Made by a program: the position numbers and the translations under genes
Source: Albidovulum aestuarii
Lineage (GTDB): Bacteria > Pseudomonadota > Alphaproteobacteria > Rhodobacterales > Rhodobacteraceae
Assembly: GCF_029961185.1 (NCBI RefSeq)
Contig: NZ_JASBQQ010000008.1
Location: 124,001-188,000, forward strand
Direction of reading: 5' to 3'
Length of the DNA: 64,000 nt
Notes under the pieces: model-generated
The model's database searches: none
The model's input: only the letters and a program-made list of their open reading frames with translations
Told to the model about the DNA's origin: nothing
Shown here: in pieces, positions 1-64,000 of the stretch
How the letters are laid out: every line of letters starts with the position of its first letter
Position numbering within the stretch: the stretch's first letter is position 1

Positions 1-40
1 CGGAAAGCGGCCGGAACATCAGGCGCTCCAACCGCAGCGG

Positions 41-472
41 CTAGGGTTCCGGCCAGAATTCGCGGATGGTCCTGGGAAGCCCGCCGCGGATATCCGCGAC
101 CTCGCCGGCAGAAATCCGACCGTTCAAGAGGTGGAAAACCGCGCGGATGTCCTCGTGTCCTTCATAGTCCGCCACGCCGGAAATCTCGCGTTCGATCCGC
201 CCAAGGAAATTCCCGATACTGCGATCCGCTATGGGAGTCGAAGAGGGTTTCCAACCCTCGTAACACATGCCGCGGATCAGGATCGGCATCTGCGCCGCGA
301 ACTCGGCCGCCTCATCATGGCTCAGATGGTCGCGGATCGCCGAAATCGTCACCCGCAGAAGCCGCAGCGCGTCCCGCGCGCTGGCCCAGCTCAGCCGCTC
401 GCGCAGCTCATTGATCCATTCATGGGTCAGCTGCACCGTGTGGTCGATGACCTCAAGTCCCTTGGCAGACAT
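41..472 (-). CDS. DUF2267 family protein
   Basis: A 143-residue soluble protein that reads as a full-length DUF2267 domain: a helical N-terminal half with HEWINELRERL, then AIRDHLSHDEAAEFAAQMP and LIRGMCYEGW, which are typical of the family. The molecular function of the family is not known; members often sit beside stress proteins, as here. An AAGGAG ribosome site lies 9 bases before the ATG. It starts 25 bases after the stop of the upstream membrane protein on the same strand, so the two are probably co-transcribed. No signal peptide or membrane segment is seen. Confidence 0.8.
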   Translation of the reverse strand: MSAKGLEVIDHTVQLTHEWINELRERLSWASARDALRLLRVTISAIRDHLSHDEAAEFAAQMPILIRGMCYEGWKPSSTPIADRSIGNFLGRIEREISGVADYEGHEDIRAVFHLLNGRISAGEVADIRGGLPRTIREFWPEP

Positions 473-497
473 CTGTGTTTTCTCCTTCCAAGCTGGA

Positions 498-1688
498 TCA
501 CGCGTTTTCGTCTGGCAACGGCGTTAGTGCCGCGTCGCGCACTGGCCCGACCGGGCCGATCAATCGTTCAAAAACCGCACTTGCCATCGCGCCGATGCCG
601 AAAAGCACGAGCCCGAAATTGAGGACCCAGCCGAGCACCGGGATGAAGTTGAGGACCGCGGCAACGGTCAGCGTCAGCGCGAGCAGGCCAAGCTCGCCAA
701 TCCGCTCCGGTGCATCCCCTGGCCCGAAGGCCCCGGCCAGTCGCATCGCCACCGCATAGGTGCCAAGGACGTACCCCAGCACCCAGAGTGCGATGATGGT
801 CAGGATGACGATCGGCACCAGCGGCAAACCGATCACGGTCATTGCGCTGACCGGGACCATGCCGAACAGAATCGCCAATCCGACAACGCCGGTCAGAAGC
901 GTCGTGCCCGGTCGGTCATCGGCGATCAGCTTCAGATGCGCGACCTGCCGGGGCAGGAAGGCCAGGCAGATCGCGCCAAGCCCGACAAAGAAGGCGAGCA
1001 TCAGAAGAAAGCCTGCAAACAGCGACATGAAACCCGACAGGGTCGGATATTCGCGCCCCTTCCAGGCCTCGCGAGCTTCGTCGAACATCTTCATCCGCTC
1101 CAGCGGCCGGTAGGTGACGCGGTCGGCATCGATCACATCCGGGGGAATGATGATTTCGGAAGGTGCGGAATAAATCAGCGTACCGCCGATCTTCGCGGCA
1201 TCACCGAAGCTGATGGTGTGACCGGTCAAGCGCACATCGCCCGTGACCGGCGCATCCATGATGATCTCGCCACCCGTCGCAATCAAGGCGCCCCGGACCG
1301 GCCCCTCGATCGTCAGTGTTCCACCCGCCATCCGCGCATTACCGCCGGTTTCGGCGTCGGGCGTCGTGCGCAGCGAAAAGCCGGCAGCGCTAAGATCGCC
1401 GCCCGTCGCGGCGCGGATCTTCACCGCTCCGCCCGCCGCATAAAGGTCACCGTGAGTTCGTGCGTCGACATCGACATCGAAACCGCTCACATGCAGGTCT
1501 TCGGCAACCTCTCCGTCGATGGTCAGCGAGGCCCCGCCCGCAAAGACATCACGCGCCGCATCCAGCGATCGCGCCGTCCCCGAACCACCGATGAAAAGAT
1601 CGCCACCATGGCTGTCGATCTCGGGCCCGGCCCCGGCGGGTGAGGCCAAGGCTGCCAAAACGGCAAAGACTGCAGCGCGAAACGTCAT
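498..1688 (-). CDS. Beta-helix (bactofilin-like) membrane protein
   Basis: A 396-residue protein. The ATG at 1688 is chosen because GGAGG precedes it and a signal peptide (MTFRAAVFAVLAALASPAGA) follows; an upstream in-frame ATG has no such support. Residues about 20-200 are repetitive, with alternating small and polar residues (GGDL, GGAVKI, GGTLTIEG) like the right-handed beta-helix of polymer-forming/bactofilin-type proteins. The C-terminal half has four or five hydrophobic helices. I infer an envelope protein with an exported repeat domain. It shares its upstream region, containing a TGAT-N4-ATCA dyad, with the divergent heat-shock gene. No enzyme motif is visible. Confidence 0.7.
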   Translation of the reverse strand: MTFRAAVFAVLAALASPAGAGPEIDSHGGDLFIGGSGTARSLDAARDVFAGGASLTIDGEVAEDLHVSGFDVDVDARTHGDLYAAGGAVKIRAATGGDLSAAGFSLRTTPDAETGGNARMAGGTLTIEGPVRGALIATGGEIIMDAPVTGDVRLTGHTISFGDAAKIGGTLIYSAPSEIIIPPDVIDADRVTYRPLERMKMFDEAREAWKGREYPTLSGFMSLFAGFLLMLAFFVGLGAICLAFLPRQVAHLKLIADDRPGTTLLTGVVGLAILFGMVPVSAMTVIGLPLVPIVILTIIALWVLGYVLGTYAVAMRLAGAFGPGDAPERIGELGLLALTLTVAAVLNFIPVLGWVLNFGLVLFGIGAMASAVFERLIGPVGPVRDAALTPLPDENA

Positions 1689-1744
1689 GATCGGTCCTCC
1701 GGGCTTTGCGGCTGGAAGAATAGGCCGCCCAGACACCTGCCCGA

Positions 1745-1758
1745 CTGATCGAGATCAG
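1745..1758. promoter_or_regulatory. Possible Fnr/FixK-type dyad
   Basis: CTGATCGAGATCAG matches the Fnr/FixK consensus TTGAT-N4-ATCAA at 8 of 10 positions, with both inner TGAT/ATCA half-sites intact. It lies between the divergent beta-helix membrane protein and hsp20, about 80 bases before hsp20, so it could serve either gene. Confidence 0.4.
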
Positions 1759-1838
1759 GCCTGCCCCCCCTCACCCTCTCTAAGATTGAGCGTGCCGTCG
1801 GAATCAGGGCGGTCAAGATTTCCGTCAGGAGAGTCAGT

Positions 1839-2324
1839 ATGAAACAGCGAACCCTTCCCAGCCGTGTCGAAGCCACGCACGGCAACCCGTTCTTCAGATC
1901 CCTGCATGATGAGGTTGAACGTGTTTTCGACCGTTTTGGCAGCGGATTTCCGATATCCGCCCGAGACTTCTGGGAGCGCAGCGAAGACAGCCTGATGCCG
2001 GCACTAGACGTTGCCGAAACCGACACGAGCATCGACATCTCGGCCGAAATTCCCGGTGTCGCGGAAAATGATATCGACGTGTCGATCACCGACGGCGTTC
2101 TGACGCTGAAGGGCGAAAAATCCAGTGATCACGAAGAGAAGGAAGAGAACTATCATCTTGTCGAGCGCCGCTATGGCAGCTTCCGCCGGTCGATCTCGCT
2201 TGGCTTCACACCAGACGACGACAAGGTTCAGGCAAGCTTCAAGGACGGTGTACTGAAGCTGCATATCGAAAAACCCGAAGGCTCAGCCTCCAAGACGCGC
2301 AAGATCAAGATTGGCAAAAGCTGA
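1839..2324 (+). CDS. Small heat-shock protein, Hsp20 family
   Basis: A 161-residue alpha-crystallin-domain chaperone. The N-terminal arm (residues 1-50) contains NPFFRSLHDEVERVFDRF. The crystallin domain spans about 52-145, with DVAETDTSIDISAEIPGV, the strand DGVLTLKGEK and the late motif FKDGVLKLHIEKP. It ends in a short KTRKIKI tail that carries an I-K-I sequence, like the usual I-x-I oligomerisation motif. Such proteins bind unfolding proteins without ATP. It has an AGGAG ribosome site, is followed by a clear hairpin terminator and therefore is probably a single-gene transcript. Confidence 0.93.
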   Translation: MKQRTLPSRVEATHGNPFFRSLHDEVERVFDRFGSGFPISARDFWERSEDSLMPALDVAETDTSIDISAEIPGVAENDIDVSITDGVLTLKGEKSSDHEEKEENYHLVERRYGSFRRSISLGFTPDDDKVQASFKDGVLKLHIEKPEGSASKTRKIKIGKS

Positions 2325-2359
2325 CCGCGTCTGTCCCCGACGCCAAAGCTTGTGCCGCG

Positions 2360-2394
2360 ACCGGTCGCGGATGTTGTTTCGCGGCCGGTTTTTT
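2360..2394 (+). terminator. Rho-independent terminator after hsp20
   Basis: Inverted repeat ACCGGTCGCG / CGCGGCCGGT (one G-T pair) with a 10-base loop, followed by a run of six T. It ends the hsp20 transcript. Confidence 0.8.
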
Positions 2395-2404
2395 GTTGTC
2401 CGGA

Positions 2405-2418
2405 CTGATACATATCAA
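2405..2418. promoter_or_regulatory. Possible Fnr/FixK-type dyad
   Basis: CTGATACATATCAA matches TTGAT-N4-ATCAA at 9 of 10 positions. It lies 68 bases before the ATG of the first secreted paralogue and just after the hsp20 terminator, inside an unusually AT-rich stretch, which is where an activator site would be expected. Confidence 0.55.
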
Positions 2419-2486
2419 TTGGTGAATTTATTGATCATGCATGGTCTTTCCATCGAAACAAGCTGCTTAGGAAAGGTCGGACAAAA

Positions 2487-3254
2487 ATGGGAAGAAAGGT
2501 AGCGGGAATTGCGGTCTCGGCGCTTGCACTTGCGGCGATTCTGAATCTCCCAATTTGGAGTGGTACGCCGGAAGCGTTTGGTGGGGCTGCCTATGCCGCC
2601 GACACCGGCAGCGGCGGACAAGGTCAGGGAAGCGGCAACCAGGGCGGTCAAGGTCAAGGCAGCAAGGGATCGCAGTCAGGCCAAGGCAATCAGGGCGGAT
2701 CAGGCGCTGGCCAGGGCGGGCCGGACCCGGATTCCGATTCAAAGGGGCCGCAGGCTGGTGAACCGGCCAACACCGGCAGCGGTGGCGGAAAGCCCGTCTG
2801 GGCGCAGGAAGGCATCCCGGAAGTGGAGCTTGGCCGGCTAAGCGTGGCACGGTCGCCCGATCAGGTATTGCAGCGTGCTTTTGAAGAGGCGCTGGCCGGC
2901 CTCTCGCCTGAGATGATCGACTTCTACTCGCTGTCGCTCGACGAGATGATCTACGAACTGTCGACAAACTGGGACAACGTTTCCCTGCTCGACTCGCCCT
3001 TGCAGAACCTCGCGCTCTTCCAGGACGCGCTTGACGGCACGTCGGTGCTGACAACGCTCGGCGTTACCAACAGCACCGATACATTGCTGGCAACGTTCCT
3101 TGGAGTCGCCTCGGACAAGGCGGTGCCTATCTCTTCCGACACGGTGGTCGCGGTATCAACCATCCTCGGGACGCCGATTACGGGTGCCGCAGCGGACGCA
3201 CTTGCAGCAGATGCCGAAGCGATCCGGATCGCGGTTTTGGCTGGCCATGGCTGA
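2487..3254 (+). CDS. Secreted Gly/Gln-rich protein, paralogue A
   Basis: A 255-residue protein of unknown function. Residues 1-38 form a signal peptide with likely cleavage after AYA. Residues 40-100 are a low-complexity Gly/Gln/Ser linker (repeats of GGQGQGSG type). Residues 102-255 form a conserved acidic domain beginning KPVWAQEGIPEVELGRL and ending AIRIAVLAGHG. By eye about seven in ten residues of this domain are shared with the next gene, so the pair is a tandem duplication. No Cys, heme or catalytic motif stands out. A 9/10 Fnr-type dyad lies upstream and a terminator downstream. I do not recognise the family. Confidence 0.85.
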   Translation: MGRKVAGIAVSALALAAILNLPIWSGTPEAFGGAAYAADTGSGGQGQGSGNQGGQGQGSKGSQSGQGNQGGSGAGQGGPDPDSDSKGPQAGEPANTGSGGGKPVWAQEGIPEVELGRLSVARSPDQVLQRAFEEALAGLSPEMIDFYSLSLDEMIYELSTNWDNVSLLDSPLQNLALFQDALDGTSVLTTLGVTNSTDTLLATFLGVASDKAVPISSDTVVAVSTILGTPITGAAADALAADAEAIRIAVLAGHG

Positions 3255-3286
3255 TCGGTGATCAGCGGGGCGGAAGACTACCCCCT

Positions 3287-3320
3287 CCCGGCGCGCGATT
3301 GGGTGCGCCGGGCCGTTTTT
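3287..3320 (+). terminator. Rho-independent terminator after paralogue A
   Basis: Perfect 8-base stem CCCGGCGC / GCGCCGGG with a 10-base loop, then CCGTTTTT. It separates the two paralogues, which are therefore at least partly independent transcripts. Confidence 0.75.
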
Positions 3321-3348
3321 CATCACTCCGTACATCGAAAGGGCGAAA

Positions 3349-4158
3349 ATGGAATCTGCCAGAATGACACGTTACTCTCAGGCTGGGCGCTCCGCGGGCA
3401 TGCGCGGGATTTCCGTCTTGGCTCTTTGCGCAGCAGCGTTCGCGTTTTGGCCCGGAGACCATCCGGGCAGCTACGGTGCCGGAACCGCCGTCCTGGCTCA
3501 GACCCATACCGGCGGCCAGGGCGGCAGTGGCGGTCAAGGCGGCAGTGGCGGTCATGAAGACGACCATGCCCATGACGACGACGGCGGCCATACCGGTGGA
3601 CAGGGTGGCCATCAGGGTGCAGGCAATCCAACCCCCGGCGCCGGGCAAGGTGCAGGGCAAGGTCAGGGCGGCTCGGCCGGGACCGGCGGCAGGCCGGTTT
3701 GGGCGCGGGAAGGTATTCCGGCGGTTGAGCTTGGCCGCCTCAATGTCGCGCGATCACCCGGTCAGGTGCTTCAACGCGCATTGGAGGAGGCACTGGCAAG
3801 TCTTTCGCCCGAGATGGCTGAATTCTACTCGATGAATCTCAACGAGATGATCGTCGAGCTGTCGACCAACTTCGACGATCTGAGCTTCATCGACTCGCCA
3901 TTGCAGAACCTCGCCCTTTTTCAGGAGGCGCTCGACGGGGCATCAGTCCTGACCAGCACCGGAGAGATCGTCAACAGCACCGATACACTGATGGCCGCTT
4001 TCCTCGGGGTCGCGTCGGACAAGACGATGCCGATCACGCCCGACACCGTGACAGCGGTCTCGACGATTCTCGGCACGCCGGTGACAGGAGTTGCGGCGAA
4101 GGCGCTTGCCGCGGATGCCGAGGCGGTGCGGATTGCAGTGCTCGCCGGACACGGTTGA
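3349..4158 (+). CDS. Secreted Gly/Gln/His-rich protein, paralogue B
   Basis: A 269-residue paralogue of the preceding gene. The N-terminus has a hydrophobic stretch (residues 20-36) compatible with export; an alternative start is the ATG at 3364. Residues 54-114 are a Gly/Gln linker interrupted by a His/Asp cluster (HEDDHAHDDDGGH, residues 69-81) that paralogue A lacks and that could bind metal. Residues 115-269 repeat the conserved domain (RPVWAREGIPAVELGRL to VRIAVLAGHG). Function is unknown. An outer-membrane barrel gene follows after 108 bases on the same strand, suggesting an envelope role. Confidence 0.83.
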   Translation: MESARMTRYSQAGRSAGMRGISVLALCAAAFAFWPGDHPGSYGAGTAVLAQTHTGGQGGSGGQGGSGGHEDDHAHDDDGGHTGGQGGHQGAGNPTPGAGQGAGQGQGGSAGTGGRPVWAREGIPAVELGRLNVARSPGQVLQRALEEALASLSPEMAEFYSMNLNEMIVELSTNFDDLSFIDSPLQNLALFQEALDGASVLTSTGEIVNSTDTLMAAFLGVASDKTMPITPDTVTAVSTILGTPVTGVAAKALAADAEAVRIAVLAGHG

Positions 4159-4266
4159 GGTGTTCTGCCGGGTGGCGCACTCCTAGCGCTCTCCCCTGAG
4201 AAGATCAAAAGTGCCCAACATGCAAACAGGTCGGAGCGACTATCCACCGATGAGGAGTGACAGGTA

Positions 4267-5076
4267 ATGAAAACAGGATTCGCAATCATCAGTTTGTGTG
4301 CAACCGCCCTCGCCGCTGCGACGGGTAACGCGGCCGATACCATGGTCAATCAAGGCGCGACCCTTTTCGGAAAGACCTCAGCAAGCGTCACCTACGGTCC
4401 CTATCTGCGGTTTGAGGTCGGACCGAGCAGTAGCAGTTTGACAGACCCGAACTGGCTGCCGCCGGGACAGTCCGATCCAAGGGTCTTTTTCGACTTCGCC
4501 AATCAGGACAGCACATTTGTCGGCGCCGCTGTCGGTTTCGACTGGATGAACGGGTTTCGCGCCGATATCGGTCTGCTGTCCGCCGGTAAGATCGACGCTA
4601 CCGGACCATGGAGCTATACGGTGCCAACCACCTCTGGCCCACATGCAACCATCTCAGACGCAACGGTCCGGACCACGGCGCTGATGGGCAACGTGTTCTA
4701 TTCTCCGCTGGAGCAGCGTGGCGTGAATTCGCGTGTGCAGCCGTACTTCGTACTTGGTTTGGGTCTGGCCCGGAATTCGATGAGTGCCTGGACGCGAACC
4801 AACCCCGCCTCGACCAATCCGGTCCGCACATTCGAGGGCGATTCCAATGTGGATCTCGCCTATTCCCTCGGTGTCGGCATATCCGTTCAAGTGACGCGCG
4901 CAGGTCAACGTCCAATTCTGGTCGATTTCTCTTACAGATACTATGATTTCGGCACCGCCAAAGGCAGTACAATCTCTGTCACCGGCACCGGCGGCACTCC
5001 ACGAGAAGCCCTCAGTTTTGATCGGCGCGACAGCGTTGTCTCGCTTGGGGTCCGAATCCCGTTGCAGCGGTACTGA
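4267..5076 (+). CDS. Outer-membrane beta-barrel protein
   Basis: A 269-residue protein with a signal peptide (cleavage near NAADT). Alternating hydrophobic strands follow, including YGPYLRFEVG, FVGAAVGFDWMNGFRADIG, VQPYFVLGLGLARN and ILVDFSYRYYDFG, and the chain ends VRIPLQRY. The terminal aromatic residue and the strand pattern fit an eight-stranded OmpA/OmpW-like porin-family barrel. Two LomR/Omp25-like features are seen, the YYDFG turn and a final SLGVRI strand, but the exact subfamily is not clear. Ligand and role are unknown. The ribosome site is GAGGAG-like just upstream. Confidence 0.8.
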   Translation: MKTGFAIISLCATALAAATGNAADTMVNQGATLFGKTSASVTYGPYLRFEVGPSSSSLTDPNWLPPGQSDPRVFFDFANQDSTFVGAAVGFDWMNGFRADIGLLSAGKIDATGPWSYTVPTTSGPHATISDATVRTTALMGNVFYSPLEQRGVNSRVQPYFVLGLGLARNSMSAWTRTNPASTNPVRTFEGDSNVDLAYSLGVGISVQVTRAGQRPILVDFSYRYYDFGTAKGSTISVTGTGGTPREALSFDRRDSVVSLGVRIPLQRY

Positions 5077-5100
5077 CCATCATCGTTGTGTGACCGTGCC

Positions 5101-5123
5101 GGGGACGGGCTGGCCCTGTCCCC
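5101..5123. terminator. Possible bidirectional hairpin
   Basis: GGGGACGGG / CCCTGTCCCC forms a stem with one bulged T between convergent genes (beta-barrel and cytochrome). There is no strong T tract, so terminator function is uncertain. Confidence 0.35.
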
Positions 5124-5129
5124 TGCGGT

Positions 5130-6209
5130 TTACGGTCTGATACTGTTGCCTGCGACGACACCGGTCGACTCTCCAAGATCGTCGATGCTGTCGATCAGAA
5201 GCTGGATCGCATAGGTCGGATTGTGGGCGTAGATCCCCGGATCCTTGGCGATGAACTGGTAGTTGTAGGCTGCCCGCAGCAGGCGCGGTGTCCAGCTTTG
5301 GTAGCGGTTGGGATAGGCGGCTTCTTCTGCGTCCAGCGCCCCGTTTCCGTTCAGGTCACCAAAGAAATAGGGATAGGCGTCAGGCGCGTAGACGAGCGAC
5401 GCGTCCGCTATCTGGGCCGCATAAGCCGATATCGCCCGGCCCAACGCGTCGTGCAAGCTCGCGATCTCACCTGCCACGCCTTCGCCCGTATCGCCATCGC
5501 CGTCCACATCAGCGGGCCGGGTCCGGATCGCGGTCAGATCCGCTGTCTTGTGGCATTCTGCGCAGGGTTCGGGCCTGACCTGAAGCCCGTGCGGGTCGTG
5601 ACATGTGGTGCAAGTATTGAAGTCCGGCACATGGGCAAAACGCCCTGCATAGGTTTTGCCGGGATATTCAAACCCGCCGCGCGCTTCGGTTCCCATGAGA
5701 CTTGCCGCCGCCGCGCGGTAATGGATGTTGACGAAGCCAAGCTCCGGGGACACCGCATCATCAAGGCCCACCAGCGCTGCCTCGACCCCATCGGACGATT
5801 GCCGCCCCTGATGGCAGACCATGCAGACAGCCGAGGAACCGAGATCGCCGATGCTGACCCCGCTGGGGAAGGTCACCTGATCCAGCACGCTGGCCGCCGC
5901 CGAATGGCAGGCGGTGCAGTCGATCAGTGCCCCGAGCGCCACGGGCTGATCGACCAGACCCGCCGCACTGCCATCGCCACCAAGGAAATCCCTGATCCCG
6001 ATACTTGAATGGCAGGTGGCGCATTGCGCAGGGATTTCGCCGTCTTCGTTCCAGTGGGTGAAGGATTCCGATCCGCGCCGCGCATGGGGCGAGGCGAGCC
6101 ACGCCTCGACTGCGCTGACCAGGGGACCTGCTGTTTCCTGCGCCAAAGCCAGAGAGAAGGATCCCGCGACGAGAATGCAGGATGTGGCCAGAATACGAAT
6201 GGCGGTCAT
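5130..6209 (-). CDS. Periplasmic pentaheme c-type cytochrome
   Basis: A 359-residue exported protein. The ATG at 6209 is chosen because AGGAG precedes it and a signal peptide ending SLALA follows at once. Five CxxCH heme sites are visible: CATCH (63-67), CTACH (98-102), CMVCH (129-133), CTTCH (200-204) and CAECH (216-220). Between and after them are two Asp/Asn-rich loops, DVDGDGDTGEG and DLNGNGALDAEE, resembling EF-hand calcium sites. It is probably a periplasmic electron carrier or terminal reductase subunit; the substrate cannot be told from sequence. It is divergent from the nqr operon and shares an Fnr-like dyad with it. Confidence 0.9.
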   Translation of the reverse strand: MTAIRILATSCILVAGSFSLALAQETAGPLVSAVEAWLASPHARRGSESFTHWNEDGEIPAQCATCHSSIGIRDFLGGDGSAAGLVDQPVALGALIDCTACHSAAASVLDQVTFPSGVSIGDLGSSAVCMVCHQGRQSSDGVEAALVGLDDAVSPELGFVNIHYRAAAASLMGTEARGGFEYPGKTYAGRFAHVPDFNTCTTCHDPHGLQVRPEPCAECHKTADLTAIRTRPADVDGDGDTGEGVAGEIASLHDALGRAISAYAAQIADASLVYAPDAYPYFFGDLNGNGALDAEEAAYPNRYQSWTPRLLRAAYNYQFIAKDPGIYAHNPTYAIQLLIDSIDDLGESTGVVAGNSIRP

Positions 6210-6292
6210 GAGTCGAAACTCCTGTCTGAACTGGCCGGGTGCGACCATGGAACGGATGCGTGGCCATTCTGGCGCATCCTCGATGCCGGTCG

Positions 6293-6306
6293 TTGACACG
6301 CATCAA
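6293..6306. promoter_or_regulatory. Possible Fnr/FixK-type dyad
   Basis: TTGACACGCATCAA matches TTGAT-N4-ATCAA at 9 of 10 positions. It lies in the 145-base divergent region, about 84 bases from the cytochrome start and 49 bases from the nqrA start, placed to control either or both. Confidence 0.5.
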
Positions 6307-6354
6307 GGCGCCGTCGGCCGGGCCCGTTCATTCTCGGCCAGGCACGTGTTCCGG

Positions 6355-7599
6355 ATGTCTCAGATGCCTCTTGCCGACTTCAGACTTGGCCCGCGTATCC
6401 GGGCCGTGGGCGGTCCGGTTGGACCACTGATCCTGCCACGCTCGGTCGCCCTGCTTGGAACCGATTATCCCGGCCTGCGCGTGGAGCTGCGGGTGCGCGA
6501 GGGTGATAAGGTCGCGGCCGGCGGGGCGCTGTTTTGCGACCGGAAACACGCTGAGGTCGCGTTCGTAGCCCCGGCCAAGGCGCGAGTTGCGAAGATCGAG
6601 CTTGGACCCGGAAGGCGCCTGTCGGCGCTGGTCCTTGACCTTGTGCGGGACGATACACCCGTCGAAGCCGCCCCCCTGACCTTGAAAACCGGCGACGACG
6701 CCCGCCAACTGCTGCTGGCGCGGGGCCTTTGGCCCGCCTTCCGGCGCCGCCCCTTCGGCCAAATTCCCGCACCGGACGCGCAGGCCGCAGCCATCTTCGT
6801 TCACGCGATGGCCGGATATGACGGCGCCCCCGATCCGGCCGCCCTTCTTCCGCAGTTTGTGCGAGAGTTCGCAGAAGGTCTGCGCCTGCTGGCGCATCTG
6901 ACACATGGGCCGGTTCATGCCTGCCTTCCCGTCGGTCTGACCCTGTCCATGCCTGGGGTGGAGCGTGTCCGGATCGCCCATTTCCCACCGCGACGGCAAT
7001 CCTCCATGGCGGCCCATCACATAACCCTCCTCCATGGGCCCACACGCGACCGGCCGGTCTGGACCATCGACTGGCAGGATGTCATCGCCATCGGTCGCTT
7101 GCTGACAACAGGGCTTTATGCGGGTGACCGGATTGTCGCCTTGCACCCGTCACCCGCCGCCGCGCCCAGACTTGCGCGGACAATCCTGGGCGCGAGCCTG
7201 CCTGATCTTTTCGAAGGGCATCCAGCGGGGCCTGCGATTCCGGTTTCCGGCCCCGTCATGCGCGAAAAGCAGGCGCATTGGCTTGGCCGCTACGATACCC
7301 AGGCTGCGCGTATCGCTGCGCCCGGCCATTCGCTCATGCACCGGATGTTCGGAACGCCGGGCGGCACGCCCCGCCCGATCCTGCCGCATGCGGCGCTCGA
7401 TGCCAGTCTGCCGCCCGGCGTTCCGGCCGTCCCCTTCCTGAGGGCGCTGTCTGCGGGCGATCTTGACGGGGTCGAACGGCTCGGCGGTCGGGATCTGATC
7501 GAGGAAGACCTTCTGCATGCCCAATACCTTTGCACCAGCGGCACCGATTACGGGGCAAGACTGCGCCGCATGCTGGAGATGATGGAGGCCGCGGAATGA
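6355..7599 (+). CDS. nqrA: Na+-translocating NADH:quinone reductase subunit A
   Basis: About 414 residues, slightly shorter than the usual 440-450. The N-terminal part has the NqrA signature layout: SVALLGTDYPGLRVELRV, then a lipoyl-like hairpin REGDKVAAGGALFCDRK and VAFVAPAKARVAKIELG. NqrA is the peripheral cytoplasmic subunit of the Na+-pumping NADH dehydrogenase and contributes to the quinone site. The start is uncertain: the ATG at 6355 keeps the family N-terminus, and the ATG at 6364 is equally possible; neither has a strong ribosome site. It opens a seven- to nine-gene operon and overlaps nqrB by ATGA. The sequence is divergent from gammaproteobacterial NqrA. Confidence 0.85.
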   Translation: MSQMPLADFRLGPRIRAVGGPVGPLILPRSVALLGTDYPGLRVELRVREGDKVAAGGALFCDRKHAEVAFVAPAKARVAKIELGPGRRLSALVLDLVRDDTPVEAAPLTLKTGDDARQLLLARGLWPAFRRRPFGQIPAPDAQAAAIFVHAMAGYDGAPDPAALLPQFVREFAEGLRLLAHLTHGPVHACLPVGLTLSMPGVERVRIAHFPPRRQSSMAAHHITLLHGPTRDRPVWTIDWQDVIAIGRLLTTGLYAGDRIVALHPSPAAAPRLARTILGASLPDLFEGHPAGPAIPVSGPVMREKQAHWLGRYDTQAARIAAPGHSLMHRMFGTPGGTPRPILPHAALDASLPPGVPAVPFLRALSAGDLDGVERLGGRDLIEEDLLHAQYLCTSGTDYGARLRRMLEMMEAAE

Positions 7600-8363
7600 T
7601 CACGCTCCGCCACCCCTGGCAGATTACGCTGGTCCTGATCGGCGCCTTGATCCCGCCCCTTGCCGTGACGCTGACCGAACGTGGCGCCGCAGGGCTGAAG
7701 CTGCTTGCCGCCGCGCTGGCTGTCAGCCTGATCTGGGACCTCATCTTTACCCGCGCTCGGTGGCAGCAGCCGTCGTGGCACAGTCTCCCGGCCGCCTTGA
7801 TCGTCACCGTCATGACCCTGCCCACTTTGTCGCTTTGGCAACTCGCCCTGGCGCTCAGCTTCGGTCTTGTCATCGGCGAACAGGTCTTTGGTGGACGTGG
7901 CTTCGGTTTTCTGAATGCCGCTGCAGTGACGCTGGCCTTCCTTGTCTTCGCCTTCCCGGGCACGGCCCTGCAAGAGGCAAGCCCCGCCCTGGGCTATGCG
8001 ACGCTGCCGGGGCTCGCACTGTTGCTGGCCGCCGGGCTTGTGTTCTGGCGGGTGGTTGTCGCGCTGGCCCTTGGCCTGCTGGTCGGGCTTGCGATGAACG
8101 CCGGAACACCACCCGGGGTCGGGCTTGTCCTGCCCGCGATCTTCGCGGTCACCTTCCTTGTCGCCGATCCGGTGGCCTCGGCGGCGACACAGGCCGGACG
8201 CTGGCTCTATGGGTTTGCCGCCGGGCTGCTTGCCGCGCTTTTCACCCCGCTTGGCATGGCCGAGGCGCTTGTCTTCGCCGCCCTTCTCGCGGGACTGGCC
8301 GCGCCGCTGATCGACGACATCGTGATCCGCGCGCAAGTCGGCAGGAGGTCTGCCCGTGGCTGA
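7596..8363 (+). CDS. nqrB: NADH:quinone reductase subunit B, short form
   Basis: A 255-residue polytopic membrane protein of the NqrB/RnfD family. The family core is present: LPTLSLWQLALALSFG, then GEQVFGGRGFGFLNAAAV and the conserved FLVADPVASAATQAGRWLYG near the end. It is far shorter than the roughly 410-residue Vibrio-type NqrB and lacks the long N-terminal portion and an internal segment. The covalent FMN threonine of NqrB normally lies in SGAT; here the aligned spot reads GYAT (Thr136), so the threonine may be kept in an altered motif. ATGA overlap with nqrA; the nqrC start lies inside its 3' end. Confidence 0.83.
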   Translation: MITLRHPWQITLVLIGALIPPLAVTLTERGAAGLKLLAAALAVSLIWDLIFTRARWQQPSWHSLPAALIVTVMTLPTLSLWQLALALSFGLVIGEQVFGGRGFGFLNAAAVTLAFLVFAFPGTALQEASPALGYATLPGLALLLAAGLVFWRVVVALALGLLVGLAMNAGTPPGVGLVLPAIFAVTFLVADPVASAATQAGRWLYGFAAGLLAALFTPLGMAEALVFAALLAGLAAPLIDDIVIRAQVGRRSARG

Positions 8364-9153
8364 CAACTCCGTTTCCTGGTGGCGCCTTTTTGCCATGCAA
8401 AACGACGACCCACGTAAAGCATTGGGCATGACCGTTCTGGTGGCCTTCGTTGCCGCACTCGGCGTTTCCACCGCCGCGACGGTGCTGAAACCCTATCAAC
8501 AAGTCCATGTAGAGCGCGAACGTCAGGCCCGGCTTGACGCGATGCTGAATACATTGCCGGGTCTGCGCGACCTGATGGTCGAGGCCGGGATCGACGCGCT
8601 GGAAACCCGCATCGTCGATCTGCAATCGGGGCAGTACGACCCCACCATAGACCCGGCCGCCTTTGATCCCGTTGCGGCGGCAAAGGATCCGGCCACGAGC
8701 CGGGACCTGCCGCCCGACGCCGACCCCGCCGGTCTGAAACGCATCGCCACCCATGCGCCGGTCTATCTGCTGGAACGGGACGGCAGGCTGCATCTCATCG
8801 TCCTTCCCGTCTCTGGCATTGGCTATCAGTCGCTGATCCGTGCCTATCTGGCGCTGGAACCCGACCTGACGACCGTCGCCGCGCTGACCATCGTCGAACA
8901 CGCGGAAACTCCCGGCATCGGCGCGCGCATCGCCGAACCGGACTGGCAGGCGCTCTGGCCCGGGCACCGGATCGCCGACGAAGACGGCCGGATCATGATC
9001 CGCGTCGCCCGAGGGGCCGAGGGGCCTTATGAGGTCGACGGCATTTCCGGCGCCACCCGTACTGGCAACGGCATCACCGCGATGCTGACCTTCTGGCTCG
9101 GCGATCATGGCTTCGGACCGTTCCTTGACCGGCTTCGGGACGGAGGCGCGTGA
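8356..9153 (+). CDS. nqrC: NADH:quinone reductase subunit C (FMN protein)
   Basis: A 265-residue protein with one N-terminal transmembrane helix (about residues 22-42) and a periplasmic FMN-binding domain. The covalent flavin motif SGAT is intact in GISGATRTGNG, with the acceptor threonine at about residue 234. Upstream are VEHAETPGIGARIAEPDW and the FMN-domain pattern typical of NqrC/RnfG. The GTG start follows an excellent AGGAGG site inside nqrB. The flavin would be attached by the ApbE encoded downstream. The protein passes electrons within the Na+-NQR complex. Confidence 0.92.
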   Translation: MADNSVSWWRLFAMQNDDPRKALGMTVLVAFVAALGVSTAATVLKPYQQVHVERERQARLDAMLNTLPGLRDLMVEAGIDALETRIVDLQSGQYDPTIDPAAFDPVAAAKDPATSRDLPPDADPAGLKRIATHAPVYLLERDGRLHLIVLPVSGIGYQSLIRAYLALEPDLTTVAALTIVEHAETPGIGARIAEPDWQALWPGHRIADEDGRIMIRVARGAEGPYEVDGISGATRTGNGITAMLTFWLGDHGFGPFLDRLRDGGA

Positions 9154-9154
9154 C

Positions 9155-9805
9155 ATGACACGCCTTCTCGACCGCCTGACTCGCCCGCTGATCGACGAAA
9201 ACCCGGTCACATTGCAGATCCTCGGCATCTGCTCGGCGCTTGCCGTGACAACGACGCTCGCCACCGCGCTAACGATGTCGCTGGCGCTGACCGTGGTGAT
9301 CTGCCTCTCGGCAACGCTCATCAGCCTGATCCGCAACCATATTCCCCAGTCCGTGCGGCTCATCATCCAGATCACCATCATCTCGGCCCTCGTCATCGTC
9401 ATGGACGGGCTTCTGCGCGCCTTCGCCTATGAGATGAGCCAGCGCCTCTCGGTCTTCGTCGGCCTCATCGTCACCAACTGCCTCGTCATGGGTCGGGCGG
9501 AGGCATTTGCCATGCGCCATCCGCCCGGGGCGAGTTTCGCCGATGCGCTTGGCAACGGGCTTGGCTACAGCCTGATCCTGATTGTCGTCGGCACCCTGCG
9601 CGAGGGTCTCGGGCTTGGGACGATCCTCGCTGTGCCATTGGCACCGATGCTCGGGCTTGAGGGCTTCACGCCGATTGCCCTGATGCAGCGTGCACCGGCG
9701 GCCTTCTTCATCCTCGGCCTTCTGATCTGGGCGCTCCGCGCATGGCGCCCCACGCAGGTCGAAACACCGGAATTCCGGGTCACCGGCCACGAGGAGGACG
9801 CATGA
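9155..9805 (+). CDS. nqrD: NADH:quinone reductase subunit D
   Basis: A 216-residue integral membrane subunit with about six hydrophobic helices. Family features include [18 protein letters not shown] at the start, [18 protein letters not shown], and [19 protein letters not shown], which carries the conserved cysteine used with NqrE to hold a membrane iron centre. ATG at 9155 lies one base after the nqrC stop, with GGAGG just upstream. NqrD and NqrE form the inverted-topology pair at the heart of the pump. Confidence 0.93.
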
Positions 9806-10404
9806 TCGACGTCTTCCTCACCGCGATGATCGGCGAGAACCTCGCACTATCGTTCTTTCTCGGCATGTGCACCTTCCTTGCCGTGTCGCAGCGGGTCGAA
9901 ACGGCGGCGGGGCTTGGGCTAGCACTGATCGTTGTTCAGGTGATCACGGTGCCCGCGAACAACCTCATTCATACATACCTGCTTAGCGAAGGCGCCTGGG
10001 CCTGGGCGGGGATGCCCGAACTCGACCTGACCCATCTCAGGCTCATCGCCTTCATCGGCGTTATCGCCGCGATGGTGCAGATTCTTGAAATGGGTCTCGA
10101 CCGTTTCGCGCCCTGGCTCTACCGGGCGCTTGGTATCTTCCTGCCACTCATCACCGTGAACTGCGCGATACTAGGCGCGAGCCTTTTCATGGTTGAACGC
10201 CGGTACACGTTCGCCGAATCCGTGGTTTACGGGCTCGGCACCGGCATCGGCTGGGCGTTGGCCATCGTCACTTTCGCCGCGATCCGCGAAAGGCTGAGAT
10301 ACAGCCTGATCCCGGCGGGATTGCAGGGCCTCGGCTCGGCCTTTCTGATTACCGGGCTGATGTCGCTCGGCCTCTCCGCCGCTGCGGGACTGGGGGCGCC
10401 ATGA
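9802..10404 (+). CDS. nqrE: NADH:quinone reductase subunit E
   Basis: A 200-residue membrane subunit paired with NqrD. Motifs include [20 protein letters not shown] near the N-terminus and [20 protein letters not shown], the second holding the conserved N-C-A-I-L-G segment. Six helices are predicted by eye. It starts by ATGA overlap with nqrD and overlaps nqrF likewise, so expression is translationally coupled. Confidence 0.94.
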
Positions 10405-11621
10405 CCGCGATCCTCCTTGGCACCGCGCTTCTGACCGCCCTTCTTCTGCTGCTGGCGCTTGCCGTCATGGGCGCGCGGCGCGTGCTTCTGCCCGAACGGC
10501 CCGTCGCGGTGACGATCAACGGGACGGAAAACATCGCCGCCCGCACCGGCCAGCGGCTGCTGACCGCGCTTGGCGACGGCGGCATCCTTATTCCCTCGGC
10601 CTGCGCCGGGGCGGGAACCTGCGGTCTGTGCCGGGTCCGGGTCACGCAGGGCGGCGGCGCGCCGCTGCCGACCGAGCGAGGGCAGCTGAGCCGGGCCGAC
10701 ATCGCGGCGGGACTGCGGCTGGCCTGCCAGGTGACTTTGCGCAGCGATATGGCGGTCGAGCTGCCCGAGAATCTGACAAGCGCAAAGTCCTACGATTGCA
10801 CGGTTAGCGCCGCACGGTTCCTCACCCCCCTGATCCGCGAGGTTGTGGTGGACCTGCCCGAAGGCGCCCGGCCCGCTTTGCCCGCCGGATCGTTTTTCCA
10901 GATCACCGCGCCGCCCTACCGGCTGGATTTCGCAACGCTTGAGGTTCCTGATACCCATGCGAAAGTCTGGGCGCCGATCCGTGCGCTGCGTTCCGACTGT
11001 CCGAAGCCGGAAACCCGCGCCTATTCGATTTCCAACCGGCTTGAGGACAGCGATGCCGGGCGGGTCGTCTTCAACATTCGCCTCGCTTTACCACCACCGC
11101 AGCTTTCCGACGCGCCGCCGGGCAAGGTGTCGTCCTACCTCTTCAGCGTGAAGCCCGGCGACACGCTGAGACTGTCCGGCCCCTTCGGCAGCTTCCGCGC
11201 ACAGGAGACGGGGCGCGAAATGGTCTTCATCGGCGGCGGCGTCGGCATGGCCCCCCTGCGCGCCATTATCCTCGACCAGTTGCAGCGGGCAGGCACGACG
11301 CGGCGGATGAGCTTCTGGTACGGCGCGCGGAACCGCGATGAATTGTTCTACACCGACGAATTCGACGCATTGGCGGCCGCCCATCCGAATTTCCACTGGA
11401 CCGTCGCATTGTCGGACCCAAGGCCGGGGGACGGCTGGCAAGGAGCAACGGGGTTTGTCCACGCGATTGTGGCCGAACACTTCCTTGCCTCGCACCCCGC
11501 GCCCGAGGACTGCGAATACTACCTCTGCGGACCGCCCCTGATGATCAAGGCCGTTCTGGCCATACTCACCGATGCCGGGGTGGAGCCTGATGCGATCTTC
11601 AACGACGATTTTGGAGGTTGA
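10401..11621 (+). CDS. nqrF: NADH:quinone reductase subunit F
   Basis: A 406-residue electron-entry subunit: one N-terminal membrane helix (residues 3-25), a 2Fe-2S ferredoxin domain with Cys68, Cys74, Cys77 and Cys109 ([10 protein letters not shown] and RLACQV), then an FAD domain (RAYSISN, residues about 207-213) and an NADH domain with [14 protein letters not shown] and [11 protein letters not shown]. It oxidises NADH at the cytoplasmic face and feeds the other subunits. Length and order match the family. It is followed after 3 bases by apbE. Confidence 0.95.
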
Positions 11622-11624
11622 GCC

Positions 11625-12578
11625 ATGGACCTGACCCGTCGCCTGTTCCTCATATCGGCGCTCGCCGGCGCGGTCCTGCCCGCCCGGGCCGCACAAGCGG
11701 CAACAAAGATCGCCGGGCCTGCCTTCGGCAGCAGCTGGCATGCGGTTCTGCCGGGCGGGATCGACGCCATCACGGCGCGGCGTACTCTGATGGAAGAAAT
11801 CGCGGCGGTCGATGCGGCGATGTCGCCCTATCGCACGGATTCTGGCCTGACCCGGTTCAACCGGTCGCGCGACACGGGCTGGCAGCAGGTTGAGCCGATG
11901 CTGGCCCATACGCTCAGCGTCGCGCTGGACATCACACGGTTGAGTGGCGGCGCTTTCGACCCGACTATCGGACCGCTGGTCCGGCGCTACGGTTTCGGCC
12001 CGATTGTGGGGCCGGGGGCGGGCAATCCTGCGGGTCTGCATACCAGCCCGGATGCCATCCGCAAGGCCGTGCCGGATCTGACGATCGACCTGTGCGGCAT
12101 CGCCAAGGGCTATGCGCTCGATCGCATGGTCGCGGCACTCACGACGCTTGGGCACACCGATTTCCTGATCGAGCTTGGCGGAGAGATCGCCTGCCGGGGC
12201 CACCATCCCGAAGGCCGCGACTGGCTGGTCGCGGTGGAAGCCCCCGGCGGCGGTGCAGCGCAGCGCGTCCTGAAACTCGGCAGTAAAGCGCTGGCCACCT
12301 CGGGCCATGCGGCGAACGGCTTCCCCCGTCTGGGATTGAGCCATGTCATCGATCCCGGAACCGCACGGCCCGCCGCGCCGAACCTCGCCTCGGCCTCAGT
12401 CCTGGCCGAAACGGCGGAACGGGCCGACGCGCTTGCGACCGCGCTTCTGGTGCTTGGGTCAGAGGCCGGACCGGACCTTGCCCGGGCGCGGGGCATCGAC
12501 GCGCTGTTCCTGACCGGGACAGGCCCGGCAGTTCAGGAAGCCATGACCGGCACCTTCGCGCGCCATATCGTCAGGTAG
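11625..12578 (+). CDS. apbE: FAD:protein FMN transferase
   Basis: A 317-residue periplasmic flavin transferase, with a signal-like N-terminus (RRLFLISALAGAVLPARAAQA). ApbE features are SPYRTDSGLTRFNRS, FDPTIGPLVRRYGFG, IDLCGIAKGYALDRM, FLIELGGEIACRG and, near the C-terminus, SHVIDPGTARP followed by ASVLAETAERADALATAL. Using FAD and Mg2+ it attaches FMN to threonine in SGAT-type motifs, so NqrC (and probably NqrB) in this operon are its targets. The start is three bases after nqrF, with a GGAGG-like site. Confidence 0.93.
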   Translation: MDLTRRLFLISALAGAVLPARAAQAATKIAGPAFGSSWHAVLPGGIDAITARRTLMEEIAAVDAAMSPYRTDSGLTRFNRSRDTGWQQVEPMLAHTLSVALDITRLSGGAFDPTIGPLVRRYGFGPIVGPGAGNPAGLHTSPDAIRKAVPDLTIDLCGIAKGYALDRMVAALTTLGHTDFLIELGGEIACRGHHPEGRDWLVAVEAPGGGAAQRVLKLGSKALATSGHAANGFPRLGLSHVIDPGTARPAAPNLASASVLAETAERADALATALLVLGSEAGPDLARARGIDALFLTGTGPAVQEAMTGTFARHIVR

Positions 12579-12587
12579 GAGCATCCG

Positions 12588-12764
12588 ATGACCACCTTCC
12601 TCGCCACGCTTGGCATTCTTCTTCTCGCCCTTGCGGGGCTCGGCATCGGTCCAGTCTTCGGGCGTCGCCCTCCGGCCGGTTCCTGCGTCGGCCTCACTTG
12701 TATTCCGGGCGCTTCCTGCACGGCCTGCCGCCGTCAGAAGATGGAAGGGAAGGATCATGACTGA
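12588..12764 (+). CDS. nqrM: Na+-NQR maturation protein NqrM
   Basis: A 58-residue protein. One N-terminal transmembrane helix (residues about 4-24) is followed by a cysteine-rich tail GSCVGLTCIPGASCTACRR with four cysteines (33, 38, 44, 47). This matches the NqrM (DUF539) pattern, a factor needed to assemble the membrane iron centre between NqrD and NqrE. It has an AGGAG site nine bases after apbE. Its 3' end overlaps the CBS gene by 8 bases, so the reading frame is constrained on both sides. Confidence 0.85.
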   Translation: MTTFLATLGILLLALAGLGIGPVFGRRPPAGSCVGLTCIPGASCTACRRQKMEGKDHD

Positions 12765-13155
12765 CCGCCCGAACATCGCCGATTACATGGCCCGCGATCT
12801 TGTGACCTTGACCCCGGACATGGAGATCAACCGCGCGCTGCATCTGCTGCTCAACCACAAAATCTCCGGCGCACCTGTGTTGGACGACGATGCCCAATTG
12901 GTCGGCGTTCTGTCGAAAAAGGATTGCCTGCGCGCCGCGCTCAACGCGAGCTACTATCAGAACTGGGGTGACAGCGTCGCCAGTTACATGAGCACGGATG
13001 TCCACACACTCGATGCCGGTCTCGATATTGTCGCGGCGGCCGAGTCGTTCCTGCAAAGCAACTACCGGCGGTTTCCGGTGATGCAGGAAGGGCGGCTTGT
13101 CGGGCAGATCAGCCGGGCCGACGTGCTGCGCGCACTTGCAGACCAATGGGGTTGA
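12757..13155 (+). CDS. Tandem CBS-domain protein
   Basis: A 132-residue soluble protein made only of two CBS domains: the first around residues 8-60 (ADYMARDLVTLTPDMEI to GVLSKKDCLRAAL), the second about 72-130 (VASYMSTDVHTLDAG to GQISRADVLRAL). CBS pairs bind adenine nucleotides and act as energy sensors. The ATG at 12757 is inside the nqrM end and is preceded by GGAAGGGAAGG. Sitting between nqrM and an antiporter with a 4-base gap, it probably regulates Na+ or proton transport, which is an inference from position. Confidence 0.88.
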   Translation: MTDRPNIADYMARDLVTLTPDMEINRALHLLLNHKISGAPVLDDDAQLVGVLSKKDCLRAALNASYYQNWGDSVASYMSTDVHTLDAGLDIVAAAESFLQSNYRRFPVMQEGRLVGQISRADVLRALADQWG

Positions 13156-13159
13156 GGTG

Positions 13160-14338
13160 ATGGACGAGGCGCTTACCCTTCTGGCCATCGGCGCCTTGTT
13201 CCTCGCCAGTATCGCCATCGATGCGCTTGGCCGCCGGGTCCATGTACCGCGGGTCACGCTTCTGGTCCTCTTCGGCGTGGCGATCGGTCCACCCGGACTT
13301 GACCTTTTGCCGACCGCTCTGGCGGGCACCGACGACGCGGTCGCGCCGACCGCGCTGACCATGGTCGCGTTCCTACTGGGCGGCAGGCTCAAGCCCGACA
13401 CGCTGCGTGCCCACGGGCGCGAGATCATGGCGCTGTCGGTGGCTGTGGTCCTGACCTCGGCGGTCAGCGTCGGGGCGGGGATCTGGCTTCTGACCGGAGA
13501 CAGCGTTCTGGCGCTGATGCTCGCGGGTCTCGCGGCGGCGACGGATCCGGCGGCAACGCATGAGGTGATCCGGTCCGTCGGCGCGAAGGGGCGGTTCGCG
13601 ACCAACCTTCTTGGCATCGTGGCCATCGACGATGCCTGGGGCATCCTGTTGTTCAGCCTTCTCATGCTGCTTGCCGAAGTGGTCATGGGCGGGTCGACGC
13701 CCGAACCCTTCTTCCGGGCGCTGGTGGAGCTTGGCGGCTCCGTCGCGCTTGGCGCGGCAATCGGCCTGCCCGCCGCCTATCTGACCGGCCGCCTCAAACC
13801 CGGGGAGCCGACGCTGATGGAGGCGCTTGGCCTTGTCTTTCTTTGCACCGGATTGTCGATCTATCTGGGCCTGCCCTTCCTGCTGACCGGCATGGTCTGC
13901 GGCATCGTCATCGTCCACTTCGCCCGTCATCACGACCGGCCCTTTCACGAAATCGAGCGGATCGAATGGCCGTTCATGCTGCTTCTTTTCGTGATGGCGG
14001 GCGCGTCGCTCGACCCCGGATCGCTTGGGGGTCTGGGCCTGGCCGGGGCGGCGTATATTTCGTTGCGTGCTGGTTCCCGTATCCTGGGCGGCTGGATCGG
14101 CGGTGCGATTGCCGGTCTACCCGGGCGTGAGGGGCGGCTTGTCGGCCTTGCGCTGATGCCGCAGGCGGGTGTCGCCATCGGCATGGCGCTGATCGCGGGC
14201 GAACACTTTCCGGACAAGGCCGAGACGATCCTCGCGGTCACCATCGCCAGCACCGTCGTCTTCGAGGTGATCGGCCCCCTGATCACCGTTATCGCGCTGA
14301 AGCAGGCGGCCCGGCGGTCGCATCGAGAAGCCGGATGA
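13160..14338 (+). CDS. Cation:proton antiporter (CPA family)
   Basis: A 392-residue membrane protein with about 11-12 hydrophobic helices. It resembles NhaP/Kef-type antiporters, with RVTLLVLFGVAIGPPGLDLL early, the ion-binding stretch LAAATDPAATHEVI followed by AIDDAWGILLF, and GLALMPQAGVAIGMALIA late. ATDP followed by a D-D pair fits the electroneutral Na+/H+ type. ATG at 13160 has GAGGTG just before it. As the last gene after nqr and the CBS protein, it could use the Na+ gradient made by Nqr. Its 3' end overlaps the convergent phosphoribosyltransferase by 50 bases. Confidence 0.88.
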   Translation: MDEALTLLAIGALFLASIAIDALGRRVHVPRVTLLVLFGVAIGPPGLDLLPTALAGTDDAVAPTALTMVAFLLGGRLKPDTLRAHGREIMALSVAVVLTSAVSVGAGIWLLTGDSVLALMLAGLAAATDPAATHEVIRSVGAKGRFATNLLGIVAIDDAWGILLFSLLMLLAEVVMGGSTPEPFFRALVELGGSVALGAAIGLPAAYLTGRLKPGEPTLMEALGLVFLCTGLSIYLGLPFLLTGMVCGIVIVHFARHHDRPFHEIERIEWPFMLLLFVMAGASLDPGSLGGLGLAGAAYISLRAGSRILGGWIGGAIAGLPGREGRLVGLALMPQAGVAIGMALIAGEHFPDKAETILAVTIASTVVFEVIGPLITVIALKQAARRSHREAG

Positions 14339-14948
14339 CCTCATCATCCGACGTCTGATCGAACACCGCATAGAAGGCCCCGATGGCACCAAGATAGGCT
14401 GGCACGTTCGGACAGATCACCAGATCGACCTCACTGCGCATCTCTTCAAGCGTATCGGGGGCCGCGACCGGTACCGCAAGGACGATCCGCGCAGGCCCAT
14501 GCCGCCGCACCGCTTTGACCGCAGCCCGCATCGTGGCGCCGGTGGCGATGCCATCGTCAACGATGATGACGGTGCGATCCTTCAGCGGTATCTGCGCACG
14601 CCCCCTCAGATAAAGCCGTCTGCGATCACGGATCAGGTCCAGCTGCGCTTCGGCCAGGCGTTCGATATCTGCATGAGACAGTCTTGTCTGGCGGGCGATG
14701 TCCTCATTCACCACGATCTCGGGATTGGCGCCGTTGACCACGGCCCCAGCCGCGAGTTCCGGTTGGGATGGCACGCCGATCTTGCGGACCATCACCAAAT
14801 CGAGCGGAGCAGCCAACGCCCGTGCAACCTCATAGGCGACGGGAACGCCTCCCCGGGGAAGGGCGAGAACCACGGGATTGGCCAGATGGAGGCCCGCAAA
14901 TTCCCTTGCCAGCCTCTCTCCTGCTTCCCTGCGATCGCGGTAGCGCAT
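14289..14948 (-). CDS. Phosphoribosyltransferase family protein
   Basis: A 219-residue type I phosphoribosyltransferase-like protein. The PRPP-binding motif is VIIVDDGIATGATMRAAV. The N-terminal part has VVLALPRGGVPVAYEVARAL and LDLVMVRKIGVPSQPELA, a layout common in stand-alone PRTases found in alphaproteobacterial stress clusters. The base substrate is not predictable. ATG at 14948 follows GGGGGTGG; an upstream ATG is less likely. It lies 49 bases downstream of the universal-stress gene on the same strand, probably one operon with lon. Confidence 0.88.
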   Translation of the reverse strand: MRYRDRREAGERLAREFAGLHLANPVVLALPRGGVPVAYEVARALAAPLDLVMVRKIGVPSQPELAAGAVVNGANPEIVVNEDIARQTRLSHADIERLAEAQLDLIRDRRRLYLRGRAQIPLKDRTVIIVDDGIATGATMRAAVKAVRRHGPARIVLAVPVAAPDTLEEMRSEVDLVICPNVPAYLGAIGAFYAVFDQTSDDEVIRLLDATAGPPASAR

Positions 14949-14997
14949 GACTCGACCACCCCCTATTGATCTCATAATCCCGACTTATGCCACATCT

Positions 14998-15741
14998 TCA
15001 CACCCCATCCGCCGCAGGACCGGTGAGAACCACTGGACAGCGCGCGGCGTTGATCAGGGCTCCGACGGGGGGCACCTCCTCCTGCCCTGTCGCGATGATC
15101 ACGGCGGCAGGGCTCATCCGCTCAAGCTCCCGCAGCAGGTTGGCGGTCCCGAGATAGGGGCGGTATTCGTGCAAGTTGCCTCGTTGGCGGGCGAGGATGG
15201 CCACCACCTCTCCTTCCCGCCGTGGCGTGGCGAAGACGATAAGACGTTTGCGGGTGAGTGCCGAAAGTTGCAGCGCGAACGCCAGTTGATCGTGCCCGGC
15301 ATCACGGTCGCCAAGGACCAGCACCAAGGCGTCGCCATCCTTGATCGACCGGCGGAACCCAATAACAATGATATCCCGGGCCTCCGCGGACCGCGCCAGA
15401 ACCGCCATCATCCGACCGCGGATGGCACTGAAGCTGGTCTCCAGCACCGCCTTCTGCGCCGCCTCGGTCAGCCGCTTTTGGAACAGCCGCGCATCGGCGC
15501 GGAAGGCGGCGTGCATCGTCTCGACCGTCACCTGTGTCACCGCCTGCCCGGAGAACGAAACCGCCCGCGCATGGGGATGCGCGGCGGCGGAAAGGATCGT
15601 TTCATCGCTTACCAGAATCCCGTGCAGACCGGCGCCCGCCGTCCGCGCCAGAAGAACGGCCAGATGCAGTGCCGCCTCGGCATCGGCATAACAGGTGGCA
15701 CTCAGGATCACGCGGGCATGAGGTGAAGCGGTCTCAGACAT
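14998..15741 (-). CDS. Universal-stress-like protein
   Basis: A 247-residue soluble protein. The N-terminal half resembles a USP-type alpha/beta domain (ARVILSATCYADAEAALHLAVLLARTAG), and the C-terminal half is less typical (LVLVLGDRDAGHDQLAFALQ, CPVVLTGP end). No clean ATP motif G-2x-G-9x-G is visible, so I call it USP-like only. The ATG at 15741 is used because AAAGGAGG lies at ideal distance inside the end of lon; the two genes overlap by 8 bases and should be translationally coupled. Confidence 0.6.
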   Translation of the reverse strand: MSETASPHARVILSATCYADAEAALHLAVLLARTAGAGLHGILVSDETILSAAAHPHARAVSFSGQAVTQVTVETMHAAFRADARLFQKRLTEAAQKAVLETSFSAIRGRMMAVLARSAEARDIIVIGFRRSIKDGDALVLVLGDRDAGHDQLAFALQLSALTRKRLIVFATPRREGEVVAILARQRGNLHEYRPYLGTANLLRELERMSPAAVIIATGQEEVPPVGALINAARCPVVLTGPAADGV

Positions 15742-18172
15742 CCGCCTTCGCCTCCTTTCCCAACCGGCCAAAGGCCTTACGCTTTTCGGCGAAGGCGCGA
15801 AGCCGGTCTTCGGTGCGACGGTTCACGCTGCCTTCGGGATAGACGCCGTCCTCTCCGCGCTCGCCCGCAACGAAGCCGGTCAGGGCCTCGATCCCGTCGG
15901 CGATGCTTCGCATCGGCAGGATGCGGAATTGTCCCGCCTCCACCGCCTCGATCACACGGAGGCGCAGCGACAGATGCTTGACATTGGCTGCGGGGATCAG
16001 CACGCCCTGCCGCCCGGTCAGGCCGCGCGCCGCGCAGATATCAAAGAACCCTTCGATCTTTTCGTTCACCCCGCCGATCGCCTGGATGTCGCCGAACTGG
16101 TTGACCGACCCGGTGATCGCCAGCGACTGGTCGATGGGTGTATCCGAAAGCGACGAGATTAACGCGAGCAGTTCGGCAGCAGAGGCGCTGTCGCCATCGA
16201 CGCCGCCGTAACTCTGTTCGAATACAAGACTGGCCCAAAGGGACATCGGCGCATCGGTGGCATAGGCCGCCGCGAGATAGCCCTGAAGGATCAGCATACC
16301 CTTGGAATGAATGGGGCCGCCAAGTTCGGTCTCGCGCTCAATATCGACAACCTTGCCGGTGCCGAGCCGGGTCCGCGCGGTCAGCCGGGACGGCCGGCCA
16401 AAGCGGGTGCCGCCGATCTCCAGCACCGAAAGGGCGTTGATCTGACCGACCCGAGCGCCATCTGTGTCGATCATCAGCGTTTCGCGCAGGATCGCATCCG
16501 CGCCAAGCTCACGCAGCCGCCCGGCGCGGAACTCACGCTCACTCACCGCTTTTTCGACCGCCCCGGCCCCGATCACGTCGCGCCCTTCGGCACCGGCCCA
16601 GAAATCCGCTTCGCGCAGGAGATCGGAAAGATGGTCAAGACCCAGCGACAACCGCCCGGCATCATCCGTCATGCGGTGGCTTTCGTGAAAGACCCATGCC
16701 ATCGCCGGGGGGTCGAGTGGCCTCAGACCACCATCCCGCGCGATCCCCGCGATCATTGCCGCATAGGCCGCAGGACCATCCGCACTCACCGCGATGTGGT
16801 CGTTGAAATCAGCCTCAAGCTTGAAAAGCTGGGTAAAGTCGGGATCGAGCGCGGCAAGCAGATAGTAGAAAATCCGTTCGCCCACCATGATCACCCGCAG
16901 GTCGAGTGGTACCGGATCAGGCGCCAGCGAGACGGTGGAAATAAGACTGAACCGTTCGGCGGGGGAATAGATCGCGATCTCGCGGGTTCTGAGGCAGCGT
17001 TTCAGCGCGTCCCAGGCCAGAGGTTCGGACAGGACCTGACGCGCGTCCAGAATGAGAAATCCACCATTGGCGCGGTGCAGGGCACCGGGTTTGATCATGG
17101 TGAAGTTGGTCACCAACGCGCCCATTTCCGAAGCAAATTCGATCCGTCCTATCAGATTGGCGAGCGTCGGCAGCTCTTCCTCGATCACGGGCGCGCCCGT
17201 CGCGCCATCCCCGTCCTGCGCGACGATGACATTGACCGTGTACCGTTGGAACCGCGGCTTGGCGTAGTGGCGGGTGGTTGCGACGGGGAACGGTCCTGCC
17301 TCGGCGCCATCCTCGCGGACCAGGAAGATCTCGGCATTCTCGATCAGGTCGCCGCGCACCGCGTCGAGGTAATCCTGCACCGCTCGGATGCCGGAAAATG
17401 CCTCGCGCAGCGTGCGGATGGCAACATCAACACCGCCGGTCGCCATCGCGTAGTTCAGGTCCTCAACCTCGCGGCGGTGCTGCTTTTCACGGCCCGGCAC
17501 CGCCTTCAGCGCTGCCGCCAGCTCCTGCTCGGTCTCATCGACCGCCGCGTCGATCGCGGCCTGTTCGTCGTCGCTCAGGCTCCGGCGCTTCTCGGGCGTC
17601 ATTACTTCGCCATCACGGGTGCCGACGACGGTGAACCCCATCGGTGTGCGCAGAATGGCAACGTCGCGGGCGCGGGCCTGCTCGAAGACCTTGCTCATCT
17701 CTGCTTCGTGCTCTTCGGAATAGCTTTGCTCGATACCGCGCCTGCGGGTCTGGTAGTCTTCGGAGTCGAACAAGGCCGGAATGTCGTTCGCCAGTTCGTC
17801 GATCAGATCCTCCATCGCCTTGCGGAATGCCGTTCCCATCCCCGCGGGAAGCTTGATCGCCACCGGCTTGTGAGGGGCGCCGAAGTTGTTGACATAGACC
17901 CAGTCGGCGGGGCGGGGCCGGTTCATTGCTGCTTCGGACAGGATCGCCCTCGTCATTCTGCGCCGCCCGCTGCCGGGATTTCCAAGTACAAACGCGTTGA
18001 AATCACCATGCCGCATCTCTGCCGCCATGCGGATCGCACCCAGCGCCCGGTCCTGTCCGATCCAGCCGCTTTCGCGCAGTTCGGCGCTGGTTGTGAATGT
18101 GAAATCCTCGGCCTTGACCTGTGCCGAGAGCTTCGCGGCGGGCAGAGGTTCCGGTCCGAGCGTCTTGGCCAT
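15734..18172 (-). CDS. Lon-family ATP-dependent protease (LonB/YcbZ-like)
   Basis: An 812-residue protein. The start at 18172 (MAKTLGPEPLPAAKLSAQV) has GAGGA upstream; the open frame extends further but into non-homologous sequence. The N-terminal AAA_32-type region includes a Walker A-like loop VLGNPGSGRRRMTRA in which the usual Lys is Arg. The C-terminal Lon protease domain carries the Ser/Lys dyad: Ser663 in DGDSASAAEL and Lys705 in GGVNEKIEG. It probably degrades damaged proteins. It is followed by a coupled USP-like gene, and a possible Fnr dyad lies 52 bases upstream. Confidence 0.92.
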   Translation of the reverse strand: MAKTLGPEPLPAAKLSAQVKAEDFTFTTSAELRESGWIGQDRALGAIRMAAEMRHGDFNAFVLGNPGSGRRRMTRAILSEAAMNRPRPADWVYVNNFGAPHKPVAIKLPAGMGTAFRKAMEDLIDELANDIPALFDSEDYQTRRRGIEQSYSEEHEAEMSKVFEQARARDVAILRTPMGFTVVGTRDGEVMTPEKRRSLSDDEQAAIDAAVDETEQELAAALKAVPGREKQHRREVEDLNYAMATGGVDVAIRTLREAFSGIRAVQDYLDAVRGDLIENAEIFLVREDGAEAGPFPVATTRHYAKPRFQRYTVNVIVAQDGDGATGAPVIEEELPTLANLIGRIEFASEMGALVTNFTMIKPGALHRANGGFLILDARQVLSEPLAWDALKRCLRTREIAIYSPAERFSLISTVSLAPDPVPLDLRVIMVGERIFYYLLAALDPDFTQLFKLEADFNDHIAVSADGPAAYAAMIAGIARDGGLRPLDPPAMAWVFHESHRMTDDAGRLSLGLDHLSDLLREADFWAGAEGRDVIGAGAVEKAVSEREFRAGRLRELGADAILRETLMIDTDGARVGQINALSVLEIGGTRFGRPSRLTARTRLGTGKVVDIERETELGGPIHSKGMLILQGYLAAAYATDAPMSLWASLVFEQSYGGVDGDSASAAELLALISSLSDTPIDQSLAITGSVNQFGDIQAIGGVNEKIEGFFDICAARGLTGRQGVLIPAANVKHLSLRLRVIEAVEAGQFRILPMRSIADGIEALTGFVAGERGEDGVYPEGSVNRRTEDRLRAFAEKRKAFGRLGKEAKADV

Positions 18173-18223
18173 GTCGTCCTCATCTTCTTCTGGCCAAGTA
18201 TCCCGCAACAAAGCCCATACGAA

Positions 18224-18237
18224 TTGATCCTGCTCAG
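18224..18237. promoter_or_regulatory. Possible Fnr/FixK-type dyad
   Basis: TTGATCCTGCTCAG matches TTGAT-N4-ATCAA at 8 of 10 positions, with an intact left half. It is in the divergent region 52 bases upstream of lon. Confidence 0.3.
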
Positions 18238-18287
18238 TCGGTCCTGCCCCGGCCCCGCTAAACTTCACCGAAGACCCGGAGGGAATG

Positions 18288-18671
18288 ATGACCAGAGCAG
18301 ATTTCGAACCGCTGGCCGCCGCGCTGGAAGGCCCGGCCGATCTCAGCCCCGAAACCGCCGCAGCCGTGCTTGCGCTGATCCGGCCGCTTGTTCCGGTGAA
18401 GGACAGGTGGCCCGCCGACCGGATGCCGGCGATCCAGTCCAGCGACGAAGTGATCCACCTTGTCGACCTCGCCTTGCCGGACTGGTCGATCAGCCTGAAG
18501 GGCCGCACCAATGACACTGACGGGCACTGGACCTGCACGCTGCGCCGGTCGGACACGCTGGACGATGACCTTCTGATCGGGATCGGCCGGGGACCTGCAC
18601 TGCCGCGCGCGATCCTCGCCGCGATGGTCCGTGTGGCGGCGTTGCGCACTACTCCGAAGACGGCCGACTGA
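18288..18671 (+). CDS. Hypothetical soluble protein
   Basis: A 127-residue protein with no recognised family. It is acidic in the N-terminal third, then RPLVPVKDRWPADRMPAIQ, a hydrophobic strand VIHLVDLALPDWSISLKG, and WTCTLRRSDTLDDDLLIGIG, consistent with a small alpha/beta fold. No signal peptide. The start at 18288 rather than the ATG three bases earlier gives the better distance to the GGAGG site. It is divergent from lon. Confidence 0.7.
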   Translation: MTRADFEPLAAALEGPADLSPETAAAVLALIRPLVPVKDRWPADRMPAIQSSDEVIHLVDLALPDWSISLKGRTNDTDGHWTCTLRRSDTLDDDLLIGIGRGPALPRAILAAMVRVAALRTTPKTAD

Positions 18672-18766
18672 TTGCCGTCAATGCAGAGGATCATTGCCAT
18701 GAACTACGCTCAGAACAGCAGGAACGCCCGGATGCCGGTTCGGCATCGCATTGGAAGGAGATCGCC

Positions 18767-19795
18767 ATGAAGACCTTCGCCCCATTCTTGCGCCAGTCCG
18801 CGACTGCCGCCGCCCTCTTGGCCGTATCCGCCGTTTCGGCGGGGGCCTTTACCGCATGTCAGGTCACCGATACCGGCGGTATCGACGACAACAGTTTCAA
18901 CCAGACGGCCTGGAAGGGCGTCGAGGATGCCCAAGCCGAACTGGGCGTTACGGGCCGGTTCCTCGAATCCCAGGCCGAAACGGACTATGAGGCGAATATC
19001 AACTCGCTGCTCGGCGGAGCCTGCGACGTGATCATTACCGTGGGGTTCCTGCTCGGCGACGCGACCAAGACCGCGGCCGAGCAGAACCCCGATCAGAAAT
19101 TTTCCATCGTCGATTTTTCCTACGATCCAGCCCTTCCGAACGTGCTGGGTCAGGTCTATGCGACGGATGAGGCTGCGTTCCTGGCAGGCTATCTTGCAGC
19201 CGGGATGACGCAAACCGGGGCCCTCGGCGTTTTCGGCGGGATCAACATCCCGCCAGTGACGATCTTCATGGACGGCTTTCATCACGGCGTCAGTTACTAC
19301 AACAGCCAGAAGGGCACCGCTGTCACCGTCCTCGGCTGGGACCCGATCACGCGCGAGGGTCTGTTCACCAACAACTTCGACTCGCTCGACGACGGTCGCG
19401 CCTTTGCCCAGAACCTTTACGACGAAGGTGCCGATATCGTGCTGCCTGTCGCTGGGCCTGTCGGGCTCGGCTCGGCCGCGCTGGCCGATGAACTAGGCAC
19501 CGACAAGCTAAAGATCATCGGCGTCGATGCGGACCTCTATTTCACTGACCCGGCGAAGAAGCATGTCTACCTGACCTCGATCACCAAACGCATGGATGCG
19601 ACGGTGCTTCAGGTGATCAAGGCGGTGACGGATGGCACGTTCGAGGGTGGCATCCTCACCGGCACGCTGGCCAATGGCGGCGTCGACCTCGCCCCGTTCC
19701 ATGACATGGAGGGCGACGTGCCCGATGCGCTGAAGGCCGAGCTGGCCGCGATCCGGCAGGGCATCATCGACGGCAGCATAGATGTCAGCCCCTGA
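18767..19795 (+). CDS. BMP-family ABC transporter substrate-binding protein
   Basis: A 342-residue exported solute-binding protein of the BMP/PnrA family. The signal peptide is residues 1-28; Cys31 in TACQVTD follows. The mature start QVTDTGGIDDNSFNQTAWKG is the typical BMP ligand-binding opening, and FLAGYLAAGMTQTGALGVFGG is another family block. Known relatives bind purine nucleosides or related compounds; the ligand here is unknown. AAGGAG ribosome site. It is the first gene of an eight-gene operon that runs into 2-oxoacid metabolism. Confidence 0.92.
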   Translation: MKTFAPFLRQSATAAALLAVSAVSAGAFTACQVTDTGGIDDNSFNQTAWKGVEDAQAELGVTGRFLESQAETDYEANINSLLGGACDVIITVGFLLGDATKTAAEQNPDQKFSIVDFSYDPALPNVLGQVYATDEAAFLAGYLAAGMTQTGALGVFGGINIPPVTIFMDGFHHGVSYYNSQKGTAVTVLGWDPITREGLFTNNFDSLDDGRAFAQNLYDEGADIVLPVAGPVGLGSAALADELGTDKLKIIGVDADLYFTDPAKKHVYLTSITKRMDATVLQVIKAVTDGTFEGGILTGTLANGGVDLAPFHDMEGDVPDALKAELAAIRQGIIDGSIDVSP

Positions 19796-19813
19796 CAGGT
19801 TAGGGGACAGGCG

Positions 19814-21325
19814 ATGGATATCGAGCTTCGCGGCATCACCAAACGGTTCGGCGAGGTTGTCGCCAACGAGGGTGTGAACCTCCGGGTCCGCGCAGGCGAG
19901 GTGCTGGGGCTTCTCGGTGAAAACGGCGCGGGCAAGTCCACTTTGATGAACGTGCTTTGCGGCCTTTACCGCCCGAACGAAGGTGAAATCCTGATCGATG
20001 GCAAACCGGTCGCGTTCGCCAGCCCGGCCGATGCGATCCGCGCCGGAATCGGCATGGTCCATCAGCATTTCATGCTGGTGCCGGTCTTTACCGTCGCCGA
20101 GAACGTCGTGCTGGGGGTTGAGCCGGTCGGGCGTCTTGACCGGCTTGACCGGGCGAAGGCCAGCGCCGAAGTCGCCGCAATCAGCCGGAAATACGGGCTG
20201 GAGGTCGATCCCGACACTCTGGTCGAAACCCTGCCGGTCGGCGTTCAGCAGCGGGTGGAGATCATCAAGGTCCTCTTCCGCGCCGCCGATGTCCTGATCC
20301 TGGATGAGCCGACAGCGGTCCTGACCCCGCAGGAGGTCGAGGATTTCTTTGCGGTGATCCGGGCCCTGCGGGATGCCGGAAAGGCTCTGGTCTTCATCAC
20401 CCACAAGCTGAACGAAATCCTCGACATCTCTGACCGGATCGCGGTGATCAGGGGCGGGCGCATCACCGGTGAAGGCAGGCCCGCCGACCTGACACCTAAA
20501 ACGCTTGCCGAGATGATGGTCGGTCGGCCCGTCAGCTTCGATGTAACCAAGACGCCATTCAGTCCGGGCCGCGCGCTTCTTGAGGTGCGCGACCTTACCG
20601 TGCTGCGCGACGACGATGCGGTGGCCGTCGATCACCTGAACCTGACCGTCCACAGTGGAGAGATTGTCGGTATTGCGGGAGTGCAAGGTAATGGCCAGTC
20701 GGCACTGATCGAGGCTTTGACCGGTCTGCGCCGCGTGGCCGGTGGCACGGTGACCTTTGACGGAGCCGACATCACCCATGCCTCGGTCCGTGCGCGCCAC
20801 CGCGCGGGCATCGCCCATATTCCCGAGGACCGGCAAAAAAGCGGCCTGATCCCGAAATTCACGGTGGCCGAGAACATGGTGCTCGACACCTACTATGACG
20901 ACCGGTTCAGCCGCGGCCCGTCGGTCATGTGGGACCATGTCGCCGAGAAGGCGGCCGAAGCCGTCATGGATTTCGATGTGCGCACGCCGTCGGTCTATTC
21001 CGCCGCCGGGCACCTTTCGGGCGGCAACCAGCAGAAGCTGGTCGTGGCGCGGGAGCTGTCGCGGGATACGCTTCTGGCCATCGCCGGGCAACCCACCCGG
21101 GGGCTCGACGTGGGGTCCATCGAATACATCCACAAACGCCTGATCGAGGCGCGCGACACCGGAGACGGCGTGCTGATGATCTCATCCGAGCTGGATGAGA
21201 TCCTGTCGCTCGCGGACCGGATCCTGGTGATGTTCAAGGGCCGGGTCGTGGCCGAATTCGACGCCGCCGCAGGGCCGGTCGACAAGGGCGCCATCGGTCT
21301 TGCCATGGCGGGGGCGGCGGCATGA
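19814..21325 (+). CDS. BMP-type ABC transporter ATP-binding protein (double ATPase)
   Basis: A 503-residue protein with two fused ATPase domains, the usual design for sugar/nucleoside importers. First half: Walker A GENGAGKST, Walker B VLILDEPTAVLT. Second half: a degenerate loop GVQGNGQSAL in place of Walker A, but an intact signature LSGGNQQKLV. One site is thus probably catalytic and the other regulatory, as is common in this group. It starts 18 bases after the binding protein and overlaps the first permease by ATGA. Confidence 0.95.
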   Translation: MDIELRGITKRFGEVVANEGVNLRVRAGEVLGLLGENGAGKSTLMNVLCGLYRPNEGEILIDGKPVAFASPADAIRAGIGMVHQHFMLVPVFTVAENVVLGVEPVGRLDRLDRAKASAEVAAISRKYGLEVDPDTLVETLPVGVQQRVEIIKVLFRAADVLILDEPTAVLTPQEVEDFFAVIRALRDAGKALVFITHKLNEILDISDRIAVIRGGRITGEGRPADLTPKTLAEMMVGRPVSFDVTKTPFSPGRALLEVRDLTVLRDDDAVAVDHLNLTVHSGEIVGIAGVQGNGQSALIEALTGLRRVAGGTVTFDGADITHASVRARHRAGIAHIPEDRQKSGLIPKFTVAENMVLDTYYDDRFSRGPSVMWDHVAEKAAEAVMDFDVRTPSVYSAAGHLSGGNQQKLVVARELSRDTLLAIAGQPTRGLDVGSIEYIHKRLIEARDTGDGVLMISSELDEILSLADRILVMFKGRVVAEFDAAAGPVDKGAIGLAMAGAAA

Positions 21326-22449
21326 GCGGGCGTGACATGAAGGCTCTTCTGGAACGCCCGGTCTGGGGCCGGAGCGAGGTCGAGGATCTGGTGATCGTGC
21401 CCCTTTTCGCCGTCATTGTCGCACTGGTCCTTGGCGCGCTGACGATGCTGGCGACGAATGTCGACATAGCCACGATCGGGCACTCCTACATCGCGTTGGC
21501 GCGCGGTTCGCTCGGGTCGCTGAACGCGCTTTCTGAAACCCTGACCGCCGCCATTCCGCTGGTCCTTGCCGGACTCGGCCTCGCGCTCGGCTTCAGGGCG
21601 GGGCTTTTCAACATCGGGGCCGAGGGGCAGCTGCTGATGGGCGGCATGGCGGCGGTGATCGCGGGTTTTGCCCTGTCGGGACTGCCTGCCGCGATTCACC
21701 TGCCGCTGGCGCTTCTGGTCGGCGCGCTGGCGGGCGCGCTATATGCCTCGATCGCTGGCTGGCTACGTGCGGCGACGGGCGCGCATGAGGTGATTTCGAC
21801 CATCATGCTGAACCTCATTTCCTATCGGCTTCTGGACTACATGCTGCGCATGCCTGCGATCCAGAAGGAGGGTCGCGCCGATCCGATTTCCAGATCCGTG
21901 CCCGAAGCTGCCGAACTGCCGCGCCTGCTGAGCTTCATCGACCCAAACCTGCGATTGCATGCCGGTGTCTTCCTGATGCTGGCGATGGTGGCGCTGGTCT
22001 GGTGGGTGCTCTTTCGTTCACGCATCGGGTTCGAGTTTCGTGCCAGCGGCGAAAGCGCCGATGCGGCGCGCTATGCGGGCATTCGCGCAGGCCTTGTCAT
22101 CGTGCTGGCCATGGGCACGGCGGGGGCGCTTGCGGGACTTGCCGGGGCCAATCAGGTGCTGGGCGTGCTGGGCCGCGCGACGCCCGGTTTCTCCGCCGGG
22201 ATCGGCTTTGACGCCATCGCGGTCGCCCTTCTCGGCCGGTCGCATCCGGTAGGTGTCCTCTTTGCCGGGCTTCTTTTTGGTGCGCTGGAGGCCGGGGGGC
22301 GGCAGATGCAGGTCGATGCCGGGGTCTCCATTGACCTCATCGGCATCATCCAGGCGCTGATCATCGTCTTCGTCGCCGCCCCGCTTCTGGTCCGCGCCAT
22401 CTTTCCCTGGGGGTTCCGCAGGCCGTCATCGGGAGGGCGAAGACCATGA
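21322..22449 (+). CDS. BMP-type ABC transporter permease 1
   Basis: A 375-residue inner-membrane permease with about 8-10 hydrophobic segments. Family motifs include ETLTAAIPLVLAGLGLALGF followed by RAGLFNIGAEGQLLMGG, GAHEVISTIMLNLISYRL, and GFDAIAVALLGRSHPVGVLF. It pairs with the next permease as a heterodimer. The start overlaps the ATPase stop (ATGA). Confidence 0.93.
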   Translation: MSGRDMKALLERPVWGRSEVEDLVIVPLFAVIVALVLGALTMLATNVDIATIGHSYIALARGSLGSLNALSETLTAAIPLVLAGLGLALGFRAGLFNIGAEGQLLMGGMAAVIAGFALSGLPAAIHLPLALLVGALAGALYASIAGWLRAATGAHEVISTIMLNLISYRLLDYMLRMPAIQKEGRADPISRSVPEAAELPRLLSFIDPNLRLHAGVFLMLAMVALVWWVLFRSRIGFEFRASGESADAARYAGIRAGLVIVLAMGTAGALAGLAGANQVLGVLGRATPGFSAGIGFDAIAVALLGRSHPVGVLFAGLLFGALEAGGRQMQVDAGVSIDLIGIIQALIIVFVAAPLLVRAIFPWGFRRPSSGGRRP

Positions 22450-23711
22450 CCACCGCCGCCGACCTTCCGCAAATCACAAAGCTTGATACCGGGCGAGAGC
22501 GTCAGGCCCGCATTGCCGGGGCCGTCCTTGTCGCACTTTCGGTGCTTGTCCTGTTCATCTTCGCACCCGGCGCAACCGGCAGCGCCACGTTCCGCCTCTC
22601 GCGCCCGACCGACGCGCTGCCGCTGCCCGACCTCGCCGTGCCATCGTCGCCGTTCCTCTACATCGCCGCCGCGTTTCTCGCCTTTCTCGGTGCCCGCCAG
22701 TTCATTCGGGGCGGCGGGCGATGGACTGCCCTGTCGCTTGGCCTGGGATTTGGAATTGCCGTCATGGCGCTTCTCGTCTGGGCGGCAACGGGCAAGGCGT
22801 TTTCGCTGACCGGGATGTTGCAGGCGACGATGGTGCGCGCGGTGCCCATTGCCCTGGGGGGGCTCGCGGGTGTGCTTTCCGAACGGGTTGCAGTTGTAAA
22901 CATCGCCATCGAGGGGATGCTGCTGGCCGGCGCCTTTACCGGCGCGCTGGTGGGCTCACTGATGGGCGGGGTAAGCGGGCTTGTCGCCGCCGTGGCGATC
23001 GGCGGGCTTTTCGGCTTCATCCTCGCTGCCCTCGTCGTGACCTACCGCATGGACCAGATCATCGCGGGCGTTGTGATCAACCTCTTTGTCCTCGGCCTGA
23101 CCTCATACGTTAGCAGCCAGGTTTTTCAGCAATACCGGAGCCTGAACGACGCCCCGGTCTTCCGCGCGGTGAAGATCCCGCTCCTGGGAGATATCCCGGT
23201 CATCGGGCCGATGCTGTTTCAACAGAATATCTTTGTCTATGGCGCGCTGATCATGGTGGCTGTGGCGACCTACTACCTGTTCTACACCCGTTACGGTCTG
23301 CGCGCCCGTGCGGTGGGGGAACATCCCCGCGCCGCCGATACGCTCGGCATCGACGTCCATCGGACACGCTATATCAATGTCACCGTTGCGGGCATGGTCG
23401 CGGGCTTTGGCGGGGCCTGGTTTACCTTGGGCGCAGTCGGCCGTTTCGATGAGGGCATGACCGGCGGGCGCGGCTTCATCGGGCTGGCCGCGATGATCTT
23501 CGGCCGCTGGCACCCGGTCGGCGCGCTCGCTGCCGCGCTTGTCTTCGGATTCGCGGATTCGCTCCAGCAGAAACTCGCGCTGCTGCAGACGCCGATCCCG
23601 TCCGAATTCCTCGCCATGGCGCCCTACATCGCCACCATCGTCGTCGTGGCCGGCCTGATCGGCCGCGCCCGCGCACCCGCCGCCGATGGCCAGCCCTATG
23701 TCAAGGAATAG
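22446..23711 (+). CDS. BMP-type ABC transporter permease 2
   Basis: A 421-residue permease, longer than usual because about 110 residues with two or three extra hydrophobic segments precede the conserved core. The core begins near AVPIALGGLAGVLSERVAVV and contains VNIAIEGMLLAGAF, RMDQIIAGVVINLFVLGL, AVGEHPRAADTLGIDVHR and GRGFIGLAAMIFGRWHPVGA. ATGA overlap with permease 1; only nine bases separate it from the synthetase gene. Confidence 0.92.
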   Translation: MTTAADLPQITKLDTGRERQARIAGAVLVALSVLVLFIFAPGATGSATFRLSRPTDALPLPDLAVPSSPFLYIAAAFLAFLGARQFIRGGGRWTALSLGLGFGIAVMALLVWAATGKAFSLTGMLQATMVRAVPIALGGLAGVLSERVAVVNIAIEGMLLAGAFTGALVGSLMGGVSGLVAAVAIGGLFGFILAALVVTYRMDQIIAGVVINLFVLGLTSYVSSQVFQQYRSLNDAPVFRAVKIPLLGDIPVIGPMLFQQNIFVYGALIMVAVATYYLFYTRYGLRARAVGEHPRAADTLGIDVHRTRYINVTVAGMVAGFGGAWFTLGAVGRFDEGMTGGRGFIGLAAMIFGRWHPVGALAAALVFGFADSLQQKLALLQTPIPSEFLAMAPYIATIVVVAGLIGRARAPAADGQPYVKE

Positions 23712-23720
23712 AGGCAGAGA

Positions 23721-25466
23721 ATGACAAAGGACCGCATCACCAAGCCCGAGAAAGTCAGACGCGGCGCCAACATGCCGGACTACGAGGCGACGCGCGCGGA
23801 TTTTACCTGGGATACGGCGCGCTGCCTGATCGATGGCTTGCCGGATGGCAAATTGAACATCGCCCATGAGGCCATCGACCGGCACGTTTCTGCCGGGAAC
23901 GGCGACCAGACGGCGATCCGCTGGCTTGGCAAGGACGCTGTGGTGCGGGATCTCACCTATCTCGACCTTCAACGGCTAACCAACCGCTTTGCCAACGTCC
24001 TCCGTGCGCAGAGCCTTGGCAAAGGCGACGGAGTCTATGCCCTGATGGGCCGCACGCCCGATCTTTACATCGCCGCCCTTGGCACGCTGAAGGCAGGATG
24101 CGTCTTCTGCCCGCTTTTCTCTGCCTTCGGGCCCGAACCGATCCATGCTCGGATGGAGATCGGCGGCGCTAACGCCCTGATCACCACCGCGCGGCTATAT
24201 AAACGCAAGGTCGCTGGCTTGCGCGACCGACTACCCGAATTGCGGACCGTCCTTCTGACCGATGGCGAGACGACGGATTGCGTGGCCCTTCCGCCCCTGA
24301 TGCAGGCAGCCCCGGAGGATTTCGCGACCGAAGCGATGGACCCGGAGGACATGGCACTTTTGCATTTCACCTCTGGCACGACCGGCAAACCCAAGGGCGT
24401 CGTCCATGTGCACGAAGCCGTCGTCGCCCATCACATCACCGGCCGGTTCGCGCTCGACCTGAATCCGGGGGATATCTACTGGTGCACCGCCGATCCAGGC
24501 TGGGTCACGGGCACCTCCTACGGGATCATTGCGCCCCTGACCAACCGCGTGACCATGATCGTGGATGAGGCGGAATTCGACGCGGGCCGCTGGTACGACA
24601 TTCTTGAGCGCGAAGCCGTGACGGTCTGGTACACCGCGCCGACCGCGATCCGCATGCTGATGAAAGCCGGGGCGGAGGCAGTCGAAGGGCGCGACCTCTC
24701 GGCCTTGCGCTTCATGGCAAGCGTCGGCGAACCCCTGAACCCCGAAGCGGTGGTCTGGTCCAACGAGGTCTTCGGCCGACCCTTCCATGACAATTGGTGG
24801 CAGACGGAAACCGGCGGCATCATGATCGCCAACTATGCGTCGATGGATGTGAAACCCGGCTCAATGGGCAAGCCCCTGCCGGGAATCGAGGCCGGGATCG
24901 TCGAGTTGACCGAGGCGGGCGCGACCGAGGTCACGAAACCCGGCGCCATCGGCGAGTTGGCCTTGCGCCCCGGCTGGCCGTCGATGATGCGCGGCTATCT
25001 GCATGAAGAGGCGCGCTATAAGAAGTGTTTCCGGGACGGCTGGTACCTGTCGGGCGACCTCGCGATGCGCGACGCCGACGGCTATTTCTGGTTTGTCGGC
25101 CGCGCCGACGACCTGATCAAGAGCGCGGGCCACCTGATCGGCCCGTTTGAAGTCGAAAGCGCGCTGATCGAACATGAGGCTGTGGCCGAGGCCGGAGTGA
25201 TCGGCGTACCGGACGAGACGGCGGGCGAACTGGTCAAGGCCTATGTCGCCCTGAAACCCGGCTTCGAACCGACTGACGAGCTGAAGCTCGACCTGCTCGG
25301 TCATGCCCGCAAGCGGCTTGGGCCTGCCGTGGCCCCGAAAGACATCGTCTTCCGCAAGAACCTGCCCAAGACCCGCAGCGGCAAGATCATGCGCCGGCTT
25401 CTGAAGGCGCGCGAACTCGGGCTGCCTGAAGGCGACATCTCGACCCTTGAAAGCGATGAACAATGA
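23721..25466 (+). CDS. AMP-forming acyl/acetyl-CoA synthetase
   Basis: A 581-residue ANL-superfamily ligase, the length of AcsA-type acetyl-CoA synthetases rather than the 650-residue Acs. Motifs: P-loop [11 protein letters not shown], the [13 protein letters not shown] block, [28 protein letters not shown] and the C-terminal [11 protein letters not shown] with the reactive lysine. It would activate a small carboxylic acid with ATP and CoA. Acetate is the default guess, but the transporter and dehydrogenase neighbours make another short acid possible. GAGG site; overlaps the E1 gene by ATGA. Confidence 0.9.
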
Positions 25467-27466
25467 CCGTTAGCCAAGAAAAACCCCGGCTCGACCATGC
25501 CCATGTCCGCGAGCTTCTGAAGGCGATGATCCGCATCCGGCGCTTCGAGGACAAATGCGCCGAACTGTATACCCAGCAGAAGATCCGCGGTTTCCTGCAC
25601 CTTTATGACGGAGAGGAGGCCATCGCCGCCGGCATCATCCCGCTGCTGGAGGCCAAGGACAGGCTGGTCGCCACCTACCGCGAACATGGCCACGCGCTGG
25701 TGCGGGGCGTGCCGATGGGTGCGGTTCTGGCCGAGATGTACGGCAAGGCCGAAGGCTGCGCGGGTGGGCGCGGCGGGTCGATGCATCTCTTCAGCGCCGA
25801 ACGCAACTTCTACGGCGGCAACGCCATCGTCGGCGGCGGCCTGCCGCTGGCCACGGGCCTTGCGCTTGCCGACCGGATGCAGGGCAGCGATGCCGTCACC
25901 GCCTGCTTTTTCGGTGAAGGCGCGGTGGCCGAGGGCGAGTTTCATGAGGCGATGAACCTCGCCGCACTCTGGGGCCTGCCGGTCCTGTTCGTCTGTGAAA
26001 ACAACGGCTATGCGATGGGCACGGCTTTGGCGATTTCCGAGGCTGAGACCGATATCAGCGTCAAGGCGCGCAGCTACGGCATCGACAGTGTGGTGGTTGA
26101 TGGGATGGATGTCGTCGCCGTCGAGGCCGCCGCGCGCAAGGCACTGAAGGCCATCGCAGCCACGGGCAAGCCGCAGTTTCTTGAATGCCGGACCTATCGC
26201 TTCCGGGCGCATTCCATGTTCGACGCCCAGCTTTACCGCCCGAAGGAAGAGGTCGAGGAATGGCGGGCCAAGGGGCCCATCGTCCGCTTCCAGACCTGGC
26301 TTCTGGAAAACGGCCTTCTGCACGAGGAAGAGATAACCGCCCTGACGGGCGAGGTGGATGCCGAGATCGCGGAGGCCGTCGCCTTTGCCGAGGCAGGCCA
26401 TGACGAACCCGTCCCGGACCTGACCCGCTTTGTAATGTCGCCAGATCGGCCCGACCCGCCGGTCGCGGAACCGCCCGGCAAGACGGCTACGACAACCTAC
26501 CGCGAGGCTGTCAAGGCCGCGATCACCGACGCGATGGAGCGCGATGACCGCGTGTTCCTGATGGGCGAGGATGTCGGGCGTTACGGAGGATGCTATGCCG
26601 TGTCGAAGGGGCTTCTCGACCGCTTCGGCCCTGACCGCATCCGCGACACGCCACTTTCCGAATCCGGCTTTACCGGGGCCGGCATAGGGGCCGCGATCGC
26701 GGGCATGCGGCCGATTGTCGAGGTGATGACGGTCAACTTCTCGCTTCTGGCGCTCGACCAGATCCTGAACACCGCCGCCACCTTCCGGCACATGTCGAAC
26801 AACCAGTTCGGCGTGCCCGTGGTGATCCGCATGGCGACCGGTGCGGGCCGGCAACTGGCCGCGCAACATTCCCATTCGCTCGAAGGCTGGTACGCGCATA
26901 TCCCCGGCCTGCGTGTTCTTGCCCCCGCGACGCTGGAGGACGCGCGGGGAATGCTCTGGACCGCGCTTCAGGACCCCGATCCGGTGCTGATCTTCGAAAA
27001 CGTCATGCTTTATAACCGCGAGGGGAAGCTTGCCGAAAATGCCGGGCCCGTCGATATCGACCGCGCCGCGATCCGGCGCGACGGGACCGACGTCACGCTC
27101 ATCACCTATGGCGGATCGCTCTGGAAGACTCTCGATGCCGCCGAGGTGCTGGCGGCGGAAGGTATCTCGGCCGATGTGATCGATCTGCGCACGCTCCGCC
27201 CTCTCGACCTGCCGACAATCCTGACATCGGTCGGCAAGACCCGCCGTGCGGTCATGGTCGACGAAGGCTGGAAAACCGGCAGTCTTGCCGCCGAGATCGG
27301 CATGCGGCTGGCCGAAGAGGCGTTCTGGGAGCTTGACGCGCCGCTTGCCCGGGTCTGCAGCGCCGAGGTGCCGATCCCTTACGCCGCGCATCTGGAACAG
27401 GCGGCGATCCCGCAGACCGCGGGCATCGTTGAAGCCGTCAGGGCCGTGATGGGGGCAAAACCATGA
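25463..27466 (+). CDS. Fused E1 alpha-beta of a 2-oxoacid dehydrogenase complex
   Basis: A 667-residue thiamine-diphosphate enzyme joining E1 alpha (about 1-325) and E1 beta (about 345-667), which are normally separate proteins. Alpha part: [21 protein letters not shown] and the ThDP motif [11 protein letters not shown] ... [10 protein letters not shown]. Beta part: [53 protein letters not shown]. The pattern is closest to pyruvate/acetoin-type E1. It decarboxylates a 2-oxo acid and passes the acyl group to lipoyl-E2, the next gene. The ATGA overlaps on both sides show tight coupling. Confidence 0.93.
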
Positions 27467-28638
27467 GCGCGTTTCTCATGCCCTCGCTCGGCGCGGATAT
27501 GGAGGCCGGAACCTTGGTCGAACAACTCATCTCTCCCGGAACGGAGGTTCATCGCGGCGACATCATCGCCGTAGTCGAGACCCAGAAAGGCGCCATCGAA
27601 ATCGAAGTGTTCGAAGATGGCAGGCTTGAGGACTGGCTGGTGAATCTGGGCGAAAAGGTGCCGGTCGGAACTCCGCTGGCGATGATCCGGGCGCAAGGCG
27701 AACCCGAAACGCCGCAGCCGCAGGACCCGGTGCCGAAGCCGCCGCGCCCTGAGGCGCCCCCGCGTCCGGAACCCCTTCCGCAACCACCCGGCCCGGAACT
27801 GCCACCGCCGGACCTGCCGCAACCCGAACAGCCCTTTCCGGAACTGCGCGCCCGCGCCTCGCCCGCCGCGAGGCGACTGGCGGCGCAAAGCGGGATCGAC
27901 CTTGGCCGTATCTCCGCCAGAGCAGACGGCACGATCCGTTACGCCGACGTGCAGGCCGGACCCCGCCAATCCGGAATGCCCGACATGCGCCGCGCCATTG
28001 CCGCCGCTATGGCGCGGTCGAAGCGCGAGATTCCGCACTATTACCTGTTACATCAAAGCGACCTGAGCGCGGTCGAAGAGTTCGTCGCCCGGACCAATGC
28101 CGACCGTGCGCCCGAAGAGAGGCTTTCGCCTGCCGCGATATATCTGAAAGCCGTCGCCGGGGCGTTGCGGAAGTATCCCGAATTCAGCGGCAGCTACGTC
28201 GACGGCGCTTTCATACCTTCCGATGCCGCCCATATCGGCCTTGCCATCAATCTGCGCGGCAAGGGACTGGTTGCCCCAGCTTTGTTCGACGTCGGCACCA
28301 AGGACCTCGATACGCTCATGTCCGAGATGCGCGACCTCATTGCGCGCACCCGCGCCGGGCGGTTCAAGGCGCGCGAATTGTCGGACGCGACGATCACGTT
28401 GACGAGCCTCGGAGACCGCGGGGTCGATGGTCTCTACGGCGTCATCTACCCGCCCCAGACCGCCATCGTCGGGATAGGAACGCCCCGCCCCGCGCCTTGG
28501 GTTGCGGACGGTGCAGTTGTCGCCCGACCCGTCACGACGCTCACCCTCGCCGCCGACCACCGCGTCAGCGACGGTCATCGCGGCGCGCTTTTCCTGCGCG
28601 CCATCGACACCCATCTGCAAACCCCCGAGGCGCTATGA
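27463..28638 (+). CDS. Dihydrolipoamide acyltransferase (E2)
   Basis: A 391-residue E2. The lipoyl domain (residues 1-80) has the lipoylated lysine in [10 protein letters not shown] (Lys42). A Pro-rich linker (about 85-125) follows, then a peripheral subunit-binding domain [18 protein letters not shown] and the catalytic domain from about 170, ending with the active-site motif DHRVSDG. It transfers the acyl group made by E1 to CoA, or possibly to the ACP encoded next. No E3 (dihydrolipoamide dehydrogenase) gene is in the operon, so E3 must come from elsewhere. Confidence 0.93.
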
Positions 28639-28880
28639 CCCAGGAAGAGATCGAAACGGCCCTGATTGCCGAACTGAGCCGCATCGCCCCAGACATTGAT
28701 TTGGAGGATGTGGATCGCGGCCACGACCTGCGCGAAGAATTCGACATAGACTCCATCGACTTCCTGAACCTTGTCACCGCCCTTGGCAAACGCTTCGGCC
28801 TCGACATGCCCGAGGCCGACTATCCGCAGATGGACACATTCGACCATCTGCACGCCTATCTTGTCGCCAAGTCCGGCTGA
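28635..28880 (+). CDS. Acyl carrier protein
   Basis: An 81-residue acidic protein with the ACP fold. The phosphopantetheine site is Ser40 in EFDIDSIDFLNLV. It is not an obvious housekeeping AcpP: the sequence is DSI instead of the usual DSL, and the setting is an E1/E2 operon. ATG at 28635 overlaps the E2 stop (ATGA), so it is made together with E2. It may carry the acyl product of the complex or of the synthetase; that role is inference. Confidence 0.88.
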   Translation: MTQEEIETALIAELSRIAPDIDLEDVDRGHDLREEFDIDSIDFLNLVTALGKRFGLDMPEADYPQMDTFDHLHAYLVAKSG

Positions 28881-29612
28881 TCACAGAATGGCCATTGCCA
28901 AACCCGCTATACTAAGCGCCAGCAAAAGCCAGAGGACACGCCGCCGGAACAGTGCTGATGCCGTCGTCGCGAAGGCACGACCGCCCAGCCAGACGCCCAG
29001 CGCCAGAACCGGAACTGCCGCAAGGATGGCGGCCAGAGTATCGCGGTCATAGTGGCCCGCAATGGCCAGCAATCCACCGGCCCAGATATCGGTGACGAAG
29101 AAATAGGCGATCATCGTCGCCCGCATCGCGCGTGGATCGATGTCCGTCGCCGTCAGGAACAGACCCAATACAAGACCGCTGAGCGCCGTCGCACCATTCA
29201 CCACCCCGGCAACGAACCCCGCGATCAGAAGAACGGGCGCCTGCCGCGCCACCGGACGGGTCGGGTGAAAGAGCAGCGCGGACACCGCGACGAGAATAAC
29301 GACATGCACGGCGATCCGCAGCGGTGCATCCGGCATGTGACTGAGCAAAACCACACCGATCGGATTTCCGGCAAACCCGGCCAGAAGCAGGAAAACCAAC
29401 GCCCGGCGGTCGATATCCCTGTGGATACCCCGCGCCTGCCCGAGTGAGGCGAGAATTTCCAGCGCGATGGAAAGCGGTACGATCTGGCTTGCGGGGAAGC
29501 GGAATATCAGTCCCGCCACCAGCAGGGTGGAAAAGCCAAAGCCAGCATAACCACGCAGAAGGGCTGCCGCGAAGATCACGACGGCAGCGATCAGAAGCCC
29601 ATCCCACGGCAA
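28881..29612 (-). CDS. TSUP-family (TauE/SafE) membrane permease
   Basis: A 243-residue membrane protein with 7-8 hydrophobic helices. The two half-repeats typical of the family are visible: LLRGYAGFGFSTLLVAGL near the N-terminus and GFVAGVVNGATALSGLVLG in the second half. Members export sulfite, sulfoacetate or similar anions; the substrate is unknown. The TTG at 29612 (LPWDGLL) after GAGGGGACGGGA is the likely start; an in-frame ATG further up lies within ppsA. It is 16 bases downstream of ppsA on the same strand and convergent with the ACP gene. Confidence 0.8.
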   Translation of the reverse strand: MPWDGLLIAAVVIFAAALLRGYAGFGFSTLLVAGLIFRFPASQIVPLSIALEILASLGQARGIHRDIDRRALVFLLLAGFAGNPIGVVLLSHMPDAPLRIAVHVVILVAVSALLFHPTRPVARQAPVLLIAGFVAGVVNGATALSGLVLGLFLTATDIDPRAMRATMIAYFFVTDIWAGGLLAIAGHYDRDTLAAILAAVPVLALGVWLGGRAFATTASALFRRRVLWLLLALSIAGLAMAIL

Positions 29613-29628
29613 TCCCGTCCCCTCGCGA

Positions 29629-32025
29629 CTAGTGCGGTGGCAGCGTCCCTTCCGCCTCGGCAACATTGCGCTTCACCTTCAGAAAACTGTCCGGCGTGAC
29701 CGAAATGCTGTCGATCCCGAAGCCCACCAGCCTTTGCGCAAAGGCTGGGTCGTTGCTGGGTGCCTGACCGCAGAACCCGACCTTGGACCCCGCCTTGTGC
29801 GCCTCGCGGATCACCGTCCGGATCATCCACATCACCGCCGGATCGCTTTCCCGGAAGAGCGGCGCGAGCACCTCGGAATCCCGGTCCACACCAAGAGTCA
29901 GTTGCGTCAGGTCGTTCGAACCGATGGAAAACCCGTCGAACCGTTCGGCGAAGTCGGCAGCCAGCACGACATTCGACGGGATTTCGCACATCACATAGAC
30001 CTGAAGCCCCTTTCGCCCGCGTTTCAGCCCGTTTTCCGCCATCACCTTCAGGACGCGATCCGCCTCATCCGGCGTGCGGCAGAAGGGGATCATGACGATC
30101 ACATTGTCAAACCCCATCTCCTCGCGCAGCCGCCGGATCGCGCGGCATTCAAGCGCAAAACCGGCGCGGTAGCTGTCGGAATAATAGCGCGATGCGCCAC
30201 GGAACCCGATCATCGGGTTTTCCTCCTCGGGCTCGAACTGACGGCCGCCCAGCAGATCGGCATATTCGTTGGTCTTGAAATCCGACATCCGCACGATGAC
30301 AGGTTTCGGGTGGCAGACAGCGGCAATCCGCGACAGGCCACGCGCGAGGTGATCGACAAAGTATTCGGTTCGGTCCGTATAGCCCCGCGTCAGATCGGCT
30401 ATCGCCTTGCGCGCCTCAGGGTCGGTCAGGCGGTCATACTCGACCAGCGCCATCGGATGCACCTTGACCGCCGAATTCACCACGAACTCCATCCGCGCCA
30501 ACCCCACCCCGTCCATCGGCAGCCGCCACCAGCGAAACGCGGCGGCGGGATTGGCGAGGTTCAGCATCACGCCGGTGCGGGTCTTCTCGATCCCGGCCAG
30601 ATCCTGTTCCTCCACCGTGATCTCGGCATGTCCGGCATAGACGAACCCGTCCTCGCCTTCGGCACATGAGACGGTGATCTCCTGCTCATCATGCAGAACA
30701 TGCGTGGCCTCGCCGCAGCCGACAATGGCAGGCAGGCCAAGTTCGCGGCTGACGATGGCGGCATGCGATGTGCGCCCGCCGTGATCGGTCACGATGGCCG
30801 CCGCGCGTTTCATGATCGGCACCCAATCGGGATCGGTCGTCGAGGTGACAAGGACCGAGCCATCGACAAAACGATCGATCTCGGCCGCCGTCTCGATCAG
30901 GCAGACCCGGCCATTGACGGCCGCATCCCCGACACTGAGCCCGGAAAGCAGTTTCGGCCCCGCTTTCGCGACCGCGTAGGATTTCAGTACGCCAGCTTCC
31001 AGTCGTGACTGCACAGTCTCGGGCCGCGCCTGCACGATGAAAAGGTCACCGGTTTCACCGTCCCGTGCCCATTCCATGTCCATCGGCTGGCCGTAGTGAT
31101 CCTCGATCACCTGCGCCTGACGCGCCAGTGTCAGAATCTCATCGTCGCTGAGGACGAATGCCGCCCGCTCGGCTTTCGAGGTCGGCACGTTCCGGGTCTC
31201 GCGCCCGGACGCACCGGCATAGATCATCTTCTTTTCCTTCGCCCCCAGACGCTTTTCGAGGATCGGGACGAGACCGCGTTTGCCAAGGAATGGTTTGAAG
31301 ACCTGGTATTCGTCCGGGTTGACGGCACCTTGCACGACATTCTCGCCCAGCCCCCAGGCGGCATTGATCAGCACGACCTTGTCAAAGCCCGTCTCGGTAT
31401 CGATGGAGAACATCACCCCCGATCCACCCAGATCGGCCCGCACCATCTGCTGCACGCCGACGGACAGGGCCACCTTGTCGTGGTCGAAGCGCTTGATCTT
31501 CCGGTATGTGATCGCCCGGTCGGTGAATAGCGATGCGTAGCAACGACGGCAGGCGGCCAGCAGCGCCTCTTCGCCCCGGACGTTCAGAAAGGTCTCCTGC
31601 TGACCCGCGAAACTCGCGTCCGGCAGGTCCTCGGCCGTGGCGCTGGAGCGGACGGCGACGGCGGGTTCGGAACCGCCGGTTCGGTCCGCCAGGTCACGGT
31701 AGGCTTTACGGATCGCGGTCTCCGTCTCCGCAGGCCAATCCCCCTCGGCAATCATCCGGCGGATTGCCTCACCGGCCTCGTGCAGCGTCAACTTGTCCGC
31801 ATCCAGCCGGGCGATGCGGTCGGCAATCATCGGGCCAAGATCATTCGCCGCAAGGAAATCGCGGTACGCACGCGCCGTCGTTGCAAATCCCGGTGGCACG
31901 CGAACGCCCTTCGCCCCCAGTTCGCGCACCATTTCACCGAGTGAGGCGTTCTTGCCGCCGACAACGGCAATATCGGCGCGCGTCACGCTGTCCAGATCAC
32001 ACACAAGGCGGTCATCCCGTTTCAT
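29629..32025 (-). CDS. ppsA: Phosphoenolpyruvate synthase
   Basis: A 798-residue enzyme that makes PEP from pyruvate, ATP and water. N-terminal ATP-grasp domain: GGKNASLGEMVREL, AVRSSATAEDLPDASFAGQQ. Phosphohistidine domain: TDHGGRTSHAAIVSRELGLP, with the catalytic His. C-terminal PEP/pyruvate barrel: RMSDFKTNEYADLLGG, EEENPMIGFRGASRYY, GSNDLTQLTLGVDRDS and GFCGQAPSND. Full length. GGAGG ribosome site before the ATG; a weak Fnr-like dyad lies 57 bases upstream. It is needed for growth on C2/C3 compounds and fits with the neighbouring acetate/2-oxoacid operon. Confidence 0.96.
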   Translation of the reverse strand: MKRDDRLVCDLDSVTRADIAVVGGKNASLGEMVRELGAKGVRVPPGFATTARAYRDFLAANDLGPMIADRIARLDADKLTLHEAGEAIRRMIAEGDWPAETETAIRKAYRDLADRTGGSEPAVAVRSSATAEDLPDASFAGQQETFLNVRGEEALLAACRRCYASLFTDRAITYRKIKRFDHDKVALSVGVQQMVRADLGGSGVMFSIDTETGFDKVVLINAAWGLGENVVQGAVNPDEYQVFKPFLGKRGLVPILEKRLGAKEKKMIYAGASGRETRNVPTSKAERAAFVLSDDEILTLARQAQVIEDHYGQPMDMEWARDGETGDLFIVQARPETVQSRLEAGVLKSYAVAKAGPKLLSGLSVGDAAVNGRVCLIETAAEIDRFVDGSVLVTSTTDPDWVPIMKRAAAIVTDHGGRTSHAAIVSRELGLPAIVGCGEATHVLHDEQEITVSCAEGEDGFVYAGHAEITVEEQDLAGIEKTRTGVMLNLANPAAAFRWWRLPMDGVGLARMEFVVNSAVKVHPMALVEYDRLTDPEARKAIADLTRGYTDRTEYFVDHLARGLSRIAAVCHPKPVIVRMSDFKTNEYADLLGGRQFEPEEENPMIGFRGASRYYSDSYRAGFALECRAIRRLREEMGFDNVIVMIPFCRTPDEADRVLKVMAENGLKRGRKGLQVYVMCEIPSNVVLAADFAERFDGFSIGSNDLTQLTLGVDRDSEVLAPLFRESDPAVMWMIRTVIREAHKAGSKVGFCGQAPSNDPAFAQRLVGFGIDSISVTPDSFLKVKRNVAEAEGTLPPH

Positions 32026-32081
32026 TGTTTCCTCCAGGCAATCGGTCCGGACGATTTTCGCCTGAAGCGGGTGACGGCTGA

Positions 32082-32095
32082 CTGATCCCGCTCAA
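32082..32095. promoter_or_regulatory. Possible Fnr/FixK-type dyad
   Basis: CTGATCCCGCTCAA matches TTGAT-N4-ATCAA at 8 of 10 positions, 57 bases upstream of ppsA. Confidence 0.3.
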
Positions 32096-32122
32096 TGCAA
32101 TCCGGTTCTTTGCGCCCCCGTG

Positions 32123-34795
32123 TCAGCCGTGCGGACGCTCTTGGGCGGTTGCGCGATGCTGCTGGCGCCGGACGCTCAGGACAAGTTGCCCGGCCATGAG
32201 AGGGCCTGTGCTCAGAACCACCGCCAGAAGGAGCCCTTGTCTGCCCGGATGAGGAAGGCCGAGAAGGAGCGACAGGCCCGGCACCCAAAGCGCCAGCGCG
32301 ATGAACATGGCGCAAACCACCAGTGCGGCCCAGACGTACCGATTCCGTGTCACCTCGTTCACCCAGATTCCGGACTGGGCGCTGCGGAGATTGAAGACGT
32401 TCCAGAGCTGTGCCAGCGCAAGGGTCACGAAGGCCACCGTCACCGCGCGCGGCGCGTCGAGCCCGAGCCAGCCGAGCGCAGCACCGAATGCAGCAAGCGT
32501 CGCGGCGGTTATGGCGCCGCCCAGAAGACCGATCTGCCACCATTCCGGTCTGCCGACGATGGGTTCGCGGGGATCGCGGGGTGGCACGGTCATCACATCC
32601 GCATCGCCGCCACCAAGGCCGAGCGCGAAGGCGGGGAAGACGTCCGTGACGAGGTTCAGAAACAGAATCTGCAACGGCAGAAGCGGTGGCGGCAATCCGG
32701 CGCCCACGGCAATACCGACGACCAGAACCTCACTAACATTGCAGGACATGAGGTAGACGACGAATTTGCGGATATTGGCAAAGATCACCCGCCCCTGCCG
32801 CATCGCCGCGATGATTGTCGCGAAGGCATCGTCCCTCAGCACGACATCGGCAGCCTCACGCGCGACGGCGGTACCGCGCAGGCCCATCGCGATGCCTATA
32901 TCAGCTTTCTTCAGCGCCGGTGCGTCATTCACACCGTCGCCGGTCATCGCGACGATATGGCCGTCGGCCTGAAACAGCGAAACCAGCCTCAGTTTCGTAT
33001 CGGGCGCCACCCGTGCGAAGACATCGGCGCCCAGTCTGCGGTCCCACACGCCCGCATCGGGATCGTCTACGGCAAGCGGGCCCAGATCCTGCCCCTCGAT
33101 CACCGCGACCTTCTGCCCGCCAAGGCCTGCATCCCGCGCGATGCGTGCTGCGGTATCCGCGTGATCGCCCGTGACCATCACAACACGAACCCCGGCATCG
33201 CGGCTTGCCCGGATGGCCTCAGGCACATCGGGTCGCAGGGGATCCAGAAGGCAGGCGATCCCGACAAGGGTCAGGCCCTCATAGGGCGGGGCATCGGCTG
33301 AATGTTCCTGTTTCATCGCCAGCGCCAGAAGCCGCAAGCCGCTCCCCGCCGCCTGCGATTGCCGCCGCACCCAGTCGGCGCGGCACTGTGCGTCCAGCCC
33401 ATGCGGCCCCTGCGATCCAAATTCGTGGCTGCATAATTCCATGACCGCTTCCGGTGCGCCCTTTACCGCATAGAGGAAACCTCCCCCTGTGGCGTGGACG
33501 GTCGCCATGATCTTTCGGTCGGGATCGAATGCATGTTCGGCGACCTTCTGATGGCGGTCCATCAGCCCGGCCCGGCTCATCCCGGCCCGCTCCGCCGCGG
33601 CGAGAAGCGCGAATTCCATCGGATCGCCTTTGCGACCCTCCATCGATCCGTCACCGGGGTCAGCGGTATTGCACAGGACGCCGATCCGAAGCGCCATGGC
33701 AAGACGCTCATCCGGTTCCAATTCCTCGCCGAACTCGATATCGCCGCCCGCCAGCAGGTAGCGGACGACCGCCATCTCATTCTCGGTTAGTGTGCCGGTC
33801 TTGTCGGTCATGATCAGCGTCGTCGCGCCCAGCGTCTCGACTGCGGAGAGCCGGGTAATGACCGCATTGCGGGCCGCCATCCGCCACATGCCCCGCGCAA
33901 GGCAGAGTGTCGCCACCACCGGTAATCCCTCAGGCACCGCCGCCACCGCAAGCGCGATACCGGTCTGCAACATCACGCCGATAGAAAGCCCGCGCAGCAC
34001 ACCTGCGCCGATCGTCATCACCGCCAGTCCAAGCGTCAACCAGACCAGACGACGACCAAGCCTGTCGAGCTTGCGTTCCAAAGGTGAAGCTTCGCCCTCG
34101 GCGGTTGACGCGAGATCGCTGATGCGACCAACTTCCGTCTTCATCCCCGTCGCGACGACCAGCCCTTCTCCCGAGCCTCGGGTGATCGCGGTTCCTTTGA
34201 AGGCCATATTCGCGCGATCCGCGACAGCGGTCTCCGGCGCAAGCGCGTCAAGCGCCTTCTGCACCGGCGCGGATTCCCCGGTGAGGACAGATTCGTCGAC
34301 CTGTAGGGACGACGCCTCAAGTAGCCTGAGGTCAGCGGTAACAACATCGCCCGCCTCCAGAAGGACGACATCACCGGGCACAAGGTGGCGCGCATCGACC
34401 TTTTTGGTAACGCCATCTCTTCGCACCATGGTCCGCATCTCGGCCAAACGCGTCAGGGATTCCATCGACCGGGCGGCACGATATTCTGTGAAAAAACCGA
34501 TCGCCCCGTTAATCATGAGAACAACGACGATCGCGGTGGCTTCGACAAGATCTCCAAGCAGAAAGGAAAGACTGGCAGCGCCAGCGAGAAGCCAGACGAT
34601 GACGCTTTTGAACTGGTGCAAGAGGATCGAGATGACGCTCTGCGGCTTGTGCACAGACAGCAGGTTGGGACCGTACACCTGCCGTCGACGCAACACTTCA
34701 CCGGACGCAAGACCTTCGGTCGGATTGCAGTTCAAGGCTGCCGCTGCTGCGTCAGCGGCCAGTGTGAAAGCATGCGTGAGCACCGGATTCGTCAC
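32123..34795 (-). CDS. P-type (P2) cation-transporting ATPase
   Basis: An 890-residue ion pump. Motifs: actuator TGES (172-175), membrane PEGLP (288-292), phosphorylated Asp331 in DKTGTLTENE, and hinge TGDGVNDAPALKKADIG. PEGLP and the N-terminal layout (NPTEGLASGEVLRRRQVYGPN) fit the P2A/P2C group that moves Ca2+, Na+/K+ or related ions, not the heavy-metal P1B group. Which ion is moved cannot be decided. The start is GTG at 34795 after GGTGAG. It lies 59 bases downstream of the phasin-like gene. Confidence 0.93.
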   Translation of the reverse strand: MTNPVLTHAFTLAADAAAAALNCNPTEGLASGEVLRRRQVYGPNLLSVHKPQSVISILLHQFKSVIVWLLAGAASLSFLLGDLVEATAIVVVLMINGAIGFFTEYRAARSMESLTRLAEMRTMVRRDGVTKKVDARHLVPGDVVLLEAGDVVTADLRLLEASSLQVDESVLTGESAPVQKALDALAPETAVADRANMAFKGTAITRGSGEGLVVATGMKTEVGRISDLASTAEGEASPLERKLDRLGRRLVWLTLGLAVMTIGAGVLRGLSIGVMLQTGIALAVAAVPEGLPVVATLCLARGMWRMAARNAVITRLSAVETLGATTLIMTDKTGTLTENEMAVVRYLLAGGDIEFGEELEPDERLAMALRIGVLCNTADPGDGSMEGRKGDPMEFALLAAAERAGMSRAGLMDRHQKVAEHAFDPDRKIMATVHATGGGFLYAVKGAPEAVMELCSHEFGSQGPHGLDAQCRADWVRRQSQAAGSGLRLLALAMKQEHSADAPPYEGLTLVGIACLLDPLRPDVPEAIRASRDAGVRVVMVTGDHADTAARIARDAGLGGQKVAVIEGQDLGPLAVDDPDAGVWDRRLGADVFARVAPDTKLRLVSLFQADGHIVAMTGDGVNDAPALKKADIGIAMGLRGTAVAREAADVVLRDDAFATIIAAMRQGRVIFANIRKFVVYLMSCNVSEVLVVGIAVGAGLPPPLLPLQILFLNLVTDVFPAFALGLGGGDADVMTVPPRDPREPIVGRPEWWQIGLLGGAITAATLAAFGAALGWLGLDAPRAVTVAFVTLALAQLWNVFNLRSAQSGIWVNEVTRNRYVWAALVVCAMFIALALWVPGLSLLLGLPHPGRQGLLLAVVLSTGPLMAGQLVLSVRRQQHRATAQERPHG

Positions 34796-34854
34796 ATCTC
34801 ACCCCCGTGCCCAAACTCCTGTCATATCTCCGACCGCGCCGGACGGTCAGCCAT

Positions 34855-35298
34855 TCAAACCGGATCGGCGTGCTTGGCCGTCACCATTGCGATCTCTAGC
34901 GACGTTTTCTCCAACGCCTCCCGGCCCGCCGCCGCCTCGCCACTTGCAAGATGACCGGCGCAGCGTAAGCAGAACCCTGCCCATTCCCGCATATCCTCGG
35001 CGATCCGTTCGGCCGAGTGATGCTGCCATGCGTTCAGGGCCGTCATCATCTCCTCTGGATCGGCTCCACCAAAGCCAGCCACCTCCTCGCTCGCCTTTAG
35101 CGCGGTGCGGGCCGCAATGTGGCGACGCGCAAACCAATGGCGGGAAAACGCCTCGGCCTCATTCAGAATCTGTTCCTGTATTTCCCAAAAATGCCGCGTA
35201 TGCGGACCGATCAGAGGATTGAGTCGATACACGGCCAAGACCTGACGCGACAGGTCGGTGACAGCATCACTGTCGGAACACGCATTGCGCTTAACCAT
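34855..35298 (-). CDS. Phasin-like protein
   Basis: A 147-residue, mostly helical amphipathic protein. Stretches such as TRHFWEIQEQILNEAEAFSRHW and NAWQHHSAERIAEDMREWAGF resemble phasins that coat polyhydroxyalkanoate granules, but the match is by pattern only. ATG at 35298 is preferred over the ATG at 35304 because AAGGAG then sits seven bases upstream instead of one or two. A 9/10 Fnr-type dyad lies 65 bases before the start. It is followed by the cation ATPase. Confidence 0.6.
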   Translation of the reverse strand: MVKRNACSDSDAVTDLSRQVLAVYRLNPLIGPHTRHFWEIQEQILNEAEAFSRHWFARRHIAARTALKASEEVAGFGGADPEEMMTALNAWQHHSAERIAEDMREWAGFCLRCAGHLASGEAAAGREALEKTSLEIAMVTAKHADPV

Positions 35299-35362
35299 CT
35301 TCATTCTCCTTCGATTCAGCGGGCCGTCCGCCTGAGGTTAGGGCACCCGTGATCCGCGGGCA

Positions 35363-35376
35363 TTGATGCGGGTCAA
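35363..35376. promoter_or_regulatory. Possible Fnr/FixK-type dyad
   Basis: TTGATGCGGGTCAA matches TTGAT-N4-ATCAA at 9 of 10 positions and lies 65 bases upstream of the phasin-like gene. Confidence 0.5.
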
Positions 35377-35970
35377 CTGCGCCTCTCATCGCAGAGGCAC
35401 GTGGCACCAGGACAGAGAACCGGTTCACAGAAAGACGGTGGTCAGCCGGTCCAGCGCAGCCATGAGCGGCGTCGCCATTGCCCGGCACGTCCTTTGCATT
35501 GGCGTGGACCAGAGTCCGTTCCGCCACATCCAGTTCTTCTGTGGCGGTACGGAACACGCGCGTGACTCATCGCGACGTGGAGGCAAACAGCAACGTCTCA
35601 ATCCGCTACATCTATTCATGTCAGCGCAGCTCGACCGGGGAGTCTTCGAGTTCCTGGTCGAGTTCTCAATCGGCATGGTCCTTCGCCATCGTCACGTCCC
35701 TTGAAGCCGGAACGCATCACCCTCGGCCAACGACGCGCGGTGCTCTCGCTCCTCTTCCTGCGCGCCTTCCGGCTGAGACCTCTCCCGCAACTGAGCCAGC
35801 GACCTACTCGCCTCCTTCGGTGGCAAGCCGATCTCCTCATGGTCCACCGCAGCCGCGATCACAGTCTTGGCGATCTTTACGCGCTTAGCCGGGCCAGGGA
35901 AATCCGCAGCCACCTGTCGCCCCCCAGCCTGACAAGGTTCGACTGCCGGGTTCAGACTGGATGTACGAAA
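35377..35970. other. Region with no intact gene
   Basis: About 600 bases with only short open frames on both strands. A minus-strand frame ending at 35692 (starting MAADFPGPAKRVKIAKTVI) and another ending at 35291 (containing ESRVFRTATEELDVAERTL) look protein-like but match nothing I recognise and have no ribosome sites. It may be decayed coding sequence joined to the copper-gene remnants. Confidence 0.4.
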
Positions 35971-36144
35971 TCAATCAAGCGAAGCTACGAGGCGCAGTAC
36001 CTCGGCCTCATCATCGCCCGGTTCGGGGAAGTCGCTAACGAGCTTCGGCTTGCTTTCGGTCAGTGTACCGGTCTTTTCGACGATAAGCGTATCGACCTTC
36101 TCGAACCGCTCAAGCGCCTCGGCGTTCTTGATCAGCACCCCAGC
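35971..36144 (-). pseudogene. Fragment of a copper P1B-type ATPase
   Basis: About 57 codons match the phosphorylation region of CopA-type pumps: GVLIKNAEALERFEKVDTL then VEKTGTLTESKPKL and a helix ending RLVASLD before a stop. The upstream 400-plus and downstream 300-plus residues of a normal pump are missing. The invariant phosphorylated Asp is Glu here (codon at 36076-36078), so even this core could not work. Clearly a remnant, unrelated to the intact P2-type ATPase gene nearby. Confidence 0.8.
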
Positions 36145-36164
36145 CGATGACGGCGGGGACTGGT

Positions 36165-36359
36165 CCCTATGGCCCACTGGAAATGTGCGGCATGTTCTCG
36201 GTCGTGAAGGTGCGCGAAGGTATCGGTAGGGACGACTACGCCGATTGGGGCTGGTCCCAGAACCCGCCGGGCACTAAGGCCTGCGAATGGACCGGTGAAC
36301 TGCCGGAACCAGCCGGTACCGACAACTCGGCGACGCAGATCACCGTGCTAAAATCATAA
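36165..36359 (+). pseudogene. Probable multicopper-oxidase C-terminal fragment
   Basis: About 64 codons read PYGPLEMCGMFSVVKVREGI then RDDYADWGW and EWTGELPEP before the stop. The E-M-x-G-M-F-x-V-V segment resembles the last copper-binding strand and tail of a multicopper oxidase, without its His-Cys-His motif. It begins directly after the CopA fragment, in the opposite orientation. Identification is tentative. The following 269 bases, to the flavoprotein, hold nothing I recognise. Confidence 0.35.
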
Positions 36360-36628
36360 GACAACAAGAACAGGCCATCCTTGCGGAGCGTCGCGGCGTT
36401 TTTTCCTAAGGCGCTCTACACCATCGACCGGATTGGACGGTTCGAAAGGCCGTGCACCCGCGCGACCGGAGGACTAACGTCGACTGTAATCGCGATATAA
36501 GCACACAGCTTCCCGGTGCGTCTTTGCGGCCGTGGAAGTCCTCGGCCATAGTAGTGTGGTGCCCTGATCGAACCCGCCTGCACAATCGGGGAAATTGCGC
36601 CCACCGCGCGGCCGCTCTGCAATCCGTT

Positions 36629-37792
36629 CTATTCTGTTGAGGCCGCCGCGCGGCCAGCCCATTGCCCGGTCGAAAGGCAGGCCGTCAGCAGGTAGCCGCC
36701 AGTCGGCGCTTCCCAGTCCAGCATCTCACCGACGGCAAACACCCGAGGAATGGCGATGAGCTCGAGTTTGTCGGTCACAGCAGTACGCGCGATTCCGCCT
36801 GCAACCGATATCGCCTCATCCATCGGGCGGGGTCCGCGGTGGCGCACAGGCAGCGCCTTGGTCAACCGGGCCAGCGCCTCACCTTTCGGCAGGGGCCTCC
36901 CCCATTCCTGCAAGAGCGCGATGCGCAGCGGGTCAAGGCGCAGCGCCTTGCGCAGCCAGTTGGCAACGGTTTCCTTGCCCGGCCCGGCCTCAAGGCGCTC
37001 GTTAATCTCAGGCAGGTTGCGGTCGGGCAGAAGGTCGAGCATCAGGCTCGCACCGTCTCGCACCGCACGGGATATCGCATAGACGCCACCGCCTTCGATG
37101 CCTCTGGCTGAAACCACGAACTCGCCCCGCTCAATCTGACCACCTCCGATAAGGGCGGTGCCCTTCACCGGCTGGCCGAAAAACCGCGTCATATGGGGCG
37201 ACCAGTTCACGCAAAAACCCATATTGGCTGGTTTGAACGGAACGATCTCGACACCCATTTCCGTCAGCCATGGCACCCAGGCCGCGTCCGATCCAAGCCG
37301 CGCCCAGCTTGCGCCGCCCAGCGCGAGAACGGTGACATGCGGGCGCAGGACCTGTCGCCCGTCAGGCGTTTCGAAGGCAAGCCCGTCGTCCTCAAACCCC
37401 GCCCAGCGCCAGCGCGTCCGCAGTTTCACCCCCGCCGCATCCAGACGTCTCAACCATGCGCGGAGAAGCGGCGAAGCCTTCATCGCCTTGGGGAAAACCC
37501 GGCCGGTAGAGCCGGAAAAGACCTCCTGCCCCAGCCCCCGTGCCCAGTCCATGACCTGATCGGGGCCGAACGCCTCCAGCATCGGGCGCAGCCAGTCTGT
37601 GTCGTAGTGAGTGAGAAACGCCGCAAAGGGTTCGTCCTTGGTCAGGTTGAGCCCTGACTTTCCCGCCATCAGGAACTTGCGTGCGGGGCTTGGCTTTGCT
37701 TCGCAGATCTCGACCTTCCGCCCGGACGCTGCCAACGCCTCGGCGGCCATCAGCCCGGCAGGGCCCGCGCCGATTACAAGGGCATCGGTCAC
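36629..37792 (-). CDS. FAD-dependent flavoprotein (TIGR03862/HI0933-like)
   Basis: A 387-residue putative flavoprotein. The N-terminal Rossmann motif is VIGAGPAGLMAAEAL; KFLMAGKSGLNLTKDEP follows, typical of the HI0933/BaiN family. The C-terminal block is RVFAVGEMLDWEAPTGGYLL with the FAD-binding G-E-x-L-D. The reaction is not known for this family. The start overlaps the mscS stop by four bases, so the two form an operon. Confidence 0.88.
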   Translation of the reverse strand: MTDALVIGAGPAGLMAAEALAASGRKVEICEAKPSPARKFLMAGKSGLNLTKDEPFAAFLTHYDTDWLRPMLEAFGPDQVMDWARGLGQEVFSGSTGRVFPKAMKASPLLRAWLRRLDAAGVKLRTRWRWAGFEDDGLAFETPDGRQVLRPHVTVLALGGASWARLGSDAAWVPWLTEMGVEIVPFKPANMGFCVNWSPHMTRFFGQPVKGTALIGGGQIERGEFVVSARGIEGGGVYAISRAVRDGASLMLDLLPDRNLPEINERLEAGPGKETVANWLRKALRLDPLRIALLQEWGRPLPKGEALARLTKALPVRHRGPRPMDEAISVAGGIARTAVTDKLELIAIPRVFAVGEMLDWEAPTGGYLLTACLSTGQWAGRAAASTE

Positions 37793-39102
37793 TTCGGCAA
37801 TCCGCCCTTCAGTTCGACGACACGGTGCGGATAGGGAATCTCGATCCCGGCATCCTTCAGCGCATTCCAGACGGCGAAGAGGACGTGGCTGGCATATTTG
37901 TTGCGCCCGTCATCGATGCCCGAGACCCAGTATTCGACACTGAAATCGATGCCGCTTTCGCCGAAACCCTTCAACTCGCAATCCGGGCCTTCGGGCTTCG
38001 ACAGCACGAAAGGCAGCGCCGAGACCGCCTTGTTGATGATATCGGGCACAGTGTTGATATCGGTGTCGTAGCTGACCGAAAACGCGACCTCGTAGCGGTT
38101 GGCGCTGCCCTGATCGGAATAGTTCACCACACGGGTCGTGATGAAATGTTCGTTCGGAACGACGATCCATTTTCCGTCATAGGTCTCAAGGATACAAGCT
38201 CGCGCGGTCATTCTGACGATGATCCCCGCCTCGCCGCCATCGAGTTCGACATAGTCGCCGACCGTTGTCTGGCCCTCGACCAGCAGAATGATGCCCGAGA
38301 TGAAATTCGCCGCGATCTGTTGCAGACCCAGACCGATGCCCACGCCCAGCGCACCGCCAAGGACGGCGACGGTGGTCAGGTCGATCCCCATGATGTTGAG
38401 GAGCAGCAGGAAGGCCAAGCCGAAGATCGTGATCTCGGCCGCCTTGGCCGCCAGTTCGCGGGTTGCGGGGCGCAGTTCCTCCTGCGCCTTGATGTAATCG
38501 GCGCTGCGCCGGTTCGACCATGAGCCGAGCCAGAAGAGAAGGCTGCCCGCAATCGCACCGCGAATGAGCGCCATCATCGAGAAGCTGATATTGCCCAGTT
38601 CCACCGTCAGGCTTTCAAGCCATTCCGCCGCCTGATCGGTCAGCCCAAGGACGTAGAGTGCCGCGACAGGGATCAGAACGTAGCGGCCAAGCAGTTTCAG
38701 GAACGGGTCGCTGATCACCTTGCCGACAAAGACCCGCGCGGCGATGAACAGGAAGACGCGCTTACCGAAGGCGATGACCGCGCCAGAACCAAAAATCGAC
38801 CGGGTGACGCTTTCGCCGATTGCGGTGAACCCATAGGCCAGAAGCGGCAGCAGCAGCGGCAGGAAGCGCAGCACAAACCGCCGCAGGATCGCGAAGGGCC
38901 CCTTGGCACCGGTTGGCGGGGCGACAAAAGTAGCGATCCTTACCCCGAGCTTTTTCGCGACGACGACTGCAATTGCCCACGATACGACCAAAAGCGCGAA
39001 TTGCGACCATGCGGCGGGGCTCGTTGCCCAGTCGATCGCGATGGCCCAGAACTGGTCCAGATAGCCAAGCGCCTTGGCAACGATCTCTGGCTGTCCCTCC
39101 AT
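37789..39102 (-). CDS. MscS-family mechanosensitive channel
   Basis: A 437-residue membrane protein. The N-terminal half has several hydrophobic helices (residues about 25-210). The channel domain is recognised by VAVLGGALGVGIGLGLQQIAANFISG (pore helix, positions about 247-272), then ILLVEGQTTVGDYVELDGG and a beta domain with WIVVPNEHFITTRVVNYS. It ends IPYPHRVVELKGG. Such channels open under membrane tension and release solutes after osmotic downshock. The GGGGG site is upstream of the ATG at 39102. Confidence 0.93.
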   Translation of the reverse strand: MEGQPEIVAKALGYLDQFWAIAIDWATSPAAWSQFALLVVSWAIAVVVAKKLGVRIATFVAPPTGAKGPFAILRRFVLRFLPLLLPLLAYGFTAIGESVTRSIFGSGAVIAFGKRVFLFIAARVFVGKVISDPFLKLLGRYVLIPVAALYVLGLTDQAAEWLESLTVELGNISFSMMALIRGAIAGSLLFWLGSWSNRRSADYIKAQEELRPATRELAAKAAEITIFGLAFLLLLNIMGIDLTTVAVLGGALGVGIGLGLQQIAANFISGIILLVEGQTTVGDYVELDGGEAGIIVRMTARACILETYDGKWIVVPNEHFITTRVVNYSDQGSANRYEVAFSVSYDTDINTVPDIINKAVSALPFVLSKPEGPDCELKGFGESGIDFSVEYWVSGIDDGRNKYASHVLFAVWNALKDAGIEIPYPHRVVELKGGLPK

Positions 39103-39155
39103 GGTGCTCTTGCCCCCTGCGATTGCTCAGCCCATCCTGTGACAAGAAACCGGCC

Positions 39156-39458
39156 ATGACACAAGCACCCGATCCGATCTGCCCGCTTTGCCTGCGCCCG
39201 ATCCCGCCGGACGTGGCGCAGAGCCGCCATCACCTCGTACCCAAGCTACGGGGCGGCAAGGGCGGACCGACGGTGCTGTTGCACGCGATCTGCCATGCCG
39301 AGATTCACGCGACGCTCACCGAAACAGAATTGGCGCGCGATTATCCGACGATGGAGGCTTTACGTGCCCATCCGAGACTGGCGAAATTCGCGGGCTGGGT
39401 GGCTTCGCGGCCGCCCGGTTTCCGGTCGCGCATTCCAGGTCCGCGCCGGTCGCGCTAG
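39156..39458 (+). CDS. Small HNH-type protein
   Basis: A 100-residue protein with CPLCLRPI, then RHHLVPKLRGGKGGPTVLLH and ICHAEIHATLTETELARDY. The C-x2-C plus H-H and C-H-x3-H arrangement fits a minimal HNH nuclease/zinc fold. Many bacteria carry such stand-alone proteins with unknown targets. ATG at 39156 is the first Met in the homologous part; its ribosome site is weak. Divergent from mscS. Confidence 0.8.
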   Translation: MTQAPDPICPLCLRPIPPDVAQSRHHLVPKLRGGKGGPTVLLHAICHAEIHATLTETELARDYPTMEALRAHPRLAKFAGWVASRPPGFRSRIPGPRRSR

Positions 39459-39464
39459 GACGGA

Positions 39465-40079
39465 TCAGCCGAAGAGGCGCTTGATCCCCGCGACATGATC
39501 GGGCTGGGCCGCAAGCGCGTCGGCGGTAAGTTCCGCGACCGTGGCGTCGACGTCTTCCAGCGTGACGATCCGGTCGATGAGCCCCCATGCCAGCGCCTCT
39601 TCCGCCGCAACTTTTGCGCCCGCCATCAGGATCATCTTGGCCCGCGCTGGCCCGATCAGTGCCGCCATCCGCACCGGATCGGAGGGCTGGGGGAGAAAGC
39701 CAAGCTTCATCACCGGGTAGAAAAACTTCGACCCAGGCACGGCGATCCGCAGATCACAAGCCAACACCATGCCGAAGGCGCCACCCGCCACAGTACCATT
39801 GAGCGCCGCGACGGTCAGGCAGGGCAGCGACGCAATGGCGCCGGAAAGTCGCTCCCAAACCGGATCGGTCGCAAGCCCCGCGCGCGCCTCATCAAGATCG
39901 GCGCCGGCGGAAAAGACCTTACCCTCGCCGGTCAATACGAGCGCACGTACATCTTCGCTGCCCGCCGCCTCGGCAATATCGGCAAGCTCCCCCAGCATCG
40001 CGCGTGTCAGCGAGTTCGCCTTTTCCTGTCGCGATAATGTGACCCGCCACAAACCACCATTCTTTTCCAGCCGGATCAT
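39465..40079 (-). CDS. Enoyl-CoA hydratase/isomerase family protein
   Basis: A 204-residue crotonase-fold protein, shorter than the usual 255-260 because the C-terminal helices are reduced. Motifs: ALVLTGEGKVFSAGADLDEA (oxyanion hole), AALNGTVAGGAFGMVLACDL. The catalytic glutamates of true hydratases are not evident, so isomerase or hydrolase activity is possible. ATG at 40079 follows GGTGGAG; the longer open frame upstream overlaps the promoter of the next gene and is not used. Confidence 0.88.
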   Translation of the reverse strand: MIRLEKNGGLWRVTLSRQEKANSLTRAMLGELADIAEAAGSEDVRALVLTGEGKVFSAGADLDEARAGLATDPVWERLSGAIASLPCLTVAALNGTVAGGAFGMVLACDLRIAVPGSKFFYPVMKLGFLPQPSDPVRMAALIGPARAKMILMAGAKVAAEEALAWGLIDRIVTLEDVDATVAELTADALAAQPDHVAGIKRLFG

Positions 40080-40220
40080 ATGCTCCACCGCCTTGATATC
40101 GCCCGATTGTTCCCCTGTAACAGCGCCTGATGGTGGAATTCCATCCCCTTGCGGCCCTTGACCACGCCCGTGCGCGGCTGGATGCTGTGGGATGACATTG
40201 CAAACAAGGCAGGCATGCTG

Positions 40221-41705
40221 ATGAAACACATTGCGGGTCCGGCGACCCTTACCGCGCTTCTCCTCTCCTCGACCGCCGTGCAGGCCGATGTCACGGCCGA
40301 GGAGGTCTGGACGGGAATCGAGTCCTATTATGCTGATACCGGCTATGCGGTGACAACTGAATCAATGGAAAAACAGGGCGACACGCTCGTGGTTTCCGGC
40401 GTGACGTTGTCCAACGAACTGCCGGAAGTCACGGCGTCCATCAATGTCGGGGAAATGCGCTTCAAAGAGCTTGGGGACGGACGGGTCGAGATGACCTTTG
40501 CCGAATCCATCCCGATGACGGTCATGTCCAAGCCCGCAACGGGCGAGGCTGTCGAGACCCAGATCACCATGACCCAAACCGGCCTGTCGGTCATCGTGTC
40601 GGGCAGTGCGGAGGACACGACCTACGACTACACGGCACCGGAATTCGCCATGGCGATGGGCGGTATGTCCGTAGATGGGGCCGAAGTACCTCTGTCGCTG
40701 AACGTGAAAGCCACCGGCAACAGCGGCATGATGCGGATGCAAAGCGTCGGCGACCGCAAGATGGTTCAGGAGATGAGAACCGAAAAGGTCGACTTCTCAA
40801 TGTCCGCCGAGGATCCGGGAGGCAAAGGCAGGTTCTCCACCTCCGGCTCGTTTGCCGAATTGGACGGCACCGCCAACATGATCATGCCCGACGGCGTCGA
40901 CATGAAGGACATGAATGCCGCCATTCAGGCCGGCTGGGCGGTCGATGGTGTTTTCTCGTTCTCCGGTGGCGGCTATGTGATGGACTTCGCCGAGGGCGAA
41001 GAGACGATGCATGCCGAATCCACCATGGGTGCGGGGTCGTTCCTGCTCGACATGTCGTCCTCTGGCCTGTCCTATGGCGTGACGGGGAACGATTCCAAGA
41101 TGTCGATGCAGGTCTCGTCCTTCCCGCTGCCGATCGACCTGTCGGTCGCGCAGAGCGCGTTCAACCTGACGCTTCCGGTGACCAAGAGCGACGACGCGCA
41201 GCCCTTCGGTATGCTGATGAAATTCGTCGATCTTGAAGTGTCGGAAGGCCTCTGGGGTATTTTCGACCCGGCGGCGCAGCTGCCGCGTGACCCGGCAACG
41301 CTGATCGTCGACCTGTCGGGTGCGGCGAAGATGCTGATCAATATCCTCGACCCGGAAGAGGCCGAAACGCTCGGCGCGACGCCGCCGGGGTCGCTTGAAG
41401 CGCTTGATATCAATGAGTTGAAGGTCTCGGCCGTCGGTGCGGAACTGACCGGAACGGGGGCGGTGACCTTTGACAATACCGCCGGAATGCCGAAGCCGCT
41501 TGGCGCGGTTGACCTGCAACTGGTCGGCGGAAATGGCCTGATCGACAAGCTTGTCGCGATGGGGTTCGTACCCGAGGATCAGGCGATGGGCGCGCGCATG
41601 ATGCTGGGTCTTTTCGCGGTGCCGTCGGGTGAGGATACGCTGACCTCCAAGATCGAGTTCAAGGAAGATGGCGGCGTCTATGCCAACGGGCAGCGGGTTC
41701 AGTAA
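40221..41705 (+). CDS. Exported DUF2125-like protein
   Basis: About 494 residues with a signal peptide (MKHIAGPATLTALLLSSTAVQA). The rest is rich in beta strands and Gly/Met/Ser, with blocks such as YDYTAPEFAMAMGGMSVDG, IPDG-like acidic turns and DLQLVGGNGLIDKLVAMGF near the end. The layout resembles DUF2125 proteins of Rhodobacterales, whose role is not known. Start at 40221 is chosen for signal-peptide position; the ATG at 40215 is equally possible. Followed by a terminator. Confidence 0.75.
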   Translation: MKHIAGPATLTALLLSSTAVQADVTAEEVWTGIESYYADTGYAVTTESMEKQGDTLVVSGVTLSNELPEVTASINVGEMRFKELGDGRVEMTFAESIPMTVMSKPATGEAVETQITMTQTGLSVIVSGSAEDTTYDYTAPEFAMAMGGMSVDGAEVPLSLNVKATGNSGMMRMQSVGDRKMVQEMRTEKVDFSMSAEDPGGKGRFSTSGSFAELDGTANMIMPDGVDMKDMNAAIQAGWAVDGVFSFSGGGYVMDFAEGEETMHAESTMGAGSFLLDMSSSGLSYGVTGNDSKMSMQVSSFPLPIDLSVAQSAFNLTLPVTKSDDAQPFGMLMKFVDLEVSEGLWGIFDPAAQLPRDPATLIVDLSGAAKMLINILDPEEAETLGATPPGSLEALDINELKVSAVGAELTGTGAVTFDNTAGMPKPLGAVDLQLVGGNGLIDKLVAMGFVPEDQAMGARMMLGLFAVPSGEDTLTSKIEFKEDGGVYANGQRVQ

Positions 41706-41726
41706 CACCCGGACCTGAGACAGGTG

Positions 41727-41757
41727 AACCGCCCGCCATCCGGTAGGCGGTTTCTTT
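41727..41757 (+). terminator. Rho-independent terminator
   Basis: Seven-base stem AACCGCC / GGCGGTT with a 12-base loop, followed by a T-rich run (TTTCTTTT). Confidence 0.75.
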
Positions 41758-41761
41758 TCGG

Positions 41762-41825
41762 GCGTATGGCATCCGTCCCGCAAGCGTATGGCCTGCGTAT
41801 GGCATCCGTCCCGACATCCGTCCCG
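41762..41825. repeat. Short tandem direct repeats
   Basis: GCGTATGGCATCCGTCCCG occurs at 41762-41780 and again at 41795-41813, a 33-base period. A partial GCGTATGGC lies between (41784-41792) and CATCCGTCCCG follows (41815-41825). Function unknown; perhaps replication slippage. Confidence 0.85.
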
Positions 41826-41891
41826 TCGCCCTTGCACGTCGTTCCGGCCCGGACTAGGTCCTAGACAATTGATCCAGAGCAGGACCCAGCG

Positions 41892-43238
41892 ATGACCGAG
41901 CGGCTTTCCCATCTGACCGAAGCGCTTCTGACGGCGGCGACGAAGGCCGGGGCCGAGGCTGCCGATGCGATTGCCATCGACGGAACCTCCGTTTCGGTCG
42001 ATGTCAGGGGTGGCAGGCTGGAACAAGCCGAACGGTCCGAAGGGGTCGAGATCGGGCTGCGTGTCCTCATCGGCAAGCGGCAGGCCTGTGTCTCGGCCTC
42101 TGACATCTCTGACCGCACCATCGCCGAGATGGCCGAGCGCGCCGCCGCCATGGCCCGCGAAGCACCGGAGGATGATAGCATCGGCTTGGCCGATCCCGCT
42201 GATCTGGCGCGGGCCTGGGATCTTGCGGCACTCGACCTGACCGACCCGGCATCCGAACCCGCCGCCGCCGATCTGGAGGAGGATGCGCGCCGTGCCGAAG
42301 CTGCCGCCTTGGCCGTCAAAGGCGTCAGCCAGTGTCAGGCGGCTTCGGCCAGCTATTCGCGCCGTCACATCCATATTGCCGCGACCAACGGCTTTTCCGG
42401 CGGCTATGGCCGCACCGGGCGGTCGGTCTCGGCCGTCGCCATTACCGGCGAGGGGCTGAAGATGGAGCGCGACTGGGCGGCAGAGAGCCGGACCTATCAG
42501 TCCGATCTGCCCGACGCGGCCGATATTGGCACATTGGCGGGAACGCGCGCCGTGGAACGGGCAGGCGCAAGAAAACCCAAGACCGGGGCCTATCCGGTGA
42601 TCTTCGATGAACGCATCGCCTCGGGCCTGATCGGTCATCTGCTGGCGGCCGCCAACGGTTCGGCGGTGATGCGCGGATCGTCATGGCTTCGGGATGCGCT
42701 GGGCCAGCAGGTGCTGCCCAAGGGGCTTTCGATCCATGAGAACCCGCACCGGCCGCGCATTTCGGGCTCGCGCCCCTTCGATGCCGAAGGTCTACCGACT
42801 GTCGCGCGCGACGTGGTGCGCGATGGCGTGCTGATGGGCTGGACGCTGGACCTCGGCACGGCCCGCAGGCTCGGCATGGTCTCGACCGCCAATGCGACGC
42901 GCGGTCCGTCCTCCCCGCCATCGCCCAGTATTTCGAACATCGCGATGACGCAGGGTGACAAGAGCCGCGAACAGCTGATGGAGGAGATGGGCACGGGCCT
43001 TCTGATCACCTCGATGATCGGCGCGTCGATCAATCCCACGACCGGGGATTATTCGCGCGGCGCTTCGGGATTCTGGGTGGAGAAGGGGCAGATCGCCTAT
43101 CCGGTCAACGAATGCACGATCGCGGGCAACCTGCGCGAAGTGCTGATGCGGATCACGCCCGCGAACGATGCGCGAGGGCATCTGAGCCATGTTGTCCCCT
43201 CGCTGCTGGTTGAAGGGCTAACGCTTGCCGGCGAATGA
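41892..43238 (+). CDS. pmbA: TldE/PmbA metalloprotease-family subunit
   Basis: A 448-residue protein of the TldD/TldE (PmbA) family. Features are the N-terminal GGRLEQAERSEGVEIGLRV, the central LDLGTARRLGMVSTANATRG and the C-terminal GASGFWVEKGQIAYPVNECT with ISNIAMTQG. TldE is the non-catalytic partner of the metalloprotease TldD, which matures peptides and proteins; no tldD is in this window. AGGA site. Its end overlaps the next gene by 14 bases. Confidence 0.93.
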   Translation: MTERLSHLTEALLTAATKAGAEAADAIAIDGTSVSVDVRGGRLEQAERSEGVEIGLRVLIGKRQACVSASDISDRTIAEMAERAAAMAREAPEDDSIGLADPADLARAWDLAALDLTDPASEPAAADLEEDARRAEAAALAVKGVSQCQAASASYSRRHIHIAATNGFSGGYGRTGRSVSAVAITGEGLKMERDWAAESRTYQSDLPDAADIGTLAGTRAVERAGARKPKTGAYPVIFDERIASGLIGHLLAAANGSAVMRGSSWLRDALGQQVLPKGLSIHENPHRPRISGSRPFDAEGLPTVARDVVRDGVLMGWTLDLGTARRLGMVSTANATRGPSSPPSPSISNIAMTQGDKSREQLMEEMGTGLLITSMIGASINPTTGDYSRGASGFWVEKGQIAYPVNECTIAGNLREVLMRITPANDARGHLSHVVPSLLVEGLTLAGE

Positions 43239-44004
43239 TCTTGACCTTCTGCTCGACGCCGCGCAGGAGGCCGGCCGCGTCGCGCGGGGGTTCTTCCGCC
43301 GCGATCCCGGGATCTGGCACAAACCCGGAGACGCCGGGCCGGTGACAGAGGCCGATCTGGCGGTGAACCGGATGCTGCATGCCGAGCTTGGCGCAGCCCG
43401 GCCGGATTATGGCTGGCTGTCGGAGGAAACGCCGGACGACGGCGCGCGGCTGACGGCGGAACGCTGCTTCATCATCGACCCGATCGACGGCACCCGCTCT
43501 TTTATCGAGGGTGATACGAGCTGGTCCCATTCGCTGGCCGTAGCGGAAGGCGGGCGGATCACCGCCGCTGTCGTCTTTCTGCCGATGCGCGAGGCGCTTT
43601 ATGCCGCGACCGAGGATGGCCCGGCTACTCTGAACAACGCCCCGATCCACGCTTCAGCCAAGGCCATAGCGGGCGAGGCGACGATTCTGACCGCCAAATC
43701 CAACCTGTCGCCGGATCTGTGGAAGGCCGGCGCCCCTCCGCCCTTCACCCGCAAGTTCCGGGCTTCGGTGGCATGGCGGCTTTGCCTTGTGGCCGAGGGG
43801 CGGTTCGACGCTATGCTGACACTGCGGCCAAGCTGGGAATGGGATATCGCGGCGGGCGACCTGATCGCGCGGCGGGCGGGTGCCACGGTGACAGACCGCC
43901 ACGGCGCGGCCCTGACCTACAACGCCGCCGATCCGCGCGCGCCGGGCGTGATCGCCGCACCGGGGCCGCTGTGGACCTCGCTGCGCGAAGGGCTCATTTC
44001 GTAG
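43225..44004 (+). CDS. cysQ: Inositol monophosphatase/CysQ-like phosphatase
   Basis: A 259-residue Mg2+-dependent phosphatase. The metal-binding motifs are IDPIDGTRSF and, later, WEWDIAAGDLIARRAG; LSEETPDD supplies the upstream Glu. In this context (tldE-waaA-lpxK) it is usually annotated 3'(2'),5'-bisphosphate nucleotidase (CysQ), but inositol phosphatase activity cannot be excluded. The TTG start is supported by GAAGGG seven bases upstream within tldE. Confidence 0.85.
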   Translation: MPANDLDLLLDAAQEAGRVARGFFRRDPGIWHKPGDAGPVTEADLAVNRMLHAELGAARPDYGWLSEETPDDGARLTAERCFIIDPIDGTRSFIEGDTSWSHSLAVAEGGRITAAVVFLPMREALYAATEDGPATLNNAPIHASAKAIAGEATILTAKSNLSPDLWKAGAPPPFTRKFRASVAWRLCLVAEGRFDAMLTLRPSWEWDIAAGDLIARRAGATVTDRHGAALTYNAADPRAPGVIAAPGPLWTSLREGLIS

Positions 44005-44221
44005 GCAATAAGCCGATCTCTCCGGTGACGATGACCTGAACCGGCACCCTGTCGAGCTGACCCGGAAAGCGGTGTTCAGGCGTGGTGGGTTCGGGTTCGA
44101 TCCGTTCCACGACAAAAACGGTGATGCTTGGACGGAAGCACCGCCTTCGAAGCGCGCCCGGTACGGACGTTTCCGCCGCCTTGAGGGTATACGCCCCATC
44201 GCATAGTGTGACGCGAACCAT
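43994..44221 (-). CDS. Doubtful small ORF in the cysQ-waaA gap
   Basis: A possible 75-residue protein (from MVRVTLCDGAYTL to IVTGEIGLLPTK) in the 322-base gap between cysQ and waaA, on the opposite strand. It overlaps the cysQ end by 11 bases and has no clear ribosome site. No homology is recognised. The gap otherwise holds nothing I can identify; a promoter for waaA-lpxK is likely but not clear. Confidence 0.25.
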   Translation of the reverse strand: MVRVTLCDGAYTLKAAETSVPGALRRRCFRPSITVFVVERIEPEPTTPEHRFPGQLDRVPVQVIVTGEIGLLPTK

Positions 44222-44326
44222 GCCATTAGCGGAGCCGACCCATGACCAAGCGCCTTGCGGATGTTGCCCACAGGCGATCCTCCAGCGGGCCGACTTGCGA
44301 ACGCGATTTCTGAGCCGCAGGCGACG

Positions 44327-45556
44327 ATGGGACGTTCGATTGCGCTCGCGCTCTATCTGCTGACCGCACGGGGAGGTACGGTCCCGCCTGCGCCATCGCG
44401 GGCGGCCCGGCCCGATGGGTTGCTGGTCTGGCTGCATCTTGGACGGGATGCCACCCCCCGCCGGCTCGGGCAACTTGCGCAGAAGCTCGTCCGCGAGCGG
44501 CCAGAACTGAACCTGCTGGTTACCCGCGAAGGGGATGGCGTGCCTGATGCGGACAATTTTCCGAAAGGCGCGATCACCGATCTGTGCCCGCCCGACAACC
44601 AATCCGCGATGCACGTCTTTCTCGATCATTGGCGGCCGGATCTGTGCGTCCTTGCCGGGGGCAGCCTGCCACCCGCCCTAATCTGCGAAACTGACCGGCG
44701 GAACGTCCCGCTGATGCTGGTGAATATCCGGGTGACGCAAGCGGATGAACGCGCCTGGCGCTGGCGGCGTGGCATGGCGGCATCGCTTCTGGCGCGATTC
44801 CGTCGGATCATGGCGCAGGATCCCGACAGCGCGGCGCGGCTGCGCCGTCTGGGCGGGCGGCTTGCGCAGATCGACGTTGCCGGACGGATCGAGGAGACCA
44901 CCGAACCGCTGACCTGCAGCGAGGCCGAACGCTTCTCGCTGGCCGAACTGCTGATGGCCCGGCCCATCTGGCTGGTCGCCGGATGCACCGAAGCCGAGGA
45001 GGACGCGGTGATCGCTGCACACGCCCATGCGATGCGGCTGGCCCACCGGATGCTGCTGATCATTGTACCTGCAGATCCCGCGCGCGCCGGACCGCTTGCA
45101 GAAAGGCTGCGCCAGGTGGGCTGGATGATTGCCGAAAGATCGCGCGAGGAAGAACCCGAGCCGGAGGTGCAGGCCTTCGTAGCTGACGGCGAGGAGGAGC
45201 TTGGCCTCTGGTACCGGCTTGCCCCGGTGACCTTCATGGGGGGTACCCTGATCGAAGGCGGGCCCAGCCGAAACCCGTTCGAACCGGCGGCCCTCGGCTC
45301 GGCGATCCTGCATGGACCCTGTCCAGGCCCCTATCCCGATGCCTATGCCCGTCTGACCGAGGCCCGGGCGGTGCGCCGGGTTGACAGCGCCGCGACGCTC
45401 GCCGAAGCCGTTGGCGAGATGATCGCGGCGGACAAGGCGGCGATCCTTGCGCACAACGCGTGGGCGGCGTCGTCCGGTGGCGCAGAGGTTGCGGAACGGG
45501 TGGCGCAGGCGGTCTTTGAGGCGCTCGATGCGACGGCCAGAAAGGCGGCCGTGTGA
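44327..45556 (+). CDS. waaA: 3-deoxy-D-manno-octulosonic acid transferase
   Basis: A 409-residue membrane-associated glycosyltransferase that adds KDO to lipid A precursor. It has the N-terminal short hydrophobic anchor ([16 protein letters not shown]). Middle features are [28 protein letters not shown] and MLVNIRVTQ, and the C-terminal nucleotide-sugar side has [22 protein letters not shown] at 44327 starts the family N-terminus; upstream sequence in frame is non-homologous. It overlaps lpxK, a typical alphaproteobacterial pairing. Confidence 0.88.
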
Positions 45557-46554
45557 TGCGGGCGCCCGGATTCTGGTATCGCGATCCCGCAGCACCCGGC
45601 CTTGCCGCCCGGCTTCTGTCGCCGCTCGGTCGGATCTATGCCAGCCAGACCGCCCGCCGGCTGTCGTCGGGGCGCGGCGATCATCCCGGCGTTCCGGTCA
45701 TCTGTGTCGGCAATATCAATGCCGGAGGCACCGGCAAGACGCCTACCGTTATTGCGCTGGCGCAGAGACTGGCCACCAAGGGCGTGACTGCCCATGTCGT
45801 CAGCCGCGGCCATGGCGGATCGCTGACGGGGCCGGTCCGCGTTGACGAACGACGGCATGATGCGACGCAATGCGGTGACGAGCCGCTGCTGCTGGCGGGT
45901 TTCACCCCCACATGGATCGCCCGTGACAGGGCTGCGGGTGCGCGCGCGGCCGCTGCGGCAGGGGCCGGGGCGATCCTGCTTGATGACGGATTCCAGAACC
46001 CGGCGCTGGCAAAGGATCTGTCCATCGTCGTCGTCGATGCCGCGCGTGGCTTCGGCAACGGGCTCTGCCTGCCCGCCGGTCCCCTGCGGGAACCGGTTGA
46101 GGCGGGCCTTGCCCGCGCCGACATGATCCTTTCTATCGGCGATCCCCCGGCGCAGGAGGCGTTCAAGGCGCGATGGGGGCACGCGATACGCATCCCACAC
46201 CTCACAGGAGGCCTGAAACCGCTGCCCACCGGTATGGACTGGCCCGGCCTCAGAGTGCTGGCCTTCGCCGGCATCGGTCATCCCGAGAAGTTCTTCGCGA
46301 CGCTCCGCGACCTAGGGGCCGAAATTGTCCGGTCGGTGCCGCTCGACGATCACCAGCCGCTGACCCCCGCGATCCTGCGGCGTCTGGAAAGCGATGCAGC
46401 GGCACTCGGCGCGCAACTGGTGACGACGGAGAAGGACGCCGTCCGCCTGCCGCAGGAGTTCCGGGCGCAGGTCCTGACCGTTCCGGTGCGGCTGGAACTG
46501 GACGACTGGGCGCCGCTTGATGCGCGGCTCTCAGAGTTGGGATTTAAAAAGTAA
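45556..46554 (+). CDS. lpxK: Tetraacyldisaccharide 4'-kinase
   Basis: A 332-residue inner-membrane kinase that phosphorylates the lipid A disaccharide. It opens with [16 protein letters not shown]; the P-loop is [11 protein letters not shown], followed by VSRGHGG and [12 protein letters not shown], the family's D-D-G-x-Q-N motif. The C-terminal [10 protein letters not shown] is conserved too. The start codon (ATG 45556, or GTG 45553) overlaps the waaA stop. Confidence 0.95.
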
Positions 46555-46580
46555 GGCGGGTTCGAACCCACCTGTCCCGA

Positions 46581-47699
46581 TCAGTCCTTCCCGCCGTGCT
46601 CACCGAGTTTCGGTGAGGGGCGGTCCAGCGCCAGATCCGCACCGGAGAAATTGAAGGGCGAGCGCACGCCCGGCACACCGCCGGGTTCAATCCGCATGCC
46701 GCGCGCCACGACCTGCGGGTCTGCAAAGACCTCGCCCATATCGTTGATCGGTCCGGCGGGCACACCCTCGGCTTCGCAGGCGGTCAGAAGGTCGGCCTTC
46801 GCCCAGCCTTTCGTCTTCGCTGTGATCGCCACTGTCAGAGTTACGCGGTTGGCGATGCGGTCGGCATTGGTAAGGTAGTCAGGCGCTTCGGCGAGTTCGT
46901 CGAGCCCCAGCACCGTGCAAAGCCGCCGGTATTGCCCGTCATTTCCGGTGGCGATAATGATCCAGCCATCGGCGCAATCGAATACCGAATAGGGCACGAT
47001 GTTCGGATGCGCGTTCCCCATGCGCTGGGGCGGCGTACCCGAGGCAAGGTAGTTCATCGCCTGATTGGCCATGATCGAGGTCGCCACATCAAGAAGCGCC
47101 ATATCGACATGCTGGCCTTCGCCCGTCACCGTGCGCTGGTGCACGGCGGCAAGGATCGCGGTCGCGGCATAGATGCCGGTGAAGATATCCGTCACCGCAA
47201 CGCCCACTTTCTGCGGCTGGCGGTCCGGCTCTCCGGTCACGCTCATCAGCCCGGACATGCCCTGAATGATGTAATCGTACCCCGCCCGGTGGGCATAGGG
47301 ACCGGTCTGGCCGAAACCCGTGATCGAACAGTAAATGAGCCGGGGGTTCACCTGCCGCAGACTCTCGTAATCGAGCCCGTATTTCTTCAGGCCCCCGACC
47401 TTGAAGTTCTCGATCAGGATATCGGCGTTCTTAACCAGATCGCGCACGAGGGCCTGCCCCGCTTCGGTACGAAAATCGGCCGTAACCGAGGTCTTGCCCC
47501 GGTTTGCGGCGTGGAAGTAAGCGGCCGAACGATCCCCTTCACGTTCGATGAAGGGCGGGCCCCATTGGCGGGTGTCGTCGCCTTCGGGCGCTTCGACCTT
47601 GATCACATCCGCACCAAGATCGGCCAGCGTCTGGCCGGCCCATGGACCGGCTAGAATACGGGCCAGTTCGACGACCTTCAGGCCGTGAAGCGGGGTCAT
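46581..47699 (-). CDS. CaiB/BaiF family CoA-transferase
   Basis: A 372-residue family III CoA-transferase. Motifs: VVELARILAGPWAGQTLADLGADVIKVE, ENFKVGGLKKYGLDYESL, SITGFGQTGPYAHRAGYD, with the conserved Asp in AGYDYIIQG acting as the acyl acceptor. It would move CoA between an acyl-CoA and a free acid; substrates (formyl, succinyl, carnitine types) cannot be read from sequence. It starts five bases after the dsbA-like gene. Confidence 0.93.
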   Translation of the reverse strand: MTPLHGLKVVELARILAGPWAGQTLADLGADVIKVEAPEGDDTRQWGPPFIEREGDRSAAYFHAANRGKTSVTADFRTEAGQALVRDLVKNADILIENFKVGGLKKYGLDYESLRQVNPRLIYCSITGFGQTGPYAHRAGYDYIIQGMSGLMSVTGEPDRQPQKVGVAVTDIFTGIYAATAILAAVHQRTVTGEGQHVDMALLDVATSIMANQAMNYLASGTPPQRMGNAHPNIVPYSVFDCADGWIIIATGNDGQYRRLCTVLGLDELAEAPDYLTNADRIANRVTLTVAITAKTKGWAKADLLTACEAEGVPAGPINDMGEVFADPQVVARGMRIEPGGVPGVRSPFNFSGADLALDRPSPKLGEHGGKD

Positions 47700-47704
47700 C
47701 GCGG

Positions 47705-48376
47705 TCAGTTCGCCAGTTTCTCGTCGAGGATCTTGGCGAAATCCTCATAGGACATGTTGGAGTACTTCTCGCCGTCGATGACGAAGGACGGGGTCGAGTT
47801 GATCTCATCCTTCGTGGCGTTCGTCTGATAGGTCGCGATCATCGCCTTGAGCTGATCCTCGTCGCGCATGCAGGCATCGACCGCCTCGGCGGACAGGCCG
47901 GCCTTCAGGCCAATCTTCTTGAGATTGTCGGCAATCGTCGCGGCATCGCCGTCGCCGATCCAGGTCTTCTGTGTATCGTAGATGATGTCGGAAATACCGA
48001 AGTACTTCTCCTCTCCGCCACAGCGCGCGACCGTCGCGGCCCAAAGGCCAAACTTGTCGAAATAGACCTCGCGGTAGACGAAGCGGATCTTACCGGTATC
48101 GATGTAGTTCGCCTTGAGCTGGTCGAACGCGGTTTCATGGAAGTTCGCGCAGTGCGGGCAGGTGAAGGAGGCGTATTCGATCACCTCGATCGGCGCCTCG
48201 GCCTGACCAAGCACCATGTCCGGCACCATCTGCACATCGGTCGCGGTCTGCGCGACTGCGGCGGTGGAGAAGGTGGAGACATTCGCAGTCTGCGCGGCAT
48301 CCCGCGTCATCCAGAACGCGCCGCCTGCGGCAGCGACAAGCGCCACGGCGCCGGCGATGAGGTAAGTCTTGGACAT
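47705..48376 (-). CDS. DsbA-like thiol:disulfide protein
   Basis: A 223-residue exported thioredoxin-fold protein. N-terminal membrane/signal segment (MSKTYLIAGAVALVAAAGG). The redox motif is CPHC in YASFTCPHCANFHE, the DsbA type, and the cis-Pro loop is STPSFVIDG. It probably introduces or isomerises disulfides in the periplasm. ATG at 48376. Four bases separate it from the DUF721 gene upstream, so dciA-like, dsbA-like and CoA-transferase genes form one operon. Confidence 0.9.
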   Translation of the reverse strand: MSKTYLIAGAVALVAAAGGAFWMTRDAAQTANVSTFSTAAVAQTATDVQMVPDMVLGQAEAPIEVIEYASFTCPHCANFHETAFDQLKANYIDTGKIRFVYREVYFDKFGLWAATVARCGGEEKYFGISDIIYDTQKTWIGDGDAATIADNLKKIGLKAGLSAEAVDACMRDEDQLKAMIATYQTNATKDEINSTPSFVIDGEKYSNMSYEDFAKILDEKLAN

Positions 48377-48380
48377 GGGA

Positions 48381-48908
48381 TCAGCCTTTTCTGTTTCGGG
48401 GCCGAGATAAGACCTTTTCGCCCAAGGCTTCAAGCGCTGCCCTGAGAGTCTGGTCCCCGATCTCACCGGAAAGTGTTCGGGCAGTGGCTTGCACGGCCGG
48501 ATCTGGCGGTTCCGGGGCGGGTTTCGGTTTCGGGGTGAAGGCGACCTGTCCTTCGGCAAAACCCGTCGGCGCGGTCTGTGTGATCACCACCCGCGAGATG
48601 GCGTTGTAGCCGTAGCAGGCATTCACCTTGTCGCGGATCTTCGGAAGCTGCATCTGCAGGAGCGGCGCCGAGGCGCCGGTGGTCAGGAGCGTCAGTGTCG
48701 CGCCCAGCCCTTCGCGCCCGTAGCCGACCTTGACCGGCAGGGCGATGGCGGCAATCTCCTCGCCCACGACTTCGGCCCAGTGGGTCAGAAGCCGCGACAC
48801 GGCAAAGCCACGCGATTCGCCGACCGAGCGGATGCGGTCCTTCAAAAGGCCTGCGGCGGGCTCAAACCCCCGGCCGCGCCGCTTCTGGTTTGGGGGCGTA
48901 ACGCTCAT
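48381..48908 (-). CDS. DUF721/DciA-like protein
   Basis: A 175-residue protein. The DUF721 region (about residues 15-110) has FEPAAGLLKDRIRSVGESRGF, LLTHWAEVVGEEIAAIALPVKV and LQMQLPKIRDKVNACYGY. A Pro-rich linker (KPKPAPEPPDP) leads to a C-terminal helix. DciA proteins help load the replicative helicase in bacteria lacking DnaC. Divergent from mutY; AAAGGA site. Confidence 0.85.
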   Translation of the reverse strand: MSVTPPNQKRRGRGFEPAAGLLKDRIRSVGESRGFAVSRLLTHWAEVVGEEIAAIALPVKVGYGREGLGATLTLLTTGASAPLLQMQLPKIRDKVNACYGYNAISRVVITQTAPTGFAEGQVAFTPKPKPAPEPPDPAVQATARTLSGEIGDQTLRAALEALGEKVLSRPRNRKG

Positions 48909-48990
48909 CCCTGTCCTTTCCCGATCTTGGTCCTATGTTAGACCCCGCATGGGGCCTTGCCCACCGGCTTGATGATGACGGAGCGGAAAT

Positions 48991-50052
48991 TTGCGGGACG
49001 AAGATATCGGCGCGGCACTCCTCGGCTGGTACGACACCCATGCCCGCGTTCTTCCTTGGCGGGTCGGTCCTGCCGACCGCGCGCGGGGGGTGCGTCCGGA
49101 CCCGTATCGGGTGTGGTTGTCCGAGATCATGCTGCAACAAACGACCGTCGCTGCCGTCCGCGACTATTTCCACCGGTTCACCGCGCGCTGGCCGAACGTG
49201 GCGGCATTGGCGACCGCACGGGATGAGGACGTCATGGCCGAATGGGCGGGGCTTGGCTACTACGCCCGCGCCCGCAATCTGCTGAAATGCGCCCGGGCGG
49301 TGGTTTCGGATCATGGCGGGCGGTTTCCCGAAACCCGCGACGGCCTGCTGACCCTCCCGGGCATCGGCCCCTATACCGCCGCCGCCATCGCTTCTATCGC
49401 CTTTGACGAGGCCGCGACCGTGGTTGACGGAAATGTCGAGCGGGTTACGGCGCGGCTCTTTGCGGTCGAAACACCTTTGCCCGGTGCCAAGGCTGAACTG
49501 ACAGCGCTTGCCGCCCGGCTGACGCCCCGCGAACGCCCGGGCGATCATGCGCAGGCCATGATGGACCTTGGCGCGACCATCTGCACCCCGCGAATTCCCA
49601 CCTGCGGCATCTGCCCGCTTCGCGCCTTCTGCAAGGGGCAGGCTGAGGGGGTCGCGACCGACCTTCCGCGCAAGACACCGAAAGCTGCCAAGCCGACCCG
49701 TTACGGCATCGCCTATCTCGGCCGCCGCGCCGATGGCGCGGTGCTGCTGGAACGGCGTCCCGAACGCGGGCTACTGGGCGGCATGCTCGGCTGGCCGGGC
49801 ACCGACTGGACCGGGGCGGAACCTGCGCCCGCGCCGCCGGCCGAGGCCAATTGGCGCGAAGTGCCGGGGGAGGTACGACATACCTTCACCCATTTCCATC
49901 TGGTCCTGCGGGTCGAAACCGCCCTTCTGCCCGTAGGCGCCAACCCTCAACGGGGGCACTTCGTGCCGGGCACGGAGTTCCGCGCGGATGATCTGCCGAC
50001 TGTCATGCGCAAGGTTCATGACCTTGCGTCCCTGCCTGCGACCGGCGATTGA
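48991..50052 (+). CDS. mutY: A/G-specific adenine glycosylase
   Basis: A 353-residue DNA repair enzyme removing adenine opposite 8-oxoguanine. Motifs: EIMLQQTTVAAV, the helix-hairpin-helix LPGIGPYTAAAI, catalytic Asp in VVDGNVERV, and the 4Fe-4S ligands C-x6-C-x2-C-x5-C in CTPRIPTCGICPLRAFC. The C-terminal NUDIX-like domain (about 230-353) checks the 8-oxoG strand. TTG start with GGAG at seven bases; there is no in-frame ATG upstream before a stop. Confidence 0.95.
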   Translation: MRDEDIGAALLGWYDTHARVLPWRVGPADRARGVRPDPYRVWLSEIMLQQTTVAAVRDYFHRFTARWPNVAALATARDEDVMAEWAGLGYYARARNLLKCARAVVSDHGGRFPETRDGLLTLPGIGPYTAAAIASIAFDEAATVVDGNVERVTARLFAVETPLPGAKAELTALAARLTPRERPGDHAQAMMDLGATICTPRIPTCGICPLRAFCKGQAEGVATDLPRKTPKAAKPTRYGIAYLGRRADGAVLLERRPERGLLGGMLGWPGTDWTGAEPAPAPPAEANWREVPGEVRHTFTHFHLVLRVETALLPVGANPQRGHFVPGTEFRADDLPTVMRKVHDLASLPATGD

Positions 50053-50104
50053 GCGGCAGCCGCCCCGAGACTAGACTGACCAAAAGGCATGAGGCAGAGG
50101 CCCG

Positions 50105-51241
50105 ATGTCCCGACCCGTTTCCAGCTTCGTCTCGGCAGCCCCGTTCTGGCTGTCGCTGATCCTCGTGCCGCTTGCCATCATCGGGGCGTCCGTCGGCGGC
50201 TGGACGGTCTGGCTGTTGCCTGTCTATGGCTGGATCGTGACCTCGATCCTCGACGTCATTGCAGGGCGGGAGACGGGAAACCCCGATACCGATACGCCCG
50301 AGGCCGATCTCTTCTGGTACCGGTTCATCACCATGATCTGGTTTCCGATTCAGGCGGTCACGCTTTACGGGATGATCTGGTATGTCACCCGCACCGACCA
50401 TCTCGTGCCATGGGAAAAGATCGTGCTTTTCTTCGGTGTCGGCGTCATCTCCGGCTCCATCGGCATCACCTACGCGCATGAGCTGATGCATCAGAAGAAC
50501 CGGCTGGAACGCTGGCTTGGCGACCTGTTGCTTGCCACGGTGCTTTACAGCCATTTCCGCACTGAACATCTGTTGGTCCATCACCGCTATGTCGGTACGC
50601 CGCGCGATGCGGTGACGGCGCGCTACAACGAAGGCTTTCACCGGATGTTCGTCCGCGTCCTGACCGAGGGGCCGGGATCAGCATGGCGGGCGGAAAAGCA
50701 GCTTCTGTCGCGGGCCGGGCGTTCGCCCCTGCACAAGTCAAACCCGTTCTGGCGCTACGGCGCGCTGCAGCTTCTGGCGCTTGCCCTTGCCCTCGCCATC
50801 GGTGGCTGGGTGGGTCTTGGCCTTTTCATATGGCAAGCCTTCGTGGCGATCTGGCAGTTGGAACTGGTGAACTACGTGGAGCATTACGGCCTGACCCGCC
50901 GCCATCTGGGCGAAGGCAAGTACGAGCATGTCCTGCCGCGTCATTCCTGGAATGCCGATCACAAGGTCACCAACTGGATGCTGATCAACCTTCAGCGCCA
51001 TTCGGACCACCATTACAAACCCGACCGCCGCTTCCCGCTTTTGCAGACCTACAGCGCGGATGAGGCCCCCCAGTTGCCCTTCGGCTATCCCGGCATGACC
51101 GCCCTTGCCATGGTCCCGCCGCTCTGGCGGCGGCGCATGAACCCGCGTGTGCGGGCATGGCGGAAGAAATACTACCCCGATATCAGCGACTGGACGGACT
51201 ACAACCGTGGCAATCTGCCGATGCCAAAGGGCGCAAGCTGA
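50105..51241 (+). CDS. alkB: AlkB-type alkane 1-monooxygenase
   Basis: A 378-residue di-iron membrane hydroxylase. The eight-histidine set is present in blocks HELMH, HLLVHHRYV, VEHYGL and QRHSDHH; NYVEHYGLTRR is the AlkB signature. Five or six hydrophobic helices fall in the N-terminal half and around residues 220-255. It oxidises medium-chain alkanes or other hydrophobic methyl groups using a rubredoxin; no rubredoxin gene is in view. It follows mutY after 52 bases and is not part of an alkane cluster. Confidence 0.93.
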   Translation: MSRPVSSFVSAAPFWLSLILVPLAIIGASVGGWTVWLLPVYGWIVTSILDVIAGRETGNPDTDTPEADLFWYRFITMIWFPIQAVTLYGMIWYVTRTDHLVPWEKIVLFFGVGVISGSIGITYAHELMHQKNRLERWLGDLLLATVLYSHFRTEHLLVHHRYVGTPRDAVTARYNEGFHRMFVRVLTEGPGSAWRAEKQLLSRAGRSPLHKSNPFWRYGALQLLALALALAIGGWVGLGLFIWQAFVAIWQLELVNYVEHYGLTRRHLGEGKYEHVLPRHSWNADHKVTNWMLINLQRHSDHHYKPDRRFPLLQTYSADEAPQLPFGYPGMTALAMVPPLWRRRMNPRVRAWRKKYYPDISDWTDYNRGNLPMPKGAS

Positions 51242-51779
51242 CCCTTTTATTTTGTTTCGCAGATATCCCTGCTGGATGCGTACCAGAAAAAGATATGGCC
51301 ATGTCTCGCAGCCGTGTTGGACGGCATTGCGGGCGCATTTGACGTTTGGTGTTCTACAATGAGTGCAGTCTCACTCTGCCGAAATCTGACATACTTCATC
51401 GTGTGCAGGGCGGACGAAAAGCGATAGGACCCTTTCCCGGAAAGTCGCGTGGCGGGATGCATGTACCGCTAGCGGCTTGTCGGCATGGCATTCGTTACGG
51501 ATATGCCGTCTGCTCCGCCGATCCCGCTCTTTCGCTGCATTCAACGCGTTCATGCAGGCGCCGGGAACTGTTGCGTTCAGGAATATCTCGTGCAGCATTT
51601 GATTTCTCCTTCTGGTGAGCGACGGCTGATCTGCCTCGCCAATGAAGATCAATCTATGCGTCGCCCGTGATCATCTCGTCAGCGTGGCCGTGAGTGCGTG
51701 CGTGCCAGTGCTAGGTCGAACGTGATTTCGTCGCTATAAATAGCTAGATGACCGTTATTTCGTGCTGCCGAACCAAACC
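51242..51779. other. AT-richer intergenic region
   Basis: About 540 bases with no credible gene. It begins with a T-rich tract (TTTTATTTTGTTTCG) after alkB that may terminate transcription. A TATAAAT at 51735-51741 could be the -10 of the SARP-like gene, but no good -35 is present. The base composition is visibly lower in GC than its neighbours. Confidence 0.5.
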
Positions 51780-53393
51780 ATGTTTCGCTTGAGCCTCTTC
51801 GGGCGCTTCTCGCTGACCGATGCGGGTGGTGCTGAAATCCCGATCAAATTGAAGAAGGCGAAAGCGCTTCTGGCCTATCTTGCGCGGCCACTGGGGCGGG
51901 TCCGAAGCCGGGAGGAAATCATCGCACTCCTCTGGTCCGACCGGGATGAGGCCCAGGGCCGCGCTTCGCTTCGACAGGTGCTGACCGGGCTGCGCAAAGA
52001 CCTTGGGTCGAATGCTGACATGGCCCTGCACACCACGCATGAGGCGGTCGCCCTGAAACCTGAGAGTGTCGCGCTGGACCCAGGCGCACCTGGCGAGGAA
52101 CTGCTGGCCGGCTTCTCCCTTCGCGACCCGGCCTTCGAAGACTGGCTTCGCGACGAGCGGTTGGCCGAGGAGAATAGTGCCGATACCGGACCGCCATCGC
52201 CCGGCGTGGAGGCGGCTGAGAAGCACGGCATCGCGGTGCTGCCGTTCGCCAATCTCAGCGGTGACCCTGAGCAGCAGTATTTCTCGGATGGCATCACCGA
52301 GGACATCAATACCGAACTCAACCGTTTTGGATCAGTCTTCATGATTGCGTCGTCTTCTTCCTTTGCCTTCCGCGAGCGGGAGGTCGACCCAATTGATGTC
52401 GGCGAGAAGCTGGGGGTTCGCTTTCTGGTTCAGGGCAGCGTGCGCAGGGCGGGCAACAGGGTACGGATTTCAGTCCAGCTCGTCGATGCCAAGACGGCGG
52501 GCCACCTTTGGTCCGACCGCTACGACCGAGAGGTCGCCGACATCTTCGCGCTGCAGGATGAGATCGCGGCCACTGTCGCGACTATGGTCGCGGGTCATGT
52601 CGCGACCAGCAACCGGGTCGAGTCGTTGCGCAAGCCACCGAACGACATCGACGCCTACGATCTGGTTCGTCGCTCTGACTGGCTGTATCTGAGCGACAGC
52701 ACTACTCCCGAGATCCCTCGGCTCCTGGAACGGGCGGTTGAACTTGATCCGGGCTTCGCGGAAGCCCATTCGAAGCTGGCCGCCCATCGAGCCTATGAGG
52801 CCTTTACAAAGGCGCTGCCACTATCGGAGGTGGCCGCCGAGGTGCGGCGTCACGCGGCTGCTGCGGCGCGGCTGGCCAAAGGTGAATCGGATGTCCATGT
52901 CGAGCTGGCAAAGGCGTACGCGCTGATCGGCGAGCATCCGAGTGCGCGGCATCACCTGCAGCAAGCGATGGCGCTGAATCCCAACAGTTTTGTCACCATG
53001 GTGCATGGTGCCGAGACGATGACGCTTCTGGGAGACCACCGTGACGCTTTGGAACTGGTCGAACTCGCGATGCTGCGGGACCCGTTCAAGGGGTTTAGCT
53101 TCCGCGAGGACCTGTTTGACATCAATTTCATGCTCGGCCGCTACGAAGCCGCGCTGGAACAGTTCGTCGGCTGGCCCGACCCGGCGATCCATATGCGCCT
53201 CTCTAAGGTGGCCGCGCTGGCGCATCTCGGGCGGGCCGAGGAGGTCGCGACGGCCCTGCGCGAGTTGGAGGCGCTGCGACCAGAGAGCTGGGACGTCAGC
53301 GTTGTCGCAGATAACTGTTGTCGGATGTGCGCCCGACCGGAAGACGGCGAGCGCTGGTGCGAGGGATTCCGCAAGGCCGGAATAGTGGTCTGA
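51780..53393 (+). CDS. SARP-like regulator with TolB-like and TPR domains
   Basis: About 537 residues. Residues 1-95 are a winged-helix DNA-binding domain of the SARP/OmpR type (RLSLFGRFSLTD, KAKALLAYLAR, REEIIALLWSDRDE, ASLRQVLTGLRKDL). Residues about 145-275 form the TolB/FlgO-like domain seen in many rhizobial adenylate-cyclase regulators (GIAVLPFANLSGDPEQQYFS and QGSVRRAGNRVRISVQLVD). The remainder is TPR-like helices. No cyclase domain. ATG at 51780 starts the winged helix; a GTG at 51762 is possible. Target genes are not known; it stands alone. Confidence 0.8.
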   Translation: MFRLSLFGRFSLTDAGGAEIPIKLKKAKALLAYLARPLGRVRSREEIIALLWSDRDEAQGRASLRQVLTGLRKDLGSNADMALHTTHEAVALKPESVALDPGAPGEELLAGFSLRDPAFEDWLRDERLAEENSADTGPPSPGVEAAEKHGIAVLPFANLSGDPEQQYFSDGITEDINTELNRFGSVFMIASSSSFAFREREVDPIDVGEKLGVRFLVQGSVRRAGNRVRISVQLVDAKTAGHLWSDRYDREVADIFALQDEIAATVATMVAGHVATSNRVESLRKPPNDIDAYDLVRRSDWLYLSDSTTPEIPRLLERAVELDPGFAEAHSKLAAHRAYEAFTKALPLSEVAAEVRRHAAAAARLAKGESDVHVELAKAYALIGEHPSARHHLQQAMALNPNSFVTMVHGAETMTLLGDHRDALELVELAMLRDPFKGFSFREDLFDINFMLGRYEAALEQFVGWPDPAIHMRLSKVAALAHLGRAEEVATALRELEALRPESWDVSVVADNCCRMCARPEDGERWCEGFRKAGIVV

Positions 53394-53461
53394 CCGCTCA
53401 GCAGGTTCATTAGGACAGTTTCTCCGGAGCTTGGACCGGACCAACCCTGCTTCGAACCGCA

Positions 53462-53496
53462 AAGAAAAAGCCCCGCCGGGGTGCATTCCGGCGGGG
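53462..53496 (-). terminator. Rho-independent terminator of ccrM
   Basis: On the minus strand, a nine-base stem CCCCGCCGG / CCGGCGGGG with an 8-base loop, followed by CTTTTTCTTT, just beyond the ccrM stop. Confidence 0.85.
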
Positions 53497-53545
53497 TGAG
53501 TTTCGTGCCGTGGTTCAAGCCACAGGCACCGGCGGTAACTTGTGA

Positions 53546-54709
<1,164 letters not shown>

Positions 54710-54743
54710 TCAGGAGCGATTCGCCGTCAAATTCTTTTTTGAA

Positions 54744-55379
54744 TCAAGCACTTATAGTTTTTACTTGGCACAAGATATTGTGCACGGGCTTGAACGAACG
54801 CCTATGGTGTGGGGTCACACCAAGATTTCGGAGTGCTTCAAGGTGATCTTTCGTCGGGTAACCGGCGTTCCTTTCCCAGCCGTAGCCCGGATGCTGTTGC
54901 GCCAAATCCACCATGATGCGATCGCGCAACACCTTGGCGACGATAGAGGCCGCCGCAATCGACATCGACCGGCTGTCACCCTTCACAACGGCTTCGGCAC
55001 TGATCGTCAGACCCCGCGGGATCAGGTTGCCGTCGATCAGCAGGTGATCGGGAACCATCGCCAGCCCTGCAACCGCGCGGCACATCGCGATATGGCTGGC
55101 GCGGAGGATATTGTGTTCGTCGATCTCGGCCACCGAAGCCTCGCCCACAGCGACATCGGCCGAGGCCATGATCGCCTCGAACAGGGCTTCGCGCCGCCGG
55201 GCGGTCAGCTTCTTTGAATCGTTCAGTCCGTCGGGAATACACGCCGGATCAAGGCGCACGGCGGCGGCGAGGACCGGGCCGCACAAGGGACCCCGGCCAA
55301 CCTCATCGACGCCAGCGACGTTTTGCAGACCACGGGTTTGCGCGGCCGTTTCAAAGCTCAGATCAGGATTTCCGGACAT
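54744..55379 (-). CDS. rnhB: Ribonuclease HII
   Basis: A 211-residue RNase that cuts RNA in DNA hybrids. The active-site motif [14 protein letters not shown] has Asp25 and Glu26; [13 protein letters not shown] and [17 protein letters not shown] follow, then [17 protein letters not shown]. Full length. AAGGTGG ribosome site. Placed directly before ccrM, a common alphaproteobacterial neighbourhood. Confidence 0.96.
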
Positions 55380-55414
55380 GGCGCCACCTTGCGCGAAAAG
55401 ACCCTGCGCGCAAG

Positions 55415-55442
55415 AAAAAAGGCGGGTGCCGTGGCACCCGCC
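55415..55442 (-). terminator. Rho-independent terminator
   Basis: GGCGGGTG / CACCCGCC hairpin with TTTTTTCTTG following on the minus strand; it ends the upstream small secreted-protein gene and precedes rnhB. Confidence 0.8.
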
Positions 55443-55511
55443 CAGTGGACCGATCCGGAGTACAAGGGATGCCGGACCAACTGCTCGACAGTTATTTCTT
55501 GCGCTGCGGCC

Positions 55512-55985
55512 TTACCAACGGCCGTCAGCGATCTTGAACCCATGGTCGCGCAGGCAACGCGCGCCATAGACGGTGCGGTTGCCCCAGCGCGTATTGATGT
55601 CGAAGGCGCAGCGCTCGGGAACGCGCCGGTTGATCCCGTATTCGTCCAGGCAGCGCGCCGAAACAACATCGCGGCGGCGGTCGTCGCCGCGGATGGAAAA
55701 GACGCATTCGGCGGGAATCCAGCGGTTCTTGTGGCCTTTCTTGTGCGGGCGCTTCCAGCGTTCATTCTTCCATTCATCGTCGTAGCGACGGGTCTGGGCG
55801 GCCTGCTGCTGTTCCTTCTTGCGCTTGTTCTTGTTTACTTCGTTGATCACGAGGCCAATCGCGGCCGCGCCGAGAAGCACCTTGAGCGCGTCCTTGCTGC
55901 GGTCGTCGGCGAAAACCGGCGTCGCGAATGCCGAGGTGAAGGCAAGCGTCGCGGCAGTTACAGTAGCGATCAGGCGGCTTTTCAT
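55512..55985 (-). CDS. Small exported cysteine-containing protein
   Basis: A 157-residue protein of unknown function. A signal peptide (cleavage after FATPVFA) is followed by a Gly-rich hydrophobic segment (VLLGAAAIGLVINEV, glycine-zipper-like), a basic linker (NKNKRKKEQQQ) and a C-terminal domain with four Cys (in PAECVF, SARCLDEYG, PERCAFD and GARCLRDHG) spaced for two disulfides. The C-R-L-x-D/E repeat suggests two related halves. AAAGGAG site. Own terminator downstream. Confidence 0.82.
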   Translation of the reverse strand: MKSRLIATVTAATLAFTSAFATPVFADDRSKDALKVLLGAAAIGLVINEVNKNKRKKEQQQAAQTRRYDDEWKNERWKRPHKKGHKNRWIPAECVFSIRGDDRRRDVVSARCLDEYGINRRVPERCAFDINTRWGNRTVYGARCLRDHGFKIADGRW

Positions 55986-56157
55986 CGGACATCTCCTTTC
56001 GGGTGGATGGGCGGGCAGCGCCCCCGTAAGTTCATGGCAAAACCTTGGGCCCGACCTGATGCGGCAGGCAATAACGCCGCCGTGCTAGGCGATAACGGGA
56101 GCAAAAACCGGATTGGTTATTGATTAGCCTTCCGTCCCCGAGCAGTGTGATCGCATC

Positions 56158-56403
56158 ATGACGCGAACACTCATCATCCCCATGGCGCTCGCCGCCGCCC
56201 TTGCCGCCGGACCGGCGGCCGCCAAATGCAAGGTCGAGTACAAGGCCAAGCAGGACGATCCCCTGCGGCTGGACTACGGCACGGCGGATCTGCCGGACAA
56301 GGCCTGCGCCTCGAAAGAGGCGGCGGCCGAGGCGCTGGCGCCCAAGCTGAAAAAGGAAGGCTGGACGCTTCTGGCCATTGTGTCCATCCTAGGCTCCAAC
56401 TGA
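56158..56403 (+). CDS. Small periplasmic protein
   Basis: An 81-residue protein with a clear signal peptide (cleavage after GPAAA). The mature part starts KCKVEYKAKQDDPLRLDYG, has a second cysteine in DKACASKE, allowing one disulfide, and ends in EGWTLLAIVSILGSN. No family recognised. It lies 21 bases before the next gene, likely co-transcribed. Confidence 0.65.
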   Translation: MTRTLIIPMALAAALAAGPAAAKCKVEYKAKQDDPLRLDYGTADLPDKACASKEAAAEALAPKLKKEGWTLLAIVSILGSN

Positions 56404-56424
56404 CCGAGCCCGGGAATCCGCGAC

Positions 56425-57129
56425 GTGACCGATACCTCAAGCACGACGAGTGACGCGCTTCGCTCTGGCAACCGGATCGTTGTCTGGGGCATCGTGGCGA
56501 TTGTCGCGATCCTTGCGCTGGCGGCGGTGCTGCTGTTCATGGCGCTGCCCGATGCCAATGCCTTCAACGCGCGGGTCGAACGGATCTTCGTTGAAAATGA
56601 TGCGCTGCGCACGGGTGAGCAGATCAAGCTTCTGGAGGTTCTCGCGCAATCAGGCACCGCCTTTTCCGAGGTACTGGCGAGTTACCGCACGGTCATCTTC
56701 ATCCTTCTGATCTTCGCGACCGGCCTTCTGGTCGCCGCCCTGATCTTCCTCGTCATGATCGTTGCGCTGAACAAGCGCATGGGTGAGATCGAGCGTCAGG
56801 GGATTCAGGTGTCGTCGCTTCTGATCAGCCGCGCCGAGAATGCGGTCGTGCTGAACAACATGGAATTCAAGCTGACCCCCGCCGCCATCGAAACCCTTTC
56901 GGTTCTGGCCGAGGCGCGGATGGATGACGATGTTCTGTCAGGTGCCGAGATCGAGGGCGTCATCTCAGGCAAGAACTCTGCCGATTGCGATGAAAGCGCG
57001 GGCGCGATGCGGATCAAGCGGCTTCGCGATGCCTTGGGCAACCAGATGGTCAGCGAGTTGCTGGTGAAAAATATCGCCCGTCGCGGCTATATGCTGGCCG
57101 TCGACAAGGACGCGATCCGCATGCTCTGA
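56425..57129 (+). CDS. Membrane-anchored winged-helix protein
   Basis: A 234-residue protein with two transmembrane helices (about residues 20-40 and 90-112), so both termini would be cytoplasmic. The C-terminal domain (about 145-234) looks like an OmpR-type winged helix: FKLTPAAIETLSVLAEA, MRIKRLRDAL, VKNIARRGYMLAVD, the last being the wing strand. Unlike ToxR, the DNA-binding part follows the membrane segments. It may be a membrane-tethered regulator; target unknown. GTG start with no strong ribosome site. Confidence 0.7.
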   Translation: MTDTSSTTSDALRSGNRIVVWGIVAIVAILALAAVLLFMALPDANAFNARVERIFVENDALRTGEQIKLLEVLAQSGTAFSEVLASYRTVIFILLIFATGLLVAALIFLVMIVALNKRMGEIERQGIQVSSLLISRAENAVVLNNMEFKLTPAAIETLSVLAEARMDDDVLSGAEIEGVISGKNSADCDESAGAMRIKRLRDALGNQMVSELLVKNIARRGYMLAVDKDAIRML

Positions 57130-57143
57130 CGCGGGCGCGTTTA

Positions 57144-57194
57144 CTTCACTTTCTGTCCGAAAATACTCCGGGAGCGCGAGGGCAGCGCCCTCGC
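57144..57194. repeat. Intergenic hairpin element
   Basis: CACTTTCTGTCCGAAAATAC and CTCCGGGAG are followed by a perfect palindrome GCGAGGGC-AGC-GCCCTCGC (57176-57194). I recall similar TTTCTG-CC-AAATAC-TCC elements between genes in Rhodobacterales; a looser copy (CTTCTTCTGGCCAAGTATCC) lies at 18185-18204. It may also act as a terminator for the upstream gene. Confidence 0.4.
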
Positions 57195-57269
57195 ACGGCC
57201 CCGGCGGCTCTTGCGGGAATCTGCCCGAGGTCCTATAGGGGCCCTTCCTTTGGCCAGTGGGGGGCGCCC

Positions 57270-58364
57270 GTGATTCAGACACCCTTCTATCTGATCGACA
57301 AGGCGAAGCTGCTTCGCAACATGGAGATCATCGACCGGCTGAGCGCCGGGTCCGGGGCGAAGGCGCTTCTGGCGCTGAAATGCTTTGCCACCTGGTCGGC
57401 CTTCGACATGATGCGCGATCATATGGATGGCACGACCTCCTCGTCGCTTTTCGAACTGCGTCTTGGCCGCGAAAAGTTCGGCAAGGAAACCCATGCCTAT
57501 TCCGTCGCCTGGGCCGATCACGAGATCGAAGAGGCGGTGGGATACGCCGACAAGATCATCTTCAACTCCATCGGCCAGCTCGAACGCTTCGACAACCATT
57601 CCGCCGGTATTCAGCGCGGGCTGCGCCTGAACCCGCGCTTTTCGACCAGCGGTTTCGATCTTGCCGACCCGGCGCGGCCGTTTTCACGACTCGGCGAATG
57701 GGACCCGGTGAAGATCATGGCGGTGATCGACCGCATCTCGGGATTCATGATCCATTACAATTGCGAGAACCGGGATTTCGACCTCTTCGATCAGCAGCTG
57801 GGCCGGATCGAGGCTGAATTCGCCCCGCTTTTGGAAAAGGTCAAATGGGTCAGCCTTGGGGGCGGCATCCATTTCACCGGCGAGGGCTATCCGGTCGATG
57901 ACCTGGCTGCGCGGCTGAAGGCGTTTTCGGAAAAGTTCGGCGTGCAGGTCTATCTGGAACCGGGCGAGGCGGCGATCACCAATTCGACCTCGCTTGAGGT
58001 GACGGTGCTGGACCTGCTGAACAACGGCAAGGATCTGGCCATCGTGGACTCGTCCATCGAGGCCCATATGCTCGACCTTCTGATCTACCGCGAAAAGGCC
58101 AAGCTGCCGCAGCAGGGCGACCACGAATACCAGATCTGCGGCAAGTCCTGCCTTGCGGGCGATATCTTTGGCGATGCGCGGTTTAAGCGGCCTTTAAACG
58201 TGGGCGACCGGATCTCGGTCGCCGATGCCGCCGGTTACACGATGGTCAAGAAGAACTGGTTCAATGGCGTCGGCATGCCGTCCATTGCCATAAAGGAACT
58301 CGACGGAACGATCCGTCTGGTGCGTGAGTTTGGCTATGAGGATTACGCCTCCAGCCTGTCGTGA
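57270..58364 (+). CDS. nspC: Carboxynorspermidine decarboxylase
   Basis: A 364-residue PLP enzyme that makes norspermidine or spermidine from the carboxylated form. The PLP lysine is Lys37 in LLALKCFATWSAF. Further blocks: TTSSSLFELRLGREKFG, WVSLGGGIHFTGEGYPVDDL, YLEPGEAAI and CGKSCLAGDIFGDARF. GTG start after GGGGGGCG. It is followed after 48 bases by the partner dehydrogenase, in the reverse of the biochemical order. Confidence 0.93.
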   Translation: MIQTPFYLIDKAKLLRNMEIIDRLSAGSGAKALLALKCFATWSAFDMMRDHMDGTTSSSLFELRLGREKFGKETHAYSVAWADHEIEEAVGYADKIIFNSIGQLERFDNHSAGIQRGLRLNPRFSTSGFDLADPARPFSRLGEWDPVKIMAVIDRISGFMIHYNCENRDFDLFDQQLGRIEAEFAPLLEKVKWVSLGGGIHFTGEGYPVDDLAARLKAFSEKFGVQVYLEPGEAAITNSTSLEVTVLDLLNNGKDLAIVDSSIEAHMLDLLIYREKAKLPQQGDHEYQICGKSCLAGDIFGDARFKRPLNVGDRISVADAAGYTMVKKNWFNGVGMPSIAIKELDGTIRLVREFGYEDYASSLS

Positions 58365-58412
58365 GGGCTCGCCCCTCCCTTCCCCTGTCGAAAGAATAAG
58401 GAGACAGCCGAA

Positions 58413-59654
58413 GTGAAAAAGAACGTGCTGATCATCGGCGCCGGTGGTGTCGCGCAGGTCGTGGCGCATAAATGCGCGCAGCATAACGATGTGCTGGGCG
58501 ATCTGCATATCGCCAGCCGGACGAAATCGAAATGCGACGACATCATCGCCTCGGTTCACGAGAAGGGCGCGATGAAGGTCGCGGGTACGTTCGAGGCGCA
58601 TGCGCTGGATGCCAAGGATTCCGGAGCAGTCGCTGATCTGATCCGCAAGACCGGATGCCAGATCGTGATCAATGTCGGCACGCCTTACGTGAACATGTCG
58701 GTGCTGGATGCCTGTATCGCGACGGGCGTGGCCTACATGGACACCGCGATCCATGAAGAGCCGGACAAGATCTGCGAAACGCCGCCCTGGTACGCGAATT
58801 ACGAATGGAAGAAACGCGAGGCCTGCGAGAAGGCGGGCGTCACCGCGATCCTCGGCGTCGGTTTCGATCCGGGCGTCGTGAATGCCTATGCACGGCTGGC
58901 CGAGGATCAGTTCCTCGACACCATCAGCGAGATCGACATCGTCGATATCAACGCAGGCTCCCACGGCAAGTATTTCGCGACGAACTTCGATCCGGAAATC
59001 AATTTCCGCGAATTCACCGGCACGGTCTATTCCTGGCAGGGCGGCGAATGGCGCGAGAACAAGATGTTCGAGGTGGGAAAGGAGTGGGACCTGCCCGTCG
59101 TCGGCAAGCAGAAGGCCTATATGTCGGGCCATGATGAGGTGCATTCGCTTTCGCAGCGCTACAAGGACGCGGATGTGCGGTTCTGGATGGGCTTCGGCGA
59201 TCACTACATCAACGTCTTCACAGTGCTGAAGTCGATCGGCCTGCTCTCCGAACAGCCGGTGACGACGGTCGAGGGGCTGGAGGTCGTGCCGCTGAAAGTA
59301 GTGAAGGCGGTTCTGCCCGACCCGGCGAGCCTCGCGCCCGGCTATACCGGCAAGACCTGCATCGGCGATCTGGTGAAGGGCACGAAGGACGGCAAACCGA
59401 CCGAGGTCTTCATCTATAACGTCGCCGACCACAAGGAAGCGTTCAACGAGGTGGGAAGCCAGGGCATTTCCTATACCGCCGGTGTGCCCCCCGTCGCGGC
59501 CGCGATCCTGATCGCCAAGGGGACCTGGGATGTGGGCAAGATGGCCAATGTCGAAGACCTCGACCCCAAGCCTTTCATCAGCGTGCTGAACCGCATCGGC
59601 CTGCCGACGCGGGTGAAGGATGCGGACGGGGACCGGGCGGTCGATTTCGGCTGA
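58413..59654 (+). CDS. Carboxynorspermidine/carboxyspermidine dehydrogenase
   Basis: A 413-residue saccharopine-dehydrogenase-like enzyme. The N-terminal Rossmann motif is VLIIGAGGVAQVVAHKCAQ; later blocks are VINVGTPYVNMSVLDACI, ILGVGFDPGVVNAYARLA and SGHDEVHSL. It joins aspartate semialdehyde to a diamine using NADPH, giving the substrate of the decarboxylase just upstream. GTG start with AAGGAG. Followed by a terminator. Confidence 0.94.
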   Translation: MKKNVLIIGAGGVAQVVAHKCAQHNDVLGDLHIASRTKSKCDDIIASVHEKGAMKVAGTFEAHALDAKDSGAVADLIRKTGCQIVINVGTPYVNMSVLDACIATGVAYMDTAIHEEPDKICETPPWYANYEWKKREACEKAGVTAILGVGFDPGVVNAYARLAEDQFLDTISEIDIVDINAGSHGKYFATNFDPEINFREFTGTVYSWQGGEWRENKMFEVGKEWDLPVVGKQKAYMSGHDEVHSLSQRYKDADVRFWMGFGDHYINVFTVLKSIGLLSEQPVTTVEGLEVVPLKVVKAVLPDPASLAPGYTGKTCIGDLVKGTKDGKPTEVFIYNVADHKEAFNEVGSQGISYTAGVPPVAAAILIAKGTWDVGKMANVEDLDPKPFISVLNRIGLPTRVKDADGDRAVDFG

Positions 59655-59677
59655 ACGTCGGCGGCATGATTTGAACA

Positions 59678-59706
59678 GGCGGTGCCCGACGGGTGCCGCC
59701 TTTTCG
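59678..59706 (+). terminator. Rho-independent terminator
   Basis: AGGCGG / CCGCCT outer stem with an inner CCC/GGG and TTTTCG following, just after the carboxynorspermidine dehydrogenase stop. Confidence 0.7.
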
Positions 59707-59755
59707 TTTGCTCCGTGCCGCTTTAGTCTCGCGCCGGACCGAAGCGGAGCCTTCC

Positions 59756-60868
59756 ATGACGCACAACGACGCAGAGCGCGCAGCAAGCCTGCTGCACCTA
59801 CACCGTGAGACGCTTTCCAAGGGCGATCCGGTGCCGCCGCAGATTACGCTTGCCGCAATGTATCACCTGCCGGGCGACCCGGCGGGGGTGCGGACGTACG
59901 GTCGGGCGGACAACCCGAACTGGGAGGTTCTTGAGCAGGCCCTTTCCCATCTGGAAGGGGCGGAGACGGTCGTCTTCCCCTCGGGAATGGCAGCCATCGC
60001 CGCCCCACTTTTCGCGCTGCTTGCCGCAGGCGACCGGATATTGATCCCCTCGGACGGCTATTACACGACGCGGCTGCTGGCAGATCGTTACCTGAAGCGG
60101 CTTGGCGTGACGGTCGAGACGCGGCCGACCGCAGAAATGGAGGAGGGTGGCTTTCACGGCTACCGACTCGTCTTCCTCGAAACCCCGTCCAATCCCGGAC
60201 TTGACCTCTGCGATCTTGCCGCCATCACCGCCGCTGTCCGCGCGGCGGGCGGGCTGACAGTGGTCGACAACACCACGATGACGCCCTTCGGCCAGCGCCC
60301 GCTCGACCTTGGCGCCGATATCGTGGTGGCCGCCGATACCAAGGCGCCGAACGGGCATTCGGATGTGCTGACGGGCCATGTGGCCAGCCGTGACGGCGAG
60401 GTCATCGCGGCGGTCAGGGAGTGGCGGAAGCTTTCGGGCTCCATCCCCGGTCCGTTCGAATGCTGGCTCGCCCATCGCGGGCTGGAGACTCTGGAGCTGC
60501 GTTTCGACCGGATGTGTTCAAGCGCCGCGACCCTTGCGCCCCGATTGGCAGAGCATCCGGCGATCGGTGCAATCCGCTATCCGGGGCTGGACACCGATCC
60601 CTCTCACGGGCTGGCCCAACGCCAGATGACCCGGCCCGGCTTCCTCATCGGCCTGACCCTGCCGTCGGCAGAGGCGGCCGAGACCTTCATCAACAATTGC
60701 CCCCTCCTGCAACCCGCGACCTCTTTCGGAGGGGTCCACAGTTCCGCCGAACGCCGCATCAGATGGGGCGATGCGGTGGACCCCGGCTTTGTCCGCCTGT
60801 CGGTCGGCTGCGAGCCGGTCGAGGAATTGTGGAACGCGCTGAAAGCCTCGCTCGACGCCTGCGTCTAG
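59756..60868 (+). CDS. Cystathionine beta-lyase-like PLP enzyme
   Basis: A 370-residue enzyme of the Cys/Met metabolism PLP family. Key blocks: TYGRADNPNWEVLEQALSHLEG, VFPSGMAAIAAP, LVFLETPSNPGLD, VVDNTTMTPFGQRPLDLGAD and the PLP lysine in AADTKAPNGHSDVL (usual form T-K-x-x-x-G-H-S-D). It would cleave or rearrange sulfur amino acids; the precise substrate is open. ATG at 59756 gives the family-length protein; upstream in-frame sequence is non-homologous. Its end overlaps the convergent VOC gene by four bases. Confidence 0.9.
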   Translation: MTHNDAERAASLLHLHRETLSKGDPVPPQITLAAMYHLPGDPAGVRTYGRADNPNWEVLEQALSHLEGAETVVFPSGMAAIAAPLFALLAAGDRILIPSDGYYTTRLLADRYLKRLGVTVETRPTAEMEEGGFHGYRLVFLETPSNPGLDLCDLAAITAAVRAAGGLTVVDNTTMTPFGQRPLDLGADIVVAADTKAPNGHSDVLTGHVASRDGEVIAAVREWRKLSGSIPGPFECWLAHRGLETLELRFDRMCSSAATLAPRLAEHPAIGAIRYPGLDTDPSHGLAQRQMTRPGFLIGLTLPSAEAAETFINNCPLLQPATSFGGVHSSAERRIRWGDAVDPGFVRLSVGCEPVEELWNALKASLDACV

Positions 60869-61449
60869 CGATACGGGTCCTTCGGCCCGCGCTCTTCTGA
60901 CAGCGATCCCTGCCGCCGGGCGATCAGCGCCTCGATCGCATCGGCCAGATGGACCTCGGCGATGTTGTAATCGCCCGATGCCACCCGGATCAGATGCGCC
61001 TCGTGCAGCACATCGGCATGGCAATAGCCGAAGGGCGGTTCGAACCGGTAGCTGGCCAGCTCGACCAGAAGCCCGAGCGGATCGCGGAAATAGATCGAAT
61101 CCATGAAGCCCCGGTCCTTGACGCCCGAGTGGCTAATGCCGCGCGCATCGAGCCGCTCCACCGCTTGCGAAAAGACCGCCTTGGAGACGGCGAACGCGAT
61201 GTGATGCACCTCGCCCGGCGCGGCGCGGCGCGGTTTCGGATCGGGCACCCGGTCTTCATTGGTAAAGATCGTGATCAGCCGCCCGTCACCGGGGTCGAAG
61301 TAAAGGTGCCCCTCGCCGGGATTGTCGAGGTTGGGCTGGTCGAAGACGAAGGGCATACCCAGCGTCCCCTCCCAGAAATCGATGGAGGTTTGCCGGTCCG
61401 CCCCCATCAGCGTGATGTGATGCACGCCCTGTGCCTGAAGTTTCCGCAT
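60865..61449 (-). CDS. VOC-family (glyoxalase/ring-cleaving) protein
   Basis: A 194-residue protein with two beta-alpha-beta-beta-beta units. Metal ligands are His in GVHHITLMGADR and VHHIAFAVSKAV, and Glu in LGLLVELASY. Such enzymes are ring-cleaving dioxygenases, lactoylglutathione lyases or resistance proteins; the substrate is not clear. A C-terminal extension (about 155-194) is unusual. GGGAGGGGG ribosome site. Confidence 0.88.
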   Translation of the reverse strand: MRKLQAQGVHHITLMGADRQTSIDFWEGTLGMPFVFDQPNLDNPGEGHLYFDPGDGRLITIFTNEDRVPDPKPRRAAPGEVHHIAFAVSKAVFSQAVERLDARGISHSGVKDRGFMDSIYFRDPLGLLVELASYRFEPPFGYCHADVLHEAHLIRVASGDYNIAEVHLADAIEALIARRQGSLSEERGPKDPYR

Positions 61450-61565
61450 CGCCCCCTCCCCAACTGGTGCTGGTCCATCTTAGCAGAGTTCAGAGCCCGG
61501 AGGTTAGGCCGGTGTTAACGCGTCGCTGTTAGTCGTGAAATCGGGTGAAAGGAAAGGTTGGTGGG

Positions 61566-61736
61566 ATGGCCGGGCAGAGCAATGCCGCGCCGGTTATCAT
61601 CAAGCGCAAGAAGGTTGTCGGCGGCGGCGGGCACCACGGTGGGGCGTGGAAGGTGGCCATTCTTGAGTCCTTCACTGAATCGGCGCTTTGCGCCGGGTTT
61701 CACAAGCCGCACGTTGCGGCACCGGTGGCGTTCTGA
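61566..61736 (+). pseudogene. motB: Truncated motB start
   Basis: The first 31 codons (to 61658) match the MotB N-terminus: PVIIKRKKVVGGGGHHGGAW then KVA. In MotB a membrane helix of type YADFVTAMMAFF follows at once; here the frame changes to unrelated ILESFTESALC and stops after 25 more codons. MotB is the flagellar stator protein of about 280 residues, so nearly all of it is missing. The upstream region and start look original (AAAGG before the ATG). It points to a deletion or insertion at 61658. Confidence 0.75.
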
Positions 61737-61869
61737 CCGATGCGGCTTACGGAATATGCCCTGCCGCGCCATCCGATCACGGATGCAATGACAACCATGG
61801 CGATCAGAATCTAACAGTTCGCTAAGACACCAATCCGAATGCGCGCATTTTTAGACGATCTGTTCCGGC
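61659..61869. other. Junction sequence after truncated motB
   Basis: About 210 bases of unknown origin between the motB break and the flgN-like gene. A minus-strand frame starting near 61772 (MARQGIFRKPHRSERHRCR) runs through it but resembles nothing I know. No insertion-sequence ends are evident. Confidence 0.4.
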
Positions 61870-62226
61870 TCACGTCCGGCGCTCAATGGAGCCACCAAAA
61901 CAGGACAAAGATGATGACCGTCCCCGACTGTCATACGTCTTGAGTTGCACGCCCGCCGCGACAATCGCACCGAGACGCTCCCGCGCCGCATGAACGCCCT
62001 GCCTCGCCGCGACAATGAGTATGCGATTTGCGTCCGCCAGGTTGCGCAACCGTGCCAATTCGTGCTCGTCACCATGTCGGGAAATCTGCTCCAGTCGTTC
62101 GAGCAGCGCCGTGATTTCTGCCGACGCTGCCCCGAGCGCGGGGAAGTCACCGCTACGCAGCGCGTTCCGCTGTTTGCGCAACAGGTCCGCGATGCCGGCA
62201 ATGACAGCCCACATGTCATTCGCCAT
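61870..62226 (-). CDS. Flagellar FlgN-like chaperone
   Basis: A 118-residue, mostly helical protein with DLLRKQRNALRSGDFPALGA, TALLERLEQISRHGDE and ILIVAARQGVHAARERLG, compatible with the FlgN export chaperone of hook-associated proteins. The overlap with flgJ (11 bases) supports a flagellar role. GGAGGG ribosome site. The assignment rests on helix pattern and context, so it is tentative. Confidence 0.55.
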   Translation of the reverse strand: MANDMWAVIAGIADLLRKQRNALRSGDFPALGAASAEITALLERLEQISRHGDEHELARLRNLADANRILIVAARQGVHAARERLGAIVAAGVQLKTYDSRGRSSSLSCFGGSIERRT

Positions 62227-62503
62227 CGGCAGCCCTCCGCTTCAAGGCTTCGAATATGCTCTCAGACAAGCCGATTCCACCGTTGCCGGCCATCTGTCCC
62301 GCCTGTTTCTCGCGCAGAAAGGACGCGAATTGTTCCTCACCTGCCCCGCCACCAAAACTGTCGCTTACCTTCCCCAGTCCTGCCGACTTCAACATCTCGG
62401 CCAGAAATGCGGCTTCCATTTCTTGCGCGGCGGTTCGCAGTGCCTGGTCTTGTGAGGGGGGCAAAACACGCCCTGAGCCTGCTGTTATGGGAAACTCGCT
62501 CAT
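62216..62503 (-). CDS. flgJ: FlgJ-like rod-binding protein
   Basis: A 95-residue protein equal to the N-terminal rod-capping domain of FlgJ, with AAQEMEAAFLAEMLKSAGLG and the tail REKQAGQMAGNGGIGLSESI typical of the family. The muramidase domain of enterobacterial FlgJ is absent, as is usual in alphaproteobacteria. The ATG at 62503 is preferred to the one at 62506 for its spacing from GGAG. Divergent from fliK. Confidence 0.85.
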   Translation of the reverse strand: MSEFPITAGSGRVLPPSQDQALRTAAQEMEAAFLAEMLKSAGLGKVSDSFGGGAGEEQFASFLREKQAGQMAGNGGIGLSESIFEALKRRAADGE

Positions 62504-62610
62504 CATATCTCCAATTAAGGATAGTTTCGTGACTATCCGCTGAACGAGGTAAAGAAGCGGTAACCTCGCACTGACAATGTGATCGCGACACAGGCAGAAG
62601 TCGTGGATTC

Positions 62611-64000
62611 ATGGAACCGATTCCGTTTCTCATTCCTAACGCTGGAAAAACCAGCACACCGGAGAGCCCGATACTGCAGGGTGCTTTTGCGGGTTCGCTT
62701 GCGGATTTTCTCATTGCTCACGCTGACGCGACGCGAAGAGCCCATAAAGGGAATGATAAAAACGGCGACGTGGTATCTGATCCGACGATACAGGCATACA
62801 GCTTGCACTTTGTCACGGCGGCCACTCACCCTGTGGCTATGACAAAGGTCGGGGTGCTGCCGGATGTCACCGTGCACGCCAGAGACGTTCGGTCGCTCTG
62901 TCAGGGCGACGGGGCTGATCTCGGCCCGGTACCCGAGGAAGTGTTGGCAGAACCAGTTGCCATCGCCACGGTATCGCTTCCCACGCCAGGCGCCAAAGAC
63001 GTACCCAAAGAAGCGACGGAATCCCGCGCTGCGGAACCATCAGCAGCACGAGTATTTCCAGATAGGCAGAATACTCGCGCGATTGGCAACACAGTCGCCC
63101 TGCCGCTTGAAACCGGTCTTTCGTCATTCTCCGGCGCCGCCACAGATGTAGAAATTCCGGTTGCCCGATCAGTAGTCTTGTCTGATCAACGCGCGACTGA
63201 TGGCTCGCTGTCTGGCGAATTTGTCGCCGAAGCATTTCGGCACGAACTGTTGCCGACATTTTCTTCGGCGGACCCAAAAGTGCCACGCGCCGCACCCAAC
63301 CCCGCTATCCACATGTCCGCTCAGGTCGATTTGCATACTCCAATGCCCCGGATCGACAAGGATGGCGACTTGCCAGCTGAACCGTCTGCCGAAACCGCCG
63401 CGAATGCGAAGGCACTGGTTACCGGGTTTGAAAGCCGTCTTGCGCAAGGCCGTGAAATGCCTGTCCGTGTCGCTGTTTCGAACACACAGCTCCCTTTTGT
63501 GCAGGCCGTCCATCAACCCGTCCTGCAGCACTTAGAACCGGAAATGCGATCAACTGCCGAACCTGCCAGCAACCAGGCTTTAGTTGGTACAACTGCCACC
63601 AGCGTCACAACCGCTCTCGATGGGTCGGAGCAATCGAAGCGATCAGAAAAAGAAACACTTTTACCAGCCGAGGATCAGGGTGTTGAGAGTGTCCCCGCAC
63701 GCAAGATTGCCGCCGAAGCAACCGTCGCGGCATCAGACACGAATTCAGGCCTGCCTGCGATTGCGCGTGCCGAAACGGCGGTGGACAACATGCTAGCGGA
63801 AGGTGCCGAAGATACACCTGCCTCAACAGTACCTGAACCTTTCATGCCAAACCGCATGGTCGAGCGTACGACGACTGGTTTGGTTGCCCTTCCTGCAGGT
63901 CTCGGCCATCGGCTGGCAGAATTTGCGACACAGTTCCCGGACCGGCCAATTGAGGTCACATTATCCCCTGAGGAGTTGGGCAGGGTTCGCATGTCGCTCG
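62611..64000 (+). CDS. fliK: Flagellar hook-length control protein FliK (partial)
   Basis: An open frame from the ATG at 62611 to the window end, at least 463 residues without a stop. The long N-terminal and middle part is Pro/Ala/Thr-rich and poorly conserved, as in all FliK. The last visible residues, FPDRPIEVTLSPEELGRVRM, are the start of the conserved FliK C-terminal domain that senses hook length and switches export specificity. The remainder of the gene lies beyond the window. Ribosome site weak. Confidence 0.85.
   Translation, partial: MEPIPFLIPNAGKTSTPESPILQGAFAGSLADFLIAHADATRRAHKGNDKNGDVVSDPTIQAYSLHFVTAATHPVAMTKVGVLPDVTVHARDVRSLCQGDGADLGPVPEEVLAEPVAIATVSLPTPGAKDVPKEATESRAAEPSAARVFPDRQNTRAIGNTVALPLETGLSSFSGAATDVEIPVARSVVLSDQRATDGSLSGEFVAEAFRHELLPTFSSADPKVPRAAPNPAIHMSAQVDLHTPMPRIDKDGDLPAEPSAETAANAKALVTGFESRLAQGREMPVRVAVSNTQLPFVQAVHQPVLQHLEPEMRSTAEPASNQALVGTTATSVTTALDGSEQSKRSEKETLLPAEDQGVESVPARKIAAEATVAASDTNSGLPAIARAETAVDNMLAEGAEDTPASTVPEPFMPNRMVERTTTGLVALPAGLGHRLAEFATQFPDRPIEVTLSPEELGRVRMSL

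Follow-up and report, generated by a model that had tools for sequence, protein, structure and literature searches.

The operon at positions 18767-28880 of the Albidovulum aestuarii window (the whole 64-kb stretch of DNA that was analysed) raises the question of why a BMP-type importer should stand in one operon with an AMP-forming ligase, an E1, an E2 and an acyl carrier protein (ACP). ORF calling confirmed eight genes on the + strand with successive junctions of 18, -4, -4, 9, -4, -4 and -4 bases, and these coordinates bear out the earlier note's description of a single coupled operon in which five junctions are ATGA overlaps and the remaining two are gaps of 9 and 18 bases. Its domain assignments for all eight genes likewise agree with Pfam and NCBIfam matches. 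The first four genes encode a BMP/PnrA-type substrate-binding protein (18767..19795; Pfam Bmp, 4.4e-50), an ABC transporter double ATPase (19814..21325; two stretches of Pfam ABC_tran), and the ABC permeases 1 (21322..22449) and 2 (22446..23711), both matching Pfam BPD_transp_2. They are followed by an AMP-forming acetate--CoA ligase of the AcsA type (23721..25466; NCBIfam PRK04319, Pfam AMP-binding), a fused E1 alpha-beta of the pyruvate dehydrogenase (PDH) type with Pfam E1_dh, Transket_pyr and Transketolase_C in one chain (25463..27466), an E2 comprising a lipoyl domain, linker, E3-binding domain and acyltransferase core (27463..28638; Biotin_lipoyl, E3_binding and 2-oxoacid_dh), and a dedicated ACP (28635..28880; Pfam PP-binding). 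The operon region holds no excess of promoter-like (1 versus 1.3 in shuffles) or terminator-like sites (10 versus 7.5), and the sequence scan listed no terminator-like site at the junction between permease 2 and the ligase. A small + strand ORF (18285..18671), overlooked in the earlier note as was the island surrounding the operon, ends 95 bases upstream of the importer and encodes a conserved island protein of 128 aa that is a possible first gene product of the operon. Its homologues adjoin the importer upstream in loci L194 and L195, with more in other island loci, and a Pfam and NCBIfam search gave no family match for it.

The last four genes form a conserved cassette. Of 80 named loci, 74 have all four genes in this order and five more are cut by contig ends, and the ACP gene follows the E2 gene in 76 (the other four are cut at E1); these counts, from which matches below 40% coverage were excluded, run over related loci and are not independent. 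The same gene order is found in Streptomyces, Embleya, Burkholderia, Cupriavidus, Sinorhizobium, Methylocystis, Azospirillum and Photobacterium records, and the cassette is present in Alpha-, Beta- and Gammaproteobacteria as well as Actinobacteria. The order holds across phyla, so these four genes did not come together by chance. An E1 query over the class at 1e-150 matched 39 of 385 genomes, many through distant E1s at 41-46% identity, and the short ACP query over the phylum at 1e-8 matched 14 of 398 genomes, a count that is little informative. Within the literature that was searchable (mostly titles, abstract starts and passages), this gene set is described nowhere, in line with the earlier note, which knew of no described pathway with it; the putative four-gene acetyl-generating cassette is widespread and apparently undescribed and unnamed.

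The importer, by contrast, lies in the flanks of only 3 of the 80 cassette loci (L060, L064 and L073; fetched flanks of up to 10 kb), the 9-base importer-cassette junction recurs in none of these, and of 16 importers, 2 (L191 and L194) have a cassette in the 20 kb that was fetched with them. The upstream partners of the cassette vary: a short-chain dehydrogenase gene precedes it by 8-21 bases in L059, L068 and L071, and a flavodoxin-domain gene by 21-22 bases in L098 and L101. Synteny in relatives, on which the earlier note's proposal depended, is thus kept within the cassette and mostly lost between cassette and importer. That proposal was a dedicated pathway in which an imported compound is converted to a 2-oxo acid and then, via the downstream enzymes, to an acyl-CoA or acyl-ACP. 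The overlapping genes and the 9-base junction would suit it, as would the closeness of importer and cassette, otherwise arranged, in L060, L064, L073, L191 and L194. Moreover, importer and E1 co-occur in 9 genomes (of 295 genomes, 17 have the importer and 38 have E1; p = 4e-5), hence in 9 of the 17 importer genomes, and in 8 of 16 without the window's own genome (expected 2.0, p = 1.8e-4), so the two modules share genomes above chance. However, the importer is replaced by the other upstream genes listed above, none of the eight genes would encode a conversion of nucleosides to a 2-oxo acid, and E1 and the ligase resemble pyruvate and acetate enzymes, so that an exotic imported precursor is unneeded. 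Because synteny is lost and the upstream partners vary, we dropped the dedicated pathway as the main reading; it is unsupported as a joint function of importer and dehydrogenase, and we consider it unlikely. The window joins two separately conserved modules, importer and cassette, into one operon.

What the cassette makes is suggested by its proteins. The ligase scores 907 bits against the NCBIfam acetate--CoA ligase model PRK04319 (cut-off 729), its closest solved chain is the acetyl-CoA synthetase 9g79 (3.6e-165), and its WWQTETG motif occurs in 87 of 90 ligase sources, two of the three misses being fragments. The Trp of the Trp-Trp motif would restrict the ligase pocket to acetate. E1 scores above the cut-offs of the PDH E1 alpha model TIGR03182 (428 bits, cut-off 394) and the E1 beta subfamily PRK09212 (411 bits, cut-off 321), and below that of a second E1 beta model, PRK11892 (391 versus 454). 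A branched-chain or 2-oxoglutarate type of E1 was rejected, as both the model scores and the closest solved chains point rather to a pyruvate E1. The AQHS motif, standard for PDH, is kept in the cassette, and an E1 loop that reads HSMSDP in the genome's C17 PDH reads HSMFD in 85 of 90 E1 sources (the remaining five are split-E1 records, extracted at 324-496 aa). The lipoyl Lys of E2 is present in 87 of 87 aligned sequences and the DHR..DG motif in 83 of 90 sources, with five of the seven misses in fragments. In the ACP, the Ser of the DS[ILMV] motif is invariant (86/86; 86 of 90 sources yielded an ACP and the other four stop at E1). The cassette therefore combines the E1p and E2p families and motifs of PDH with a cognate carrier bearing a phosphopantetheine Ser, as in systems that charge a carrier protein. 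An E3 of its own was sought with both E3 proteins of the genome as queries, which recover one another, and no match at 1e-10 was found in 96 cassette loci or in the window. Two E3 genes score above the cut-off elsewhere in the genome, and no E3 gene was found in the stretch beside the C17 PDH genes.

These proteins could simply constitute an ordinary spare PDH and acetyl-CoA synthetase that pass acetyl to CoA, the ACP being only of secondary use, for instance in supplying lipoate or in making fatty acids. We regard this as quite possible, though short of probable. E1, E2 and the ligase fit standard families and keep standard motifs, and PhaC, which polymerises products of acetyl-CoA, occurs in 7 of the 80 cassette loci. 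Against it stand the regular position of the ACP gene after E2, also in actinobacterial records, the invariant Ser, the absence of an E3 gene from cassette loci, and the absence of a lipoate gene among the identified neighbour clusters. E2 might plausibly pass its acetyl group to the ACP, as happens in known carrier-charging systems. We consider it possible, but clearly less likely than not, that the cassette generates acetyl-ACP for the primary metabolism of oxygen-limited cells, in which E1-E2 would deliver acetyl from pyruvate to the ACP and not to CoA and AcsA would feed the same pool from acetate.

The importer, made up of a Bmp binding protein, a double ATPase and two permeases, has the gene set of a BMP nucleoside importer, and the solved relatives of its binding protein include Lbp, BmpA, BmpD and TmpC. 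Two Phe-bearing motifs of the binding protein are kept in 18 of 18 sequences; AGPVGLG takes the place of the AGGTG seen in two of three solved relatives compared, and DADL that of a DxDQ common to all three. We infer that the motifs compared line the ligand pocket. Distant relatives of the importer adjoin nucleoside-cleaving enzymes in two contexts, both with importers outside the island, and the L199-L202 importers have two motifs unlike the island type. From these neighbours the cargo is probably nucleosides, which lends support to the nucleoside-related function suggested earlier. At 1e-85 the importer query over the class matched 1 of 289 genomes, its own, and at 1e-60 it gave four plasmid records.

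Both modules were also compared in their surroundings. Upstream of the operon, the window carries + strand genes for a Na+-translocating NADH:quinone reductase (Na+-NQR) with ApbE (6016..12578; NqrA, NQR2_RnfD_RnfE, FMN_bind, Rnf-Nqr twice, NqrF at 433 bits with a cut-off of 295, and ApbE) and a sodium/proton exchanger (13097..14338; Pfam Na_H_Exchanger), and on the - strand genes for a phosphoribosyltransferase (14289..14975; Pfam Pribosyltran, matched by island cluster 19) and a LonB-like ATP-dependent protease (15734..18184; the ORF is open to 18700 and relatives are about 820 aa). Downstream, a PEP synthase (29629..32025; NCBIfam PRK06464, 1120 bits, cut-off 598) and a P-type cation ATPase (32123..34795) lie on the - strand. 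Of the 17 island clusters, 8 have a match within positions 1-40000 (PEP synthase, LonB-like, cation ATPase, 13, 30, DUF2267, Hsp20 and phosphoribosyltransferase), so that typical island genes are present, and clusters 6, 8, 9, 11, 14, 15 (Crp/Fnr), 20, 21 (PfkB) and 29 are unmatched there. An assignment of cluster 11 as a USP was dropped, as it has no Pfam match. The neighbour survey covered the first 45 clusters, part of them identified, and the neighbours that recur beside the cassette, though none in as many as half of the loci, are PEP synthase, LonB-like protease, cation ATPase, Hsp20, PfkB, PhaC, a GroEL-type chaperonin, a class II amidotransferase and a Crp/Fnr regulator. Of the 60 cassette loci that span at least 15 kb, 22 hold two or more of the 17 clusters, which were themselves derived from the cassette loci in which they were counted, and 38 hold fewer than two. 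Among importer loci, 7 of 16 hold at least two (nine hold fewer), compared with 0 of 15 control regions; matches below 60% coverage were excluded from the importer, control and window comparison, control region L231 was left out as it holds a cassette, and three controls came from importer-less genomes and some lay on the importer's contig, with L228, the one control that has a single island match, among these. USPs or Crp/Fnr regulators adjoin the cassette in annotated records, and the annotated records examined from Alphaproteobacteria, Betaproteobacteria and Streptomyces all place stress genes in its neighbourhood. Importer and cassette thus each appear to be associated, separately, with a stress island of low-oxygen type.

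This setting also bears on whether E1-E2-ACP might load a C2 unit for a dedicated assembly line, as QncN/L/M and SclQ1-4 do, which we judge to be highly improbable. The same set of E1, E2 and ACP, and the absence of E3 in the pepteridine case (PMC6335953, PMC5384830), would agree with such a role. However, the cassette stands among stress genes, no synthetase or condensing gene is found among the identified neighbour clusters (single-locus genes being partly identified), and a pair of AMP-binding genes upstream of the cassette is an isolated case in one Cupriavidus plasmid.

Possible control by oxygen is indicated by upstream boxes. A one-mismatch FNR/FixK-type box, CTGATTGCCGTCAA (18668..18681, no strand assigned), begins 99 bases before the importer start, and an exact FNR-type box (6293..6306, likewise without strand) lies close to where the Na+-NQR genes begin; one-mismatch boxes number 7 in the 64 kb against 3.3 expected, a count equalled or passed in 6 of 100 shuffles. 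Among the 73 of 80 cassette loci with sufficient upstream sequence, 65 carry an FNR-type box before the ligase (dinucleotide shuffles, 2.8) and eight are box-less, and inside E1 the box occurs in 1 of 75. Before importer relatives it occurs in 10 of 17 (expected 0.46), seven being box-less. The window's cassette has no FNR-type box of its own. Exact boxes are present in S. fredii, B. savannae and Cupriavidus records, and Methylocystis, Photobacterium and Azospirillum records hold the cassette without a box. With the OsdR-type motif taken from a passage of PMC5069765, three actinobacterial records gave one exact site, one-mismatch sites only, and none upstream, respectively. An exact OsdR-type box precedes one Streptomyces cassette. 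The exact site in L118 has a USP gene on one side and acsA on the other, and may act on the former. FNR/FixK- or OsdR-type boxes, as in an lxa/DosR-like island, are thus found.

Taken together, we consider it fairly probable from sequence comparison that the operon joins two modules, a probable nucleoside importer and an auxiliary acetyl-generating cassette, both belonging to a stress island of low-oxygen type. In the first module, the BMP/PnrA-type ABC importer would bring in nucleosides. In the second, the fused E1 would decarboxylate what is presumably pyruvate, E2 would hold the acetyl group on the lipoyl arm, to be re-oxidised by a housekeeping E3, and AcsA would form the same acetyl unit, presumably from acetate, with the dedicated ACP as partner or acceptor. 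An FNR/Dnr-type regulator may turn on both modules as oxygen drops, and in this genome the box-less cassette would be transcribed from the importer's promoter. Candidate uses of the acetyl unit are poly-hydroxybutyrate, acetate for ATP, and lipid.

If the cassette does charge its ACP, PDH chemistry of natural-product clusters would also operate in dormancy metabolism. An acetyl-ACP product would represent a widely spread PDH branch that bypasses CoA, and could provide an acetyl reserve, or feed lipid and polymer synthesis, during dormancy. Even an ordinary auxiliary PDH would still indicate that a step of carbon metabolism has been overlooked in anoxic survival of the lxa/DosR type.

Among known systems, the Burkholderia lxa locus has been reported as necessary for anoxic persistence. 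The neighbour repertoire of the lxa locus and of the OsdR/DosR dormancy regulons (PMC4981469 with its Table 2, PMC6127331, PMC5069765) is much like that of the cassette, with PpsA or PPDK, USPs, Hsp20, phosphofructokinase, PHA polymerase, cation ATPase and CRP regulators in common. Unlike the island described here, the lxa table holds neither an acsA-E1-E2-ACP cassette nor a BMP importer, and the cassette is unnamed in that table and in the OsdR passages of PMC5069765. The importer resembles PnrA and BmpD importers in its Bmp binding protein, double ATPase, two permeases and conserved Phe-bearing motifs, and differs from solved BMP relatives in AGPVGLG and DADL and from PnrA and BmpD in the FNR-type box that precedes most of its relatives. 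Domain content and the lipoyl Lys, DHR..DG, AQHS and WWQTETG motifs liken the cassette to PDH E1p/E2p and AcsA, whereas the fusion of E1 alpha and beta, HSMFD in place of HSMSD, AcsA in the same operon, a partner ACP, and the lack of a nearby E3 gene set it apart from PDH. QncN/L/M, SclQ1-4 and the pepteridine Plu2796 system, which borrows E3 from the cell (PMC6335953, PMC5384830), share with the cassette the combination of E1, E2 and a carrier protein. Those systems sit in natural-product clusters, whereas the cassette has AcsA, stands among stress genes and is without a recognised assembly line. The invariant ACP Ser and the missing E3 in cassette loci resemble these known carrier-charging E1/E2 systems.

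The operon at 18767-28880 of the window comprises eight genes on the plus strand, and its ORFs and junctions (gaps of 18 and 9 bases and five 4-base overlaps) are as the earlier note had described them. By family search, the importer half encodes a Bmp binding protein, a double ATPase, and two BPD_transp_2 permeases, and the last gene of the operon encodes an ACP. Between these lie an AcsA-type acetate--CoA ligase (ACS) scoring above the curated cut-off, an E1 with alpha and beta in one chain whose halves pass a PDH E1 alpha model and an E1 beta model, and an E2 that carries lipoyl, E3-binding, and catalytic domains. A small ORF (18285-18671) lies 95 bases upstream of the eight-gene unit, and because its homologues adjoin the importer on its upstream side in two relatives' loci (L194 and L195), the unit may have nine genes. 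As a whole, the original observation is sound.

The cassette loci were the best 80 of 474 related stretches from a single scan with the fused E1. ACS, E1, E2, and ACP were consecutive and in this order in 74 of them; of the other six, five run into a contig end, and the E2 of L063 fell below the coverage filter. The importer was present in the fetched flanks of three of the 80 loci, on the same strand about 1 kb from the cassette with an opposite ORF in between (L064), or on the opposite strand (L060 and L073). Conversely, only 2 of 16 importer loci (L191 and L194) hold both modules within the 20 kb fetched, and in L191 the cassette precedes the importer on the same strand with 359 bases between them. 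These counts speak against the single import-to-acyl pathway proposed in the earlier note. Among 295 genomes of the family, E1 occurs in 38 (search at 1e-180) and the importer in 17 (1e-100), with both in nine (p = 4e-5; p = 1.8e-4 without the own genome), and neither was found at these thresholds in the one same-genus genome listed. The importer and cassette are separable modules, though associated across genomes. The cassette order is also kept in plasmid records, with a fused E1 in Leisingera, Sulfitobacter, and Tropicibacter and with E1 split into two genes in Streptomyces fungicidicus, Sinorhizobium fredii, Burkholderia savannae, Cupriavidus, and Methylocystis. The four genes were further detected by tblastn in Streptomyces sp. 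BHT-5-2, Embleya, Photobacterium (E1 as one match), and Azospirillum.

Both modules appear to belong to a gene island of low-oxygen type. Neighbouring genes were clustered over the 80 cassette loci and the window and identified mostly by Pfam, with the response regulator, the kinase, and S2P assigned by inspection. PEP synthase (12 loci), a LonB-like protease (8), and a P-type cation ATPase (7) recur near the cassette and in the window, and PhaC in 7 loci. Found in 3 to 11 loci each were a response regulator and PAS kinase, S2P-CBS protease, Hsp20, GroEL-type chaperonin, PfkB, phosphoribosyltransferase, class II amidotransferase, DUF2267, a Crp/Fnr regulator, and a ribosome-hibernation-type protein. 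Every cluster is confined to a minority of cassette loci; of 17 chosen island clusters, defined on these same loci, one or more occur at 33 and two or more at 22 of the 60 loci that are 15 kb or longer. Annotated relatives show the same neighbours and, in addition, USPs: a Crp/Fnr regulator and Hsp20 in Leisingera, and PPDK, USPs, Hsp20, nitroreductase, and a cation ATPase in Streptomyces. The importer has island company independently of the cassette: one or more island clusters occur at 8 and two or more at 7 of 16 importer loci, compared with 1 and 0 of 15 control regions, respectively. In the window, the island spans at least the Na+-NQR genes through the cation ATPase. The excerpt of PMC6201568 names ppsA as a FixK2-regulated gene in Bradyrhizobium.

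Several further genes were observed in these regions. Clusters 23 and 24, which recur close to the cassette in four loci (L103, L108, L109, and L078), correspond to a nickel hydrogenase subunit and a hydrogenase maturation protease, and Sulfitobacter sp. SK012 (L124, 1-4867 and 8013-10597) carries an F1F0 ATP synthase operon, acetate/propionate kinase, and enoyl-CoA hydratase/phosphate acetyltransferase near the cassette. A cytochrome c7/CXXCH-matching ORF (5130-6299, minus strand) overlaps the opposite-strand Na+-NQR region at its start. By eye, a 68-aa open frame (35971-36177 and around, minus strand) with a DKTGTLT-like motif resembles part of a heavy-metal P-type ATPase; it has no Pfam match and is perhaps a gene remnant.

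An FNR-type box (TTGAY-N4-RTCAA, at most one mismatch, within 300 bases of ACS) precedes ACS in 65 of 73 loci, against 2.8 in dinucleotide shuffles and 1 of 75 for an internal E1 stretch, and precedes importer relatives in 10 of 17 cases against 0.46 expected, these loci being related and the counts thus not independent trials. When the box closest to position -70 is taken, it falls 40-120 bases ahead of the estimated start in 53 of the 65 loci with a box before ACS. In the window, the stretch ahead of ACS (23400-23721) has no box even at up to two mismatches, and the importer is preceded by a box with one mismatch; exact boxes lie at 6293 and 35363. As three of the eight box-less cassettes (L059, L068, and L071) sit 8-21 bases behind another gene, box loss appears in some cases to accompany capture behind another promoter, and the window fits this pattern. 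In S. fungicidicus, the 30 kb contain a single exact OsdR-type site, which is placed between a USP gene and acsA and could serve either one. In the window, the exact FNR-type box at 35363 lies 58 bases upstream of a 149-aa ORF (34855-35304, minus strand) that lacks a Pfam match and by eye is phasin-like, a resemblance that would agree with a poly-hydroxybutyrate role for the island. A one-mismatch box at 2405 accompanies three consecutive plus-strand ORFs of 255-269 aa (2487-5076), also without Pfam matches.

Nucleosides are our best guess for the importer cargo. Among the solved proteins related to the binding protein are nucleoside binders (cf. the excerpt of PMC7093131) and also Lbp. In the relative G090 (binding protein 64% identical), a purine-nucleoside phosphorylase follows the importer (301 bits, cut-off 218), and in Rhizobium sp. 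CB3060 (65% identical) the importer lies beside phosphopentomutase and nucleoside phosphorylase; both importers lie outside the island. Elsewhere in the own genome there are three phosphorylase-superfamily genes. Two BMP types occur among L187-L202, the island type with DDNSFNQ and DADL and that of L199-L202 with DDA/DDK and DADQ or DGDW, and this motif split may reflect a ligand shift.

The cassette enzymes retain their motifs. Of 90 sources, 87 keep WWQTETG in AcsA and 88 keep AQHS in E1; the E2 lipoyl Lys is present in all 87 aligned sequences, and the ACP Ser in all 86. The sequence of the E1 loop is HSMFD in 85 of 90 sources (the other five are split-E1 records, only partly extracted), whereas the C17 PDH of the own genome has HSMSDP. 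No E3 match was found in the window or in any of 96 cassette loci; two E3 genes above the cut-off lie elsewhere in the own genome. A Cupriavidus plasmid (L121, 7360-11938) carries two more AMP-binding genes directly before the cassette, possibly an assembly-line variant.

The Burkholderia lxa locus, reportedly required for anoxic persistence (excerpt of PMC6127331), has a neighbour repertoire close to that of the cassette, but the table in PMC4981469 lists it without the AcsA-PDH-ACP cassette. Pepteridine synthesis uses a known E1-E2-carrier set with a borrowed E3, and in the excerpts of PMC5384830 and PMC6335953 the carrier arm is proposed to be primed instead of CoA, while SclQ1-4 are proposed, from homology to QncN-L-M, to build a glycolic unit on ACP. 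By analogy with these sets, it is a real possibility that the cassette hands acetyl to its ACP. The wider matter behind this operon is a probable low-oxygen acetyl cassette that includes its own ACP; it merits an assay, is apparently undescribed, and varies known kinds.
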